Source: Micromonospora sp. R77
GTDB taxonomy: Bacteria > Actinomycetota > Actinomycetes > Mycobacteriales > Micromonosporaceae
Assembly (NCBI RefSeq): GCF_022747945.1
Contig: NZ_JALDST010000001.1
Location: 6,138,001-6,202,000 of the forward strand
Direction: 5' to 3'
Length of the DNA: 64,000 bases
The first letter of the stretch is position 1, and every line of letters starts with the position of its first letter. Below are positions 1 through 64,000 of this stretch, piece after piece. A program made the translations under genes and the position numbers. The notes under the pieces were generated by a model. That model worked only from the letters and a program-made list of their open reading frames with translations. It had not been told where the DNA came from and made no database searches.

Positions 1-151
1 CCCACGGAGTGTCGATCATGACGACGGTGGTCGAGGTGCCCTGATCGGCCGAGGCGTGGCCGTCCGTGCCGTGGCCGGCTGCCGTCACCAGCCCGGTGAC
101 GATGCCGGCGGCGAGCGTTGCGATAGCGATGGCCCGGCGGATGCTGCCCAT
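1..151 (-). CDS. N-terminal part of a secreted protein (runs off the window start)
   Basis: Only the first 50 codons lie in the window. The ATG at 151 has a good ribosome binding site (GAAGGAG, complement of 158-164) six bases upstream. The protein starts with two arginines and a hydrophobic stretch (MGSIRRAIAIATLAAGIVTG) to about residue 27, then turns polar and rich in Gly, His and Thr. This is a typical signal peptide, so the product is probably exported. The mature domain is outside the window, so no function is proposed. It is divergent from the biosynthetic operon that begins at 333. Confidence 0.7.
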   Translation of the reverse strand, partial: MGSIRRAIAIATLAAGIVTGLVTAAGHGTDGHASADQGTSTTVVMIDTPW

Positions 152-332
152 TTCTGACTCCTTCGACGGTTTTCCGGACCTGATCCCGATGTGGTCCGGG
201 TTGACGCGATTGACGCTAGGGACCGGTGCTATCGGCCCCATATTGTCGGGCCGGGTGCCGGCGATGTTCGCCGGTGAACGGTGAGGACGTGGCAATAACC
301 TGCCGATAGAACCTCCACCGACGATTGCCGGC
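152..332. promoter_or_regulatory. Divergent intergenic region upstream of the NRPS operon
   Basis: This 181-bp gap separates the leftward secreted-protein gene from the rightward operon and must hold promoters for both. Two TTGACG hexamers (201-206 and 210-215) resemble -35 elements for the rightward direction, but I see no convincing -10 at standard spacing. There is no clear Shine-Dalgarno sequence before the ATG at 333, so that gene may be translated from a short or leaderless transcript. The promoter reading is inference. Confidence 0.3.
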
Positions 333-830
333 ATGGGAAACCACGACGCCACGGCGGCCCCGGTCACGGCACGGCTCAACATCGTCATCAGTGGCGTGTC
401 CTCCGACGCGCACACCTGGAACCTGGTGTTCCTCCAGCTCCTCCTCCAGGAGTGGGGCCACCGGGTGACCAACCTCGGCCCCTGCGTACCGGAGGCACTG
501 CTCCTCGACGAGTGCGCACGTGCCACCCCCGACCTGGTGGTGGTCAGCAGCGTCAACGGACACGGATTCCACGACGGCCTGCGGCTGATCGGCGCGCTGC
601 GGCAGCGTGCCGACACCGCGCGGCTGCCGGTGGTCATCGGCGGCAAGCTCGGCGTGACCGGTGAGCAGGGCGCCGCCGACCGGGTCGCCACACTCATCGC
701 CGCCGGCTACGACGCGGTCTTCGGCGACGACATGGTCGGCGTTGCCGGTGAGGACGTGGACCCGTTCGCGGAAACCCTGCGGCTGTTCCGTTCCTTCGTC
801 GATTCGCTGCCCGCGGCCGTGACATGCTGA
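333..830 (+). CDS. Glutamate (methylaspartate) mutase sigma subunit, B12-binding
   Basis: This is the small subunit of adenosylcobalamin-dependent glutamate mutase, which with the large subunit rearranges L-glutamate to (2S,3S)-3-methylaspartate. The 165-aa protein has the B12-binding fold: a first strand ending in SSDAHTWN with the Asp-x-His pair that supplies the lower cobalt ligand, then a VVVSSVNGHG segment, then VVIGGKLG. The Gly that usually follows the DxH motif is not present and W-N is found there instead. The next gene, the catalytic subunit, overlaps its end by seven bases, so the two are probably translated together. It opens an operon ending in an NRPS, so its job is presumably to make a methylated building block rather than to ferment glutamate. 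Confidence 0.9.
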   Translation: MGNHDATAAPVTARLNIVISGVSSDAHTWNLVFLQLLLQEWGHRVTNLGPCVPEALLLDECARATPDLVVVSSVNGHGFHDGLRLIGALRQRADTARLPVVIGGKLGVTGEQGAADRVATLIAAGYDAVFGDDMVGVAGEDVDPFAETLRLFRSFVDSLPAAVTC

Positions 831-2161
831 CCGGTCCGACACCCGCTGCCGTCACCGACGTCGCCTTCGGGGACTTCGTCAGCCAGGCCGCCGCGTCCGG
901 ACACCTGGTGGTGCAACCGCGCATGGGGTTCAGCGACCCGGAGCGGATGCGCGCCGGGCTGCACGCGGTACGTTCGGCGCCGGCTGTCACGGTCGGCACG
1001 CTGACCCTGGACAGCTACACCCGCGTCGGAGACCACCGGGCCGCCCGCGACGCCCTCGCCGCCGGCACCGACCTCAACGGCTACCCGCTGGTGGCGCACG
1101 ACCCGGCGACCACCCGTGCGGTGCTGCGTGACGTGCACGGACCCGAGTTTCCCGTCCAGGTACGGCACGGCTCAGCCGACCCCCGCCGGATCTTCACCGC
1201 CCTGCTCGACGTCGGCCTCCACAGCACCGAGGGCGGCCCGGTCTCCTACTGCCTGCCCTACGGCCGAACCCCGCTGCGCGAGTCGGTACGCAACTGGACC
1301 GAGTCGTGCCAGACGCTGGCCGCAGCCGCCGGTCGGGGCCCCGAACCGCACCTGGAGACATTCGGTGGCTGCCTGATGGGCCAGTTGTGCCCGCCGGGGC
1401 TGCTGGTCGCCATGAGCGTGCTCGAAGCGCTCTTCTTCCGCGCCCACGGACTGCGCAGCGTGTCGCTCAGCTACGCCCAGCAGACCGACACCGACCAGGA
1501 CGTCGCCGCGGTGCGGGCACTGCGCCGGCTCGCCGGGGAGTACCTGCCCGACCTGCAGTGGCACGTCGTCGTCTACACCTACATGGGCGTGTACCCGCGC
1601 AGCGTGCCCGGCGCGACCCGACTGCTGGAACTCGCGGCGGAGATGGCCGTACGTGCCGGCGCCGCCCGCCTGATCGTGAAGACCGCCGCCGAGGCGCACC
1701 GGATCCCGACGGTCCAGGAGAACGTGACCGCGCTGCGGGCTGCGGCCGCCGCCGCGGACCGGACGCGCCCCGACGTCGGCGCCGGTGGTTCTGCGAATGT
1801 GCTGCCCGGCGGCGGCGGTCCGGACGACCTCGTCGGCCAGGTGTACCGGGAGGCGAGCACCCTGATCGAGGCGACTCTGGCATTGCACGCCGACATCGGT
1901 CGGGCGCTGCTGTCGGCGTTCGCCCGTGGGCACCTGGACGTCCCCTACTGCCTGCACCCCGACAACGCCGGCCGCAGCGCCACCTTCATCGACGAGTGGG
2001 GCCGGTTGCGCTGGGCCCGAACCGGAAACATGCCCATCCCGGCGGACATCGCGTGTCCGCGCCCACTCACCGCGTCCGACCTGATGAAAGCCCTGTCCCA
2101 TGTGGAGCGCCGGTGCGACGCCGGCCAGACCACCACAACCCGAGTGGAAGTTGAGCGATGA
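824..2161 (+). CDS. Glutamate (methylaspartate) mutase epsilon subunit
   Basis: This is the catalytic TIM-barrel subunit of glutamate mutase, partner of the B12-binding protein just upstream. The 445-aa protein is slightly shorter than the clostridial enzyme (about 480 aa, from general knowledge). Family-like stretches include a VQPRMGFSD segment near the N-terminus, the FGGCLMGQLCPP segment near residue 185, and a C-terminal segment with GNMPIPADI. The ATG at 824 overlaps the stop of the sigma subunit (ATGCTGA), and its own stop overlaps the next start as ATGA, both signs of tight coupling. Together the subunits should supply 3-methylaspartate, a known NRPS precursor, for example in friulimicin. 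Whether it is used as such or as the amide depends on the next gene. Confidence 0.9.
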   Translation: MLTGPTPAAVTDVAFGDFVSQAAASGHLVVQPRMGFSDPERMRAGLHAVRSAPAVTVGTLTLDSYTRVGDHRAARDALAAGTDLNGYPLVAHDPATTRAVLRDVHGPEFPVQVRHGSADPRRIFTALLDVGLHSTEGGPVSYCLPYGRTPLRESVRNWTESCQTLAAAAGRGPEPHLETFGGCLMGQLCPPGLLVAMSVLEALFFRAHGLRSVSLSYAQQTDTDQDVAAVRALRRLAGEYLPDLQWHVVVYTYMGVYPRSVPGATRLLELAAEMAVRAGAARLIVKTAAEAHRIPTVQENVTALRAAAAAADRTRPDVGAGGSANVLPGGGGPDDLVGQVYREASTLIEATLALHADIGRALLSAFARGHLDVPYCLHPDNAGRSATFIDEWGRLRWARTGNMPIPADIACPRPLTASDLMKALSHVERRCDAGQTTTTRVEVER

Positions 2162-3165
2162 CCACCACCTCCGAACGAACCGTCACCCCGTCGCTGCCCG
2201 GCACGCCGGGTGAGCATCTGTCGGCACCGGTCACCCGGGCCGCGCTGCGGGTCCAGCACGGCATCCTCACCGCCGCCCGCGCATACCTCGCGGACGCCGG
2301 TTTCGTCGAACTGCTCGCACCGATCATCGGCCCCGTCACCGATCCGGGCGCACGCGGCGCCAAGCAGGTCGACGTCGACTACTACGGTCACCGCTACAAG
2401 CTGATGACCAGCGTCATCCTGTACAAGCAGGCCTCGCTGCAGGCGTTCGACCGGATCTACTCGATCGCCCCGAACGTCCGGCTGGAACCCCTCGAGACCT
2501 GCAACACCAACCGCCATCTGGCGGAATTCCACCAGATCGACGTGGAGATGGCCGGAGCCGGCCGCGACGAGGTCATCGCGGTGGCCACCGGCCTGATCAC
2601 CCACGCCGTCCGGCACGTGGTCACCCACCACGCGGAGGACCTCGCCGTGCTCGACCGGCAGGTCAGCGCGTTCGACGAGCTGCTCGCGGGCCCCTTCGAC
2701 CAGTGCACCCACGCCGAGGCGGTCGCCAGGCTGCGGGCGTCGGGGCACGACCAGAGCTCCGCGGCGGAGATCGACTGGACCGGCGAGGAGTTGCTGTCCC
2801 GCGCCGCCGCACGGCCGTTCTTCGTCACCGACTATCCGAAGGGCTCCCGCGGCTTCTACGACCGGGAGGACCCGGACCGGCCCGGGACGCTGCGCAACTT
2901 CGACCTGATCGCCCCGGAGGGCTACGGCGAGCTGATCAGCGGCGGCGAACGAGAGTCCGACTACGCCACCGTGGTCGCCCGGATGCGGGAGACGGGGGAG
3001 AACCCCGCCAAGTACGGGTGGTACCTGCGGATGCTGCGCGAGAGCATCCCGCCCAGCGCCGGGTTCGGCATCGGCGTGCAGCGGCTGACCCGCTACGTGG
3101 CCGGGCTGGACGCGGTGTGGCAGGCCAGCGCCTACCCGAAGGTGCCCGGGGTGGTGGCGCCGTGA
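2158..3165 (+). CDS. AsnRS-like asparagine synthetase A-type amide ligase
   Basis: The 335-aa protein is a class II aminoacyl-tRNA-synthetase catalytic core without an N-terminal anticodon-binding domain. Motif 2 reads IAPNVRLEP followed by NTNRHLAEFHQIDVEM (the AsnRS/AspRS pattern, with the ATP-binding Arg), and motif 3 is GFGIGVQRLTRY near the C-terminus. Stand-alone proteins of this build, as in the archaeal AsnRS-related asparagine synthetases, adenylate aspartate and transfer ammonia to give asparagine. Placed directly after glutamate mutase, it probably amidates 3-methylaspartate to 3-methylasparagine; the substrate is inference. ATGA overlap with the mutase gene and GTGA overlap with the next gene fix both ends. 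A truncated tRNA synthetase with another amide- or amino-acyl-transferring role is an alternative. Confidence 0.8.
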   Translation: MTTTSERTVTPSLPGTPGEHLSAPVTRAALRVQHGILTAARAYLADAGFVELLAPIIGPVTDPGARGAKQVDVDYYGHRYKLMTSVILYKQASLQAFDRIYSIAPNVRLEPLETCNTNRHLAEFHQIDVEMAGAGRDEVIAVATGLITHAVRHVVTHHAEDLAVLDRQVSAFDELLAGPFDQCTHAEAVARLRASGHDQSSAAEIDWTGEELLSRAAARPFFVTDYPKGSRGFYDREDPDRPGTLRNFDLIAPEGYGELISGGERESDYATVVARMRETGENPAKYGWYLRMLRESIPPSAGFGIGVQRLTRYVAGLDAVWQASAYPKVPGVVAP

Positions 3166-4445
3166 GCACGAGCGGCGCACCGGCCGCCCTGCGGGCCGAC
3201 ACGTTCCCCGAGGAGGCGGTCAGACACCGGGCCCGGACCGGCACCGAGGCGGTGTTCCCGCCTCGGGCGAGCTACGGCAACACCCTCCTCGGCGCCGGCG
3301 ACGTCACACCCGCCGACGGGCTCGACGCGTTGCGCCTGGTGCCGCCGGTCTTCATGCCGTTGCGGCTGGAGAAACTGATCGACCTGGCCAGTGAACCGAC
3401 GTACCGCGACGTCGAGCTGCACACCCGCGTCGGCGGGTTCGCCGCCCCGCTGCCGGCGTACGTGTCCGCCTTCGGCTCGACGCAGGTGGCCGGCGCGGAC
3501 CTCGGCCGGGCGGTGGCCCGGCAGGCGGGCACCCTCGGCCTGCCGATGGTGATCGGTGAGAACGTCGTGCCGGTCAACGGGTACGGGCGGCTCGGACCGG
3601 CCGGCGAGAGCGCGCTACTGGGAAGGCTGCGCGAGTACTGCGCCGCCGTCCCGGACGGGCTCGGCGGGGTGGTCGTGCAGCAGAGCACCGAGGACGCCGA
3701 CGCCGAGGTGTGGAACCTCGTGTACAGCGACCCGTCCGCGCAGCCGCTGCTGGACAGCGGTCGGCTGGGCTTCGAGTTGAAGGTCGGCCAGGGCGCCAAG
3801 CCCGGGCTCGGCGGCATGACCCTGGTGTCGGAGCGGACCGCCGGCCGCCTCGGCGACCAGTACCTGCTCGACCCCGTGTTCGGCGCCGACTGCCCCAGCG
3901 TGCTGCGGTCCAGCGCCCCCGGCACGTTCACCCAGGAGATCCTGGCGCACCAGATCCACCTGATGCGCAACAACTACCCCCGGGCTCGGGTCTGGGTGAA
4001 GCTGCCGCCCGGCCGCGACATCGCCGAGGCCACCGAGGTCGCCTGGACCGCCGGCGCCGATGCGGTGACCGTCGACGGGGCCGAGGGCGGCACCGGCTGG
4101 GCGCCGTCGGTGTTCCTCGCCCACGTCGGCCTGCCGCTGGTGGAGTGCCTGCGCCGGATCGGCCGGTCACCGGCCAGCGGGCCCCTGCTGGTCAGCGGCC
4201 GGATGTGGGAGGGCGCGAGAGCCACCAAGGCGCTCGCCCTCGGCGCGAACGCGGTCGGTCTGGGTCGGGCCGCGATCCTGGCCGCCGACACCGACCCGGA
4301 GGCGGGGCTGATCCGGCTCGTCGACTGCTTGGCGCTGGAACTGCGGCTCCTGATCAGCGCGCTGGGCCGGTACACGGTCGCCAGCCTGTCCGAGCAGGAC
4401 ACCTGGCATCCGCAGTGGCCGGAGCGGGAAGTGGAGCTGGCATGA
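3162..4445 (+). CDS. FMN-binding glutamate-synthase-like domain protein
   Basis: The 427-aa protein corresponds to the FMN-binding TIM-barrel domain of glutamate synthase as a stand-alone protein, comparable in size to MgsC/GlxD-type proteins. Diagnostic stretches are KVGQGAKPGLGG (about residue 207), VDGAEGGTGWAP (about residue 304) and the following SGRMWEGARATKALALGANAVGLGR phosphate-binding region. The Cys cluster that binds the 3Fe-4S centre in classical glutamate synthases is not visible: the few Cys residues are scattered. No glutaminase domain is encoded nearby. It may act on an imine or amide linked to methyl-Asp/Asn metabolism, or supply glutamate to the mutase; both are guesses. 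The GTG at 3162 overlaps the upstream stop (GTGA), and the stop overlaps the MFS start (ATGA). Confidence 0.8.
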   Translation: MSTSGAPAALRADTFPEEAVRHRARTGTEAVFPPRASYGNTLLGAGDVTPADGLDALRLVPPVFMPLRLEKLIDLASEPTYRDVELHTRVGGFAAPLPAYVSAFGSTQVAGADLGRAVARQAGTLGLPMVIGENVVPVNGYGRLGPAGESALLGRLREYCAAVPDGLGGVVVQQSTEDADAEVWNLVYSDPSAQPLLDSGRLGFELKVGQGAKPGLGGMTLVSERTAGRLGDQYLLDPVFGADCPSVLRSSAPGTFTQEILAHQIHLMRNNYPRARVWVKLPPGRDIAEATEVAWTAGADAVTVDGAEGGTGWAPSVFLAHVGLPLVECLRRIGRSPASGPLLVSGRMWEGARATKALALGANAVGLGRAAILAADTDPEAGLIRLVDCLALELRLLISALGRYTVASLSEQDTWHPQWPEREVELA

Positions 4446-5719
4446 ATCTCACCGATACGCCGCCGGTCCGGGCACCGGACGGTCTGCTGCGCCACCGGAA
4501 CTTCCGGCTGCTCTGGCTGGGCGAGGCGACCAGCAAGGCCGGCAGCGCGGTGACCGGCGTGGCGTTCCCCCTGGTGGCGGTCGTGACCCTGGACGCCACC
4601 CCGGTCACCATGGGCGTGATCAACGCGATGGCGTGGCTGCCCTGGTTGCTGATGGGCCTGCCCGCCGGGGCGTGGATCGACCGCTACCCGCGCCGACGGA
4701 CCATGCTGTCCGCCAACGCCGTCTCGATCGCCGTGCTGGTCAGCGTCCCGCTGGCGGCGTGGCTGGGCCTCCTGAGCGTCGGACAGTTGATCGTGGTGTC
4801 CTTCGTCGCCGGCACCGCGTCGATGTTTTTCAGCACCGCCTACCAGGCTTTCCTGCCGGCGGTGGTGGACAAGACCGACTTGGCCGAGGCGAACGCCAAA
4901 CTCCAGGGCACCGACCAGGTGGCCAACCTGGCCGGGCCGCCGCTGGGCGGCCTGATCACCCAGGCCGCCGGCGCGGTGACCGGGCTGCTGGTCGACGCGG
5001 TCACCTTCGTCGTCTCGGCGGTGTGCCTGCTGCGGATGCGGGTCGCGGAAGTGCTGCCCGCTCCCGCCGCGCACCGCACCAGCACCCGACACGAGATCGG
5101 CGAAGGGCTGCGGTACGTGGGACGGGACCGGTACCTGCGGATCCTGGCCATCAGCGCAGCCGTGGACAACTTCACCCTCAACGCGATGTACGCGCTCACG
5201 GTGCTCTTCCTGATCCGCACCGTCGGTGCCGCGCCGGGCGCCGTCGGGTTCCTGCTCGCGGCGGACTTCGTCGGCGGTCTGCTCGGCGCGATCATCGCCC
5301 GGCGGGTGGCCGGGCGGCTCGGGACCGCCCGTACCCTGCTGCTCTTCTCGATCGGGACCGCACCCTTCTGCCTGCTGGTACCCCTGACCCAGAACGGGCC
5401 GGGGCTGGCCCTGTTCGTCCTCGGGATCCTCGTGCCGTCGATCGGCATGGTGGTCGGCAACGTCGTCGTCACCGGGTTCCGGCAGTCGTACTGCCCGTCA
5501 CACCTGCTCGGCCGGGTCTACACCAGTTCGCGGTTCATCCAGTTCGGGATCATCCCCGTCGGTGCGGTTCTCGGCGGATGGCTCGGCGCCGTGCTCGGCG
5601 TACGGCAGGCGCTGTGGGTGATCACCGTCGCCGTGATCCTCGGCAAGCTCGTCCGGCTCATCGGCCCCATCAAGTCCGCCCGGGACTTTCCCACCGCACC
5701 GAAGGAGGACGTGTCGTGA
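4442..5719 (+). CDS. MFS exporter of the EntS / DHA3 type
   Basis: The 425-aa integral membrane protein has about twelve hydrophobic segments. It begins with LLRHRNFRLLWLGEATSKAG, typical of the EntS-like MFS branch that exports siderophores, macrolides and peptides. The conserved loop between TM2 and TM3 reads GAWIDRYPRRRTM. The ATG at 4442 overlaps the upstream stop, and its own stop overlaps the start of the MbtH gene, so it sits inside the biosynthetic operon. It is the likely export and self-protection pump for the peptide made by the downstream NRPS. The exact substrate cannot be read from sequence. Confidence 0.88.
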   Translation: MNLTDTPPVRAPDGLLRHRNFRLLWLGEATSKAGSAVTGVAFPLVAVVTLDATPVTMGVINAMAWLPWLLMGLPAGAWIDRYPRRRTMLSANAVSIAVLVSVPLAAWLGLLSVGQLIVVSFVAGTASMFFSTAYQAFLPAVVDKTDLAEANAKLQGTDQVANLAGPPLGGLITQAAGAVTGLLVDAVTFVVSAVCLLRMRVAEVLPAPAAHRTSTRHEIGEGLRYVGRDRYLRILAISAAVDNFTLNAMYALTVLFLIRTVGAAPGAVGFLLAADFVGGLLGAIIARRVAGRLGTARTLLLFSIGTAPFCLLVPLTQNGPGLALFVLGILVPSIGMVVGNVVVTGFRQSYCPSHLLGRVYTSSRFIQFGIIPVGAVLGGWLGAVLGVRQALWVITVAVILGKLVRLIGPIKSARDFPTAPKEDVS

Positions 5720-5955
5720 CCAACCCGTTCGAGGACGAGGACGGCGTGTACCTGGTTCTGGTCAACGCCGACAACCAGCACTCGCTGTGGCCCGCCCGGA
5801 TCGCCGTGCCGGCCGGGTGGCGGGTGACCTTCGGCGAGGACAGCCGGCAGGCCTGCCTGGACCACATCGAACGCTGCTGGACCGACCTGCGCCCGGCGGG
5901 CCTCTCCACCGGCGCGAACCCGGCCGTCCTGACCGGGCGCGCCACCGACAAGTAG
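5716..5955 (+). CDS. MbtH-like NRPS chaperone
   Basis: The 79-aa protein has the full MbtH signature: N-terminal NPFEDEDG, then NADNQHSLWP and VPAGW (the paired Trp residues that contact adenylation domains), and a C-terminal segment ending WTDLRPAGL. MbtH-like proteins bind NRPS A domains and are often needed for their solubility and activity. It lies 12 bp upstream of the NRPS gene. The start is the GTG at 5716, preceded by a strong GAAGGAGG (5701-5708) and overlapping the MFS stop as GTGA. Confidence 0.95.
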   Translation: MTNPFEDEDGVYLVLVNADNQHSLWPARIAVPAGWRVTFGEDSRQACLDHIERCWTDLRPAGLSTGANPAVLTGRATDK

Positions 5956-5967
5956 GGATGGTCGACG

Positions 5968-8900
5968 GTGACTCAGTCACAGCAGCGGCTCGGCGACGTC
6001 GGGGCACCGGCCGGCACGGGAACAGGGACGCGGGGAACGGATGATGCTCGCCTCGAGCCGCGCCGACCGGACGAGGTGCCCGGTCACGTCGAGGTGCCCC
6101 CGCCCAGGTGGCCCGACGCCGGGTGGAACGACACCGCTGCCGTGTTCCCGGCCGACGCGTGCCTGCACGACCTGATCGCGGAGCAGGCCGCCCGCACGCC
6201 GACGGCGACCGCCGTGGTGTCCGGGAACGACCGGCTCAGCTACCGGGAGCTGGACGAGCGCGCCGACCTGCTCGCCGCGCGCGTACGCCGACGGGGCGCC
6301 GGCCGCGGTCAGGTGGTCGGCATCTGCCTGGAGCGCGGACCTGAGCTGGTCGTCGCGGTGCTCGCCGTGCTCAAGGCGGGAGCCGCGTACACCCTGCTGG
6401 ACCCGGCGTTCCCGCCGTCCCGGCTGGGTACGGTGCTCGCCGAGGCCCGCTGCCAGCTCGTCGTCACCGACCGCGACGCGGCCGACCGGCTGCCCGACGC
6501 GCCCGTCGAGCTGATCCGGGTCGACGCCGGCACCACCACCGGCTCACCCGCTGTGCCGGACGGCGACGGCGTCGGCGTCACTGCCGGGGATCTCGCCTGT
6601 GTCATGTTCACCTCGGGCTCCTCCGGCCGACCCAAGGGGATAGCCACGCCGCACCGGGCCGTCGTGGGCACGCTGCTCGGCCAGTCCTTCGTGGCGTTCG
6701 GTCCGGCGCAGGTGTGGTTGCAGTGCGCGCCGGTGTCGTGGGACGCCTTCGCCCTGGAGCTGTTCGGTGCGCTGCTGCACGGCGGGACCTGTGTGCTGCA
6801 CCCCGGCGGTAGGCCCGAGCCGCTGACCATCGCCGACCTCGTCGAGCGGCACGGTGTGACGGTGCTGCACCTGTCGGCCAGTCTGCTCAACCACATGCTC
6901 GACGAGCACCCCGGGGTGTTCGACCGGGTGGGGAACGTGTTGACCGGCGGTGAGCCGGCCTCGGTCGCGCACGTGGCCCGGCTGCTGCGCCGCCGCCCCG
7001 ACCTGAATCTCGTCAACGGCTACTCACCCGCCGAGTCGACCATCTTCACCACCTGCCATCGGATCGCCCCGGCGGACACCGCGCGGGCGATCCCGGTGGG
7101 CGGTCCGCTCCGCAACAAACGGGTGTACGTGCTCGACGACAACCTCGACCCGGTGCCCGTCGGGACCGTCGGCGAGCTGTACATGGCCGGTGTCGGGCTC
7201 GCCGACGGGTACATCCACCAGCCCGGGACGACGGCACAGCGGTTCGTGGCGAACCCCTTCGACGCGCCCGGGGAGCGGATGTACCGCACCGGTGACCTCG
7301 TGCGCTGGCGCGCGGACGGGGTGCTGGACTTCCTCGGCCGGGCGGACGAGCAGGTCAAGATCCGTGGTTTCCGGGTGGAGCCCGGTGAGATACGGGCGGC
7401 GTTGACGCAGCATCCGGCGGTGCGCCAGGCGGAGGTCGTCGTCCGGGAGGACCGGCCCGGCGACCGGCGGCTCACCGCGTACGTGGTGCTCGTGCCCGAC
7501 GCCGAGGCCAGTGCGGCGGACCTGCGGGCCGACGCGCGGACCCGGCTGCCCGAACACCTGGTACCGGCGGCCGTGGTGATCCTCGACGCCCTGCCCATCA
7601 CCGCGAACGGGAAGCTCGACCGCGCCGCCCTGCCCGCCCCGACGACGCAGGTGCGCGGTCGCGCGCCACGGACACCGACGGAGGCGACGCTCTGCGCGCT
7701 CTTCGCCGACGTGCTGGGGCTGCCCATGGTCGGCGTCGACGACGACTTCTTCGACCTGGGCGGCCATTCCCTCCTGGCGTCCCGGCTGATCAGCCGGATC
7801 CGCGCCGAGCTGACGGCGGAGATCGACATCCGGACCCTGTTCGAGGCGCCGACACCGGAGGCGCTCGCCGACGTGGTCCCGGCGGCACCGGCGGCCCGCC
7901 CGCCACTGCACCCCCGCCGCCGGCCCGCCGAGCTGGAGCCGTCGGCGGCCCAGCAGCGACTGTGGTTCCTCGACCAGTTCGAGCGGGCGCCGGAGAAGTA
8001 CAACCTCGTTCGCGTGGTGCGGGTGGCGGGCCCGCTCGACGTCGCCGCGTTCGGCGCGGCGGTGCGGGACCTGGCGGAACGGCACGAGGTGCTGCGTACC
8101 GTGTTCCCCGCCGTCGACGGGCGCCCCCGGCAGCGCGTCGCCGACGTCACGTCGGTGTCACCGCGGCTGCGTACCGCCCCGGTCGGCCCCGATCCCGACG
8201 CGGCGGTACGCGCGGAGGCGACCGAGGCGTTCGACCTCGCCGGCGAATCCCCGTTGCGGGTCACCGTGCTGCACGCCCCGCACGAGACGCTGATCGTGCT
8301 GGTGCTGCACCACATCGCTGGCGACGGCTGGTCCATGCGTCCGCTGCTGCGCGATCTCGGCCTGGCCTACCAGGCCCGGCTCGCCGGACATGCCCCGGAC
8401 TGGGACCCCCTGCCGGTGGCCTATGCCGACTACACGCTCTGGCAGCGTGACGTCCTCGACGGTGGCGTCGCCGACCGGCAACTCGCGTACTGGCGCGAAC
8501 GTCTCGACGGCGTGCCCGCCGAGATCCCGCTGCCCGCGGACCGGCCGCGTCCCGCCGAGCCGACCCACGCGGCCGGCACGGTGCCCTTCCGGCTGCCCGC
8601 GGACCTGCACGCCCGGCTCGTCGAGGTCGCCCAGGCAGCTCGCGCCACCGTCTTCATGGTGCTGCACGCGGGGCTCGCCGCGACCCTCACCCGGCTCGGC
8701 GCCGGAACCGACGTGCCGGTCGGCACGGTCGTGGCAGGCCGTGCCGACGTCGCCCTCGACGACCTGGTGGGTTTCTTCGTCAACACCCTCGTGCTGCGCA
8801 CCGACACCTCGGGCAACCCGTCCCTGCGTCGGCTGCTCGACCGGGTCCGGGACACCGACCTGGCCGCCTTCGCGCACCAGGACGTCCCGTTCGACCAGGT

Positions 8901-11406
8901 CGTCGAAGCGGTGAACCCGCACCGGCACCCGGCCCGGCACCCGCTGTTCCAGGTGCTGTTGGTGCTGCAGAACGCGACCGGGACGGAGACCGTGCCGGGC
9001 ATGGGCGCCACGGTGACGGAGAGCCGGCCGGCGGCGACCAAGTTCGACCTGATGCTCGATGTGGCCGAGCAGCACACCGCCGACGGTGAACCGGCCGGCA
9101 TCACCGGTGTGCTGGAGTACGCCACCGACCGGTTCGACCACACCACCGTCGCCGCGCTGGCCGAGCGGCTGGCGACGGTGCTCACCGCCGACCCGGGACT
9201 CCCGATCGGCGACCTGGACCTGCTCACCCCGGACGAGCGGGCGGCCCTGACCGACTGGAACGACACCGACGCGCCCTGTCCCGCCCGGTGCCTGCACGAC
9301 CTGATCACCGAGCAGGCGGCGCGGACCCCGGACGCCACCGCCCTGACCACCGGCGACGCGATGCTGACCTACGGGGCGCTGGAGTCCCGCGCGAACCGGC
9401 TCGCGCACCGACTGGTCGAGGCCGGGGTACGGCCGGGCGTCGTCGTCGGCGTGTACCTCGCACGCGGTGTCGACCTCGTCGTGGCGCTGCTCGCGGTGCT
9501 CAAGGCAGGTGGGGCGTACACCCTGCTCGACCCGGCGTTTCCCGCCGCCCGGATCGCCGCGGTCGCCGCGCTGACGCCCCTCGTGGTCACCCGGCGACCG
9601 GATTCCGGCCGCCTGCCCGCCACCACCCGACGGCTGCACCTCGACGACGGGACCTCGGAAGACGGCCCCGCCACGCCGCCGGCCGTCGCGGTCCGACCCG
9701 ACGACCCGGCATGCGTCATGTTCACCTCGGGCTCCACGGGAACACCCAAGGGGGTCGTGGCGGCCCACCGGGCGTTGGTGGGCACCTACGCGGGCCAACG
9801 GTACGCCGACTTCGGCCCGGCAGAGGTCTTCCTCCAGTGCGCCCCGGTCTCCTGGGACGCGTTCGCGCTGGAACTGTTCGGGGCGCTGCTGTTCGGTGGC
9901 GTCTGCGTGCTGCACCCCGACGGCCGGCCGGACCCCGAACGGATCACCGAACTGGTGGCCAGGCACGGGGTCACCATGCTGCAGACCTCCGCCAGCCTCT
10001 TCAACCACCTCGTCGACGAGTACCCGCAGTCGTTGCGCGGGGTGCGGCGGGTCTTCACCGGCGGGGAGCCGGCCTCACCGGGGCACGTCGCCGCCGCGCT
10101 GCGCCGATGGCCCGGGCTGGTGGTGGTCAACGGCTACGGACCCGCCGAAAGTCTCGGCTTCACCACCTGGCACCCGCTCAGCGACGTCACCGAGGTCACC
10201 GGTGCGACCGTACCGATCGGCCTGCCGGTGGCGAACAAGCGGGCGTACGTCCTCGACGGCGACCTGCGCCAGGTCCCGCCCGGGGTGGCCGGCGAGCTGT
10301 ACGTGGCCGGCGTCGGTCTCGCCGTGGGCTACCTGGACCAGCCCGGACAGACCGCGGCCCGGTTCGTGGCCGACCCGTCCGGTCCGGCCGGGGCGCGGAT
10401 GTACCGCACCGGCGACCTGGCCCGGCGCCGCGCCGACGGGGTCCTCGAGTTCCTGGGCCGGGTCGACGACCAGGTCAAGATCCGTGGGTTCCGGGTGGAA
10501 CCGGCGGAGGCGGTGGCGGCGCTGACCGCCCATCCGGCGATCAGCCAGGCGGCCGTGGTGGCGCTCGCCGACCCCGCGCACGGCAACCGACTGGTCGCCT
10601 ACGTGGTCTCCCGGTCCGTGACCGCCGCCGAGGTACGGGCCCACGCGGCGGAGCTGTTGCCCGGTCACCTCGTCCCCTCCGCCGTGGTCCTGCTGACCGA
10701 GCTGCCCCGCACGGCCAACGGCAAACTGGATCGGGCCGCGCTGCCCACCCCGGACTTCGCCGCCGCGTCGGCGGGTCGGGCGCCCCGCACCCCGCGCGAG
10801 GAGATCCTCTGCGGCCTGATGGCCGAGGTGTTGGGGCTGCCTGCGGTGACCGTCGACGACGACTTCTTCGCCCTCGGCGGGCACTCGTTGCTGGCGACCC
10901 GGCTGGTCAGCCGGGTGCGCGCGACGGTGGGGGTGGAGGTGCCCCTCGCCGCGCTGTTCGCCGCGCCGACCGTGGCCGATCTCGCCGTCCGGCTCGACGG
11001 CTCGCCGCCCGCACGGCCGGCGGTCAGCGCCAGGCCGCCGGACGCACCGCCAGTCGTCGCACGCCCAGCGCCGGCTGTGGTTCCTCGACCAGACCGACGA
11101 CGACGGCCGCACCTACAACGCGCCGCAGGCGGTGCGGGTCCGCGGCCGGCTCGACCCGGACGCGCTGCGGGCGGCGCTCGGCGACGTGATGGCCCGCCAC
11201 GAACCGCTGCGCACCCTCTTCCCGGCGGTGGACGGCGAACCCCACGCGGTGGTGCCGGCCCCGGAGGACGTCCGACCGGTGCTGGACGTCGTCGCCACCC
11301 CGGCGCCGGACGCCGCGCAGGTCGTGGCCCGGGTGGCCCGCCACCGGTTCGTCCTCGCCGACGAAGCCCCGCTGCGGGCCACCCTGATCGAACTCGACGA
11401 CGGTGA
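5968..11406 (+). CDS. Nonribosomal peptide synthetase, modules 1-2 (5' part of a frame-broken gene)
   Basis: Domains in order are A1 (from about residue 65; core [12 protein letters not shown] at 213, NGYSPAE at 350, NGKLD at 547), T1 (GGHSLL, carrier Ser 601), C2 (begins about 659; active site HHIAGDG at 781), A2 (about 1108-1590; NGYGPAE at 1388) and T2 (carrier Ser 1640). It starts with an A domain, so it is the loading protein; the residues before A1 ([10 protein letters not shown]...) look like a C-A linker, as if a condensation domain had been removed. No epimerase or methyltransferase is present. Derived specificity codes are DALSLGGIFK for A1 and DALSFGGGFK for A2, which I cannot match to a residue. 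After about residue 1680 the frame leaves the homology and runs on as an Arg/Pro-rich tail to the TGA at 11406; the natural continuation (C3) is in the next frame. Intact, the protein would be about 6,130 aa. Confidence 0.9.
11000..11060 (+). other. Frameshift point in the NRPS gene (T2-C3 linker)
   Basis: Homology runs in one frame to the end of carrier domain 2 ([16 protein letters not shown], about 11000-11020). It resumes one base on in the next frame with [13 protein letters not shown] (from 11054), the first core motif of condensation domain 3. Both frames are open from 10528 to 11406, so one extra base (or two missing) in this Pro/Arg/Ala-rich linker explains it. Sequencing or assembly error in GC-rich repeated DNA, a real inactivating mutation, and recoding are all possible; the first is the simplest. 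Confidence 0.75.
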
Positions 11407-14400
11407 CTCGGTGCTGGTGCTGGTCCTGCACCACATCGCGTCCGACGGCTGGTCGATGGCACCACTGGTGCGCGACCTGGCCGCCGCCTACGCGGCGCGG
11501 CACGCGGGAACCGCGCCGGAATGGGCGCCGCTGCCCGCCCGCTACAGCGACTACGCCCGCTGGCAGCACGCCCTGCTCGGCGACGAGAAGGACCAGGACA
11601 GCCTGCTGCACGCCCAACTGCGGTTCTGGACCACCGCGCTGGCGGGGCTGCCCGGGTCGCCCGTGCTGCCCACGGACCACCCCCGGCCGGCCGACGGCGC
11701 CACGGCGGGCGACACCGCCGCGCTGCGGATCTCGCCGCAGACCCACGCCCGCCTCGCCGACCTCGCCCGGGCCGGCAACGTCACGCTGTTCATGGTGCTC
11801 CAGGCGGCCCTGGCGGCCCTGCTCACCCGCCTCGGCGCGGGCACCGACGTCCCGATCGGCACGGCGGTCGCCGGGCGTACCGACGCGGCGCTCGACGACC
11901 TCGTCGGGTTCTTCGTCAACACCCTGGTGCTGCGCACCGACACGACGGGCGACCCGACGTTCCAGGAGCTGCTGGGCCGGGTCCGCGCCGCCGATCTCGC
12001 CGCGTTCGACCACCAGGACGTGCCGTTCGACCGGGTGGTCGAGGCGGTCAACCCGCCCCGTTCCACCGCGTGGCACCCACTGTTCCAGGTCATGCTGGTG
12101 CTGCAGAACACCGCCGACGGGGAGGTGCACCTCGGTGCGACGCCGGCCCGGCTGGAGCCGGTCCGCACCGGCACGGCCAAGTTCGACCTGAACGTCGAAC
12201 TGCGGGAGTGCCGGTCCGCCGACGGATCGGCCGGAGGGCTCACCGGCGTGGTGGAGTTCCCCGGCGCGCTGTTCGACCGGTCCACGGTGGAAGCCTTCGC
12301 GGCCCGTCTGGTGCGGCTGCTCGACCAGGTCGCCGTCGCACCGGACACCCGGATCGGTGCCGTCGGCCTGCTGGACACCGCCGAACGGGACCGGCTGCTG
12401 CACACCTGGAACGACACCGGCGCACCCGCGCCGTCCGGCACCCTCCACGAGACGGTGACCGCCGTCGCCGTCGCCACCCCGGACGCGACCGCCCTGATCT
12501 TCGACGGTCACCGGGTCGGCTACGGCGAACTCGACGCCCGAGCCGACCGGTTGGCCCGACGGCTGGCCTCGGCGGGTGCCCGCCGCGGCACCGTGGTCGG
12601 GGTCCAGCTCGACCGGGGACCGGACCTGGTCGTCGCGGTGCTGGCCGTACTCAAGACCGGCGCGGCGTACACCATGCTGGACCCGGCCTTCCCGGCGCGG
12701 CGCCGCCGCGCGGTGCTCGCGGAGACCGGCGCGCCGCTGGTGGTCACCCACGACGGTGCCGGCCTGGACGGCGTGCGTTGCGTACCGCCCACCGACCCCG
12801 ATGACGGCGGGCCGGACACCGGCTGCGAGCCCTGGACCGCCGTCCCGGTGGGCCCCGACGACCCCGCCTGCGTCATGTTCACCTCCGGCTCGACCGGACG
12901 CCCCAAGGGGATCCTGACCTCGCACCGGGCCGTGCTCGGCACCCTGCTGCACCAGTCCTACGTCGACTTCGGGTCGAGCGAGGTGTGGTTGCAGTGCGCG
13001 CCGGTGTCCTGGGACGCCTTCGCGCTGGAGCTGTTCGGGCCACTCCTGACCGGTGGCACCTGCGTCCTGCACCCCGGCGGTGCCCCCCAGCCCGAGCTGA
13101 TCGCCCGACTGGTGCCCGAGTGCGGGGTGACCACCCTGCACGTGTCCGCCAGCCTGCTCAACTTCCTCATCGACGAGTACCCGACGGTGTTCGACCAGGT
13201 CCGGCAGGTGATGACGGGAGGCGAGGCGGCCTCGGTCGAGCACGTCGCCCGGCTACTGGACCGGCATCCCGACCTGCGTCTGGTCAACGGGTACTCGCCG
13301 GCCGAGAACACGATCTTCACGGTGTGCCACCGGGTCACCCGGGACGACGCCGACCGCGCCTCGATCCCGGTGGGCAGCCCGATCGCCGGCAAGCGGGTCC
13401 ACGTGCTCGACGACCGGCTCGCCCTGGTGCCGGTCGGAGTCGTCGGTGAGCTGTACATGGCCGGGGTGGGGCTCGCCGACGGGTACGTGAACCAGCCGGG
13501 CACCACGGCGACCCGCTTCGTCGCCCACCCGTTCGGCGCGCCCGGCGAGCGGATGTACCGCACCGGCGATCTGGTGCGCTGGCGGGCCGACGGGGTCCTG
13601 GAGTTCGTCGGGCGGGCCGACGACCAGGTGAAGATCCGCGGCTTCCGGGTGGAGCCGGGCGAGGTGCAGGCCGCCCTGACCCGTCATCCGGCCGTCGCGC
13701 AGGCCGCCGTGGTCGTGCGGCAGGACCGGCCGGGGGATCCGCGGCTGACCGCGTACGTCGTCACCCGACCCGGCCCGGCACCCACCCCGGCGGCCCTGCG
13801 CGACCACACACGGGACCTCCTGCCGGCACATCTCGTGCCCAGCGCGGTCGTGCTGCTCGACGCCCTGCCGGTCACGCCCAACGGCAAGCTGGACCGGGCC
13901 GCGTTGCCCGCACCCGCTGCCGACCCCGGCACGGGGGTCGTGCAGCCACCGGCCGACGCCCGTGAGGCGATCCTCTGCGGGCTCTTCGCCGACATTCTCG
14001 GCCTGCCGGAGGTGGGCCGGCACGACGACTTCTTCGCCCTGGGCGGGCACTCGTTGCTCGCCGCCCGCCTCATCGCCCGGGTGCGGGCCACGTTCGCCGC
14101 CGAGGTGGACATCCGCACCGTGTTCCGGACGCCGACCGTGGCCGGCCTGGCCCGGATGCTCGACGGGGCGGCGGCACGCCGGCCGGCACTGCGACGCCGG
14201 ACCGATCCGGCCGTCGTCCCCGTGTCGCACGCGCAGCGGCGGATGTGGTTCCTCCGCGAGGTCGACCGTCCGGAGGCCTACAACGTGCCGCTGGCGTACC
14301 GGCTGCGCGGCCGGCTCGACCGGGCCGCGCTCGTCCACGCGCTGGCCGACCTGGTGGACCGGCACGAGGTGCTGCGGACGGTCCTCCCGTCGGTGCACGG

Positions 14401-17400
14401 GCAGCCGCAGCCGGTCACGTTGACCGGTGTGCCGCCCGTGGTCGAGGTCGTCACCTGCCCGCCCAATGATCTTCCCGCCGCCCTGGGACGCGCCCTCGCG
14501 TACCCGTTCGACCTGGCCGTCGAGCTGCCGATCCGGGTGACCGTCTTCGAGGTGGGCGCCGAGACGGTGCTGTTGCTGCTGCTGCACCACGTGGCGTGCG
14601 ACGGCTCGTCGGTCGGGCCGCTGACCCGTGACCTCGCCACCGCCTACACCGCCCGCCACGCCGGCACCACTCCCGACTGGTCGCCGCTGCCGGTGCAGTA
14701 CGCGGACTACGCCGCCTGGCAGGACCTGCTGCTCGGCGCGGCCGACGAGCCGGAGAGTGTGACCGCCACCCAACTGCGGTACTGGACCGCGGCACTCGAC
14801 GGGCTGCCCGACGCGCCGGTGGTGCCCACCGACCGGGCCCGCCCACCGGTCGTCGGCGTGGCCGGGGAGTCGGTGCCGGTACGGTTCACCGCCGACACCT
14901 GCCACCGCATGGCCGCCCTCGCCCGCGCGGCCCGGGTCACGCCGTTCATGGTGCTGCACGCGGCGTTGGCGGCGGTGCTCACCCGGCTGGGCGCCGGCAC
15001 CGACGTGCCCATCGGTAGCCCCGTGGCGGGACGGCCCGACGAGGCGTTGACCGATCTGGTCGGGTTCTTCGTCAACACCGTGGTGCTGCGGACCGACACC
15101 TCGGGCGACCCGACCTTCCGGGAACTGCTCGGCCGGGTCCGGGAGACCGACCTCGCCGCGTACGCGCACCAGGATGTGCCGTTCGAACGGGTCGTCGAGG
15201 CCGTCAACCCGACCCGGTCGTCGTCGTGGCATCCGCTGTTCCAGGTGATGCTCGTGCTGACCGACAGCAGCGGTCGCGACCTCGACCTGCCCGGCCTGGA
15301 GTGCGCGCCCGCACCGGTCGAGGTGCCGGTCGCCAAGTTCGACCTGACTCTCACGCTCACCCAGGGGCCGGACGGCATCACCGGTTCGCTGGACTACGCC
15401 ACCGACCTGTTCGAGCGGGCCACCGCGCAGACCACGGCGGACGCCCTGATCCGGCTGGTGTCGGCGGTGCTGGCCGACCCCGACCGCCCGATCGGTGCGG
15501 TGGAACTGCTGGACCCGGCCGAGCGCCGGCTGGTCCTGACCGATTGGAACGCAACCGAGGTCGACGCGCCACTGGAGCTCACGCTGGGTGAGCTGTTCGA
15601 GCGGCAGGCCGCGTCCCGTCCCGACGCCACCGCGGTCCTGTTCGAGGGACGGCCGCTCAGTTACGCCGCGCTGGACGCCGCCGCCAACCGGATCGGCCAC
15701 GCCCTGGTCCGCCTCGGTGTCGGCCCGCACGTCATCGTCGGGGTGCACCTCGACCGCGGGCCGGGCCTGGTGGCGGCGCTGCTCGGCGTCCTCAAGGCCG
15801 GCGGCGCGTACACCCTGCTGGACACCGCCTTCCCGGCGGGCCGTCTGCGGGCCGTGGTCGCCGACACCGGCATCCCGCTGGTCATCTCCGCCGACGACGG
15901 TGACCTGCTCGCCGGTCTGCCCACCACCGTGGTCCGGCCCGACACCCTCACCGGACCGTCGACACCCGTCGGAACGCGGGCCGTCCCCACCGGTCCCGCC
16001 TGCGTCATGTTCACCTCCGGCTCCACCGGCGGCCCGAAGGGGATCGTGGCACCGCACCGCGCGCTGGCCGGCACCTTCCTCGGCCAGTCCTACGTCGACT
16101 TCGACGCCGACCAGGTGTTCCTGCAGTGCGCCCCGGTGTCGTGGGACGGGTTCGCGTTGGAGCTGTTCGGTGCGCTGTTGACCGGTGCCACCTGCGTGCT
16201 GCACCCGGGGCAGCGGCCGGAGCCGGACACCATCGCGGCCCTCACCGCGGCGCATGACGTGACCATGCTCCAGATGTCGGCCAGCCTCTTCAACCTCCTG
16301 CTCGACGAGTATCCCGCGGCGTTCGAGGGGCTGCGTTGGGCGATCACCGCAGGGGAGTCAGCGTCCGTGGCACATGTGACGAAAGCGGTGCGCCAGTTCC
16401 CGCACCTGTCGGTGGTCAACGGCTACGGCCCGGCGGAGAGCATGGGCCTGACGACGGCGCACCGGGCCGGTGCCGCGCCGGCGGGCGCGACCTCCGTGCC
16501 GATCGGCGGGCCGGTGGCCAACAAGAAGGTGTACGTGCTGGACGTGGCCCTGCAACCCGTGCCCCCGGGTGTGACCGGCGAGGTGTACGTGGCGGGCGTG
16601 GGTCTGGCCAACGGCTACGTCAACCGGGCCGCGTCGACCGCCGAGCGGTTCGTGGCCAACCCGTACGGCGGGCCCGGCGAGCGGATGTACCGCACCGGGG
16701 ACCTGGCCCGCTGGCGGCCGGACGGGGTGCTGGACTTCGTCGGGCGGGCGGACGACCAGGTGAAGATCCGTGGCTTCCGGGTGGAACCGGGCGAGGTGGA
16801 GGCGGTGCTGCACCGGCACCCCGCCGTCGCGCAGGCCGCGGTCGTCGTCCGGGAGGACCGGCCGGGGGACCGGCGGCTGGTCGCCTACGTCGTACCGGTG
16901 CGGGGCAACGACCCGCTCCCGGGCCTGCGCCGTTACCTCGAGGAGCGGCTGCCCGCCCACCTGATGCCCGCCGCGATGGTGGCGCTGCCCGCGCTGCCGC
17001 TGACCGCGAACGGCAAGCTCGACCGGCGGGCGTTGCCGGTGCCGGAGGTCGGTCCGGACGCCACCGGGCGGGGTCCCCGCAATCCCCGCGAGGAGATCCT
17101 GTGCGGGTTGTTCGGCGACGTTCTGGGCCTGACCGGGGTCGGTATCGACGACGACTTCTTCGCCCTCGGGGGACACTCGCTGCTGGCGACGCGGCTGATC
17201 AGCCGGGTCCGGTCGGTGCTCGGCGCCGAACTGCCGATCCGTGCGGTGTTCCAGTGGCCCACCGTGTGCGGGCTCGCCGACCGGCTCACCCGGGCGGAGC
17301 GTCCGCCGGTACGGTCGCGGCCGCGCCCGGAACGGGTGCCGCTCTCGTTCGCCCAGCAGCGGCTGTGGTTCCTGGACCGGCTGGACGGTCCGAGCGCCAC

Positions 17401-20400
17401 CTACAACGCGCCGCTGGCGGTGCGGCTGCGCGGCCCGGTCGACCTGCCCGCGCTGGCCGGGGCGGTCACCGACGTGGTGGCCCGGCACGAGGTGCTGCGT
17501 ACGGTGTTCGTGGTGCAGGACGGCGAGCCGAGCCAGGTCGTGCTGCCGCCCGCCGAGGTGGACCTGGCGGTGGTGGACTGCACGGCGGAGGGTCTCGACG
17601 CGGCCGTGGCCCGTGCCGTGGCCGAGCCGCACGACCTGAGCCGGACCGACCGGGCGCCGGTACGCGCCACGCTGCTCGCCGTCGGGCCCGACGACAACGT
17701 CCTGCTGCTGATGCTGCACCACATCGTCAGCGACGGCTGGTCCCTGGGCCCGCTGCTGCGTGACCTGTCCGCCGCGTACCGGGCGCGACGGGAAGGGGCC
17801 GAGCCGGAGCGGGATCCGCTCGCCGTCCAGTACATCGACTACACGCTGTGGCAGCGGGAGCTGCTCGGGGCCGAGGACGACCCGCACAGCCTGCTGTCGC
17901 GTCAGTTGGCGTACTGGACCGAGGCGTTGGCGGGGCTGCCGGAGGAGCTGACGCTGCCCACCGACCGGCCCCGGCCGGCCCGCCCCAGCCACCGGGGTGA
18001 CGTGGTGACGCTGGACCTGGGCGGTGAGCTGTACCCGGCCCTCACCGGGCTCGCCCGGGAGACCGGGGTCACCCTGTTCATGGTGTTGCAGGCCGGCCTG
18101 GCGGCGTTGCTGACCAGGCTCGGCGCGGGCACCGACGTGCCGATCGGTTCACCCGTCGCCGGCCGCACCGATCAGGCGCTCGACGACCTGGTGGGGTTCT
18201 TCGTCAACACCCTGGTGCTGCGTACCGACACCTCCGGCGAGCCGAGCTTCCGGGACCTGCTGGCCCGGGTCCGGGAGACCGACCTGGCCGCGTACACCCA
18301 TCAGGACGTGCCGTTCGAGCGGCTGGTCGAGGCGCTCAACCCGGCGCGCTCGACCGCCCGGCACCCGCTGTTCCAGGTGAACCTGGTGGTGCAGAACAAC
18401 TCCGCGGCCACGGCCGAGTTCCCCGGCGTACGGGCGCAGATCCTGCCCGTCGGCGCCGACGTCGCCAAGTTCGACCTGGGGCTGGCCTTCGTGGAGCAGC
18501 TTCCCGAGGGCGGGTCCGGTGGCCTCACCGGCTACCTGGAGTACGCCTGCGACCTGTTCGACCGCGCGACCGCCGAGGCGATCGGCCGCCGCCTGGTACG
18601 CCTGCTGTCCGCCCTGTCCACCGACCCGGACCTGCCCATCGGCGCGGTGGACCTGTTCGACCCGGGCGAGCGGACCCGGTTGATGCACGAGTGGAACGAC
18701 ACCGCCACTGTCGTCCCCGACGCCTGTCTGCACGAGATGTTCGAGGCGCACGCCGCCGACCGTCCGGAGGCGACGGCGCTGGTGTGCGGGGACCGCACGG
18801 TCAGTTACGCCGCACTGAACGCCGACGCGGACCGGATCTCCCACGGACTCAGCCGGGCCGGGATCGGCGTCGGCGACGTGGTGGGGGTGCACCTGCCGCG
18901 CGGGCCGGAGCTGGTGGCCGCCGTGCTGGGCGTGCTGAAGGCGGGCGCCGCGTACACCATGCTCGACCCGGACTTCCCGCCCGAACGGCTCGCGGCCGTC
19001 GTCGCCCAGGCGGCCGTGGCGCTGGTGCTCACCGACGAGGTGGGGTTCGCCGGCCACCCCGCCACCCGACAGATCGCCGACCTGCTGCGCGACCCCACCG
19101 TCGCCGGGACCGGCTCCGGTGACGGGCCGGCGCGCCGGGCCCGCCCCGGCGACGTCGCCTGTGTCATGTTCACCTCCGGCTCGACCGGCCAGCCCAAGGG
19201 CATCGCCTCCCCGCACCGGGCCGTCGTCGGCACCCTCTGTGGGCAGGACTTCGTCCGTTTCGGACCCGGGGAGGTGGTGCTGCAGTGCTCACCGGTCTCC
19301 TGGGACGCGTTCGCGCTGGAACTCTTCGGCGCTCTGCTGTTCGGCGGGACCTGCGTGCTGCACCCCGGTGGGAAACCCGAACCGGCCGTGATCGCCGAGC
19401 TCATCGCCCGGCGGCACGTCTCCACCGTCCACCTGTCGGCCAGCCTGCTCAACTTCCTGCTCGACGAGTATCCGGGCGTGCTGACCGGGGTGGACCAGGT
19501 GATGACCGGCGGTGAACGCGCGTCGGTGTCGCACCTCGCCGCCCTGCTGGAGGCGTACCCGGGCGTCCGCGTGGTGAACGGCTACTCGCCGGCGGAGAGC
19601 ATGATCTTCACGACCTGCCACACCGTGGAGCCGGCCGACGTGGCCCGGGGGACCGTCCCGGTCGGCCGTCCGATCCGCAACAAGCGGGTGTACGTGCTCG
19701 ACGAGGCACTGCGACCCGTGCCGGTCGGGGTCGCCGGTGAGCTGTACATGGCCGGCGTGGGGCTGGCCGACGGGTACGTCCGGCAGGCCGCGCTGACCGC
19801 GGAGCGGTTCGTCGCCCACCCGTACGGCGCACCCGGCGAGCGGATGTACCGCACCGGCGACGTGGTGCGCTGGCGTGCCGACGGGGTGTTGGACTTCCTC
19901 GGCCGGGCCGACGACCAGGTGAAGATCCGCGGCTTCCGGGTGGAGCCGCGGGAGGTCGAGGCGACCGTCGGCGGCTATCCCGGTGTGGCACGTACCGCGG
20001 TGGTGGTGCACGAGGTGGGGCCGGGGGACAAGCGGCTCGTCGCGTACGTGGTCGCCCGCGCCGGCACCGCGGTCAGCGTGACGGACCTGCGCCGCCACGT
20101 CGCCGACCGGCTGCCCGAGCACCTGGTGCCGCAGGCGTTCGTGCTCGTCGACGCGTTCCCGCTGACCCCGACCGGGAAGCTCGACCGGCGGGCCCTCCCG
20201 GTGCCCGAATTCACCGGCACCAGCAGCGGACGTCCGCCCCGCACACCGCGTGAGGAGATCCTCTGCGGGCTGTTCGCCGAGGTGCTCACGCTGCCCGGGG
20301 TGGGCGTCGACGACGACTTCTTCGCTCTCGGCGGGCACTCGCTGCTGGCGGCGCGGCTGATCAGCCGGGTCCGCGCCGCTCTCGGCGCGGAGCTGGCGAT

Positions 20401-23400
20401 CCGGACGCTGTTCCAGTACCCGACGGTGGCCGGCCTGGCCGGCCGGCTGGACGACGAGACCCAGATCCGTCCGCCGGTCGCCCGCCGGCCGCGCCCGGAC
20501 CGGCTGCCGCTGTCGTCGGCGCAGCGCCGGCTCTGGTTCGTCGACCAGCTCGAAGGACCCAGCGCCACATACAACGCGCCCTTCGCGTTGCGCCTCACCG
20601 GGCCGGTCGACCCGGCCGCCCTCGCCGCGGCACTCACCGACGTGGTCGCCCGGCACGAGGCGCTGCGGACCGTGTTCCAGACCACCGACGGCCTGCCCTG
20701 GCAGCGGATCCTCCCCGCCGACGAGGTGCGATTCTCGGTGCCGGTGCGCACCTGCGCGGAAGCGGACCTCGGCCGCGCCCTGGAGCAGGCCGCCCGCGTG
20801 CCGTTCGACCTCGCGACCGAGGTGCCGATCCGGGCCGAGCTGTTCGCACTCGACGCCGACAATCACGTCCTGCTCCTGACGTTGCACCACATCGCCTGCG
20901 ACGGCTGGTCCACCGGTCCACTGCTGGCGGACCTGGCCGTCGCGTACGCCGCCCGGCACGCCGGTGAGCCCCCGCAGTGGTCGCCGCTGCCGGTGCAGTA
21001 CGCGGACTACACGCTGTGGCAGTGGGACCTGCTCGGCGCCGAGGACGACCCGGACAGCCTGCTCACCCGCCAGTCGCAGTACTGGGCCAGCGTCCTGGCC
21101 GACCTGCCCGACGAACTGGACCTGCCGACCGACCGGCCCCGCCCCGCACTACTGCGCTCCGGAGGCGGTGTCGTCGACCTGCGGCTCGACGCGGAACTGC
21201 ACGGCCGGCTCGCCGCCGTCGCCCGGGCACACCAGGTCACGCTCTTCATGGTGCTGCAGGCCGCGCTGGCGGCGCTGCTCACCCGGCTCGGTGCGGGCAC
21301 CGACATCCCGCTCGGGACGCCGGTCGCGGGGCGTACCGACAGCGCCCTCGATGATCTGGTCGGCTTCTTCGTCAACACGCTGGTCCTGCGCACCGACACC
21401 AGCGGCGATCCCACCTTCGACGCGCTGCTGCGCCGGGTCCGGGACGCCGACCTGACCGCCTTCGCCCACCAGGACGTGCCGTTCGAGACGGTGGTCGACC
21501 TGGTCCGCCCGCCGCGCACGCCGGCCCGGCACCCGCTGTACCAGGTGAGCCTGGTGGTGCAGAACAACGCGCGCGGCGAGCTGGCTATCTCGGGCCTGAC
21601 GGTGCGGACCGAGCCGGTGGGGACCGGCGTGGCGAAGTTCGACCTCACCTTCGCCTTCGGCGAGAACCGCGACGTCGACGGCACCCCGGCCGGCATCGAC
21701 GGCGCCGTCGAGTACGCCCGGGACCTGTTCGACCACGCCAGCGTGGAGGCGATCGGGCAGCGGTTCGTGCGGCTGCTCACCGCCGTCGCCGCCGATCCCG
21801 AGATCCGCATCGGCGACGTCGACGTGCTGACCCCCCAGGAGCGGCACCAGCTGCTCGTGGAGTGGAACGACACCGCCCGCGACGTGCCCCTGGACCGCTG
21901 CCTGCACGACCTGGTGGCCGAGCAGGCGGCCCGGACACCCGACGCCACCGCCCTGATCCACGACGACCGGGAGATCTGCTACGCCGAGCTGGACCGGGCG
22001 GCCAACCGACTGGCCCACCACCTGATGTCCCTGGGGCTCGGCCGGGGCGCGCTCGCCGGCGTCCACCTGGAACGCGGCCCGGATCTGGTGGTCAGCCTCC
22101 TCGCCGTGCTCAAGACCGGCGCCGGGTACACGCTGCTGGATCCGGAATTCCCCACCGAGCGGCTGCGCTGCGCGCTCGCCGACACCGCCGCCCCCGTGAT
22201 CATCACCCGGTCCGGTCTGCTCGACCGGCTCGGCGCGGGGGACGTCACCCACGTCCGGGTCGACACGGACGCCGCCGTCATCGTCGCCCACCCGGCCCAG
22301 GCGCCCGCCGTGTCGGCCGATCCCGGTGACACCGCCTGCGTGATGTTCACCTCCGGCTCCAGCGGGCGACCGAAGGGGGTCGCGGCCCCGCACCGCGCGC
22401 TGGTCGGCACGTTCCTCGGCCAGTCCTACGTCGACTTCGGCGCCGGCCAGGTCTTTCTGCAGTGCGCGCCGATGTCGTGGGACGCGTTCGCGCTGGAGCT
22501 GTTCGGTGCCCTGCTGTTCGGGGGCACCTGTGTGCTGCAACCGGGTAGCCGGCCGGATCCGCAGGCGATCGCCGGTCTGGTCGCCGCGCACGGGGTCACC
22601 ATGCTGCAGATGTCCGCCAGCCTGTTCAACTTCATGACCGACGAGAACCCGACGGTCTTCGAGGGGCTGCGCTGGGCGATCACCGCGGGTGAGGCGGCGT
22701 CGCCGGCCCACGTGCGCAGGGCGATGCGGCAGTGGCCCGGGCTGCGGGTGGCCAACGGGTACGGCCCGGCGGAGAGCATGGGCCTGACCACCGCCTACGA
22801 GGTGCCCCGCGAGGACGGGCCGCCCGGCCGCACGGTGCCGATCGGCGCCCCGGTCGCCAACAAGACCGCTCACCTGCTCGACGTCTCGCTGCAGCCGGTC
22901 CCTCCCGGCGTGGTCGGGGAGCTCTACCTCAGCGGTGCCGGGCTCGCCAACGGTTACGTGGCGCAGCCGGCCCTGACCGCCGAACGGTTCGTGGCCAACC
23001 CGTTCTCCGGCGACGGCTCGCGGATGTACCGCACGGGTGACCTGGGCCGGTGGACCGTCGACGGGGAACTGGAGTTCGTGGGCCGGGCCGACGACCAGGT
23101 CAAGATCCGTGGATTCCGGGTGGAGCGGGCCGAGGTCGAACAGGCCCTGCTGCGCCATCCGGCGCTCACCCGCGCGGCCGTCGAGGTGCGCGAGGACCGA
23201 CCGGGAGACCGGCGGCTCGTCGCCTACGTCGTCGGTGCGGCGGAGCCCGGTGAGGTCCGCGCCCACCTGGCCCGGCAGCTGCCCGAGCACATGGTGCCGT
23301 CGGCGGTCGTGGTGCTCGACGGGCTCCCGATGACCACCAACGGCAAGCTGGACCGCGCCGCGCTGCCCGCCCCGGAGTACCGCACCGCCGGCCGACCGCC

Positions 23401-24433
23401 GCGTACCGACGTCGAACGGCACCTGTGCACCCTCTTTGCCGAGGTACTGGGACTGCCGGAAGTCACGGTCGACGACGATTTCTTCGTCCTCGGCGGGCAC
23501 TCCCTGCTCGGTGCGGTGCTGGCCGGGCGGATCTCCCGAGACCTGGGGACCCCGGTCAGCGTGCGGTCGCTGTTCGAGGCGCCGACCGTGGCCCGGCTGG
23601 CCGAACAGCTCGACACCTGGGCCGACCCGCTGGCGACGATGCTTCCGCTACGTAAGGACGGCAGCGCACCGCCGCTGTTCTGCGTCCACCCGGCCGCCGG
23701 CTTCGGCTGGGTCTACGCCGGGCTGCGCGGGCACCTCCCCGACCGGCCGCTGTATGCGCTGCAGTCACCCGCGCTCGCCGACCCGCACCGGCACACCGAC
23801 GACCTCGACGCGTTGGTGTCGTACCACCTCGCCGAGATCCTCGCCGTCCAACCGACGGGCCCGTACCACCTGCTCGGCTGGTCCTTCGGCGGCGCGCTCG
23901 CCCACGGGATCGCCGCCCGGCTCCGCGCGGCGGGGGAGCAGGTGGCGCTGCTCGCCCTCCTGGACGCCTACCCGTTCGAAGCGGACCCCGGTGCCGCGCC
24001 CCTGCACCCCGACGACCCGGCGGCGATCGCCGCCGTCCTGGACTCGCTGGGACGGCCGGTGCCCGACGGGCCGCTGACGCTCCACGACCTGTCCGGGCTG
24101 GACCTGGACTCCCTGGGCGCCACCGCCGCGTCGGTGCTACGGGTCTTCGTCGACCACGTGAACCTGACCCGGTCGGTCACCTCGCCCCCCTTCGACGGGG
24201 ACCTGCTTCTGTTCACCGCCGCCGAGTCCACCGCGGCACGACGGTGGCCCTCGTACGGGACACGGCACGTCGAGGTGCATCCCGTGCCGTTCTCCCACGG
24301 CCTCATGACAAGCCCGGCGGCGCTGGCCCACATCGGGCCGATCCTCGCCGCCCACCTGACCACCACGCCGAACGCCGGCCGGGTGACCGGCTCCACCCCC
24401 GGACCGGCCACCCCGAAAGGAGAAGCACAGTGA
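11132..24433 (+). CDS. Nonribosomal peptide synthetase, modules 3-6 plus thioesterase
   Basis: The listed start is merely the first GTG in this frame; the C3 domain actually begins upstream at about 11054. Residue numbers count from 11132. C3 (HHIASDG at 100), A3 (NGYSPAE at 719), T3 (Ser 974); C4 (SHAQRRMWF at 1031, HHVACDG at 1152), A4 (NGYGPAE at 1763), T4 (Ser 2016); C5 (2071, HHIVSDG at 2196), A5 (NGYSPAE at 2816), T5 (Ser 3070); C6 (3128, HHIACDG at 3252), A6 (NGYGPAE at 3875), T6 (Ser 4124); then a type I thioesterase (GWSFGG, Ser 4251, with a following LLDAYP Asp and a late FSHG His). All C domains have intact HHxxxDG and there are no E domains, so L residues are expected unless pre-epimerised. 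Codes are A3 DALSMGGIFK, A4 DGLSIAGGLK, A5 DALSMGGIFK, A6 DALSIAGGLK. The TE should release a linear or macrocyclic hexapeptide. Confidence 0.92.
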
Positions 24434-24807
24434 CTGACACCGTCGTCCATCCCGAGCTGCACGCCCGGACCGTGCGTGACTACTTCGGTCTCATCGACAC
24501 CGGTGACCTACTGGATTCGGTCGCCCTGTTCGCCCCCGACGCCGTCTACCACCGCCCCGGCCACCCACCGATGGTCGGCCGGGAGCGGATCGCCCACTTC
24601 TACTGCGAGCTGCGACCCATCCGATCGGGCGTGCACACCCTCGACGCCGTGATCGCCGACGGGACTGGTGTCGCCGCCCACGGCGGGTTCCGGGGCGTGG
24701 CCCTGGACGGATCACCGATCGACCTGCGCTTCGCCGACTTCTTCGAGTTCGACGGATCCGGTGCCATCACCCGCCGGGAGACCTACTTCTCCGCCCCGCT
24801 CGTCTGA
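24430..24807 (+). CDS. NTF2/SnoaL-like fold small protein
   Basis: The 125-aa protein fits the SnoaL/NTF2 fold: an opening helix ([32 protein letters not shown]), the [14 protein letters not shown] segment and a C-terminal sheet ending in ETYFSAPLV. Members are cyclases, isomerases or hydroxylase partners, or of unknown role; residues alone do not assign activity here. The GTG at 24430 overlaps the NRPS stop (GTGA) and has AAAGGAG just upstream (24416-24422), so it is translated with the NRPS. It is probably a tailoring or precursor enzyme of the pathway. Confidence 0.75.
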
Positions 24808-24913
24808 GTCCCGTCACCGTTCACCGCAGTCCCGTCGGGCTCGACCCACCCGCGTCCACGCCCCGCATGCCCGCGCGCCCAGGCACCACCGACCCTGAGG
24901 AGCACTGAGCACC

Positions 24914-25993
24914 ATGACCCAGACCCACGCCCCCGTCTCCCGCACCCCGCACGTCGAGCACGGTGCGCAGTTCACCGACACCCTCGTCACCGCGACCTGG
25001 ACCCCGTCCACCGGCTGGAGCCCGGCCACCCGCGGCCCGCTGACGAACTTCGCCATGCACCCCGGCATGATCGGCCTGCACTACGGCCAGGTGGTCTTCG
25101 AGGGCCTGAAGGCCCACCGGCAGGTCGACGGCTCCATGGCGGTGTTCCGGCCCCGGGACAACGCCCTGCGGTTCCAGCGCTCCGCGCGCCGGCTCGCGAT
25201 GCCGGAGGTGCCCGAGGAGATGTTCCTCCAGGCGGTCGACGCAGTCGTCGCCGCCGACGGCCACCACATCGACGACGACCCGAACGTCAGCCTCTATCTG
25301 CGCCCCCTGCTGTTCGCCAGCGAGGCCAACCTGATGCTCCGGCCGGCGAACGAATACACCTTCATGATGATGGCCTTCGTGGCGGGCGGATTCTTCGGCA
25401 GCGCCGTCGAGCCGGTGCGGGTGTGGGTGAGCCGGGACACGGCCAGGGCGTTCCCCGGCGGCACCGGCGACGTCAAGTGCGCCGCCAACTACGCGGGGGC
25501 GTTCCTGACCCAGCGCGAGGCGCAGATGCAGGGCTGCCACCAGGTCGTCTGGCTCGACGCCAGGGAGGGACGCTGGGTCGAGGAGCTCGGCGGCATGAAC
25601 CTGTTCTTCGTGCGGGGCAGCGGTGCCGACGCCGAGGTGCTCACCCCTGAGCTGACCGGCACCCTCCTGCCCGGCGTCACCCGGGACACCCTGCTCACCC
25701 TCGCCACCCGGCTCGGCTACCGCAGCGGCACCACCCGCCTGTCCGTCTCCCAGTGGCAGCAGGAGTGCGCCGACGGCACCATCACCGAGGTCTTCGCCTG
25801 CGGGACGGCCGCAGTGGTCACACCGGTCGGCGCGGTCCGCGACGGCAGCACCGAATGGACGGTCGGCGACGGGACGCCCGGCCCGGTCACCATGCGGTTG
25901 CGCGAGGCGTTGCTCGACCTGCACCACGGCAAGGCCCCGGACCCGGACAGCTGGATGTATCCGGTGAGAGCCGGCAGTCCTCACCGGCAGTAG
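24914..25993 (+). CDS. Class IV aminotransferase, branched-chain type
   Basis: The 359-aa PLP enzyme of fold type IV resembles actinobacterial branched-chain aminotransferases (IlvE). The PLP lysine lies in GGTGDVKCAANYAG (about residues 184-197), and the cofactor-binding EELGGMNLFFV follows near 225. Such enzymes interconvert Val, Leu and Ile with their 2-oxo acids using glutamate; relatives in gene clusters act on unusual beta-branched substrates. It lies 106 bp after the SnoaL-like gene with a GAGGAG site (24897-24902) before the ATG at 24914, and it is followed at once by a strong hairpin, marking the operon end. It may provide the second class of NRPS residue or a beta-branched precursor (inference). 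Confidence 0.88.
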   Translation: MTQTHAPVSRTPHVEHGAQFTDTLVTATWTPSTGWSPATRGPLTNFAMHPGMIGLHYGQVVFEGLKAHRQVDGSMAVFRPRDNALRFQRSARRLAMPEVPEEMFLQAVDAVVAADGHHIDDDPNVSLYLRPLLFASEANLMLRPANEYTFMMMAFVAGGFFGSAVEPVRVWVSRDTARAFPGGTGDVKCAANYAGAFLTQREAQMQGCHQVVWLDAREGRWVEELGGMNLFFVRGSGADAEVLTPELTGTLLPGVTRDTLLTLATRLGYRSGTTRLSVSQWQQECADGTITEVFACGTAAVVTPVGAVRDGSTEWTVGDGTPGPVTMRLREALLDLHHGKAPDPDSWMYPVRAGSPHRQ

Positions 25994-26026
25994 CCTCGCC
26001 GGCACACGCTGGACCGTGCGTGGGCA

Positions 26027-26066
26027 GGGCAGCGGGGCGACGGCGGAGGCCGACGCCCCGCTGCCC
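26027..26066 (+). terminator. Hairpin terminator at the end of the NRPS operon
   Basis: A perfect 13-bp stem (GGGCAGCGGGGCG, 26027-26039, pairing with 26054-26066) and a 14-nt loop lie 34 bp past the aminotransferase stop. There is no T-run, as is common in actinomycetes. It marks the likely downstream border of the biosynthetic operon. Confidence 0.7.
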
Positions 26067-26241
26067 CGTCAGCCGGGCCAGGTCCGCCCATCGGGGTCAG
26101 CATGCGCAGCTCGCCGCGAACAATGCCGCGACATCTGCCTCGGCCGCCGTCACCGGACAACTGGAGCCAGCGGACCGCGATCACCCCTGATCGCGGTCTT
26201 CTGGCGTTGCTCCGGCACCGCCTACGTCGGGCACCCTCGGG

Positions 26242-26805
26242 TCAGCCGCGCAACGGCGCTCGGTTGCGCAGCAGCGCCGCAGTCTGCTCGCACCACTCTC
26301 GGTTCTCCTGCTCGAACCGGCGGCCGCGTAGACACGTCAAATACGGCCCGATGCGCTCGCTCTCGCGGAGGAACGTCTCCTCGTCCTGCTCGCCACGTAG
26401 CCGCTGCAGCATCCGATCGAAGATTTCCACCTTCGCTGCCGCCATGACCGCACGCTCCTGGAGCTGAGCGATGACCGGGGTCGGATCCAGCCGGTCGACG
26501 GCTTGGACCATGACGAGCAGATCCTCCCGGATGAACGGCGGCTTCGACGGCACCGCGGCGAACGCGGCCAGCTCCGCGAGGCCGGCATCGGTGACCGTGA
26601 ACAGTCGCTTGTTGGGCCGGTCCCGTTGGATGACCTGCCGGCCGGTGATCAGTCCCGCACGCTCCAGCTTGGTCAGCTCGGCATAGAGCTGCTGGGGCAC
26701 CGCGTACCAGAAGTTCGACAGCGACACGTCGAAGGCCTTGGCCAGCTGGTACCCGCTGTACTCGCCGTCGAGCAGTGCCGCCAGCACCGCGTGCCGTAAC
26801 GCCAT
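26242..26805 (-). CDS. PadR-family transcriptional regulator
   Basis: The 187-aa protein has an N-terminal winged helix (MALRHAVLAALLDGEYSGYQ, then YAELTKLERAGLITGRQVIQ), followed by the helical C-terminal dimerisation half seen in the longer PadR class. PadR proteins usually repress a neighbouring divergent unit and are released by a small molecule. Here the neighbour is the NTF2-remnant / F420-oxidoreductase unit starting at 26879. An inverted repeat in the gap (26834-26853) is the probable operator, placed so that binding would also repress its own gene. The ATG at 26805 has a GAGG site nine bases upstream. It is convergent with the NRPS operon and is not obviously its regulator. Confidence 0.9.
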   Translation of the reverse strand: MALRHAVLAALLDGEYSGYQLAKAFDVSLSNFWYAVPQQLYAELTKLERAGLITGRQVIQRDRPNKRLFTVTDAGLAELAAFAAVPSKPPFIREDLLVMVQAVDRLDPTPVIAQLQERAVMAAAKVEIFDRMLQRLRGEQDEETFLRESERIGPYLTCLRGRRFEQENREWCEQTAALLRNRAPLRG

Positions 26806-26833
26806 TGCCCGGACCTCACACTTCCCTGGCTAC

Positions 26834-26853
26834 ATAGTCAGTGATATGACTAT
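26834..26853. promoter_or_regulatory. Inverted-repeat operator in the PadR divergent promoter
   Basis: A perfect 7-bp inverted repeat, ATAGTCA-N6-TGACTAT, lies in an unusually AT-rich stretch between the divergent PadR and NTF2/oxidoreductase genes. A TAGAAT at 26862-26867 is a fair -10 for the rightward unit. Size, symmetry and position fit a PadR dimer site controlling both directions. Confidence 0.65.
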
Positions 26854-26878
26854 TCCTATCGTAGAATATGGGGAGGCC

Positions 26879-27124
26879 ATGGTGACGACCGTCGAGCGGT
26901 TCCGCGCCGCCGTCGAGGCCGGGGACCCGGACGCGTTCGAGTCGCACATCCTCGTCTTCCGCGCGACCGTACGTGGCAAGCAGATCCACGGCCTCGATCT
27001 GCTCCAGCTCGACGACGACGGTCTGATCGATGAATTCACGGTCATGGTCCGTCCCCTGTCCGCCGTCACCGCCCTGAGCGAGGCGGTCGCCGCCGGTATC
27101 GCCGCCGATGGCATCTCGGCGTGA
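26879..27124 (+). CDS. Shortened NTF2/SnoaL-like protein (probable internal deletion)
   Basis: The 81-aa product starts like an NTF2-family protein (MVTTVERFRAAVEAGDPDAFES). It then passes directly to the typical C-terminal half (ILVFRATVRGKQIHGLDLLQ, then DDDGLIDEFTVMVRPLSAVTALS). Full members are about 120-140 aa, so roughly 50 central residues seem lost without breaking the frame. The ATG at 26879 is chosen because an in-frame ATG at 26846 lies inside the operator. It is followed 16 bp later by the F420 oxidoreductase gene. It may be a non-functional remnant or a minimal variant. Confidence 0.6.
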   Translation: MVTTVERFRAAVEAGDPDAFESHILVFRATVRGKQIHGLDLLQLDDDGLIDEFTVMVRPLSAVTALSEAVAAGIAADGISA

Positions 27125-27140
27125 CACGGAAGGCCCGGCA

Positions 27141-28166
27141 ATGAAACTCGGGTACACCACCGGTTACTGGTCCTCCGGACCCCCCGCCGGGGTCACAGAG
27201 GCCATCGCGGAGGCCGACCGCCTCGGCTTCGACTCGGTCTGGGCCGCCGAGGCCTACGGCTCGGACTGCCTCACCCCGCTCGCCTGGTGGGGCGCCAGCA
27301 CCTCCCGTGTGCGGCTGGGCACCAACATCATGCAGATCTCGGCCCGCACGCCCACCGCCGCCGCGATGGCGGCGCTCACCCTCGACCATCTGTCCGGCGG
27401 TCGGTTCGTCCTCGGGCTCGGCGCCTCCGGCCCGCAGGTCGTGGAGGGATGGTACGGCCAGCCGTACCCCCGGCCGCTGGCGCGTACCCGGGAGTACATC
27501 GACATCATCCGCGCCGTTCTCGCCCGCAACGGTCCGGTCCGGTACGACGGCGAGTTCCACCAGCTACCGCATCGCGGTGGCACCGGCCTGGGTAAACCGC
27601 TGAAGTCCACCGTCCACCCGCTGCGCACCGACATTCCCATCTTCCTCGCCGCCGAAGGGCCGAAGAACGTGGCGTTGGCCGCCGAGATCGCCGACGGCTG
27701 GTTGCCGTTGTTCTTCTCTCCGAAGGCGGACGGGTTCTATCGGGCCGCGCTGGCCGAGGGCTTCGGCCGACCGGGCGCCCGCCGCAGCCCGGACGAGTTC
27801 GAGATCGCCGCGACGGTGCCGATCATCGTCGCGGACGACGTGGAGTGGGCGGCCGACCGGATCCGACCGTTCGTCGCGCTGTACGTCGGCGGCATGGGCG
27901 CCAAGTCGGCCAACTTCCACCGGGACGTCATCGCCCGGCTCGGTTACGAGCGGGAATGCGACCTCATCACCGAGGCCTACCTGACGGGCAGGAAACAGGA
28001 CGCCATCGCCGCCGTGCCGACCACGCTGGTGGAGGACATCGCGCTGATCGGGCCCGCCGCGAAGATCAAGGACGAGCTGCAGCGGTGGCGCGAGAGCGTC
28101 GTCACCACCCTGCTGGTTTCGGGCGGCCCCCGGCAGCTGCGCCAGATCGCCGAGCTGATCGACTGA
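27141..28166 (+). CDS. LLM-class F420-dependent oxidoreductase
   Basis: The 341-aa luciferase-like TIM-barrel protein shows an N-terminal KLGYTTGYWS strand, FDSVWAAEAYGSD, RVRLGTNIMQISARTPTAAAM, LDHLSGGRFVLGLGASGPQV and the IPIFLAAEGPKN phosphate-binding region. This is the pattern of the actinobacterial F420-using branch, which catalyses hydride transfer on varied substrates. The ATG at 27141 follows ACGGAAGG (27126-27133). It lies 16 bp behind the shortened NTF2 gene in the unit facing PadR, so it is probably induced when PadR is released. The substrate is unknown. Confidence 0.88.
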   Translation: MKLGYTTGYWSSGPPAGVTEAIAEADRLGFDSVWAAEAYGSDCLTPLAWWGASTSRVRLGTNIMQISARTPTAAAMAALTLDHLSGGRFVLGLGASGPQVVEGWYGQPYPRPLARTREYIDIIRAVLARNGPVRYDGEFHQLPHRGGTGLGKPLKSTVHPLRTDIPIFLAAEGPKNVALAAEIADGWLPLFFSPKADGFYRAALAEGFGRPGARRSPDEFEIAATVPIIVADDVEWAADRIRPFVALYVGGMGAKSANFHRDVIARLGYERECDLITEAYLTGRKQDAIAAVPTTLVEDIALIGPAAKIKDELQRWRESVVTTLLVSGGPRQLRQIAELID

Positions 28167-28213
28167 CGACAGGGCTTTCTGCGAGTCGCCGGGGTCGACG
28201 ACGGAGCCGGGGC

Positions 28214-28510
28214 TCAGCGACTGTTACCGCCTTCCGCACGCTCACGATCGGCGCTTACCCGGACGTCGCGAAAGTCCAGTACGGCCGCCCGAGCGGTGCG
28301 AACGAGCGTCGCAAGATTGCCGCGCGCCAGCAACAGCACGTCGTCGAGGACCTGCGGAGGCATCTCAAGCTCACGCGGGCCGTAGCAGTCGTGCCACGCC
28401 ATGTCCGTGAGGTGCAGCAGATCGAGCGCGGCCTCGACCTCCCGCGCAGCGAACAGTGCCTCGACACGAGGCCTGCGTTCCTGGCGGCGCTGCTCACTTC
28501 CGGTCGCCAT
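28214..28510 (-). CDS. Small conserved protein of unknown function
   Basis: The 98-aa acidic helical protein reads naturally, with DLLHLTDMAWHDCYG and VLDDVLLLARGNLATLV. It resembles an actinobacterial family of small proteins often seen near other accessory genes, but I cannot name a function. It starts at the ATG at 28510 with a GGGAGG site just upstream, and has no transmembrane or signal segment. It stands alone, convergent with the F420 oxidoreductase gene. Confidence 0.65.
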   Translation of the reverse strand: MATGSEQRRQERRPRVEALFAAREVEAALDLLHLTDMAWHDCYGPRELEMPPQVLDDVLLLARGNLATLVRTARAAVLDFRDVRVSADRERAEGGNSR

Positions 28511-28675
28511 CGATGTCCTCCCAGCCGTGCCCGTAGGTCAAGAGGATCGCCCACCACCGCTCGCGTCGGCAACGGCCAGGTTCGCTTCACCTCCGTGCCG
28601 GACCCCGGGATGGCACGAGGCAGGCCGCAAATTAGTTTGTGCTGGCGACGCCCCTGCACCAAGCTGCCGCTAACG

Positions 28676-28849
28676 GTGGCTCGGTACTGGCAGCGCAACA
28701 CCGCCGAGCGGCGCGTGAACAATCTCAAGCAGTTCCGCGCCGTGGCCACCCGCTACGACAAGCACAACTACATGTACGTGGCCACGGTGAAAATCGCCAC
28801 CCTGAAGATCTGGCTAAGCGAACTCGCCCGAGGTGATCCAGTGGCTTGA
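28676..28849 (+). pseudogene. C-terminal remnant of an IS5-family transposase
   Basis: An open frame reads ARYWQRNTAERRVNNLKQFR, then AVATRYDKHNYMYVATVKIATLKIWL before the stop at 28849. The Y-x-x-R-N-x-x-E-R-x-x-N-x-L-K pattern with downstream ATRYDK is the C-terminal catalytic Glu region of IS5-type DDE transposases. The first two thirds of the gene and both inverted repeats are absent, so this is a fossil. Confidence 0.75.
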
Positions 28850-28870
28850 CCGGTCGGCCACACTTGCGGC

Positions 28871-29356
28871 GTGACGACGACAATCGTGCCAGTAGCCTGT
28901 ACCCATTCGGCGTTCGATCAGGTAGCTGCCCTTTTCGACGACTACCGGGTGCACTACGGCAGACCGTCATCTCCCGAGGTGACCCGCTCCTGGTTGCACG
29001 AACAGCTCAGACAGCACCGGATCTGCGCTGCTGCCGCCGTTCAGGCCGATCATGTGTGCGGCTTCATCACCCTCACGATCATGCCCGCCTCGCTCATGCT
29101 GGGCACCGTATGGTCGATCCGCGACCTGTACGTGGCGCCACGCTATCGCCGTAGCGGTATCGCGAACGCACTCCTGCAGCACACCATCCATGACGCGCGC
29201 GCCGCCGGCGCGCTTCGCGTGTCACTCCAAACCGAGGCCGACAACATCCCGGCTTTGACGCTCTACACCGATGTCGGCTTCCGGCCCGTCACCGGCCTGC
29301 AAATACTCAATCTAAGCTTAGGTTCCACCCCTCAAGACCCAGGAGACACGACCTAG
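28871..29356 (+). CDS. GNAT-family N-acetyltransferase
   Basis: The 161-aa protein has the GNAT core: a central CGFITLTIMP strand, then IRDLYVAPRYRRSGIANALL, which contains the acetyl-CoA-binding R/Q-x-x-G-x-A motif, and LYTDVGFRPV near the end. It transfers an acetyl group to an unknown amine. The GTG at 28871 is the only start that keeps the first helix. It is a single-gene unit just after a transposase fossil, so it may be acquired DNA. Confidence 0.85.
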   Translation: MTTTIVPVACTHSAFDQVAALFDDYRVHYGRPSSPEVTRSWLHEQLRQHRICAAAAVQADHVCGFITLTIMPASLMLGTVWSIRDLYVAPRYRRSGIANALLQHTIHDARAAGALRVSLQTEADNIPALTLYTDVGFRPVTGLQILNLSLGSTPQDPGDTT

Positions 29357-29534
29357 AAGCAGCGTGGCTGGCAGATCATCCGCTGCTGGGGTGAAGACCG
29401 TCCGATGGTGGTGGAGAGGCGACGTAAAGTCCGCCGGCCGACGCGGACACGGCCCGCCACACGGCAGGCCGCGCCGAACCGTCCTCGCCCGGCAGGTCTT
29501 CCTACCGGGCGTGGCGATCCGCTACACATAGCGT

Positions 29535-29798
29535 GTGGATCACCTCTATTGGAACCTTGGCGCGTGCGCGGGCGGCGCCGTGTTCGAGATCGGGTTACGC
29601 GGGTCGACCGCCCGGGTCTGCCTCATGGACGACGATGAGTACCAGGCGTACCTCGACGGTGACGAGTACGAGTTCTTCGGCGGCTTCTACGACCTCACCC
29701 CCGTAATCCTGGAGGTCCCCTACGACGACCAGTGGTGGCTCGTGGTGGACAGCAACCCCAACAACATCAGGGTCACGGTGAACCAGGTCTTCGACTGA
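29535..29798 (+). CDS. DUF1883-type small protein
   Basis: The 87-aa beta-rich protein has the DUF1883 pattern: HLYWNLGACAGGAVFEIGL, then VCLMDDDEYQAYLDGDEYEF, FFGGFYDLTPVILEVP and a final WWLVVDSN segment. DUF1883 occurs alone or fused to other domains, including TIR in some proteins (general knowledge), and its biochemical role is not settled. The start is the GTG at 29535. It is convergent with the phage-like pair on the other strand. Confidence 0.7.
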   Translation: MDHLYWNLGACAGGAVFEIGLRGSTARVCLMDDDEYQAYLDGDEYEFFGGFYDLTPVILEVPYDDQWWLVVDSNPNNIRVTVNQVFD

Positions 29799-29943
29799 CT
29801 TGCCTGCTGATCGGCTGCCCCCGTCCCCCGGGTGATTCCGTAGGGCCAACGCCCGGCCGCCCGCCGCTGTACGAAGATTCCTCGATCTCCGCGTTGGCGC
29901 ACGGCCGGGGCCTGAATGGCCATTGGAGCCGCTGTTCGGCGGG

Positions 29944-30339
29944 CTACAGGTTGTTGATTCGGGCCAGCAGTTCTGCCTCGGTCAGGTTTTCCAGGACCGC
30001 GTCCTGCTTGCGGCCCAGGACCGCCAGCAGCTTCTCCTTCTCCAGCTTCTTGGCCGCTGCCGCCTTCGCCGCCTGGTCCTCGGCGAGGCGGACGGCGATG
30101 ACGTGCTTGACGACCTCCAGCTTGGTCTCCAAGGTTGCCTTGGCCGGGTTGGCTTCGGTGGCCACGAACGACTCGGTGTCGACGGCCTTGAGTTCGGCGT
30201 TGACCGCCTTGGCCACATCATCGAGGCTGAAGCCGGACTTGGCGGTCAGCGGAAGCTCCCACAGTTGTTCCGTGGTCAGCAGTCCCTTGGCCGACGGATA
30301 GCGGAACTTCTCCCGGGTGGCCTTCTCGAAAATGGTCAC
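29944..30339 (-). CDS. Small Ala/Lys/Glu-rich helical protein, partner of the DUF2135-type gene
   Basis: The 131-aa protein starts MTIFEKATREKFRYPSAKG. Its middle is a long Ala/Lys/Glu-rich helix (RLAEDQAAKAAAAKKLEKEK) likely to form a coiled coil, and it ends TEAELLARINNL. I recognise it only as resembling proteins found beside phage-like genes. The GTG at 30339 with GAGAGG upstream is preferred; it follows the stop of the 669-aa gene by 32 bp on the same strand, so the two form an operon and may act as a pair. Confidence 0.65.
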   Translation of the reverse strand: MTIFEKATREKFRYPSAKGLLTTEQLWELPLTAKSGFSLDDVAKAVNAELKAVDTESFVATEANPAKATLETKLEVVKHVIAVRLAEDQAAKAAAAKKLEKEKLLAVLGRKQDAVLENLTEAELLARINNL

Positions 30340-30371
30340 GGTGGCCTCTCTGGGGTATCTGGGTGGGGAGA

Positions 30372-32381
30372 TCAGAACTGGATGTTGATGAGGCGGCGCC
30401 GGCCGCCGGTCATGGTCACCTTGGCGACCACAGAGCTGCGGACGGTGGAGCTGAAGCCGAGGCCGGAAAGCTGGTCCGGAGTCGGTTCGCACTTGGTGCG
30501 GTCGCCGAGTACCTCGAACACCTTGCGGTGCGGTTGCAGGTCGCTGCGGAGGAACTCGTTGTAGATCCCCCGCGTCGGCTGGTCGTTCACGCACCCCGTC
30601 AGGATGAAGAAGTAGTGCCGGTTGCCGACCTCGTTGTCGTCGAAGTAGTTCGGCGAGTACATGATGGTGGACACCGGTACGAACTGTTCGGTGGTGATGC
30701 CCCACAACTCCTTGCCCGCACTGCCCGTCTGCACGTCTTTGCCCGGCCGGAAAGCTGTGATCACACCGCCGGTGACCGTCATCCGGCCCACTTCGACGGT
30801 CTCCTTGTGGCCGACCGCGCGCTCGTGGCGGTAATTCTCGATCTTCCCGTTGCTCTCGGTCTCGATCACGAAGCCGCCCTGGGTGCTGTCCCGCTTGCGG
30901 TACTGGTTGACCTCGATCCGGTACTCACCGTCGGGGACACGGTCGGTCCACGTGACGTTCTCCACCGGCTCGCGGGAGAGCGCCCCGCCGGCGTTCATGT
31001 CGACGTCCAGCTTGTTGCGCTTCTCCTGGTACCAGATGTGGTCACCGTTGGGTTCGTACACGTGCAGGTCGAGGTCGTCGTGGTTGAACCACGACAAGCT
31101 CACCCGCAGCTTGCCGGTGACGTTGCCGCCGGCCCGCTTGACCTTCTCCCTGATCGAGTCGGTGACGTTGCCGCCGTACGACCAGGCGAAGTCGTTGTCC
31201 CACTTGAACAACCGCGGAGCAGTAGGGTGCCGGCCGGTGGTGAGGCTGACGAGGTGCGGCTCGTAGGAGTTGGCAACCCACAGGTCGATGGCGGCGGCTG
31301 CCGGCAGGACGTCCTTCATGAAGGAGACCACGCCGATCTCCTCCGGCTCGGCGTCGCGAAGGAGCGCACCTGACGACCGAGGGGTGGCCGCCTGCATGAG
31401 CAGTCCTTCGATGCCGTCCTTCATCCGTGCCTGGGTGTCGTTGTTGACCCACAGCACGTTGGTGACCGACACGTCGGACAGCCGGGCGAACCGTCGCTGC
31501 AACGACTCCTCGATGCCCAGCTCAGCAATGGTCTTCATGGCGGCCCTGACCATGGCCGGCGTGATCAACGCCGTGGGGCGCTGGTAATTCTGCGGCGCCA
31601 CCTTTGCCTCGAACGACCGGACCGCCTGCTCCAGGTCGACGCCCTCGGAGAGATCCTGGACGAGGGTGCCGATCACCGTGTTGCGGAACCGGGCCGCCGG
31701 GTTCATGGCGTTGGCGAAGACGAAGGCACGTCGGTCGGCGGCCTGCGTCCACCGGCTCTGCAGCGAGCGGAACTCGGTCACCGCCCGGCGATGCTCCGTG
31801 CCACGGTAGAGGGCGTTGTCGTCGACGAGGTCGACTACGGTGTCCAGAGCGTGCCGGGTCAGCTCGGCCAGGCCACGTTCGAAGACCTGCACTGCGGCGT
31901 TGAAGGAACCCTGCGCCGCGCCGACGTCCTCTGTGCGATGCCGCTCCGCCACCCGACCGTGCAGGTGGTGCCACACCTCAACCTGGCCGTCGCGCAGCGT
32001 TCGCGTGGTCTTCGTTCCGTACTGCGGCTGAGCGGACCGGAAGATGGTGGACAACGGCAGCGACAGAACGAACTCGTCCAGAGCGGCGGCGACGACGGAG
32101 AAGACCGGGTCGGATGCCGACACCCCGGACCAGACGGTACGGACCCGCCCGTCGTGGATCTCGACGACGTTGCCGAAGTGCTTGATGAAACCGCGGCAGG
32201 TCGAGCAGTCGTACTCGGATCGCTCACGGAACCGCAGATTGATGCCGGCGGGGAAGGAATCGAGAAAGGTGAGCCAGAGCGAGTCCCGGTCGAGACCGTC
32301 GCCGACGACGTACAGCTCACCCCTGGACATGGTGGACAGACATGACGTCACGTCCGTCGCGAACTGCTCGAAATCGCCCAC
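30372..32381 (-). CDS. Large phage-like protein with a DUF2135/YfaP-type domain
   Basis: The 669-aa cytoplasmic protein has no signal or membrane segment. The N-terminal part contains a CSTC motif (YDCSTCRGFIKHFG, about residue 57). About residues 420-500 form a DUF2135/YfaP-type beta domain: LRVSLSWFNHDDLDLHVYEP, an acidic LDVDMNAGG, then WTDRVPDGEYRIEVNQYRK. Such domains occur in E. coli YfaP, von Willebrand-type proteins and large phage proteins. The GTG at 32381 has GGGGGA upstream. It is operonic with the 131-aa helical protein and adjacent to the NADAR gene. Function is unknown; a phage-derived or conflict-system role is plausible from context only. Confidence 0.65.
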   Translation of the reverse strand: MGDFEQFATDVTSCLSTMSRGELYVVGDGLDRDSLWLTFLDSFPAGINLRFRERSEYDCSTCRGFIKHFGNVVEIHDGRVRTVWSGVSASDPVFSVVAAALDEFVLSLPLSTIFRSAQPQYGTKTTRTLRDGQVEVWHHLHGRVAERHRTEDVGAAQGSFNAAVQVFERGLAELTRHALDTVVDLVDDNALYRGTEHRRAVTEFRSLQSRWTQAADRRAFVFANAMNPAARFRNTVIGTLVQDLSEGVDLEQAVRSFEAKVAPQNYQRPTALITPAMVRAAMKTIAELGIEESLQRRFARLSDVSVTNVLWVNNDTQARMKDGIEGLLMQAATPRSSGALLRDAEPEEIGVVSFMKDVLPAAAAIDLWVANSYEPHLVSLTTGRHPTAPRLFKWDNDFAWSYGGNVTDSIREKVKRAGGNVTGKLRVSLSWFNHDDLDLHVYEPNGDHIWYQEKRNKLDVDMNAGGALSREPVENVTWTDRVPDGEYRIEVNQYRKRDSTQGGFVIETESNGKIENYRHERAVGHKETVEVGRMTVTGGVITAFRPGKDVQTGSAGKELWGITTEQFVPVSTIMYSPNYFDDNEVGNRHYFFILTGCVNDQPTRGIYNEFLRSDLQPHRKVFEVLGDRTKCEPTPDQLSGLGFSSTVRSSVVAKVTMTGGRRRLINIQF

Positions 32382-32734
32382 CGTTCCATCCCCCTTGAAT
32401 CGCCGGTGATCTTACGGAGCGAACGCCAACCGGAGAAACACGTTTCCGGCTGCTCGCACGGTCACAAACGGGCACCGGTGGCCGGCGGTCAGTCGACCGA
32501 AGCACGTACTGCGGTAGGGTGCCGCGCCGGCGGTCACCAATTTCCCCAGTTGGCCGGTGGCGCCGATGAGAACATCCCGGCTCACGCTGTGGAGGCCTTC
32601 CCCGGCACCGGCAGGCCTGGGTGGCCCTCAACCTCAGCGACCGGTGGCATGGTGGTCAGGTCGAGCTGGTCCACGGCCGCGCCGGTCAGCCTGGTCACCG
32701 TGTCGGCAGGCGTCAACCCACGATGGGCTCAGTG
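32382..32734. other. Gap with no convincing gene (353 bp)
   Basis: This lies between the leftward 669-aa gene and the leftward NADAR gene. A short stretch on the plus strand around 32611-32680 could be read as WVALNLSDRWHGGQVELV, which looks protein-like but has no start or family match. The promoter for the phage-like pair should lie near 32382-32450. Nothing else is visible. Confidence 0.4.
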
Positions 32735-33202
32735 CTACCGCCGCTGGCGGCGGCCCTGGGTGAGGTCGGCGCGTAGCTGGGTGCGGGTGCGCATCAAGAT
32801 TCGTCCGAGCATGTTCTTGCCGGTGCCACTCCGGCCGCGTCCCCAGTAGTGGTCAGTGCTGGTGTCCTCGACGATCTCCTCGTCGCCGGTGTCCAACAGG
32901 ACGGCGCGGATGTCGTCATGGGCGCTGAACTTGGCCGTCACGGCCCGGCGCATCACGTCGTCTTTGACCCGTTCCCAGTCGCGGCGCAGCGGCCGGGACC
33001 GGTCGCGGCCCAGCTCGGCGGCCCGCAACGGGGTCGCCGTCCGCCGGATGAGTTCGGCGTGGCGGGTACCGGGGAACTTCTGGGCCTGGAAATAGTGCTC
33101 GGAGGTCGTCCACCAGTGGCCGTCGAGGTCGAAGCCGTGGCCCGAGAAGTTGGAGAAGCAGCCGTACGGAACCTCGTCGGCACCGTAGAAGTAGATCGTC
33201 AT
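32735..33202 (-). CDS. NADAR-family protein (YbiA-like N-glycosidase)
   Basis: The 155-aa protein has the NADAR (DUF1768) signature: MTIYFYGADEVPYGCFSNFS, then LDGHWWTTSEHYFQAQKF, KDDVMRRAVTAKFSAHDDIR, and the C-terminal YWGRGRSGTGKNMLGRILM. Characterised NADAR proteins are N-glycosidases; some remove ADP-ribose from guanine in DNA as antidote to DarT-like toxins, others hydrolyse riboflavin intermediates. No DarT gene is next to it, so it is an orphan of the repair or defence kind. The ATG at 33202 is chosen because family homology begins there. It sits in an accessory stretch next to the phage-like pair. Confidence 0.88.
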   Translation of the reverse strand: MTIYFYGADEVPYGCFSNFSGHGFDLDGHWWTTSEHYFQAQKFPGTRHAELIRRTATPLRAAELGRDRSRPLRRDWERVKDDVMRRAVTAKFSAHDDIRAVLLDTGDEEIVEDTSTDHYWGRGRSGTGKNMLGRILMRTRTQLRADLTQGRRQRR

Positions 33203-33787
33203 CTGGGCCTCGGAGCGGGGGTCGGGGAACCGCACCGTGTCACAGGCGACGCCAGGCGGCAACCCAGATCGCTGGCCACCGTCCGGATCAGCCGGTGACC
33301 GCGCGCCAGGTCCGTCTTCGCTACCTTCGGTGACGGCCGTGGCAGGCGTAGGTCGGGTCAGTTGGCCGATACTCCAGGGCGGAGCCCTCCCGGTGAAGGT
33401 AGCGAGAAGGCAGCGGGAGCTCTGCTGCGAGCCGGGTCCGCACGTCAACCGATGACCCTCCGTCCGTGGCCCCCGACACGGTTCGTTCTCGATACGGTTC
33501 GCCCAAGTGGGACACGTCCTCGCCGACAACAACGGCACGTCGAACGACTGTTGCTGGCCGGGCGTGACCAGGTGATGCGGGAGGGCATGCGGGATCGCGC
33601 GGGAGGAGGGCGCCTTGCCGTCGGTAGTTCTGGCGCCGCACGCTGAAGAGCTGGATCAGCAGCTCCAGTCGCCCCATCGCCAAATCTTCCACGTGGCCTT
33701 CGGGCGACCGTGGTACTCGCAGCCCACGCTGCCGCCTGTGCTTCCTGTACCGCCTGTGCCTATAGCTGTCGGCTCCGCCTGAAAACT
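33203..33787. other. Gap with no convincing gene, left flank of the ISL3 insertion
   Basis: The 585-bp stretch lies between the NADAR start and the left end of the insertion sequence. Several frames are open, but none has natural composition, a family motif and a ribosome binding site. It may hold the NADAR promoter and the displaced remains of whatever the IS entered. No transfer RNA or repeat array is seen. Confidence 0.4.
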
Positions 33788-33809
33788 GGCTCTGGCGCAG
33801 ATTCTGTGA
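33788..33809. repeat. Left terminal inverted repeat of the ISL3 element
   Basis: It begins GGCTCTGGCGCAGATTCTGT and matches the reverse complement of 35431-35452 with about four mismatches. Confidence 0.8.
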
Positions 33810-33826
33810 TTGATCTTGATGGCGGC

Positions 33827-35407
33827 TCACGAGTTGGTCAGGACGCGTTTGCGGAGGAGGTCGAGGTTCGCCCGGCCATACATCTGTCGCTTGATCGTCT
33901 TGATGCGGTTGACCTGGCCCTCGACCGGACCTGAACTCCATGGCTGGGCGAGGCCGGCGACGACGGCGTCGCGGTCGCTGACAAGACCGGCGGCGAAGCC
34001 GCGGATCTCGGGGTATCCGGCGCGGCGGGCGCGGTTGATCCAAGCGTCGAGGTGCTGCCCGGTGCCTTGGTGGCGGACCAGGGCGGCAAACCCGCGGGCG
34101 AGGTCGGCGACGGTGTCGAGGTCCGGGCAGCGGCGGCGGGCGTCGGCGAGAGCGGCGTGTTCGTCGTCGGTGAGTTTGTGGCCGGGTCGCATGATCCAGG
34201 CGGTGATCCGCCGGGCCGACGGCACCCGGACTGCGGTCGCAGGGGCGGGTCGGTTGCGGTTGATGGTGAGCCAGTCGCGCAGCACCCGCAGGCTGCCGTG
34301 GTAGCCGCGGGCCAGGATCTCGGCGTGCAGGTCAGCGGTCTGATGGACGCCGTCGGTGAGGCGTTGCTGCAGGTAGGAGTGGAACGGGGCGAGGACGCTG
34401 GGTCTGCTGCTGGCGTTCGGGCCGATCAACGCCTCGGCGGTGGAGGCGTGGGCGTACTTGCGGGCGGTTCTGACGTTCATGTCGAGGCGGCGGGCGGTCG
34501 CGCTGATCGACAGCCCCTCGGCTCGCAGAGCGTGCACGGCCGCGTGGCGTTGGCGCGTGTTCGCCGCCCGACGCCCCGTCTCGCCCGGCTCGTCGGCCGG
34601 CGCGGCCAGGGCAGATGTTGGTTCGGTGTGGGTGCGTAGGCATCGGCGGTGCCCGCGGATGACTTTCTCGACGGTGTCGCTGAGGTTCTTTAGCAGGTGC
34701 CACCGGTCGGCGACCTGGATCGCATCAGGTGCTCCCTTGCGGGCGCCGTCTGCGTAGCTGCCGCCTCGATCGCGGCAGATGATCTGAACACCGGGATGTT
34801 CGTGCAGCCAGGCGGCGAGGGTGTCGGCGGTGCGGTCGGGCAGGACGTCGATCGGTCGGCGGGTGTGCATGTCGAGCAGCACGGTCGCATAGCGGTGCCC
34901 ACGACGGCGGGCGAAGTCGTCCACGCCCAGCACCGTCGGTGTCACCGGCGGCGGGTCGGGCATCCGGCGGATCATCCGGATCAACGTTGACCGGGAGACC
35001 GACACCGCCAACCGATGCGCCAGCCTGCTGCCCGGGCGACCGCCCAACGCCACCGCGACGGCCTCCAGGTCACCGGCCGCCACGACGGTGTGACGGGCAT
35101 GCCGACGAGTCAGCCCGGGCACCTGCTCAACGAACGTCCGCCGCCCGCATTCGCCGTTCACGCAGGTGAATCGGCGGACCGTCAACGCGACCAGCACCTC
35201 GTGACCACCCAACCTGACATCCGCCAGCCTCCGCACATAGCGGCCATGCACAGTGGTCGACCAGGTGCTGCAGGTGCCACACCGCGCCCGCACAGTCTGT
35301 GTCGCCGCATCGATCCTGACCCCGACACCCCGGACCACCACCGCGTCCAACCGCAGGCCCGTCAGGTGCGGCAGCAACGCCGGAATGATCTCCATCCCGG
35401 CACCCAA
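33827..35407 (-). CDS. ISL3-family transposase
   Basis: The 526-aa protein starts with MEIIPALLPHLTGLRLDAVV. A zinc-binding CGTCSTWS...CVNGECGRR region follows, then the helix-turn-helix, and the DDE catalytic domain opening with TVLGVDDFARRRGHRYATVL (first Asp). A second Asp lies in IICRDRGGSYADG and the closing Glu in WSSGPVEGQVNRIKTIKRQM near the C-terminus. Length and all three acidic residues are those of a full ISL3 transposase, so it may be active. The N-terminal 'MGAG' extension upstream of MEII may not be translated. It fills the element between the two inverted repeats. Confidence 0.93.
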   Translation of the reverse strand: MGAGMEIIPALLPHLTGLRLDAVVVRGVGVRIDAATQTVRARCGTCSTWSTTVHGRYVRRLADVRLGGHEVLVALTVRRFTCVNGECGRRTFVEQVPGLTRRHARHTVVAAGDLEAVAVALGGRPGSRLAHRLAVSVSRSTLIRMIRRMPDPPPVTPTVLGVDDFARRRGHRYATVLLDMHTRRPIDVLPDRTADTLAAWLHEHPGVQIICRDRGGSYADGARKGAPDAIQVADRWHLLKNLSDTVEKVIRGHRRCLRTHTEPTSALAAPADEPGETGRRAANTRQRHAAVHALRAEGLSISATARRLDMNVRTARKYAHASTAEALIGPNASSRPSVLAPFHSYLQQRLTDGVHQTADLHAEILARGYHGSLRVLRDWLTINRNRPAPATAVRVPSARRITAWIMRPGHKLTDDEHAALADARRRCPDLDTVADLARGFAALVRHQGTGQHLDAWINRARRAGYPEIRGFAAGLVSDRDAVVAGLAQPWSSGPVEGQVNRIKTIKRQMYGRANLDLLRKRVLTNS

Positions 35408-35430
35408 CCCGAACTACCGACGAGCGCGAC

Positions 35431-35452
35431 TCACAAAATGTGTGCCAGAGCC
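35431..35452. repeat. Right terminal inverted repeat, also coding for the lipoprotein tail
   Basis: The 22-bp repeat ends the IS. Read on the minus strand it supplies the last residues (ALAHIL) and the TGA stop of the adjacent lipoprotein gene. Confidence 0.8.
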
Positions 35453-36162
35453 CCGTTTGAGGCGGCGTTGACAATAGCGCCTGACTGGTTTTCCCATGGC
35501 TGCTGTACGTAGCAGAGGCCCGTCTTGCCGGAGCCTGGCTTCCCGTTCGGTGGCTCCCCGATCGCCTCGGTGAGGTTGTTCGATGCGTAGAAGTGGGCGT
35601 CGCCGGCATCATCTGGTCCGAGTAGCGAGCTGTTCCACTCTTCTTCGTAGCTTTCTCGCGCCTTGCCAACCAGGTCATAGGCGTGCCACATGTCGACATT
35701 GACAGGATTCGCGTCTGCGCCATCTGGCGCAGCCAGCGCTGCCTCGTTGTAACTGGAGTGCGGCAGCGACACGAGCGCGTCGGCGATCGCCTGCCCAGGA
35801 TCGAATGCTTCAACCTCAGCCCACAGGGCGTCTGCCTGCGCCTCTCGCTTGCTGTTGTCGAGCGCGACGCCGTTCTTGTACTGGGTCCTGCGGAGGTCCG
35901 AGATTCTGTCGCCCTGAGCCGCAAGGTGGATGAACGTCTTGGCGTAGGTGGTGCACCACGTGGCCGGCGTCATCTTGCGTCCTGGCGGCAAGGTGAGCGC
36001 CGTGGGTGCAGGTTCCGGGTCCGGGGTGGTCGATAGGGCTTCCGCCGATCGTGTGAGCGCCGGTGTAGGAGCTGTCACGGGCTTGGTGGCCCCTTGGCCG
36101 CATCCAAGAGCCACGACTACTGCCGCGGTGGCTCCGAGCCAGGTTACGGGTTTCTTGCTCAC
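35431..36162 (-). CDS. Putative lipoprotein, 3' end replaced by the IS
   Basis: The 243-aa protein starts at the GTG at 36162 behind AAGGAG (36168-36173). An N-terminal membrane segment with a possible lipobox (AVVVALGC, Cys about residue 21) is followed by a Pro/Thr-rich linker and a folded domain with paired Cys (TWCTTYAKTFIHLAAQGDRI, later TGLCYV). The last residues and the stop codon come from the IS inverted repeat, so the original C-terminus is lost, though most of the domain remains. I do not recognise the family. The neighbouring DUF732-type lipoprotein is on the same strand, suggesting an envelope-protein locus. Confidence 0.65.
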   Translation of the reverse strand: MSKKPVTWLGATAAVVVALGCGQGATKPVTAPTPALTRSAEALSTTPDPEPAPTALTLPPGRKMTPATWCTTYAKTFIHLAAQGDRISDLRRTQYKNGVALDNSKREAQADALWAEVEAFDPGQAIADALVSLPHSSYNEAALAAPDGADANPVNVDMWHAYDLVGKARESYEEEWNSSLLGPDDAGDAHFYASNNLTEAIGEPPNGKPGSGKTGLCYVQQPWENQSGAIVNAASNGALAHIL

Positions 36163-36235
36163 AGATTCTCCTTGCAACAGCGTCCCTCAGGCTGCGGTTG
36201 GACCGCTGGCTGCGGGATGCCAGGGGCTTCGCGGA

Positions 36236-36601
36236 TCAGCAGATGTTGGCCTTCGCCAACGCCACTACCTTCGCCGCCTGGGTGCTGTTGATGGTGGCGT
36301 CGCCGCCCGACAGTCGTTCCGCCGCTCGATCGGCGAGCTGCTTGTCGTTGAACTCGCCGCCCTTGACGTCCAGGCAGATGTTTTGCGCCCGGCGGATCGC
36401 CCGCTCCTCGTTGGTCACCAGGCCTTTATCAATCTTCTTGAGGCCCGCTAGGTAGTTCTTCTCCTTGGCGGTGAAGTCGGCCTGGGCAGGGGCGGCCGCG
36501 CTTGTAGTTGCAGGCGTGGCGTTGTCGGCGGACTTGGTGCCGCTGCACGCCGTGCTGGCCAGGACAAGGACAGCCGCGATTGTGATCATGGGTCGACGCA
36601 T
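36236..36601 (-). CDS. DUF732-like small lipoprotein
   Basis: The 121-aa protein has a lipoprotein signal (MITIAAVLVLASTACSG, lipobox with Cys about residue 18), a Thr/Ala-rich linker, then YLAGLKKIDKGLVTNEERAI, NICLDVKGGEF and a final Cys. This order (short domain, one internal Cys and a C-terminal Cys) matches the DUF732-like secreted proteins of Actinobacteria, whose function is unknown. The ATG at 36601 is preferred because it gives a standard signal peptide; longer upstream starts would bury it. Confidence 0.7.
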   Translation of the reverse strand: MRRPMITIAAVLVLASTACSGTKSADNATPATTSAAAPAQADFTAKEKNYLAGLKKIDKGLVTNEERAIRRAQNICLDVKGGEFNDKQLADRAAERLSGGDATINSTQAAKVVALAKANIC

Positions 36602-36845
36602 CGGCACATTCTGCGGTACGGGTTGCGTCGGGCGGTCCCGGGGATGGGCCAGCAGACAGTCGTGACAGTCCGTAACGGGTCGAGAGCTAGAAGCTGTGGT
36701 GACGTAATGCTCAGGAGGCTTCATATGCGTGCAAGCCACAACTGGTGCGGTCTACAACGGGGATCGGCGCCAGACGGGGCCGCCGCGGCTTGGGTCGGTA
36801 GCCGACGGTGGCTCTGGAAATGCAGGAACGCCGGTAGAGGTGTCG

Positions 36846-37985
36846 GTGAACCGCAGGAGGTCGATCGTCACGATCATCGGTACCACCCGGGCGCTTCGGT
36901 GTTGCTGCGGCGGAATCGCCGCCTGCGATGACGACAACAGCAAGGATCTGGCCGCCCTCTGCGGAGACCGCTACCGCCCCGATCTGTGGTCTGGTCGGGG
37001 CAGCCATGTCGCGGACACCGTGCACCAGGCCGTCATGCGAGCTGACGCCGGCGCGGCCCCCGCATCGTGTGTCCCACCACCCTTCCCTCGTACGCGGAGA
37101 CGCCGGCGCCGTGCTCCGGTCCGTTCGCGAACGCCACCGTCACCGTGCCGACCTGGGGCACCACCGACACCACCTGCATCACCGGCCGGGTGCGGATCGT
37201 TAACGGGCAGTACTACAGGGGGGCCGGGGACGCGGCCGGTGAACGTGCTGTCGTGGGTCACGGCGGACGTGGACGGCGACGGCAGGGACGCCTACGTGGC
37301 GCACCTGAAGTGTGGTGAGGGCACAGAGTCGCCGGCCGAGCAGGTGGTCGCTTTCCGGCGGTCGGGTGGGCAGTTGCTGCCGCTGGGCCGAGTGGTCGGG
37401 ACGCAGGACGGGCCGCCCATGCTGACCGCGATCGAGGCTCGCGCTGGCGGCCGGATCGTGGTGCAGGTTCTCGCCGAGGTGACCGACAGCAGCGCCCAGT
37501 TCGTTCCCCACCAGTGGCGCGTGTACGGCTGGCGGGGACACGGTTCCGGCAGGCAGCCGAGCCGACCTCGTTCTTCGCCGATCCGCCGGCAGCCGCGTTG
37601 TCCGTGCGGTCGAGTGCCTTGACCTTCCACCGCGCGAGCGGCGGGTACGCGGGTGAGCTGAACGTCACCATCCATAACGGCGGCACCTCGACGTGTCCCG
37701 CGCCGAGCTGGCGGTGTTCGTACCGGCTCAGGTGCGGCCGGCCGGCGACGGGTGGACCGGTTGCACGGTCGGCGCCGACGCCGAGGCGGTCGTGCTGCGG
37801 TGTATGGTGCGGGGCCTCGGGCGGGGGCGAGCCGGCAGCTCCACCTCGGGTTCGTCGCGCCGCCGATCCAGGGCCGCCCCGACGAGGCGATCGGGGCGGA
37901 CAGCCACGACCACTACCTCACGTTTGACCAGCGTCCGCCCTACGTCCTTGAGAAGCCTAGGGACGCGTTGGAGGCGTCATTAGCC
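36846..37985 (+). pseudogene. Multiply frameshifted secreted/lipoprotein gene
   Basis: Protein-like segments appear in order but in changing frames. A signal-like start at the GTG at 36846 (MNRRRSIVTIIG ... GIAACDDD) is followed by SGPFANATVTVPTWGTTDTT to about 37215. Then comes LSWVTADVDGDGRDAYVAHL and QVVAFRRSGGQLLPLGRVVG in the next frame to about 37540, FFADPPAAALSVRSSALTFH to about 37695, AELAVFVPAQVRPAGDGWTG to about 37820, and LHLGFVAPPIQGRPDEAIGA to about 37985. At least four or five indels are needed to join them, so this is a decayed gene, or badly read sequence. The family is unknown, and the Asp-rich VDGDGRD segment recalls FG-GAP-like repeats. Confidence 0.7.
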
Positions 37986-38145
37986 AGAGAAGTGAGTACC
38001 CATGGCTCAGGTTTCCAGGCCGACGTCCGCTCATGCCCGAATTGAGTGCCCTCGCAGGATCGGTCGACCGGACCTCCGGGTTCCAAAACTTTGGCCTGGT
38101 CGTTGAGCTGCGTAGAAGCGCGGCGGTCACGGACGCCTACAGGCA

Positions 38146-38982
38146 TCAGTCAGGAGGTGACTGGATGGACCACGGCGCGGCGGTTGCACCGCCGGGCTCG
38201 ATGCCGTAGTGGGCCAACGCTTCGTCGTTCTCGAGATACGACACGGCGCCAAGGTGGCCGATCTCTATGGCCGTCCTATGCATCCGGTCCACACCATCTA
38301 GATCGCCGGCCCGGCGCAGGATATCGATTGCCCGTCCCAGGGATCGGTGATCGCCACGCCGCACGAACGGATGCCAGACCTCGACGGCCTCGTACGGGCG
38401 TCCGGCGTTCTCGAGCCAGTTGGCGAGCGCGCGTGCGCCTTCCACGCTGTCCCGGGCCGCCGTACGGAGCCATCGTTCGGTCTCGGCCGGGTCGGAGAGA
38501 TGCTCGCCGAGAAAGAGCATCGCGGAACGGTTTCCGCGTTCGGCGGCCTCCCGCGCCAGCGCCTCCGCCTCCTGACGGCGGCCATTGCCGGTCAGCAGTT
38601 CCGCGAGCGGTACGACGGCCCACGGCCGGCCCGCATCCACCGCGCTCTGCCACAGAGTCATCGCGGCGTCGGGCTCGCTGCGGGCGAGGTGGAGGTCGGC
38701 AAGCTGGCGCAGCGCTGATAGGTCGCCGGCGACTGCGGCAGCGTGGTACATGCGCTCGGCCGCGTCCTGGTCACCTGCCGCCTCGAGCAGGCGCCCTAGA
38801 TACCACATGGCGGTGGGGTCACCGTCCTCGACCAGGGGTAGCCAAACCCGGCGGGCGTCCTCGGATCGGCCGAGCCGGATCAGCCAGTTGCTGGCGCGGG
38901 CGACCGCCCTGAAGTTGTGCTGGACAGCCGCAAGGACGACGCCTTCCCAACGTCGTCGCCGTCTCCATGCGCCGCAATCCAC
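38146..38982 (-). CDS. Sel1/TPR-like repeat protein
   Basis: The 278-aa all-helical protein is built from repeating units of about 35 residues with the A-x-x-W-L or A-x-x-x-L-G pattern: WLPLVEDGDPTAMWYLGRLL, then MYHAAAVAGDLSALRQLADL, LWQSAVDAGRPWAVVPLAEL, LAREAAERGNRSAMLFLGEH. Such solenoids bind protein partners; no catalytic motif is present. The ATG at 38982 gives an Arg-rich start. The next gene (alpha/beta hydrolase) ends nine bases upstream on the same strand, so the two may be co-transcribed. Confidence 0.75.
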   Translation of the reverse strand: MDCGAWRRRRRWEGVVLAAVQHNFRAVARASNWLIRLGRSEDARRVWLPLVEDGDPTAMWYLGRLLEAAGDQDAAERMYHAAAVAGDLSALRQLADLHLARSEPDAAMTLWQSAVDAGRPWAVVPLAELLTGNGRRQEAEALAREAAERGNRSAMLFLGEHLSDPAETERWLRTAARDSVEGARALANWLENAGRPYEAVEVWHPFVRRGDHRSLGRAIDILRRAGDLDGVDRMHRTAIEIGHLGAVSYLENDEALAHYGIEPGGATAAPWSIQSPPD

Positions 38983-38991
38983 CCGCGTTGA

Positions 38992-39870
38992 TCAGCTGTC
39001 TGCCTTCGCGGGCAGGGTCCGGCCGAGGAAGTCGCGGATGAGGTCGCCGGCCTCGTCCAGGTTGCTCTCCAGCAGGAAGTGCCCGCCGTCGAGGAGGTGG
39101 ACCTCGGCGTCCGGCAGGTCTTCGCCGAAGGCGGTCGCCCCGGCCGGTGCGAAGATCTGGTCGTTGCGGCCCCACGCCGCCAAGACGGGGATCCGGTCCG
39201 CCCGCAGGCGTTTGTGGAGTCGGGGGTAGAGCGCGCGGTTCGCCGGGTAGTCGCGGAACAGGCGTAGCTGCGCCTCGTCGTTGCCGGGACGTTGGAGCAG
39301 CGCGTGGTCCAGGGTCCAGGTGTCCGGGCTGACAACGCTGGGGTCCGGGACGCCGTGGGTGTACTGCCAGACGATCGCGTCGCGCTCCAGGGCGGCACGC
39401 ATCGCGGCCTCGGTCTCGCGGTTCGGATCGTCGGCGTACGCCCAGACCGGTGCCCAGAACTCGGGGACGAAGCCGGCCTCGTAGCCGTTGCCATTCTGGG
39501 TGATGACGGCGGTGACGGGGGAGTTCGCTTGGAGCACGAGTCGCCAGCCGATCGGTGCGCCGTAGTCCTGAACGTAAATGGCGTAGCGGTCCAGGCCGAG
39601 TCGGTCGAGCAGCCCGGCGGTGAGGCGGGCGAGCGAGTCGAAGCTGTAGTCGAACTCGTCGACCGTGGGGTGGTCGGACTGGCCGAAGCCGAGATGGTCG
39701 GGCGCGATCACATGGTAACGGTCGGCCAGTATCGGAATGAGGTCACGGAACATGAACGAGCTGGTGGGGTAGCCGTGCAGTAGGACGACGGCGGGAGCAT
39801 CGGTCGGTCCGGCTTCCCGGTAGAAGAGTCGCTGCCCCTCGACGGTGGCGTACCGATGGAACACACGCAT
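38992..39870 (-). CDS. Alpha/beta hydrolase of the haloalkane dehalogenase / epoxide hydrolase type
   Basis: The 292-aa protein has the fold's oxyanion segment LLHGYPTSSFMFRDLIP and the nucleophile elbow VQDYGAPIG, with Asp as nucleophile rather than Ser, as in dehalogenases and epoxide hydrolases. IPVLAAWGRNDQIFAPAGA carries the acid residue and LDGGHFLLE the catalytic His. Substrate is unknown. The ATG at 39870 overlaps a GGTTAGG copy of the motif that also forms the large palindrome at 39897-39926, so it is probably controlled by the divergent CGNR protein. Confidence 0.88.
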   Translation of the reverse strand: MRVFHRYATVEGQRLFYREAGPTDAPAVVLLHGYPTSSFMFRDLIPILADRYHVIAPDHLGFGQSDHPTVDEFDYSFDSLARLTAGLLDRLGLDRYAIYVQDYGAPIGWRLVLQANSPVTAVITQNGNGYEAGFVPEFWAPVWAYADDPNRETEAAMRAALERDAIVWQYTHGVPDPSVVSPDTWTLDHALLQRPGNDEAQLRLFRDYPANRALYPRLHKRLRADRIPVLAAWGRNDQIFAPAGATAFGEDLPDAEVHLLDGGHFLLESNLDEAGDLIRDFLGRTLPAKADS

Positions 39871-39896
39871 ACCTAACCTCCATGAAATTTCAATGT

Positions 39897-39926
39897 GGTT
39901 AGGACTCTACTGGTAGACTCCTAACC
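39897..39926. promoter_or_regulatory. 30-bp near-perfect palindrome between divergent genes (operator)
   Basis: The arms are GGTTAGGA (39897-39904) and TCCTAACC (39919-39926), with a second inner pair TCTAC / GTAGA; 26 of 30 positions are symmetric. Further GGTTAGG half-sites lie at the hydrolase start (complement, 39872-39878) and before the CGNR gene (about 39944-39950). This fits a dimeric repressor acting on both genes, most simply the CGNR protein itself. Confidence 0.65.
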
Positions 39927-39960
39927 AGTCAAAAGCGCTTGAGCGGTTAGGGGTGTCTGG

Positions 39961-40458
39961 GTGGTATCGACCGACGAAGATCTCCTGCTGCTCATCCTCA
40001 ACAGCACCCCAGTGGTCGACGGCGAGCCGCGCGACCTGCTCGCCGACTCCACTCGTGCCCGCGCGACCCTGCGTGAGTTCGGCGGCACCGGCACCCACGA
40101 GGAGTGGGACGCCGTCCGCTCCGCCCGCCCCCTGCTGCAGGGAGTCGCGCGCGGCGAGCTGGCGAGCGACTCCCTCGCACCGCTCCTGACGGACGCCTGC
40201 CGGGTCCCGCACCTGACCGCCACAGGGCTCGACTGGTCGTTGACCGCGCCGCCGGACCGGCAGTGCGTGGTGCGCGCGGTGCTCGCTTGGGCCGACCTAC
40301 GCGAGGTCGCCCCCGGCCGGCTCCGACCCTGCGCCAACGACGAGTGCCGGCTCTTCCTGATCGACCGCAGCCGGGCCAACACCGCCCGCTGGTGCTCGAT
40401 GGCTGCCTGCGGCAACCGCCTCAAGGCCCGTCGGCACTACCGCAGGGCACGCACATAA
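39961..40458 (+). CDS. CGNR zinc-finger transcription factor (ABATE-type)
   Basis: The 165-aa protein has an N-terminal ABATE-like stress-sensing helical domain. A C-terminal zinc finger follows: CANDECRLFLIDRSRANTAR, then WCSMAACGNRLKARRHY, containing the C-x4-C...C-x4-C-G-N-R signature that names the family. Such proteins are thought to be DNA-binding regulators. The GTG at 39961 is used. It is divergent from the alpha/beta hydrolase, with a large palindrome between, so autoregulation and control of the hydrolase are likely. Confidence 0.88.
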   Translation: MVSTDEDLLLLILNSTPVVDGEPRDLLADSTRARATLREFGGTGTHEEWDAVRSARPLLQGVARGELASDSLAPLLTDACRVPHLTATGLDWSLTAPPDRQCVVRAVLAWADLREVAPGRLRPCANDECRLFLIDRSRANTARWCSMAACGNRLKARRHYRRART

Positions 40459-40504
40459 CCCTGTGAAATAGTCACCCGCACAGCCCGCTGGACGAGCCCC
40501 GCAA

Positions 40505-40630
40505 TCACCGGTCCGTGACGTCACCTACGACGAGGACCGCAGCCAGATCCAAGCCGGCACCGGCCCCCAGGTCATGGCCGCTCTACGAAACGCCGCGGTC
40601 CGCGCCCTACGCCTGACCGTTGATGGAACG
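40505..40630 (+). pseudogene. C-terminal remnant of an ISAs1-family transposase
   Basis: The frame from 40511 reads VRDVTYDEDRSQIQAGTGPQ, then VMAALRNAAVRALRL, the well-conserved end of ISAs1-type (DDE_Tnp_ISAs1) transposases with the DEDRS segment. No start, catalytic N-terminal part or inverted repeats remain, and homology stops near 40620. Confidence 0.75.
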
Positions 40631-41260
40631 GGAATGGGGCAATGTCGCATGCTCGGACACCGCACCAAGCCGCCACGGTTGGCGCGCGAAGCCCGACGGA
40701 AACCCAGTCCTACCAGCACTGGACCCGTTCTAGGAGCGGATCCTGTTGCGGCGGTGTCACCTGCCGTGCTGACCCCGAACCAACGACCGCCACCCTGGCC
40801 ATGCTGCGGCCAGGTCGGCGTTCACGCTGCCCGAATCTCGGGGTGGCGCGTCGGCGTTACGCCAGAGAAAGTGGGTCGGCTCGACTAGTGGCAGTCGGTC
40901 ACCGAGGCGGTGACCAGCTACTGCGCGGCCGGCTGCCACGCCTCGACCTGGTAGGACGGCGCCGCGTGTTCCGGCTGGTCGCCGGTCGCGGCGAGCTCAG
41001 CCCGTCGGTCACCCAAAAGCGCGAGGCGGTTGCGGTGCCGGTAGCACGTCGGAAGTTGTTAGGCTGGCGCTGCGCGGCGGAGACCGCGATGAGGGCGTCG
41101 AGGGAGCGGATCATGGTGACGGGGGACGACGACATCTCGGGGTGAGTGGCCCCGGCCGCCTGCCCGCCTGCGCCGACGGTGGCCTGTCTTGTCGTAGACC
41201 TGTCTGCCCGACCGGGGCGTTTGTCGCGTACCCCGGCTCTCTCTTCGAGGGTGTCTCCCG
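40631..41260. other. Gap upstream of the ABC-F gene, no convincing gene
   Basis: The 630 bp follow the ISAs1 fossil. Open frames exist on both strands, but none shows family motifs. A short ten-codon frame MVTGDDDISG (41113-41145) ends 115 bp before the ABC-F start; it could be a leader peptide of the attenuation kind seen before ABC-F resistance genes, but no antiterminator pair is obvious. The promoter for the ABC-F gene must lie here. Confidence 0.35.
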
Positions 41261-42898
41261 ATGTCTGACGTCAGCATCGTTTGTACGAACCTGTCCTTTT
41301 CCTGGCCGGACGACACTCCTGTCTTCCGGGATCTGTCCTTCACCGTGCCCCCCGGCCGCACGGGCCTCGTCGCGCCCAACGGCGCCGGCAAGACCACCCT
41401 GCTCCGGGTGATCGCGCGCGACCTCACCCCGACCGGTGGCGGCGTGACGGTCGAGGGTGTCCTCGGCTACCTGCCGCAGGACCTGCCCCTGGCCGGTGAC
41501 CTGACCGTCGCGCAGATCCTAGGGATCGATGCGGTCCTCGCGGCACTGCGTGCCATCGAGGCAGGTGACGCGGCGGAGGAGCACTTCACGGCAGTCGGGG
41601 ATGACTGGGACGTGGAGGAGCGCAGCCGCGTCGAGCTTGACCGGCTGGGCCTCGGTGACGTGAGGTTGGAGCGCCGCCTGCGTACTCTCAGTGGCGGGCA
41701 GGTGGTGTCGCTCGGCCTGGCGGCGCAGCTGCTCAGGCGTCCGGACGTGCTGCTGCTGGACGAGCCGACCAACAACCTCGACATCGACGCCCGGCACCGG
41801 CTGTACGCGGTGCTGGAGGGCTGGTCCGGGTGTCTGCTGGTGGTCAGCCATGACCGGGTCCTGTTGGACCTGATGGACCGCATCGCCGAGCTCGACCGTG
41901 GCGAGGTGCGCCTGTTCGGCGGGAACTTCACCGCGTACGAGGAGGCGGCGCGCGTGGCACGCGAGGCGGCGCAGCGGAGCGTGCGCAGCGCCGAGCAGGA
42001 CGTGAAGCGGGAGAAGCGGGAGATGCAGCAGGCCCGGGAGCGGGCCGATCGCCGCGCCAGCAACGCCGCGCGCAACCTCGGCAACGCCGGTCTGGCCCGG
42101 ATCGTCGCTGGTGGACTCAAGCGCAGCGCCCAGGAGTCGGCCGGCCGGGCACAGCAGGCGCACGCCAACCGGGTCAGCGAGGCCCAGAACCGGCTCGACG
42201 AGGCCAGTCGGACGCTGCGCGACGACCAGATGCTGACCCTGGACCTGCCCGACACCACCGTTCCCGCCGGCCGCACCGTGGTCGCCGGCGAGCGTATGCA
42301 GGTCTACCACGACGACCGGGCCGTCTTCGCCGGCGCCGGCGCCGACCTGACCATCCGGGGACCGGAGCGGATCGCGCTGACCGGCCCCAACGGAGCCGGC
42401 AAGTCCACCCTGCTGCGCCTCTTGCAGGGCGACCTCGACCCGGACGCCGGGCAGGTGCACCGCGCCGACGGTCGCGTCGCGTACCTGTCGCAACGCCTGG
42501 ACCTGCTGGATCTCGACCAGACGGTCGCGGAGAACTTCGCCGCGTACGCCCCCGACCGACCGCAGGCCGAACGGATGAACCTGCTCGCCCGGTTCCTGTT
42601 CCGCGGCGCCCGAGCCCACCTTCCCGTCGGTGTGCTCTCCGGCGGTGAACGGCTGCGCGCCACCCTCGCCTGCGTCCTCTATGCCCAACCGGCACCCCAC
42701 CTGCTGTTACTCGACGAACCCACCAACAACCTCGACCTGGTCAGCGTGAGCCAACTGGAGAGCGCCCTCACCGCCTACCGGGGTGCGTTCGTGGTAGTCA
42801 GCCACGACGAACGGTTCCTCATCGACATCGGTGTGCAGCGGTGGCTCCGCATCGACGGTGGCCACCTGCGCGAAATTCCCGCACTCGACCTCGCCTGA
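41261..42898 (+). CDS. ABC-F ATPase of the antibiotic-resistance (ribosome protection) type
   Basis: The 545-aa protein has two ABC domains and no membrane part. Domain 1 has Walker A APNGAGKTT (about 40), signature LSGGQ (about 147) and Walker B LLLDEPTNNLD. The linker is charged and helical (EQDVKREKREMQQARERADR), the ribosome-contacting arm in this family. Domain 2 has Walker A GPNGAGKST, signature LSGGERLRA and a second LLLLDEPTNNLD. ABC-F proteins of producers and pathogens displace macrolides, lincosamides or streptogramins from the ribosome, while housekeeping members aid translation. The ATG at 41261 follows CGAGGG (41246-41251). It stands alone, with a terminator at 42918. Confidence 0.9.
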   Translation: MSDVSIVCTNLSFSWPDDTPVFRDLSFTVPPGRTGLVAPNGAGKTTLLRVIARDLTPTGGGVTVEGVLGYLPQDLPLAGDLTVAQILGIDAVLAALRAIEAGDAAEEHFTAVGDDWDVEERSRVELDRLGLGDVRLERRLRTLSGGQVVSLGLAAQLLRRPDVLLLDEPTNNLDIDARHRLYAVLEGWSGCLLVVSHDRVLLDLMDRIAELDRGEVRLFGGNFTAYEEAARVAREAAQRSVRSAEQDVKREKREMQQARERADRRASNAARNLGNAGLARIVAGGLKRSAQESAGRAQQAHANRVSEAQNRLDEASRTLRDDQMLTLDLPDTTVPAGRTVVAGERMQVYHDDRAVFAGAGADLTIRGPERIALTGPNGAGKSTLLRLLQGDLDPDAGQVHRADGRVAYLSQRLDLLDLDQTVAENFAAYAPDRPQAERMNLLARFLFRGARAHLPVGVLSGGERLRATLACVLYAQPAPHLLLLDEPTNNLDLVSVSQLESALTAYRGAFVVVSHDERFLIDIGVQRWLRIDGGHLREIPALDLA

Positions 42899-42917
42899 CC
42901 AACGACTCCGCCCGCTT

Positions 42918-42948
42918 CGGGCCACGGGCCCCGCCGGCCCGTGGCCCG
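42918..42948 (+). terminator. Hairpin terminator after the ABC-F gene
   Basis: A perfect 12-bp stem GGGCCACGGGCC / GGCCCGTGGCCC with loop CCGCC lies 20 bp past the stop, extended by an outer C-G pair. Confidence 0.7.
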
Positions 42949-43178
42949 GGGCACCCGAAGATGACCCGACATGCCCGAGTCGCCAACATACCCACGTCCA
43001 GGGGCGAGCGCACGGCGTCGGAGTCCTCGCACATCACGTCCGGGACACTGGCCGGCGTGCATGGCCTCCGGGATGTAGCCGGCGCTCACGGCTCTGCCGA
43101 GTGAAGGCGTCTGACAGGTGCACCAAGGGGAATGGCATCCACGGGTGGCATCTCGATCGGTATTCGGGCAATTCGAGC

Positions 43179-43203
43179 GGGCCGGGCCGATGTGGCCCGG
43201 CCC
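43179..43203 (-). terminator. Hairpin below the epoxide hydrolase remnant
   Basis: A perfect 10-bp stem (GGGCCGGGCC, loop GATGT) lies about ten bases past the stop of the leftward remnant; it is probably its former terminator. Confidence 0.5.
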
Positions 43204-43212
43204 CACTGCTGA

Positions 43213-43650
43213 TCAGGATGGGCGAAGCGACGTGAAGAACTGCCTCAGTTCGCCAGCGAGCAGGTCCGGTTCTTCCAGGGGCATGAAGTGTCCGCCCCTA
43301 CCTGGTTCGCTTCAGTGTCGGATGTCGGTGCAGGCGCGTTCGGCCATCTTTCGGGGGTAGTTGGCATACGAGGGCTCGGTGCTCACCGTGAACCCTGCGG
43401 GCACGTGATGTCGGGCCGTGGGCTGTTGTGGTGGAAGCTGTAGTACTGCCGGAACGAGGAGCCGATGGCGCCGCTCGCCCAATAGAGGGTGATGGTCGTC
43501 AGCAGGGTGTCCCGGTCGAAGCGGCTTTCCAGGTCTCCGTCGTTGTCGCTCCAGTCGCGGTACTTGTCGATGAGCCAGGCGGCCAGTCCGGCTGGGGTGT
43601 CGGCTAACCACGCGGCGATGGTGTCCGGCCGGGTGCCCAGCTGGAGAGGC
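43213..43650 (-). pseudogene. C-terminal remnant of an epoxide hydrolase
   Basis: The leftward reading LGTRPDTIAAWLADTPAGLA, AAWLIDKYRDWSDNDGDLES, TLLTTITLYWASGAIGSSFR, then EPSYANYPRKMAERACTDIRH and GRGGHFMPLEEPDLLAGELR is the second half of an alpha/beta epoxide hydrolase, including the catalytic His of GGHF. It needs one frameshift near 43385 and has a TGA (43312-43314) in place of the conserved Trp after RH. The N-terminal half with the nucleophile is missing. Confidence 0.82.
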
Positions 43651-43689
43651 TCGTCGGTAATCGTTGGGCTCGTCGCGACATAAGCCAGG

Positions 43690-44271
43690 GTGAGAGTCGC
43701 CAAGGCAATGGGGGTTCGGGTGGGTCCACCGAAGAAGAGGGACGAGGACTGGTTCACCGGCCTCTACGTCGCCGAGTACGCGAACATAGTGAGGTATGGC
43801 CTGCGCCGACTCGCGGACCCCGACGCGTCAGCGGAACTCGCGCAGGAGGTATTCGTCGTCGCCTGGCGTCGTCGCCACGAGGTGCCGGACCGCAGTCTGC
43901 CCTGGTTGTACGGGGTGGCCCGTCGGCTCCTTGCGAACCACTGGCGGTCGCGGCGCGCCGCCCCCGATGTCCTGCTATCACCGGTGCCGACCTGGAACGG
44001 GTCGCCATCTCGTCGGGTGCCGACACCACCGTCGGGGTCGCCGATATCCGGGCCGCGCTGGCGATCCTCAGAACTCGATCAGGAAATTCTCCGGCTGATC
44101 GGCTGGGAGGAGTTGACGGTGTCCGAGGCGGCCCAGGCTCTTGGCTGCACTCGGGCGACTGCGGCGGTGCGCCTGCATCGCGCCCGCCGCCGCTTCGCCG
44201 AAGCGATGTCGGACCGGCCCGTTCAGTCCCAGCGCCGTCCCGTACTGGCGATCACGCGAGAGGAACTGTGA
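43690..44271 (+). CDS. ECF-type RNA polymerase sigma factor
   Basis: The 193-aa protein has region 2 (FTGLYVAEYANIVRYGLRRL, then AELAQEVFVVAWRRRHEVPD, LPWLYGVARRLLANHWR) and region 4 (ELDQEILRLIGWEELTVSEA, then LGCTRATAAVRLHRARRRF). The stretch between, about 43983-44070, reads as Pro/Ser-rich nonsense in this frame but as GADLERVAISSGADTTVGVA DIRAALAIL in the next; two opposite one-base shifts restore the frame. So the linker is either scrambled by paired indels or misread. The following CU044_5270-type gene starts on its stop codon (TGATG), the usual sigma plus associated-protein pair. Confidence 0.82.
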   Translation: MRVAKAMGVRVGPPKKRDEDWFTGLYVAEYANIVRYGLRRLADPDASAELAQEVFVVAWRRRHEVPDRSLPWLYGVARRLLANHWRSRRAAPDVLLSPVPTWNGSPSRRVPTPPSGSPISGPRWRSSELDQEILRLIGWEELTVSEAAQALGCTRATAAVRLHRARRRFAEAMSDRPVQSQRRPVLAITREEL

Positions 44272-45281
44272 TGTTCGGAGTAGAACGCACCCGTACCCTC
44301 CTCGGCCCGGTCGACCCGGCCCGGAGCGCCGCCGTCGCTTCGCCGCTGGTCTCGGCACATGAACTGATCAACCGTGCCGGCACCACCGGGATGGTCGCCG
44401 GACGTCGTCGCGTACGCCCGACCCGCCGGCTGGTTCTGGCCGCTGGGACGCTGGCGGTCGCGGTCGGTGCCGTGTCCGTTCTCCGACCGCTCGACGGGCC
44501 CTCACCGGATGTCCCGGGCGGGCCCGGGAACGCAGCGGGATCGGTGCTCGTGCCGGTCTCGTACCAGTTCGACACTGATCCGCCGGAGGCTGGCCCGCGA
44601 TTGCGCGCGCTGGCGGGCACGATCAAGGACGCGGAGTACGACCACCTCGGTGGGCGCTACATGTACCACCACATGAAGGTATGGGGCGATCCGGTAATGA
44701 CCTCCGCCGACGGTCGCCACCAGGTCGCCTTCGTCGGCGAGACGAAGGTCTGGCAGGCCGCCGACGGGACCGGTAGCCAGACAAACACGCAGTTGGAGCC
44801 GCAGTACCCCGACCAGGAGTCCCGCGACTACTGGCAACGCAACCTGGACTCACGTCCCGCAGCCGGCGCCGCGGCGGCTCCGGCCCTGATCCCGCTGCCG
44901 CCCATGGAGCTCACGCCTCCGTCGGCTGACCCGTCGCGGCTACGCGAACTGCTCAAGGTCGAGTACGGGCCAGGCGCCGCGAGCAAGGAGGTCAACACTC
45001 TCTATGCGCAGTTCGTCATACCGCGTGCGGTGCGAGCAGAGATCCTGCGGGTCCTCGCCGACGTGCCCGGCTTCCGCTGGCGGGGGCAGGTGACAGATCG
45101 CGCCGGTCGGAACGGCCTCGCCGTCACTTTCGACGACCGCGAACACGACGCGCAGTCTCTCCTGATCTTCGACCCGAAGACGGGTGAGCTGCTCGCCCAT
45201 GAGCGACTGACGCTGTCGCCCATGCAGATCAGCGCGTACCAGGTGATCCTCGATACCGCCTGGACTGATCGAATGGGTTGA
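44271..45281 (+). CDS. CU044_5270-family membrane-anchored partner of the ECF sigma factor
   Basis: The 336-aa protein has a short N-terminal cytoplasmic part (about 45 aa), one TM segment (RRLVLAAGTLAVAVGAVSVL, about residues 44-63) and an extracellular domain containing AEYDHLGGRYMYHHMKVWGD and LLIFDPKTGELLAHERL. This layout is that of the actinobacterial CU044_5270 family, encoded next to SigE-type ECF factors and presumed to regulate them or to sense the envelope. The ATG at 44271 overlaps the sigma stop and has GAGAGGAAC just upstream, so they are translationally coupled. Confidence 0.8.
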   Translation: MFGVERTRTLLGPVDPARSAAVASPLVSAHELINRAGTTGMVAGRRRVRPTRRLVLAAGTLAVAVGAVSVLRPLDGPSPDVPGGPGNAAGSVLVPVSYQFDTDPPEAGPRLRALAGTIKDAEYDHLGGRYMYHHMKVWGDPVMTSADGRHQVAFVGETKVWQAADGTGSQTNTQLEPQYPDQESRDYWQRNLDSRPAAGAAAAPALIPLPPMELTPPSADPSRLRELLKVEYGPGAASKEVNTLYAQFVIPRAVRAEILRVLADVPGFRWRGQVTDRAGRNGLAVTFDDREHDAQSLLIFDPKTGELLAHERLTLSPMQISAYQVILDTAWTDRMG

Positions 45282-45293
45282 ACGCCGAACTCA

Positions 45294-45320
45294 GGGGCCG
45301 CTCCTTCCGGGAGCGGCCCC
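45294..45320 (+). terminator. Hairpin terminator after the sigma/partner pair
   Basis: An 11-bp perfect stem GGGGCCGCTCC / GGAGCGGCCCC with a 5-nt loop lies 12 bp past the stop. Confidence 0.75.
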
Positions 45321-45380
45321 GATTGACCTGAATCCCCCGGATCCGCACACCGCGACTCCCTGACGGCGGCGTGCGGTACG

Positions 45381-45809
45381 TTGAGCGGGCCCCTGCAAGC
45401 TCGCCCGGTCGACGTTTACGCCATGTCGCGCTGGCAGGGCGGGCTGGAACACAAAGAGGCCTTCCTCGGCCGCATCGTCGACATCGGCGCGGAGCCGTTC
45501 GCCATGTCGGCGGTGTGCGTCCGCGCCGGCTCGGAGCGGGAGCACCGGGCAGCGGGCACGGAGCTGGCCGACCTGTTCTGCCGGCAGGCCCGACTGCGGG
45601 CGAAGGCCCTGTTCGCCGCTCGCTGGGACAACACGGACCCGATCGACGTCGAGGCGTCCCGACGGATGGTGTCCGGCCGCTACGCCTTCCTGGAGGAGGG
45701 CGTCATCCCGCGGCCCGCCGAGGGCGCCTGGGTGTCCGCCTGGGAGTCGGGCCCGGCCACGGCGGACGACGTGCGCCGCCGCATCCGCCCCTTCCCGACC
45801 GGGGACTGA
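45381..45809 (+). pseudogene. C-terminal fragment of an acyl-CoA dehydrogenase
   Basis: The open frame reads LQARPVDVYAMSRWQGGLEH, KEAFLGRIVDIGAEPFAMSA, ELADLFCRQARLRAKALFAA, RWDNTDPIDVEASRRMVSGR and YAFLEEGVI. This matches the extreme C-terminal helical region of a large acyl-CoA dehydrogenase; the FAD-binding and catalytic parts are missing. It begins just after the terminator of the previous operon. Its 3' end overlaps the tail of the opposite permease gene by 130 bp, so it is probably a leftover of a rearrangement. Confidence 0.7.
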
Positions 45810-47854
45810 CCCGGGCAGGGACAAGCGGGACGGCTCACGGCCGCGCACAGGACGGATCCGGCCGCCACCGCGACGATCGTCAACGGCAGCGCGCTGGTGA
45901 GCGTCGTCGCCGGAATCTCTCCCGAGCCGTACTGGCCCCGCAGCGCCAGCGCCGCGCCATAGGCCACCGCGGTGACGATTCCACACGCGATCATCAAGGC
46001 CGGAAGCATCGCCCATGCCGAGGCTGCGAGTGTGATGCGACGGCTCTCGACAGCAGGATCGACGAAGCGCCGGTGCCGGGTGAAGCTGACGGCGGCGTCG
46101 AGCGCACCCGCCACCACGACGATGACGATTCCGATCATGGTCAGGAGACGCACCCAGCCGGCGTCATCGTGGGACTTCCGGACAGCGCCGAGCCATTCCT
46201 GACCGGGCAGGCTGACTTCCGGCAGCGCGACGAGCGCGAACGCGGCTTGAGCGATCGTTCGGTAGCCGGACGCGCCGTCGGGGTTCAGGACGAGCAGGGC
46301 CCGCAGGCCGTCCGCCTCACCGGCCGGCACCGGTGCTTCGGCGGAGCGGGCTGTGACTATCCCCAGTGTCACGAGCGCGCGACCGAATTCGCTGGGCCGG
46401 GTGGTGATCTGATTGATCGGCGTGGGCGCGGACGGGCAGGTGGGACTGGACCCGAGCTGCGCCAGCGCGGCGCAGGCGCCGGTCACCACCACCCTGCGCT
46501 CGCGGGTCGTCACCCCGAGCACCCGCTCGGCGCCGAACCGCTCAACGAGCCGGGCTCGGCCGGCGGTCAGGTCACTGCTGGTGATCTGGATGATCCGATC
46601 GCCGACGGTGGCGCGCAGGTGGAGGGCCGCGGCCTCCTCAGCGCCGGTCCGCGTGACAGTGCACAGGACGACCGTGGAGCCGATGAGAACCAGGCTGAGC
46701 AGGGCGGCGAAGCTGGCGACCGGCGCGGACCCGGTGCGGAGCCATCGCGCGGCGGCAGCCAGGTGCTCGTGGCCTCCGGCGGATGCGCCGAGCCGCCGAC
46801 CGAACGCGACAGCGCCGCGTCGCGCCACGAACGGCGTCGTCACCATGAGGACGAGACCAGCGGCAGCAAGCACCCAACCACCGAGCGGCATGCCCGTTGC
46901 GGCCAGGATCGCCACGATAACGGCGCCGGTGGCCAGGCGGCGCGGCCAGGCGCTCTCAGTCGACGGGCCGCCGGCGCGCAGCGGCCGGCCGGTCGAGCGC
47001 CGGTGAGCAGTGAGGTCAGGTATCGACGCGGCAACGGCGACACCGACAGCTGCGGCGACGACGAGCGCGACGAAACGCTCGAGCCCTCCGTCGACGTCGC
47101 CGGCCGTGAGCCGGAAACCGGTGATCGGCAGCGTGACGCCGAGCTCGAGAGCGCACCTCCCGAGCGCACAGGCCGTCGCGGCTCCCACGGTGGCGGCGAC
47201 CAGCGTCTCGATCACAGAGCGGGCGAGTCCCACTGGCGTCCGTTCCTGAGGGCGACGACGTCGCCGGGTCCGCCCGGCGACATGGGCCAGGAGAACGGCG
47301 GGTGGACCGGCCAGGCACACCACGAACCCGGCGAACACCTCCGGAGAACGGTCGCGGGCGCTGCTCACCCAGGCGAAAGGGTGGGACTGGCCCCACGCGG
47401 AGATCGAACGCCAACCCTCCGCCGTGGCGGCAGGTGGGTCGACCGGCCGGTAATAGACGAAGAACTCGTTGAGATCGGCCAGGCCGGCGGCCCCGATCGC
47501 GCCGGCGAACCTGCCGTACCGGCTCCGCAGGTCCCCCGTCTCGTCGGCGGCCAGCAGGGCCGGAGACAACCACGCCTCACCCGGTTCCGGCCAGCGGGGC
47601 AGCCCCGGTGGCGGGGAGCCATCGGCCAGCGGCACCAGGCCGACCACGGAGAACTGACGTCCGTCGAGGACATCACCACTCTCCCCGTAGCGGGCAAGGG
47701 TGGGCGCGGCGCCGCTGACCATGACCGGCGACCGCTGGGACAAACGCTCCTGCCGGGCCGCGTCGATGTCATAGCCGCCCACCACGAGCCAACTAACCAA
47801 CGCCGCCACCGCACCGGCCAGCGCCACGACGGCAGAACGCACGATGAGGGACAC
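45680..47854 (-). CDS. Large polytopic permease, FtsX-like
   Basis: The 724-aa membrane protein has an N-terminal TM (IVRSAVVALAGAVAALVSWL), a large extracytoplasmic domain of about 170 residues, then groups of TM segments (VFAGFVVCLAGPPAVLLAHV, FVALVVAAAVGVAVAASI, AVIVAILAATGMPLGGWVLA), a second soluble domain (about 430-570) and three final TMs ending near SVLCAAVS. This two-domain layout resembles FtsX/MacB-type permeases, but no ATPase gene is adjacent. The GTG at 47854 is chosen because the first TM starts there. The last 45 residues are polar and antisense to the acyl-CoA dehydrogenase fragment, so the end may be altered. It is downstream of the small secreted protein on the same strand. 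Confidence 0.72.
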   Translation of the reverse strand: MSLIVRSAVVALAGAVAALVSWLVVGGYDIDAARQERLSQRSPVMVSGAAPTLARYGESGDVLDGRQFSVVGLVPLADGSPPPGLPRWPEPGEAWLSPALLAADETGDLRSRYGRFAGAIGAAGLADLNEFFVYYRPVDPPAATAEGWRSISAWGQSHPFAWVSSARDRSPEVFAGFVVCLAGPPAVLLAHVAGRTRRRRRPQERTPVGLARSVIETLVAATVGAATACALGRCALELGVTLPITGFRLTAGDVDGGLERFVALVVAAAVGVAVAASIPDLTAHRRSTGRPLRAGGPSTESAWPRRLATGAVIVAILAATGMPLGGWVLAAAGLVLMVTTPFVARRGAVAFGRRLGASAGGHEHLAAAARWLRTGSAPVASFAALLSLVLIGSTVVLCTVTRTGAEEAAALHLRATVGDRIIQITSSDLTAGRARLVERFGAERVLGVTTRERRVVVTGACAALAQLGSSPTCPSAPTPINQITTRPSEFGRALVTLGIVTARSAEAPVPAGEADGLRALLVLNPDGASGYRTIAQAAFALVALPEVSLPGQEWLGAVRKSHDDAGWVRLLTMIGIVIVVVAGALDAAVSFTRHRRFVDPAVESRRITLAASAWAMLPALMIACGIVTAVAYGAALALRGQYGSGEIPATTLTSALPLTIVAVAAGSVLCAAVSRPACPCPGQSPVGKGRMRRRTSSAVAGPDSQADTQAPSAGRGMTPSSRKA

Positions 47855-47879
47855 CTCAGTCCAATCGATTGCGCAACGG

Positions 47880-47907
47880 GTCGGCGGCCGCCGGAGCGAC
47901 CGCCGAC
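47880..47907 (-). terminator. Hairpin between the secreted-protein and permease genes
   Basis: An 8-bp stem GTCGGCGG / CCGCCGAC with a 12-nt loop lies in the 65-bp gap. It may reduce readthrough from the small gene into the permease gene. Confidence 0.4.
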
Positions 47908-47919
47908 ACCTCGGTGGCC

Positions 47920-48270
47920 CTAGTAACCGGTCCGCACGGTGTTGCCGCAGCTCCAGCCGTACCATTCGCCACGGCAGGCCGCGATGCGGTTGATCAGGGA
48001 CGACTCGTACGCCGAGTCCGCGCACGTCCCGTTGCCGCCGTAGTTCTCCACGGCGGTTGAGCCGCCGTTGTTCATGTAGTACTCCGCCCTGACCGGCTTG
48101 CTGTCGCCCTTGCTGTCGCAGGACGTGACCTTGTGTCCGTAGCTCCAGTCGAAGGCGTACGAGCCGGTGATGCTGGCCGTCACTGCCTGGGCCGGCACCG
48201 GCGTCGCCAGGACCGACGCACCGGCCAGCATCGCGGCCGCGATCCAGGTTTTTGTCACATTTCCTATCAT
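47920..48270 (-). CDS. Small secreted four-cysteine protein of unknown function
   Basis: The 116-aa precursor has a clear signal peptide (MIGNVTKTWIAAAMLAGASV, cleavage after PAQA, about residue 29). The mature part of about 87 residues is rich in Tyr, Asn, Gly and Ser and has four Cys (TSCDS, GTCAD, AACRG, WSCGN), probably two disulfides. I do not recognise the family. The ATG at 48270 has GGAAGGAA upstream. It is divergent from the AfsR/SARP regulator and precedes a permease gene on its own strand, so these three may form a regulated unit. Confidence 0.75.
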   Translation of the reverse strand: MIGNVTKTWIAAAMLAGASVLATPVPAQAVTASITGSYAFDWSYGHKVTSCDSKGDSKPVRAEYYMNNGGSTAVENYGGNGTCADSAYESSLINRIAACRGEWYGWSCGNTVRTGY

Positions 48271-48485
48271 TCCCGTTCCTTCCGAAAGGACGCTGCCGCC
48301 ACCGACCGCCCGATGCTCCGGCCCGCGTCTGATGCGCCTACCAGGCTGAGACGCCCCGGCCCTGGTTCGGTACCGAGCCGGTCTCCGTCCGGTATTGATG
48401 CGGTATTCCGCAGCGGATCACCGAGATCCGGTAATTTCGATATCGTGATGGCGTTGCCGTGCTCGATACGGATGGTCGCCGATAC

Positions 48486-51314
48486 ATGGACTTCAGGCTG
48501 CTCGGTCCGCTCGCTGTCAGCGTCGACGGACATGAGGTGCCCCTCGGTGGTGTCCGATCGCAACTGGTCCTGGCCGGCCTCCTGCTGAACGCGGGACGGA
48601 CCGTGACCGTTGCGGAGCTGGTCGACCTGACCTGGGAGGAGGCTCCGCCATCGACCGCCCGCAAGCAGATTCAGACCGTCGTCTCGCAGCTGCGCCTGCT
48701 GCTCGGCGACCATGCGGGCGGTCGTCTGCACACGGACAGCGCGGGTTACCGGCTCGAGGTCGACGAGGAGCGGGTCGATGTCCTCCGGTTCATGACCGGC
48801 GTGGCCGACGCCCGGGCCCGACTGTCCAAGGGTGATTTGCGTGGCGCAGCCGACCGCTTCCGCGAGGTGCTGGCGCTGTGGCGCGGAGGTCCACTGGCCG
48901 GCCTGCCGGGCGCCATGGTCCGGTCGCACGCCAACCGGCTCGATGAACTGCGTCTGACGGCGCTGGAGGAGACGGCCGAGATCGAGCTACGGCTGGGCCG
49001 GGCACGGCACCTGATTCCGGAGTTGCAGGCGCTGTGCGACACCCACCCCCTGCGCGAGCGGATCACCGGCCTGTTGATGACCGCACTGGCCGCCGAGGGG
49101 CGGCGGGCGGACGCCATCGCGTTGTACCACGACACCGCCGCGACCCTGCGCAATGAGCTGGGTGTCGAGCCGGCCGAAGCGCTTCGCGATGTGTACCTGG
49201 AGGTGCTCCGGGAACCGCAACGCGCAGCGCCGGCTGTCGACGCCGCAGCCGGACCGCGCGACGGGACGGCCGTCGCGCCGGCCCAGCTCCCCCTCGACGT
49301 GCGCGGCTTCGTCGGTCGTGAGGCGGCGCTCGCTGAACTCGATGGGCTCGCCGACGCGGCCGTGTCGACCGATGCCGCCGTGGTCGTCTCCGCCCTGTCC
49401 GGAACGGCCGGGGTGGGCAAGACCACGCTGGCGGTGCATTGGGCACACCGGGTCCGGCACCGGTTCCCGGACGGACAGCTTTACGTCAACCTGCGCGGCT
49501 TCGACCCGGCCGGCGCGGCGCTGACCGCCAGCGAGGTCCTGCACGAGTTCCTGACCGCGCTGGGAGTGCCACCGGTGCGGATTCCGGCCGACCTGGTCAC
49601 TCGGTCAGCCCTCTTCCGTACCCTGCTCACCGGCCGGCGCATGCTGATCCTGCTGGACGATGCCCGCGCGGCCGACCAGGTCCGTCCGCTGCTTCCCGGC
49701 GCGCCCGGATGTCTGGTCCTGATCACGAGCCGGAACAGGCTCACCAGCCTCGTCGCCTCCGAGGCAGCGCACTGGGTGCCACTGGATCTGCTGAGCTTCG
49801 ACGAGGCGAGGGACCTGCTCGCCCAACGCGTCGGCAGCGACCGTACCGCCACCGAATCCGACGCCGTCGCCACGATCATCGGCTGCTGCGCCCGCCTCCC
49901 GCTCGCCCTCGCTGTCGCCGCCGCGCGGGCGGCCACCCAACCCAACCTGCCGCTCGCCGTGCTCGCCGGCGAGCTCCGTGGTGGCGACCGGCTCGACGCG
50001 CTGTCCACCGGGGACGCCGGCACCGACATGCGCTCGGTGTTCTTCTGCTCCTACCGGTCGCTGAGTGTGGCCGCGGCGCGCCTATTCCGCCTTCTCGGCC
50101 TGCATCCCACCGCGGAGTTCTCCGCCGCGGCCGCCGCCAGCCTGGCCGGGCTGCCGCCGCCACAGGTCCGGCCCCTGCTGGCTGAGCTGGTCCGGGCGCA
50201 TCTGGCGAGCGAGCCCGCATCGGGCCGGTACGTGCTTCACGCCCTCCTGCACGAGTACAGCAGCCAGCTGCCGCACGACGAACCACCCCACGCCGCGACC
50301 GGCCGGATGCTGGATCACTACCTGCATTCGGCGCGGGCCGCCGACCGGCTGCTGGAACCCGCACGCGATCAGATTCCGGCCGGCGCGCCGGGCGCGGGGG
50401 TCACCGTCGAGGTACCGGCGGACCATGAGCAGGCACTGCGCTGGTTCACCGCCGAGCACCGTGTCCTGCTCGCCGCAGCCGACCACGCCACCCGCGCCGG
50501 CTTCGACCGCTTCGCCTGGCTGATCGCCGATGCCGCTGCGACGTTCCGGTACCGGCGGGGGATGTGGCACGACCAGGTGGCCGCTCAACGTCACGCGCTC
50601 GACACCGCAACGCGGTCGGGCGACGTTCCCGCACAGAGTTCCGCCCACATCCACCTCGCGCGTGCCCACCTCCGGCTGCGTGACCATGACCAAGTCGAGG
50701 CTCATCTGCGAGCGGCGCTCACCCTGTGTCGGCAGCACAACGACCCGAGCGGGCAGGCCCAGACCCATCACTACTTCGGCGCGTTGCGGGAGCAACAGGG
50801 CCGATACCAGGAAGCCGTCCGGCACGGTGAGCAGGCGGTGACCCTGTGCCGGGCGAGCGGCCTCGGCTTCGGTCTCGGGCACGCGTTGAACGCGGTCGCC
50901 TGGCATCGCGCCCGGCTGGGCCGCCACCACGATGCCATCGCCCCCTGCCGGGAGGCCATCGAAGTCACCGAGAAACTCGGCGACCGGTCCGGACAGGCCA
51001 ACGCGTGGGACACCCTCGGGTACGTCCAACAGCACGTCGGCGAGTTCGGTCCGGCCATCCTCAGTTACCGGCGAGCCATGGACCTGTATCAGGACCTGGG
51101 GGATCGGTACTTCGAATCCGTGGCCCTGACACACCTGGCTGAAACTTACCGGGCGGCCGGCCAGCCGGACTCGGCCCGCAAGGCATACCTGCAGGCTCTC
51201 GACGGACTCGACGAACTCGGCCATCCGGACGCGGACGGGGTCCGCGCCGCCCTCTCCCGGCTCGACGCCGACGGCGCCCAGGTGAGGATCCCGCCGTCCA
51301 CGGCCGGAGGCTGA
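48486..51314 (+). CDS. AfsR/SARP-type regulator: BTAD + NB-ARC + TPR
   Basis: The 942-aa protein starts with the OmpR-like DNA-binding domain (MDFRLLGPLAVSVDGHEVPL, then TVAELVDLTWEEAPPSTARK) and the BTAD domain to about residue 255. The NB-ARC ATPase has Walker A GTAGVGKTT (about 306) and Walker B MLILLDDARAADQ. A long C-terminal TPR array includes HLARAHLRLRDHDQVEAHLR, HHYFGALREQQGRYQEAVRH and AWDTLGYVQQHVGEFGPAIL. This is the full AfsR layout, activators of antibiotic genes or global regulators. The ATG at 48486 is used because the family begins MxFxLLG. It is divergent from the small secreted protein gene. A link to the NRPS cluster 22 kb away is possible but unproven. Confidence 0.92.
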   Translation: MDFRLLGPLAVSVDGHEVPLGGVRSQLVLAGLLLNAGRTVTVAELVDLTWEEAPPSTARKQIQTVVSQLRLLLGDHAGGRLHTDSAGYRLEVDEERVDVLRFMTGVADARARLSKGDLRGAADRFREVLALWRGGPLAGLPGAMVRSHANRLDELRLTALEETAEIELRLGRARHLIPELQALCDTHPLRERITGLLMTALAAEGRRADAIALYHDTAATLRNELGVEPAEALRDVYLEVLREPQRAAPAVDAAAGPRDGTAVAPAQLPLDVRGFVGREAALAELDGLADAAVSTDAAVVVSALSGTAGVGKTTLAVHWAHRVRHRFPDGQLYVNLRGFDPAGAALTASEVLHEFLTALGVPPVRIPADLVTRSALFRTLLTGRRMLILLDDARAADQVRPLLPGAPGCLVLITSRNRLTSLVASEAAHWVPLDLLSFDEARDLLAQRVGSDRTATESDAVATIIGCCARLPLALAVAAARAATQPNLPLAVLAGELRGGDRLDALSTGDAGTDMRSVFFCSYRSLSVAAARLFRLLGLHPTAEFSAAAAASLAGLPPPQVRPLLAELVRAHLASEPASGRYVLHALLHEYSSQLPHDEPPHAATGRMLDHYLHSARAADRLLEPARDQIPAGAPGAGVTVEVPADHEQALRWFTAEHRVLLAAADHATRAGFDRFAWLIADAAATFRYRRGMWHDQVAAQRHALDTATRSGDVPAQSSAHIHLARAHLRLRDHDQVEAHLRAALTLCRQHNDPSGQAQTHHYFGALREQQGRYQEAVRHGEQAVTLCRASGLGFGLGHALNAVAWHRARLGRHHDAIAPCREAIEVTEKLGDRSGQANAWDTLGYVQQHVGEFGPAILSYRRAMDLYQDLGDRYFESVALTHLAETYRAAGQPDSARKAYLQALDGLDELGHPDADGVRAALSRLDADGAQVRIPPSTAGG

Positions 51315-51436
51315 TCAGGGCCTGCCCGGTAGCGGGGTCGAACGGCACCGACTCGTGGTCGTAAACGATCAGCGAAGCGGCTGTTGTCAACCCGTTGGCG
51401 TAGCCAAAGCGAATATTGGCCAGCTGAACTGCGTCG

Positions 51437-51481
51437 GGGGCGTTCGCATCGGCGTCACGGTGACGCCGATGCGAACGCCCC
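51437..51481. terminator. 45-bp perfect palindrome, bidirectional terminator
   Basis: Two perfectly complementary 22-base arms (51437-51458 and 51460-51481, starting GGGGCGTTCGCATC) flank one central G. It lies between the convergent AfsR-type gene and the tandem NTF2 gene, about 120 bp past the first stop and 87 bp past the other, so it can serve both. There is no T-run. Length and perfection are unusual. Confidence 0.7.
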
Positions 51482-51516
51482 GGAAGCGAGGCGGGTGCGT
51501 CGGTGTGGACGCCCGA

Positions 51517-51533
51517 AGCGTCAGCGTGACGCT
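51517..51533. terminator. Second small hairpin in the convergent gap
   Basis: AGCGTCA-GCG-TGACGCT, a perfect 7-bp stem with a 3-nt loop, lies 35 bp before the end of the tandem NTF2 gene. It shares the GCGTCA / TGACGC core with the larger palindrome. Confidence 0.45.
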
Positions 51534-51567
51534 GAGTACGTCCGTTGGTTGTCGAGCGGGCTTGCCG

Positions 51568-52416
51568 TCAGGGCCGCAGGTCGGTACGAACGGCCCCGGT
51601 CTGCGGATCCAGGGGGTAGGAGAGGTGCTGGTGCACCATCGACCATGCCGATTCGGTGCGGCGGAACACGCGGGTGCCGCGGGACCACGTCTCGATCAGC
51701 TGCCCGTCCGGACCCTCGGCCTGCACGCGGTTGAGGCCCCAGGCGACGGCGAGGTCGTCCGTGGTGACGACGGTGAGGTTCGGTACCTGCCAGGTCACCT
51801 CACCGGTTCCTGCCTCTAGCCCGTCCCGACAGACCTGCCGGACTTGCGCCCGGCCGATGTGCTCCAGGGGTGCGATGTGCTCGTATGAGACGACGTCGTC
51901 GGCGATGCCGGCCATCAACCCGTCGAGGTCCTTCGCCGCCGTCCGTTCGAACCATCGTTTGTGCAGGGCTCTGATCTCCAGCTCCGCGGCCGCCCGGTCA
52001 GCCGGTTCCGCCAGCGGGAACGAGTGGTGTTCATGGGCGATGAGCCACCGGTCGGATTCCTTGCGGAGACCCAGCGTGATCCGCAGCCGATGGTCGGGAC
52101 GGCGGGCGAGATCGTCTGGGGTGCCGCACCGTAACAGCACGTGGGCGAAGGCAACCTCGGCTCCGGCGGTCACTTCGGTGGAGACGATCTCGAACACGGC
52201 GCCGCTGGCCAGCCATTGGAGGAACGGCGGCCAGGCGTCCCGGTACGCGTCGATGCCACGGACACCGTCCTGGGGCGGCGGCACGTCGAACATCACGATG
52301 TCGTCGGCGTGACCGGCGAGGACACCCGGAAGGTCACCTGCCCGGATCGCGGCCACCCACTGCTCGATCAGTTCGGTGATGAGTTTCTCGTCGTCTCGGT
52401 GTTGCTGCACAACCAT
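51568..52416 (-). CDS. Tandem NTF2/SnoaL-like two-domain protein
   Basis: The 282-aa protein is two NTF2-fold domains in tandem. Domain 1 is about 1-135 (LITELIEQWVAAIRAGDLPG, IVMFDVPPP, WLIAHEHHSFPL). Domain 2 is about 142-270 (EIRALHKRWFERTAAKDLDG, VVSYEHIAPL, AWSMVHQHLSYPLD). Each half ends with the HxHxSxPL strand typical of SnoaL_3-like proteins. Activity is unknown. The ATG at 52416 lies 70 bp downstream of the sigma factor gene on the same strand, and that sigma factor also carries a SnoaL-like domain, so they are probably co-expressed. Confidence 0.82.
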   Translation of the reverse strand: MVVQQHRDDEKLITELIEQWVAAIRAGDLPGVLAGHADDIVMFDVPPPQDGVRGIDAYRDAWPPFLQWLASGAVFEIVSTEVTAGAEVAFAHVLLRCGTPDDLARRPDHRLRITLGLRKESDRWLIAHEHHSFPLAEPADRAAAELEIRALHKRWFERTAAKDLDGLMAGIADDVVSYEHIAPLEHIGRAQVRQVCRDGLEAGTGEVTWQVPNLTVVTTDDLAVAWGLNRVQAEGPDGQLIETWSRGTRVFRRTESAWSMVHQHLSYPLDPQTGAVRTDLRP

Positions 52417-52486
52417 GTGTGCCTCCCTTCACCGGTACAACCCGGCGCAGGCGGCAGATCCATCGCCGTCCGGCAGAATTTCGCCG

Positions 52487-53461
52487 TCATCCGGGCAGGC
52501 CCGCCGGCAGCCCGAACTCCGGGAGATCGGCATCCAAGAACGACACGACCTCCCCGATATGCCCATCGCGCAGGGCCAGAACGTCCAGACCCCCGGGAAG
52601 GTACGCGGCCTGCTGCTGGTCCCAGCGGTACGTCCCGAAGGCGAGCTGGCCGTTCGCCGTCGTGGGCAGGAATCGCCAGCGACACTGCAGCGGGCCGGCG
52701 AGCAGGAATCCGCGGATGGCTGCCCGGCCGGCGAACCAGGTCGCCACCGGCGGCATCGAGTACCGCGCGTCGTCGGTGAGCAGCGCTACGATGGTTTCGA
52801 CATCGCCGGACTCCCACGCTCGCGCGTACCGCTGGGCCAGTGCTCCGACCGCCGCGTCGCCCAGCTTGCGCATCGTGGACTGCTGCGTCGCGGCAGGCAG
52901 AGCCGGGGCGAGGACCGCGCGCGCTCGTTGCATCGCGCTGTTGACGGCGGCCACGCTCGTGTCGAGCTGTTGCGCCACCTCACGCGCGCTGAAACCCAGC
53001 ACCTCGCGCAGCAGCAACACCGCACGCTGCGGACCGGACAGCCGCTGCAGAGCAGCCACGAACGACAGCTCGATACTCTCCCGCGCCATTGCCTGCGGCT
53101 CCGGCCCCAACCGTTCGTCTGCGTAGGGCTGCAACCAGAACACCTCGTCGCCGGCTCCCACAGCGTCAAGATGGACGGGAAGCTCCCGGCGACCCCGCCG
53201 CTCCAGCATCGACAGGCACCGGTTTGTGGCGATCCGGAACAACCACGGCCGTACCGATCCGCGTGCCTCGAATCGTCCGAGTGCCCGCCACGCCCGCACC
53301 AGCGTCTCCTGGACAGCATCCTCAGCGTCGTGGAACGAGCCCAGCATCCGGTAGCAGTGCGCGTGCAACTCCCCACGCAACGGACCGATCACAGCTGCGA
53401 ACGCGTCCGTGTCTCCCGCTTGTGCCGCCACCAGCAGAGTCGACTCCGAACCCGAGACCAC
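52487..53461 (-). CDS. ECF sigma factor with fused SnoaL-like C-terminal domain
   Basis: The 324-aa protein has region 2 ([20 protein letters not shown], then [34 protein letters not shown]) and region 4 ([20 protein letters not shown], then [25 protein letters not shown]). A SnoaL/NTF2-like extension from about 205 follows ([38 protein letters not shown]). This matches the fused-domain ECF group (TIGR02960 type), in which the extension controls sigma activity without an anti-sigma factor. The GTG at 53461 gives the usual length; an upstream in-frame extension to 53563 has no family support. The tandem NTF2 gene follows on the same strand. Confidence 0.87.
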
Positions 53462-54204
53462 AGCGTCGGTCCTCCCGCAGAGGGTCACATCTTCCGATCC
53501 GGATGGTAGCGCTGGGTCAGCCGCACGCCGTCTGCCGCTGGGACACGAGCTCACACCACACATAGTCTGGCTTCAACCAATCCGACCACTCCTTACCCTC
53601 AACATGACCGCTTGCGTATCTGCGACCTCGGAGTCCCGGCGCGTCCCGGCCGCTCAGCCGTACTCCGCCGAGGACGCGGGCGGTCGGTACGGGTCCGCCG
53701 CAGCTTGCAGGCAGTGACAGTAAGGCCGCACCTGCGGGCTGAGGCCTTCCGCGGCCAACGTCCGCACCCCTGTCATCGGCTCGGAACGCGGTCACCGCTA
53801 CCGCCCGGCGACCCGGACCTGCAGGTTCGGGCGGCCGCAGCATACGTCTTGGCCCAGACGGAAGGCCCCGCCACGGCGCCGCGCAACGCGCAGCCGTAGA
53901 GAAGACCCGCATGTCCTCGCGACGATGGTGCTTGCATGGGCCGACTCGACCCCGATGGCGCGGCCGGTCGTCCCGTTAACTGCCGTTCCGTCGAGGTACG
54001 GATCGCGCGGCGCTCGCCGCGATCCGCGCTGGCCCGCCGCCGTCCGACCCGCGGCCGCCGTGGTGACTGCGCTCGACGAGGGCATGCGGCCAGATCCTGT
54101 GATGACATGTCATGCCGTCAGCGTCATGTCGGATGGCCCGCTACAACGAACTTACGGTGATCCTGTCCTCATTCACCAGCTGATCGACGGTGTTTGCTGC
54201 GACG
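53462..54204. other. Gap with no convincing gene (about 740 bp)
   Basis: This lies between the leftward sigma factor and the rightward ArsR gene. Frames are open on both strands but have Arg/Pro/Ala shadow composition. A leftward stretch [20 protein letters not shown] near 53550-53610 reads like the end of a protein but has no start or family match. Promoters for both flanking genes must lie at the edges. Confidence 0.4.
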
Positions 54205-54576
54205 ATGCAGGACGTGGCAATTGTGAAGACCGCGACGCCCGCCATCTCGCCCCTCGCCGGGGAGCCGATCGAACGCGCCGACGCCGAACGGCTCGCCGGA
54301 GTGCTCAAGGCGATCGCCGATCCGGCGCGGCTGCGGCTGCTCAGCCTGATCCAGTCGGACCCGCAGGGGGAGGCGTCCGTCAGTGACCTCACCGCGCCGC
54401 TCGGACTGTCCCAGCCGACCGTCAGCCACCACCTGCGGATCCTCACTGAGGCCGGCCTGCTCGAACGGGACAAGCGCGGCGTCTGGGCGTACTACCGTCT
54501 GGTGCCGTCCGCCATCGCCGCGATCGCTGACCTGTTGACGCCACCCCGCAAGCGAGCGACGAAGAAGACCCGCTGA
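54205..54576 (+). CDS. ArsR/SmtB-family regulator lacking the metal-site Cys pair
   Basis: The 123-aa winged-helix protein has VLKAIADPARLRLLSLIQSD, then LGLSQPTVSHHLRILTEAGL (recognition helix) and LLERDKRGVWAYYRLVP (wing). In arsenite and cadmium sensors the helix before the recognition helix carries a CxC pair (ELCVCDL-like); here the position reads EASVSDL, so both Cys are Ser. The protein therefore probably does not sense soft metals at that site. The ATG at 54205 is preferred over the GTG at 54190, but neither has a good ribosome binding site. No metal resistance gene is adjacent. Confidence 0.85.
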   Translation: MQDVAIVKTATPAISPLAGEPIERADAERLAGVLKAIADPARLRLLSLIQSDPQGEASVSDLTAPLGLSQPTVSHHLRILTEAGLLERDKRGVWAYYRLVPSAIAAIADLLTPPRKRATKKTR

Positions 54577-54692
54577 CCAACGCGGTCGAAGACCGCCGCC
54601 AGCGCCTCTCGACCCGCGGTGCGAGAGCCGAATCCGGCAGGTCGCCGCGATGACCGTTTTCGCCGGGAAGGATCCTATGCCGGGCGTCGGGA

Positions 54693-55763
54693 CTATCCGT
54701 AGCGGTGACCAGGTGGGGGTTGGGGCGCGGTCAGCAGGTAGGCACCGCAGGGATCCCAGTCAACCCGCCAGCCGGCCGCGACCGCCTGCTGCAGCACGGC
54801 GCCTACGACGTGCTGCCAGGCGCTGGCCGCAGCCGGGTCCTCCCGGCGTAACGCGGCAATGTCGGTCGGCACGGCAACCAGTGCGGCGCGAGCGGCGGAC
54901 CAGGCGTGATTGAGCGCCGGTAGCCCGTCGACGGCAGCGACCGCACACACCGGCTCGGCGTTGCCGCTGTGTGCGGTGTCGGATTCACCGGTGAGGCGCC
55001 AAGCGACCAGTAACCGGTCGTAGGGGAGTGAGGTGTGGGTGTCGGCGTCGCGGAGACCTTCGTAGCCGGGTATGAACCCGGCCACGGTTGCGCCGAGCCG
55101 GCGCAGGTTGAGGTTGGCGTTGACGGCGGCCATCGCGTCGAATGTCCAGCGGATCTCGCTGACGCCTCGCTCGAGTGCCCACGCTCGCTGGGCGAGCTTC
55201 AACGCCACCGATACACTGCGGCCGCGGGCGGTGGGCAGTACCGCCATCGGGCCTGACTGTACGAGCGGCCGGCCGTTGGCGGTCCACCCCGGCAATGCGA
55301 GCACTACGCCGACAGGAGTGTCACCGTCCCACGCCACAAGCATCGGCGCGCCGGCGGCGAGCAGGTTGCGTAGCAGGCTCGGTGGATAGAAGTGGTGTCC
55401 GCCGCCAGGGGCGAAGACCCTGTCCAGGACGCTGGCGGCGGCGGCGACGTCGGCGTGCGTCTCGATAGGGCGGATCCCGACGCCGGCGCGGAAGGCGGCT
55501 GCTGCGGCCGGCTCGGCCGGTGCCCGGCGGGCAAGGGCCGCGATCGGATCGGCCAACGGGTCAGGCGCGAAGACCTGCCGGTTGGTCGCCTCAACCAACT
55601 CGGTGACCGTCGCAGTGGCCTCCACCGGATTGGCGTTGAGCGCCTGCGGGCCCTCGGCGGACAGCAGTTCGGCAATGCCCTCGCCGCTGACAGCTTCCGG
55701 CACGTTCGCGCACGGCACGACGGCGACGGGACCGGCAACGGGGTCGGTGACGAGCTCGGACAC
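54693..55763 (-). CDS. GNAT-superfamily acetyltransferase of the COG3375 type
   Basis: The 356-aa protein has a central GNAT-like domain from about 95 to 245: GVGIRPIETHADVAAAASVL, LVAWDGDTPVGVVLALPGW, VLPTARGRSVSVALKLAQRA and the characteristic IRWTFDAMAAVNANLNLRRL with GFIPGYEG. This WTFDxxxxxNAxxNLxxLGA block is typical of the COG3375 predicted acetyltransferases, whose substrates are unknown. N- and C-terminal arms add about 90 and 110 residues. The ATG at 55763 is used. It is convergent with the ArsR gene and there is no operon. Confidence 0.75.
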   Translation of the reverse strand: MSELVTDPVAGPVAVVPCANVPEAVSGEGIAELLSAEGPQALNANPVEATATVTELVEATNRQVFAPDPLADPIAALARRAPAEPAAAAAFRAGVGIRPIETHADVAAAASVLDRVFAPGGGHHFYPPSLLRNLLAAGAPMLVAWDGDTPVGVVLALPGWTANGRPLVQSGPMAVLPTARGRSVSVALKLAQRAWALERGVSEIRWTFDAMAAVNANLNLRRLGATVAGFIPGYEGLRDADTHTSLPYDRLLVAWRLTGESDTAHSGNAEPVCAVAAVDGLPALNHAWSAARAALVAVPTDIAALRREDPAAASAWQHVVGAVLQQAVAAGWRVDWDPCGAYLLTAPQPPPGHRYG

Positions 55764-55969
55764 GGCGGCCTGCCTTCGGCGCTACGGAAGAACTGGCGAC
55801 CCCGATGGCCGCAGCCGGGGCTTGGGCCAGTCACTGTCCCGGCACTGGTACTCCAACCAGTGACTAGGCGGTAATCCGCTGGTGAAGGATCCCGGAACTC
55901 GTTCACGACCACGCCCACCTCGTGCAGTACCTGCGCCGGGCTGGTCCGCGCCGGCGGGCCGGTACCTCC

Positions 55970-56617
55970 CTATCCCGCGGAGTCGATGCGGTGAACTCCA
56001 CGATGTTGGAGAGCCTTACCGGAGGTCGCCGGCCAGCAGTTCGGATCGGCAGGGCCCGCAATTGGCGGCCAGGCTGCCGCGGTGGTGGGGCACTGGTCCG
56101 CCGCGCGGGCAACGGAGGGCGCAACGGGGCGTCGTAGGGCGCCGCTCGAGGTGAAGGCTTGCTGGGGGAGATGGCTTCTGGGCGGAAGCCGGTGCCCGCC
56201 CGGCTCGGTGCGCTGGCCGCGGAGCTTCATGTGGTCTTCACCTGCTTCGGGTGACACCGTATGGGTGTCACCCCTGACGGCGTCGTTTGGCACCCCGTCG
56301 CGCTGGTTGTCACCCCCGGGCGTGTCCGGCTGGCCGCTCAGGAGGCGGTAGATCCGGGTGGCGAGGGAGGCGGCCTGGCGGACGGCCAGCCGGCCGAGGT
56401 GTACCAGTTTCGCGAGGGTGCGTTGCACGGTGCGGACCGAGACGCCGGCGTAGTCGGCGATCGTGGCGACGGACGGCCATGCGTCTCCGTCGCGGTTGGT
56501 GTGCGCGGCGATGGCGACCATGATCAGCCGTTCTGTGGGGCGGAGGCCCTTGGATGCCAGGAGGGTTGCCTTCACGGCGGCGGCACCTCCGGGGTGGGGA
56601 GAACGTGGAATATTCAT
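55970..56617 (-). CDS. HTH_36 replication-type helix-turn-helix protein
   Basis: The 215-aa protein has, after the start, VKATLLASKGLRPTERLIMV, AIAAHTNRDGDAWPSVATIA and DYAGVSVRTVQRTLAKLVHL. This is the HTH_36 domain common in plasmid and integrative-element replication or excision proteins of Actinobacteria. The C-terminal 90 residues are Pro/Arg-rich and low in complexity, so the reading frame may continue past the real domain. The ATG at 56617 is used. No integrase, excisionase or attachment site is visible nearby, so it looks like an isolated leftover of an integrated element. Confidence 0.65.
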   Translation of the reverse strand: MNIPRSPHPGGAAAVKATLLASKGLRPTERLIMVAIAAHTNRDGDAWPSVATIADYAGVSVRTVQRTLAKLVHLGRLAVRQAASLATRIYRLLSGQPDTPGGDNQRDGVPNDAVRGDTHTVSPEAGEDHMKLRGQRTEPGGHRLPPRSHLPQQAFTSSGALRRPVAPSVARAADQCPTTAAAWPPIAGPADPNCWPATSGKALQHRGVHRIDSAG

Positions 56618-56787
56618 GGGTCACGCCTGCGGTGATTGATCTTGCCACGGTGGGCGCAGTGCGAAACCTGCGCCGACGTGATCCACGCTCATCTCTGCGG
56701 CAAGGTCAAGTCAGGGCGAGATCCCAGCCGGGGATGGTTTTGCCTGTGCTGGTTCGACGCCGTTCTCGGCAACGGCATGGCCCGTCG

Positions 56788-56942
56788 ATGCTCGACGAAA
56801 TCAACTGGTCGGGGATGACGCAGGCCTATGCCCTGCGGATGACATTCCCGAGCTGCTGCGTGCGACCGCCGACCGCCTCGACGAGCTATGGAACTACTCT
56901 TCGGGCGTCCCGATCATCGCGGAGCGGCAAGCGCTGGAGACT
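56788..56942 (+). pseudogene. N-terminal remnant of a HEAT-repeat protein
   Basis: MLDEINWSGMTQAYA is followed, after a one-base shift near 56830, by PADDIPELLRATADRLDELW and NYSSGVPIIAERQALETL. The WxxMxxAYGPADDxPxLLRAL start is typical of actinobacterial HEAT-repeat proteins. The rest is missing: the frame runs into the antisense end of the next gene. Confidence 0.55.
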
Positions 56943-57960
56943 CTGATGCTACGGCGGCGGTGCGTCGTTCGTTTCGGCGGTGACCCGTCTCGGGAAACCA
57001 GCCCAACCGGGCCGCCTGGTAGCCGAGCTGCATCCGGGTCTGCACCCGCGCCAGGTCCATCAGCCGGCGGACCCGGCGCTGCACCGTCCGAAGGGACGTG
57101 CGGAGATGGCCGGCGACCGCCTGGTCGGTCAGCCCGGCGAGCAGCAGGGTCAGGATCCGGACGTCGAGGTCGTCCACCCCGGTGCCGGAGAAGCCGTCCG
57201 CCGAGGTCACCACCTCGGTGGCGGTCGCCCACTCCCGCTCGAACAGAGCGATCAACGCGTCCAGCAGGCCGCTGCGGTGCACCAGCAGGGCGCCGGTGGT
57301 GGCCACGTCCGGCGAGCTGACCAACGGGACGATGGCGATCTCCCGGTCGACGATGAGCAGCTTCAGGGGCAGGCTCTCCGCGACGCGGAGCTCCTCCCCG
57401 GCGTTGTGGGCGGCCCAAATGCTGTCGATGTCCCCGTCGTCGTCGAGCATGGCGCGCTCCAGCAGTACCCGGTAGTGCACGCCCCGGGCCACGGCGGTGT
57501 CTTCCGCGGTGTTGTCTCGGGCGCTGATGATCTCCACCGGCGGCTTGACGAAGGCCATCACCTCCGTACGCGCCCCGAGCTGGAGTAGCTCCAGCTGCTG
57601 CCGCAGGGCCGGCGCGCCAATGATCACGTCGACCACCTCGGCGACGCCCCGACCGGCGCTCGCCGCCCGGTACAGCTCGGTCAACGAGCTCAGTTCCAGC
57701 TCGGCGAGGCGAAGCTCGTTCTGCCGTTGCCGCAGCATCGCACCGAACGCGGTGGCCGGTGGGGAGGCGACGAAGCGGGCGATGTCTCCCACGCTGCGCG
57801 CGGCCAGTCCTCTGTCCTCCAGCACGGCGAGGATCCGGGCCGCCTCGCTCTCGGCCGTGCCGAGCTGAGCCGCCAGCTCGGCAGGGGCGGCCGAGGCCAT
57901 GGAGACCAGAGCCCGGTACGCCCGCGACTCCTCGGTGTCCACTCCCAGCACGTCCTGCAC
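56914..57960 (-). CDS. TrmB/LuxR-like transcriptional regulator
   Basis: The 348-aa protein has an N-terminal winged helix of the TrmB kind (AYRALVSMASAAPAELAAQL, ARILAVLEDRGLAARSVGDI) and a central ligand-binding region of about 150 residues. A C-terminal LuxR-type helix-turn-helix follows: LDVRILTLLLAGLTDQAVAG, HLRTSLRTVQRRVRRLMD. The start is the GTG at 57960, with GGAGG upstream. It is divergent from the large secreted subtilase with a gap of about 145 bp, so it probably controls that protease gene and itself; the signal is unknown. Confidence 0.8.
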   Translation of the reverse strand: MQDVLGVDTEESRAYRALVSMASAAPAELAAQLGTAESEAARILAVLEDRGLAARSVGDIARFVASPPATAFGAMLRQRQNELRLAELELSSLTELYRAASAGRGVAEVVDVIIGAPALRQQLELLQLGARTEVMAFVKPPVEIISARDNTAEDTAVARGVHYRVLLERAMLDDDGDIDSIWAAHNAGEELRVAESLPLKLLIVDREIAIVPLVSSPDVATTGALLVHRSGLLDALIALFEREWATATEVVTSADGFSGTGVDDLDVRILTLLLAGLTDQAVAGHLRTSLRTVQRRVRRLMDLARVQTRMQLGYQAARLGWFPETGHRRNERRTAAVASESPALAAPR

Positions 57961-58105
57961 CTTGTCACGCCTCCGCCGTCGTGGATCGGCACAAGTGTGG
58001 CGGCTTTACGTCAAGGAGGAAAGCCGCCAGGGCTGAGGCGTTGCCCCGGCGGGCAGCCCCGTCCGAGGGTTGGCGGCGTTCACCGTCTTCACAGAGAGGC
58101 CACCC

Positions 58106-61100
58106 ATGCGACGACGTCTCCGCCGGCTGGTCGCCGCCGCGGCTGCGGCGGCCATCGCGGCCGTACCGGGGACGCCGGCCGCCGCCGGCAACCCCGTCAC
58201 GCCGTCCGTCCCGGCAGCCACCGGCACCACCGCCACCGTCACGCTGATCACCGGCGACGTCGTCCGGGTCACCCACCCGGGCTCCGGTCCCGACGTGGTC
58301 ACCATCGACCAGCGCGCCGGCTCCACCGGCGGGATCCAGACCCAGACTCTCGGCGGCGACCTGTACGTCATTCCCGACGCGGTGCAGCCGTATCTGGCCG
58401 CCGACCGGCTCGACAGGGAACTGTTCAACGTCACCGACCTGATCGAGGACGGCTTCGACGACGCGCACGCGGCCGCGCTGCCGCTGATCGCCACGTACCC
58501 CCGCAGCGCCTCGGCCCGAACGGCCGCGCCGAACCCGCCGGCCAGGGCCCGCAAGGTCCGCGATCTGCGCAGCATCAACGGCATGGCGATCAGCACGGCC
58601 AAGCGGGACGCGGGGTCGTTCTGGCGGGCGCTGGCCCCGGCCGCGGGCTCCGACCGGTACGCCGGCGGCGTCGGCAAGATCTGGCTAGACGGCCGGGTGA
58701 AGGTCGACCTCGCCGACAGCGTCGCCCAGGTGGGCGCGCCGAGCGCCTGGGCCGACGGGTACGACGGCAAGGGCGCCACCGTCGCCGTTCTCGACACCGG
58801 TGTGGACGCCACCCACCCGGACCTCGCCGGGAAGATCAAGGAATCCGTCTCCTTCGTGCCGGGCTCCGACACCGTGGACCGCCGGGGCCACGGCACCCAC
58901 GTCGCCTCGACGGTGGCCGGCAGCGGCGCCGCCTCGGGTGGCACCGAGAAGGGCGTCGCGCCCGGCGTGGACCTGGTCATCGGCAAGGTGCTCGACGACA
59001 ACGGATCCGGTTTGAACTCGTGGGTCATCGCGGGCATGGAGTGGGCCGCGCACCACGCCAGGGTCGTCAACATGAGCCTCGGCTCGCCGGAGCCCAGCGA
59101 CGGCACGGACCCGATGGCCGAGGCGGTCAACCGCCTGACCGCGGAGACCGGCGCGCTGTTCGTCATCGCTGCGGGCAACAACTACGGCGAGACGACCATC
59201 GGCAGCCCCGGCGCCGCCGACGCCGCGCTCACCGTCGCCGCCGTTGACGGCACGGACGTCCGAGCCAACTTCTCCAGCCAGGGCCCCCGCTTGGGCGACA
59301 ACGGCTTGAAGCCCGACGTCGCCGCCCCCGGGGTGCAGATCCTCGCCGCCCGGGCCGCGCAGAGCCCCGGCAGCGGCAGCTACGTGACGATGAACGGTAC
59401 CTCCATGGCCACCCCCCATGTGGCCGGAGCCGCCGCGATGGTCGCCGCTAAGCACCCGGACTGGCCGGCCGCCCGGATCAAGGACGCACTGATGTCCACG
59501 TCGAAGGCGCTGGCCGGCACCACGCCGTACCAGGTGGGCACCGGACGGCTCGACGTACCCGCGGCGCTCGGCGACATCCAGGCCAGCGGCTCGGCCGACC
59601 TGGGCTTCCACGCCTGGCCGCATTCCGACGACCAGCCGGTCACCCGCACCGTCACCTACGCCAACGCCGGCGCCACCCCGGTCACCCTCGACCTGGCGTT
59701 GACCGTGACCGGGCCGGACGGCCAGCCGGTGGCCCTCGGCACGGTCAGCTCGAAGCAGCTCACCGTGCCGGCCGGGGGCACCGCCACCGCCACCGTGACC
59801 GGCGACCCGAACGCCGTCGCCGGCACCGGCCGCTACACCGGCGCCCTGGTCGCCACCGACGGCAGCGGCACGGTCCGCGCGCACACCGCCGTCGCCCTGG
59901 TCAAGGAGGAGGAGCGCTACAGCCTCGCCCTGAAGGGCACCGACCGCGACGGCGGGCCGATCGGCGGGTACGTGACCGTCTACCGCTACGGCGACGACTT
60001 CACCCGTACCGTGGCGCTCGACCCGGCCACCGGCACCGCGTCGGCGCTGCGCCTGCCGCCGGGGGAGTACAACGTCACCGGCTTCCTGCCAGTGACCGGG
60101 GACAGCGGCCCCGACTCGATCGGTGTCGCCCTGCTCGGCATGCCCAGCCTGTACCTCGACGCCGACCGGGCCGTGGAGCTGGACGCCCGGCAGGCGCACA
60201 AGGTCACCGTCGCCACGCCCCGCCCCAGCGAGGACAGCTACCGGCGGATCCAGTACTTCCGGGACTCGGGCATCGGCGGTGACTACGCCGCCTTCAGCGC
60301 CCTCTATGGCGTATCCCCGCAGGTCGACGACGTGTACGCGGCGCCCACCGGCACGATCACCGGCGGCAGCTACGAGTTCGCCGCCCGCTGGGACCGGGGC
60401 GTGGCGCACCTGAAGCTCGCCGCGCACACCCCTGCCACCAGCCAGCTCGACCCGCTCTACCAGAGCGGCTCCGCCCGGCTTGACGGCAAGGTCGAACTGA
60501 CCGGCGTCCTCGCCGGCACCGGCCGCGCCGAGGATTACCAGGGCCTCGACCCCAAGGGCAAGGCGGTCCTGGCGACCCGGGACGACACCGTGACGCCAGC
60601 CGCCCGGGCCCAGGCCGCCCAGGCCGCCGGGGCCGCGCTCCTGGTGGTCGTCAACGACCGGCCGGGGACGTACTACGAGTATGCCGGCGGCACCAACCTG
60701 CCGGTCATCTCGCTGACCCGCGCGCAGGGAGAGCCGCTGCTGGCCGCCGCCCGTGCCGGCACCCTGGTCCTGCGGGGCGACGCGGTGGAGTTCAGCCCCT
60801 ACCAGTACCACCTGATCCGGTCCTGGGCCGGCGAGGCGCCGGCCGACCCGACGTACGCGCCAACCGCGGAGGAGCTGGCCCGGGTGGACCAGACGTTCCG
60901 CTCCGGCGCCCCGACACTCGCCTTCGACCTGATCGCCGAGTGCCGCCCGTACTACTGGCCGCCGTGCCAGGGCATGTACGAGCCGGTAGCCGCGCCGTCC
61001 ACCCGGATCGACTACTTCTCCACCCGGGAGGGCACCACCTGGTACCAGGAGGCCAGGACCGTGTCTGGCTGGGAGCAGCGGCACGACCGGATCGTCTACC

Positions 61101-61801
61101 AGCCCGGCCGGCGACTGACCCGCAACTGGTTCAACCCGGTCACCCGGCCGCGACTCGGCCCCGGTTTCTGGCTGCCGAACCGGGAGGGCGACTTCCTTGC
61201 CGTCAACGTGCCACCGCACAGCGGTGACACCGACCTGACCGGCTTCGACGGCGCGGCCACCGTGAAGTCCCGGCTCTACCAGAACGGGGTGCAGGTCGGC
61301 CGCGAGCAGCTGACGCAGGCGGTGCAGACCTTCGTGCCCGCCACCGACGGCGCGGCCGAGTACCGCTTCGAGCAGGAGAGCACCCTGCCGGCCGGCCCGT
61401 GGATCGCCCCCACGAGCACCCGGACGGCGTGGACCTTCCGCTCCGCGAAGCCGACGGTGGACGAGCCGGTGCTGCTGCCGCTGCTCCAGCTCGACTACCG
61501 GATCGACACCGATCTGACCGGTTCGGTGAAGGCCGGTGGCCAGCAGAAGATCGGACTCGTCGCCGTCCACGTCGACGGGGTGACCGGTGCGGGCAAGCCG
61601 GCCGGCGGCACGCTCAGTGTTTCCTACGACGACGGCGCCACCTGGCGGCCGGTGACCCTCGCGACCGACGGCACCGGTGCCTGGTCCGCGATGCTCAAGC
61701 ACCCGTCGGCCGCCGGGTTCGTCTCGCTCAAGGCCACCGCCTGGGACGATGCCGGCAACAAGGTCGAGCAGGAGATCATCCGGGCGTACCGGATCCGCTG
61801 A
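58106..61801 (+). CDS. Large secreted S8 (subtilisin-like) serine peptidase
   Basis: The 1,231-aa precursor has a signal peptide (MRRRLRRLVAAAAAAAIAAV, cleavage near PAAAG), a propeptide region to about 195, then the subtilase domain with Asp in VAVLDTGVDATHPDL (about 228), His in RRGHGTHVAST (about 263) and Ser in MNGTSMATPHVAGA (about 436). After this come beta-rich domains, a PA-like region (KAVLATRDDTVTPAARAQAA then LLVVVNDRP, about 830-850) and a long C-terminal part with an SYDDGATW segment. It degrades extracellular protein. The ATG at 58106 has AGAGAGG upstream (58092-58098). Divergent from a TrmB/LuxR-like regulator. Confidence 0.93.
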   Translation: MRRRLRRLVAAAAAAAIAAVPGTPAAAGNPVTPSVPAATGTTATVTLITGDVVRVTHPGSGPDVVTIDQRAGSTGGIQTQTLGGDLYVIPDAVQPYLAADRLDRELFNVTDLIEDGFDDAHAAALPLIATYPRSASARTAAPNPPARARKVRDLRSINGMAISTAKRDAGSFWRALAPAAGSDRYAGGVGKIWLDGRVKVDLADSVAQVGAPSAWADGYDGKGATVAVLDTGVDATHPDLAGKIKESVSFVPGSDTVDRRGHGTHVASTVAGSGAASGGTEKGVAPGVDLVIGKVLDDNGSGLNSWVIAGMEWAAHHARVVNMSLGSPEPSDGTDPMAEAVNRLTAETGALFVIAAGNNYGETTIGSPGAADAALTVAAVDGTDVRANFSSQGPRLGDNGLKPDVAAPGVQILAARAAQSPGSGSYVTMNGTSMATPHVAGAAAMVAAKHPDWPAARIKDALMSTSKALAGTTPYQVGTGRLDVPAALGDIQASGSADLGFHAWPHSDDQPVTRTVTYANAGATPVTLDLALTVTGPDGQPVALGTVSSKQLTVPAGGTATATVTGDPNAVAGTGRYTGALVATDGSGTVRAHTAVALVKEEERYSLALKGTDRDGGPIGGYVTVYRYGDDFTRTVALDPATGTASALRLPPGEYNVTGFLPVTGDSGPDSIGVALLGMPSLYLDADRAVELDARQAHKVTVATPRPSEDSYRRIQYFRDSGIGGDYAAFSALYGVSPQVDDVYAAPTGTITGGSYEFAARWDRGVAHLKLAAHTPATSQLDPLYQSGSARLDGKVELTGVLAGTGRAEDYQGLDPKGKAVLATRDDTVTPAARAQAAQAAGAALLVVVNDRPGTYYEYAGGTNLPVISLTRAQGEPLLAAARAGTLVLRGDAVEFSPYQYHLIRSWAGEAPADPTYAPTAEELARVDQTFRSGAPTLAFDLIAECRPYYWPPCQGMYEPVAAPSTRIDYFSTREGTTWYQEARTVSGWEQRHDRIVYQPGRRLTRNWFNPVTRPRLGPGFWLPNREGDFLAVNVPPHSGDTDLTGFDGAATVKSRLYQNGVQVGREQLTQAVQTFVPATDGAAEYRFEQESTLPAGPWIAPTSTRTAWTFRSAKPTVDEPVLLPLLQLDYRIDTDLTGSVKAGGQQKIGLVAVHVDGVTGAGKPAGGTLSVSYDDGATWRPVTLATDGTGAWSAMLKHPSAAGFVSLKATAWDDAGNKVEQEIIRAYRIR

Positions 61802-61815
61802 CCATCACGGCACGA

Positions 61816-61853
61816 CCGCCCGGCATGGACCCGACCAGGGCCGTGCCGGGCGG
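61816..61853 (+). terminator. Hairpin terminator after the subtilase gene
   Basis: A perfect 10-bp stem CCGCCCGGCA / TGCCGGGCGG with an 18-nt loop begins 15 bp past the stop. Confidence 0.65.
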
Positions 61854-61912
61854 CGCCCGTCCCGGCGGGCCGCCACGTGAGCTGCACATCGGTGGTCCTG
61901 CCGAATTCGGTG

Positions 61913-62098
61913 TCATGCGCGCAGGACGACTGCCGGCTCGTCGGCGAGCGTGGTCTTGCCGGCGGCGGGCGGTCCGTCGATGGCGACCCGAGTCAGGTGT
62001 ACGACCGTGATGGACCCGACCGCCTCCTGCCAGGCGACCCAGAAACCGGACTTATGTGGACGAAAACTGACACGAGCGGGGGTCGCATCCCGCAGCAC
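61913..62098 (-). pseudogene. N-terminal fragment of a uridine-kinase-like P-loop protein
   Basis: The leftward frame reads VGSITVVHLTRVAIDGPPAA, GKTTLADEPAVVLRA and stops. GPPAAGKTTLADE is the Walker A of uridine kinase-like nucleoside kinases, but only about 60 residues are present and the catalytic Asp region is missing. It is probably a deletion remnant. Confidence 0.6.
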
Positions 62099-62813
62099 GA
62101 CAGTGCTGATCCGTCCACCACGCGGCCCAGTGAACGGCCGAGAGTGCGGCTCGGTGACCGAGTCCGGGCGTCGAGCGGTCGTACCTTTCGATCAGCGGCA
62201 CCATGCGTGCTCGCTTTCCTGTGGCGCCCTTGTCGATCAGACCGCCGGGCCCCGGTGTGGTCTGCCGGCGCACGGTCTCCATCCCTTGTCTTCCGGTCGT
62301 TCTCGCCCCGGTCGCCGGGCACCTCGCCGATCCGCGCCGCCACCCGGACCAGCACGGCAACCCTCTTCTTGACGGTCGACCGGCTTCAGTACGGTTAGGG
62401 TCCAGCGTCTGCTCCAGACTGCGCCGCGCCAGCGTCATCACGCTCTCCGACGAGCGGTCGAGTCAGTTGTTCTCGCAACGGCAGCATGGCCGACACGTCT
62501 GCCGCGCACTCCCTGCCACCAGCCAGCTGATCCGGTCACTGAGGTCCTCGCTCGCGAGATCATCGAGGCTCTCACCAGCCGCGTTCGCGGCGCCCGCGGC
62601 CGCCGCCGTCGCGCTGGAGGCCGCCTCGGGAACCGACACGAGCGCCTGCCTACAGATGTCGGTTTACGAGTCCAACGGGCCATGATGAGCCTATTGCTCC
62701 GCGACGTCGAGTTTCTCGATATGGGTGCCGGGCACGTCGGCATCAACCGACGGGGTGCCGGCTCCTGTAGCGTCCGATCGTTCGACACCTCGCGACCGCA
62801 GAGGAGTGCCGCC
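62099..62813. other. Degenerate stretch without a convincing gene
   Basis: Frames in this stretch are short or of shadow composition. On the minus strand, 62467-62645 gives a natural-looking run (SVPEAASSATAAAAGAANAA, GESLDDLASEDLSDRISWLV) ending in a Cys-rich tail and stop, perhaps a protein fragment, with no family match. The last 20 bases hold the GAGGAG site of the next gene. With the kinase fragment to the left, the whole stretch looks like decayed DNA. Confidence 0.4.
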
Positions 62814-64000
62814 ATGATAGGTGGGCCTTCCGCGCCGGGGCTGGTGGGACGGGGAGCGGAGCTCGCCGAGCTCGCGGACTTCCTGCGCACGGCAGCCGAA
62901 TCCGGCGGCGTCGAGCTGGTCACCGGCGACCCCGGCGTGGGCAAGTCCTCGCTGCTCGAGGCCGCGGTCCGCGCTGCGGCGGCGACGACCGGGTTCCGGG
63001 TGCTGCGGGCGTCGGGCGTGGAGTTCGAGGCCGACCTCGGGTACGCCGGTCTCCACCAGCTGCTCCTGCCGGTCGCCGACGCCATCGACGAGCTCCCGGA
63101 CCGCCACGGCGCGACTCTCCGCGCAGCCCTCGGCCTCGGCTCGGAAGGCACGCCCGACCTGCTCGGGCTGACCACGGCGACGGTCGCCCTGCTGGGGCAC
63201 CTGTCGCGCGATCGCCCGCTCCTGATCGTCGTCGACGACCTCCAGTGGGTCGACCGCGCCAGTCTCCTCCTGCTCAGCGTGGTCGCCCGGCGGCTCAACG
63301 GTTTCGCCGTCGCCCTGCTGCTGGCCCAGCGATCGGGGCACGAGACGTTCTTCGACCGGGCGTCGATCCCCACCCTGGAGCTGTCGCCCCTCTCCGACGA
63401 CGACGCGGATGCGCTGCTGCGGGTGAGCCACCCGAACCTGCTGCACCCATCGGTGCGCAAGCGGATCGTTGCCGAGGCGGGCGGCAACCCGCTCGCCCTG
63501 ATCGAGCTCCCCCGCGGATTGACCGCCACGCAGGAGACGGCCGTCGACACGCTGCCGGCGACCCTGCCACACAGCGTGCGCCTGCGACGGCTCTTCGCGT
63601 CCCGGATCGCGGAGCTGCCCGAATCCTGCAGGCGGCTGCTGCTCCTGGCGGCGCTGCACCACGGGGACGACGCGGAGCTGGTCCAGATTGTGGCAGGATC
63701 CTCGGCCGACCTCGCGCCCTGCGAGGTCGCCGGTCTTGTGTCGATCCAGCCCGACCCTCGACGGGTGCGATTCAGTCATCCGCTCGTCAGGGCTGCGGTC
63801 GTCGACCAGGCCACCGATCCTGAACGTCGCGCCGCCCACCGGCGTCTGGCCGAGCTGACCCACGACCGCCACGTCCGGGCGCTGCACCTCGCCGACTCCA
63901 CCCTCGGAACCGACGACCACATCGCGGGGCTGCTCGACGGCGTAGCCGACGCCGCCCTGAGCCGTGGCGCCGCAGATCGGGCCGTCGCCGTGCTCCTGCG
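62814..64000 (+). CDS. LuxR-type AAA-ATPase regulator, N-terminal part (cut by window end)
   Basis: The 395 codons present have an intact frame from the ATG at 62814, behind GAGGAG (62801-62806). The sequence opens GLVGRGAELAELADFLRTAA, then Walker A TGDPGVGKSSLLE (about 40), FRVLRASGVEFEADLGYAGL, HQLLLPVADAI, Walker B LLIVVDDLQWVDRASLLLLS (about 137) and RVRFSHPLVRAAVVDQA (about 320). This is the standard start of large LuxR-family ATP-binding (LAL-like) regulators, usually about 900 aa with a C-terminal LuxR helix-turn-helix, which lies beyond the window. Such regulators often activate secondary-metabolite or catabolic genes; the target is unknown. Confidence 0.88.
   Translation, partial: MIGGPSAPGLVGRGAELAELADFLRTAAESGGVELVTGDPGVGKSSLLEAAVRAAAATTGFRVLRASGVEFEADLGYAGLHQLLLPVADAIDELPDRHGATLRAALGLGSEGTPDLLGLTTATVALLGHLSRDRPLLIVVDDLQWVDRASLLLLSVVARRLNGFAVALLLAQRSGHETFFDRASIPTLELSPLSDDDADALLRVSHPNLLHPSVRKRIVAEAGGNPLALIELPRGLTATQETAVDTLPATLPHSVRLRRLFASRIAELPESCRRLLLLAALHHGDDAELVQIVAGSSADLAPCEVAGLVSIQPDPRRVRFSHPLVRAAVVDQATDPERRAAHRRLAELTHDRHVRALHLADSTLGTDDHIAGLLDGVADAALSRGAADRAVAVLL

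Follow-up and report, generated by a model that had tools for sequence, protein, structure and literature searches.

Three kinds of described system come closest to the locus analysed here. The streptolydigin cluster of Streptomyces lydicus (slgE1-E2-E3, slgZ, slgN1) combines four methylaspartate cassette genes with an adenylation (A) domain carrying glutamine at pocket position 278 (Q278). A review (PMC11253843) identifies PDB entry 4GR5 as SlgN1, gives its substrate as (2S,3S)-β-methyl-L-Asp and reports that an MbtH-like domain accompanies it. The desotamide and marformycin clusters place a branched-chain-type aminotransferase beside a small putative isomerase within a nonribosomal peptide synthetase (NRPS) cluster. 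In marformycin biosynthesis the L-allo-isoleucine pair is named MfnO/MfnH. PMC9943842 names DsaD/DsaE as the pair for this residue. Omnipeptin is a bacterial NRPS product with β-methyl-asparagine, called the first such product in PMC6710260; it differs from the hexapeptide predicted below in being a cyclic depsipeptide of eleven residues, among which are unusual residues of four kinds. A term search of the literature for a β-methyl-asparagine residue returned one paper, on omnipeptin, and among the papers listed by the literature searches no cluster of the present architecture was recognised. We know of no product for this cluster.

The window, a 64,000-nucleotide stretch of Micromonospora sp. 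R77, carries both gene sets alongside one hexamodular NRPS. Whereas the streptolydigin stretch (locus L033) has one Q278 A domain, encodes MutS/MutE on the opposite strand and lacks a SnoaL/aminotransferase pair, the NRPS in the window combines three Q278 domains with three that carry histidine at this position (H278). Unlike DsaD/DsaE and MfnO/MfnH, the pair in the window sits with methylaspartate genes.

Gene content and domain organisation

The streptolydigin-type cassette is complete. MutS, MutE, AsnRS-like and glutamate-synthase-like genes lie together (Table 1), and all four have homologues in L033, at 67% for the AsnA-like ligase and 64% for the glutamate-synthase-like protein. The NCBIfam matches of the MutS-like (methylaspartate mutase S, 7.6e-12) and MutE-like (1.1e-49) proteins fall under their equivalog cut-offs.

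Table 1. Features of the locus, with window coordinates and the basis of each assignment
Feature	Position	Strand	Basis
MutS-like B12-binding subunit of glutamate mutase, SlgE-type	333..830	+	Pfam B12-binding 1.1e-9
MutE-like catalytic subunit of glutamate mutase	824..2161	+	Pfam Met_asp_mut_E 1.5e-88
AsnA / AsnRS-like ligase, SlgZ-type	2158..3165	+	NCBIfam asparagine synthetase A 1.1e-137, over cut-off
Glutamate-synthase-like protein, SlgE3-type	3162..4445	+	Pfam Glu_synthase 1e-20
MFS exporter (in ORF 3710-5719, approximate start)	4460..5719	+	Pfam MFS_3 1.1e-31, MFS_1 8.3e-28
MbtH-like protein (in ORF 4633-5955, approximate start)	5700..5955	+	Pfam MbtH 3.7e-26
Hexamodular NRPS	5968..24433	+	Pfam domains; frame 1 to ~11001, frame 2 from ~11054
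A1, code DALHLGGIFK, class X	6124..7638	+	pocket code
T1	7639..7884	+	GGHSLL motif
C2, HHIAGDG	7885..9255	+	motif
A2, code DALQFGGGFK, class Y, SlgN1-like	9256..10749	+	pocket code, PDB match
T2	10750..11001	+	motif
Frame-change stretch (assembly error or real lesion)	11001..11054	+	ORF frames vs orthologues
C3, HHIASDG	11054..12406	+	motif; first recognisable C3 residues ~11054
A3, code DALHMGGIFK, class X	12407..13912	+	pocket code
T3	13913..14167	+	motif
C4, HHVACDG	14207..15544	+	motif
A4, code DGLQIAGGLK, class Y	15545..17041	+	pocket code
T4	17042..17293	+	motif
C5, HHIVSDG	17294..18691	+	motif
A5, code DALHMGGIFK, class X	18692..20203	+	pocket code
T5	20204..20455	+	motif
C6, HHIACDG	20504..21862	+	motif
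A6, code DALQIAGGLK, class Y	21863..23371	+	pocket code
T6	23372..23617	+	motif
Thioesterase, GWSFGG	23618..24430	+	Pfam Thioesterase 1.1e-27 + motif
SnoaL/NTF2-like protein	24430..24807	+	Pfam SnoaL_2 5.2e-17 in longer ORF 24244-24807
Class IV, branched-chain-type aminotransferase	24914..25993	+	NCBIfam branched-chain aminotransferase 2.8e-117, over cut-off

The NRPS runs A-T, five times C-A-T and TE, with module 1 lacking a C domain. With short A and C matches excluded, Pfam counts over the two frames are AMP-binding 2+4, Condensation 1+4, PP-binding 2+4 and Thioesterase 1, and no epimerase domain was found between 5968 and 24433, in agreement with a sequence-only reading of this DNA that had described six A domains, one TE and no epimerase.

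Modules 1 and 2 lie in frame 1 and everything from C3 onward in frame 2, the switch falling between ~11001 and ~11054, and the present assembly has no uninterrupted NRPS frame across the T2/C3 junction. The three orthologous NRPSs each occupy a single stop-to-stop frame (6155, 6248 and 6186 codons). Were the frame change real, the cluster would be a relic that makes no hexapeptide in this strain, although relatives may make one. We consider this rather unlikely, given that the remaining operon genes and the A, T, C and TE motifs across the NRPS appear intact, and that one-base errors are frequent in draft assemblies of high-GC genomes. The relic reading is compatible with every substrate reading discussed below.

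Gene order and alternation are kept in three other genomes at ~95, 80 and 68% identity, so the alternation is neither chance nor an assembly artefact. All four orthologous clusters, the window included, carry both gene sets and the 3+3 alternation.

The aminotransferase and the small isomerase-like gene adjoin inside the NRPS cluster in the manner of a DsaD/DsaE-type pair. The top PDB matches of the SnoaL-like protein are ketosteroid isomerases, and the protein is presumably related to DsaE. An arginine near the C-terminus is a feature of DsaE-type isomerases; an arginine lies in that region in 13 of 13 SnoaL sequences displayed, though it need not be the DsaE residue. Substrates of this aminotransferase family are usually Val, Leu or Ile, and the genome holds another copy of the enzyme at 50% identity. 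The SnoaL-like protein could act as a C-3 epimerase with the aminotransferase as its PLP partner.

Two adenylation-domain classes and the origin of their alternation

The six A domains fall into two classes in strict alternation. In a column-mapped alignment, class X (A1, A3 and A5) has codes DALH(L/M)GGIFK and shares NGYSPAE, VPVG and a further motif of 14 protein letters, whereas class Y (A2, A4 and A6) has codes D(A/G)LQ(F/I)(G/A)GG(F/L)K and shares NGYGPAES and VPPG. The sequence-only reading had proposed this 1/3/5 versus 2/4/6 alternation and the class X motifs, and both hold in the motifs, the codes and, for the alternation, the three other genomes. The serine that its pocket codes placed at position 278 came from a one-column misalignment and disappeared on realignment, the true residues being H in class X and Q in class Y. 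The same column mapping recovers, in domains of other clusters, the standard Ser, Thr, Gly, Leu, Tyr and Asp/Asn codes.

The best PDB match of A2 is 4GR5 (E 2.9e-181), whose code is DALQIGGGFK. Over 490 residues the L033 A domain shows no difference from 4GR5, and it shares 63% identity with A2. A2, A4 and A6 all have the SlgN1 pocket-code class and lie in the SlgN1 clade (SH-aLRT 96 for the Q278+DAT clade). The methylaspartate supply, which the earlier reading had already mentioned alongside the NRPS, is part of the cluster and, judged by this likeness, most probably feeds A2, A4 and A6, and perhaps A1, A3 and A5 as well. Colinearity supports the residue order X-Y-X-Y-X-Y that had been predicted.

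A tree of 123 A domains, restricted to domains of at least 420 residues with a gap-free code, places A1/3/5 and A2/4/6 in two separate clades, as the earlier reading had expected. Three kinds of exception occur: module 4 of Amycolatopsis iheyensis (DGLHMGGGYK, H278) lies inside the Q clade, the H clade takes in five Y/F278 domains, and one genome (G046) has two Q278 domains that belong to neither. Within the classes the branching order is incongruent, A1 grouping with A3 (99) and A4 with A6 (97). Duplication predicts that C domains cluster 3+5 versus 2+4+6; in the C tree they instead pair as C3+C4 (99) and C5+C6 (90), with C2 outside. This pairing does not support a threefold amplification of a two-module unit, the origin previously suggested, and the A order is not congruent with it either. 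In a window scan the X/Y class signal was strong solely within the A core, over ~120 columns of the alignment, and this result and the C tree both speak against the amplification.

Distribution of H278 domains and the two gene sets

The A3 sequence was searched against 286 Streptomyces and 249 Pseudonocardiaceae genomes. Fifty genomes gave a match at E <= 1e-148, and 60 loci were read, comprising each genome's best domain and ten second ones; five or six candidates per genome were scored, so lower-ranked domains were partly unread. H278 domains with the code D(A/G)LH(L/M)GG(I/V)FK occur in 12 sampled genomes, as best domain in 11 and as second in G214. Each of the 12 has a SnoaL relative and a MutE in its genome. 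Q278 is the best domain in 15 genomes, and a SnoaL relative is absent from 13 of the 14 examined; 12 of these 14 genomes were placed in the SnoaL samples partly by genome numbering. The association of H278 with SnoaL has p = 2.7e-6, uncorrected for relatedness. The H278 genomes represent few lineages and about six architectures in the sample, and the linkage may therefore partly reflect shared descent. Of 12 Q278 genomes, 11 have MutE within ~20 kb of the A domain, whereas G821 has it on a different contig. One genome (G595) has H at 278 in the otherwise Q-like code DGVHMAGGLK and no SnoaL match, and was excluded from the H278 group; G208 combines Q278 with a SnoaL gene, with no aminotransferase detected, and the 20 kb read in G1103 contained no aminotransferase. 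A tally of DALQ codes also took in glycine-type DILQ codes and was left unused.

The joint occurrence bears on the main rival for class X, namely that an ordinary DsaE/DsaD pair supplies L-allo-isoleucine to X while Y is 3-methylasparagine, so that allo-Ile and MeAsn would alternate along the hexapeptide. The H278 code departs from the valine code mainly through a wider pocket at 278, and the aminotransferase scores over the branched-chain family cut-off. The L-allo-isoleucine route described in PMC7459860 likewise consists of an aminotransferase and an isomerase. The pair also occurs with at least one cassette gene in 22 stretches, of which 15 have H278, two show no A domain, and five have A domains of other kinds (S. 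fulvorobeus, G281, G547, G1207b and G1077), so that H278 is not the only partner of the pair. Two of these five (G281 and G547) have MutS/MutE and the pair but lack AsnA. Against allo-isoleucine, H278 was seen solely in genomes with MutE (12 of 12 sampled) and does not accompany any of six SnoaL-aminotransferase pairs that had no cassette gene within the 40-60 kb covered. Moreover, the stretches read in G951, G611 and Hamadaea have no Q278- or DAT-type domain, which would leave the cassette there without a recognised consumer type; in G951, three Asp/Asn-like DLPKVGEVGK domains are encoded on the opposite strand at a distance of ~17 kb. We consider allo-isoleucine a rather unlikely substrate of class X. 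An ordinary desotamide-type cluster is unsupported, because an epimerase is absent and the H278 domains accompany the methylaspartate cassette. One of the six unlinked pairs (G801) is accompanied by no A domain whatsoever.

In G951 the genes MutS-MutE-AsnA-GltB stand in one row with a single H278 A domain, a SnoaL gene and the aminotransferase, and G611 has the same row with one C-A-T module. Among 58 A-domain loci selected by AsnA (from the best 80 of 168 relatives), H278 occurs without SnoaL or the aminotransferase only in L005 and L007; both loci are truncated by contig ends, and the L007 genome carries the pair on another contig.

Of 30 aminotransferases in a quick tree, the 24 linked to the cassette are set apart by a branch with SH-aLRT 87 and form a group of their own. 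Residue M141 is present in all 21 sequences labelled as having both gene sets, a label that takes in G1202 and Saccharothrix contig C26, for which the stretch read does not include the cassette; eight unlinked or housekeeping enzymes have A or G. The SnoaL tree failed as a clean separator. It does not part linked from unlinked pairs, the linked group needing six changes, and no position of the SnoaL alignment passed the filter for separating them; only the aminotransferase tree does so.

Predicted substrates, route and product

From these genes we infer a route, including its substrates, the order of amidation and inversion, the catalysis and the mode of release. The GltB-like protein would supply glutamate, which MutS/MutE may convert to (2S,3S)-3-methylaspartate, and the AsnA-like ligase could amidate this to 3-methylasparagine. 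The aminotransferase and SnoaL-like protein would then invert C-3 by the DsaD/DsaE chemistry of L-allo-isoleucine formation. A2, A4 and A6 would pick the non-inverted form and A1, A3 and A5 the inverted one, five C domains would link the residues without α-epimerisation, the TE would free a linear or cyclic hexapeptide, and the MFS protein may export it.

The model of a single NRPS that is provided with 3-methylaspartate by its own cluster and builds an (X-Y)3 peptide from two 3-methylaspartate-derived residues has about an even chance of being correct. In this epimer model 3-methylasparagine, or else 3-methylaspartate, would stand at Y, and the C-3 epimer formed by the DsaD/DsaE-like pair at X. 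More tentatively, and with somewhat less than an even chance, all six residues would be 3-methylasparagines that differ solely in alternating C-3 configuration, the pair having been recruited from isoleucine chemistry to act at C-3 of an aspartate-family amino acid. Against the epimer model, the described chemistry of such pairs acts on isoleucine, and SlgN1 is listed for 3-methylaspartate, with the amide not listed. The latter entry (PMC11253843), with A2/A4/A6 in the SlgN1 clade and an AsnA-like ligase in the operon, would suit a division in which X is 3-methylasparagine and Y 3-methylaspartate, or the reverse, and the pair supplies or degrades a keto acid or similar. We regard this division as quite improbable; it leaves the link between H278 and the SnoaL/aminotransferase pair unexplained.

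If the epimer model is true, Q278 versus H278 would be a code pair by which A domains distinguish two C-3 diastereomers, and the SnoaL-like protein and aminotransferase would be candidate enzymes for the C-3 inversion of 3-methylasparagine. With 3-methylasparagine at all six positions, the pattern laid down by the assembly line would be one of side-chain handedness and not of residue identity. H278 would also be a genetic marker for clusters producing β-methylated asparagines. Under the allo-isoleucine alternative, too, the predicted peptide consists of alternating β-branched residues.

H278 domains occur in several architectures, and solving the structure of one product would help in reading many of these clusters. 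Five eight-module clusters (G1065, G1163, G1210, G1247 and G1202) likewise have H278 modules and the order TE-SnoaL-aminotransferase, and the four whose stretch extends far enough carry the same cassette. They differ from the present cluster in having eight modules, no Q278 domain, three to four H278 domains and terminal DATK, Leu-like and Ser-like domains.

Organization of the NRPS locus

The hexamodular NRPS lies in a co-directional run of MutS, MutE, AsnA-like, GltB-like, MFS, MbtH, NRPS, SnoaL-like and aminotransferase genes, the first four forming a streptolydigin-type methylaspartate cassette. Its domain order is A1-T1-C2-A2-T2 / C3-A3-T3-C4-A4-T4-C5-A5-T5-C6-A6-T6-TE. No further Condensation-family domain was found in the NRPS, which thus has no epimerase. 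The HHxxxDG motif is intact in all five C domains and GGHSLL in all six T domains. Frame 1 encodes modules 1-2, frame 2 the remainder. All six modules occupy a single stop-to-stop frame in each of the three orthologous clusters (6155, 6248 and 6186 codons), which argues that the NRPS protein is normally a single chain. The host assembly is a draft of 34 contigs; the candidate frame break may be real or an assembly error.

Locations of the gene run and of other features in the Micromonospora sp. R77 genome
Feature	Location	Remark
Co-directional gene run, MutS to aminotransferase	333-25993 of the window	
Frame switch in the NRPS	between about 11001 and 11054 of the window	
IS5-type transposase match	27845-28849 of the window	just past the cluster; weak (NCBIfam 1.9e-8, below cut-off)
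SARP-like regulator	L003:16263-19376	called by inspection; outside the window, immediately upstream of MutS
Second SnoaL-like relative	L140 (G000:C1:6730000-6749999), 10632-11006	50%; no aminotransferase detected within the 20 kb read around it
Second MutS-MutE-AsnA-GltB set	L004 (G000:C1:6932000-6951999)	adjoins another NRPS (codes DALWVGGIFK, DSYYWGSFAK); ORF resembling PLP-dependent decarboxylase by inspection

Gene order and the alternation of A-domain codes are kept in G898 (about 95%), G913 (about 80%, placed in the same genus as the window genome) and G949 (about 68%, congeneric with Amycolatopsis iheyensis). G898 and G913 emerged from a broader, genus-level search; a MutE search of a 201-genome sample that included the window's own genome returned no such orthologue, the best other match being 64%. 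The SARP-like regulator is conserved in G898 (94%) and G913 (77%); in G949 the match is 44% and lies on the opposite strand. For the PadR gene downstream of the window's cluster, no counterpart was detected across 2.5 to 3.5 kb of sequence read past the aminotransferase gene of each of the three orthologous regions. The SnoaL-like protein is 80% identical to one from Micromonospora sp. WMMD882, a strain mentioned in PMC10868606.

No recognised cluster of this architecture was found in the literature searched, where thin coverage of subscription journals makes this weak evidence of absence. A term search for beta-methyl-asparagine returned the omnipeptin paper alone, whose authors know of no earlier bacterial NRPS product bearing this residue (PMC6710260).

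Alternating A domains and the origin of the modules

Aligned-pocket codes are DALHLGGIFK for A1 and DALHMGGIFK for A3 and A5, with DALQFGGGFK, DGLQIAGGLK and DALQIAGGLK for A2, A4 and A6. The alternation proposed in the sequence-only reading therefore stands, and its serine at position 278 was one column off, the aligned residue being H or Q. The predicted 1/3/5 versus 2/4/6 grouping was likewise recovered when 123 A domains of the window and of related clusters were placed in one tree. There, A1/A3/A5 fall within a clade of 48 (SH-aLRT 97) and A2/A4/A6 within a clade of 31 that includes the S. lydicus domain (96); inside these clades A1 pairs with A3 (99) and A4 with A6 (97).

Triplication of a two-module unit, as that reading had it, fits poorly. 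The C domains pair by position (C3 with C4, 99; C5 with C6, 90), leaving C2 outside. Identity within a class clearly exceeds that between classes only at columns 720-840 of the alignment; columns 600-720 show a small excess, and outside 600-840 none is consistent. Module duplication combined with exchange of A cores accounts for the data better.

Predicted residues Y and X

The best PDB match of A2 (Y = residue of A2/A4/A6) is 4GR5, SlgN1 of streptolydigin, with (2S,3S)-beta-methyl-L-aspartate as listed substrate (PMC11253843). Over 490 residues the L033 A domain of S. lydicus does not differ from 4GR5, which identifies the L033 locus as the streptolydigin cluster, and this cluster holds homologues of all four cassette genes. 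There, 3-methylaspartate is supplied by slgE1-E2-E3, and the AsnRS-like SlgZ is involved in tetramic acid formation (PMC5357945). Among the best 80 of 168 AsnA-like relatives, 72 are accompanied by MutS and MutE and 76 by a GltB-like gene. Given the SlgN1-like A2 and the shared cassette, 3-methylaspartate or its amide, 3-methylasparagine, is very probably residue Y; the presence of an AsnA-like gene favours the amide.

For X, the residue of A1/A3/A5, two A3-sequence searches of genomes not picked for either gene set yielded 50 genomes at E <= 1e-148, with 60 loci read. Codes of the DALH(L/M)GG(I/V)FK type occur in 12 genomes, as the best domain in 11 and the second in G214 (best domain DGLYMGGIFK). 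G595 was excluded: its H278 lies in a Q-like code, DGVHMAGGLK, without a SnoaL match. All 12 H278 genomes encode a SnoaL relative and, somewhere, MutE (in G1202 on contigs other than the NRPS contig). Q278 marks the best domain in 15 genomes, and 13 of the 14 tested lack SnoaL (Fisher p 2.7e-6 for the H278-SnoaL association, ignoring kinship; the H278 genomes represent about six architectures).

The H278-pair association is weaker in the AsnA-selected set (p 0.0011; 58 loci with an A domain): four loci combine H278 with SnoaL or aminotransferase, three have those genes without H278, 49 have neither, and two, L005 and L007, have H278 alone. Both loci run off their contigs, and the L007 genome carries the pair on a different contig. 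Among 30 stretches with SnoaL and aminotransferase, 22 hold at least one cassette gene, 15 of them with H278. Eight show none. Contig ends truncate two of these, G1202 (with H278) and Saccharothrix C26; the remaining six lack H278. Cassette, a single H278 domain and pair stand in one row in G951 and G611. The linked aminotransferases (24 of 30) occupy one side of a branch (support 87). M141, which human BCAT structures would place in a substrate-contacting loop, occurs in all 21 labelled 'both', with A or G in the eight others.

The simplest reading is that cassette, H278 domains and pair all serve one substrate. DsaE, of the DsaD/DsaE pair for L-allo-isoleucine, is presumably related to SnoaL-like proteins. 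The known chemistry of such an aminotransferase-isomerase pair is beta-carbon inversion (PMC7459860), which, with one substrate for all genes, suggests X to be the C-3 epimer of 3-methylasparagine: the aminotransferase and SnoaL-like protein would invert C-3 of 3-methylasparagine. X could instead be L-allo-isoleucine, as the likeness to DsaD/DsaE would have it; we consider this less likely, but far from negligible.

Related clusters

Five cases have no simple explanation under the C-3 epimer model. S. fulvorobeus, G1207b and G1077 carry pair and cassette genes with Y278 codes instead of H278; in G281 and G547, MutS-MutE adjoins the aminotransferase-SnoaL pair without AsnA or H278. DGLWMGGIFK domains make up three of six A domains in G281 (L183, L146, L226) and two of four in G547 (L182, L144, L227). 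An eight-module cluster family (G1065, G1163, G1210, G1247, G1202) carries H278 in three to four modules and ends in a Ser-like one. At L041, L060, L078 and L080 the methylaspartate cassette adjoins NRPSs with the unusual codes DSYYWGVVFK / DSYYWGAVFK.
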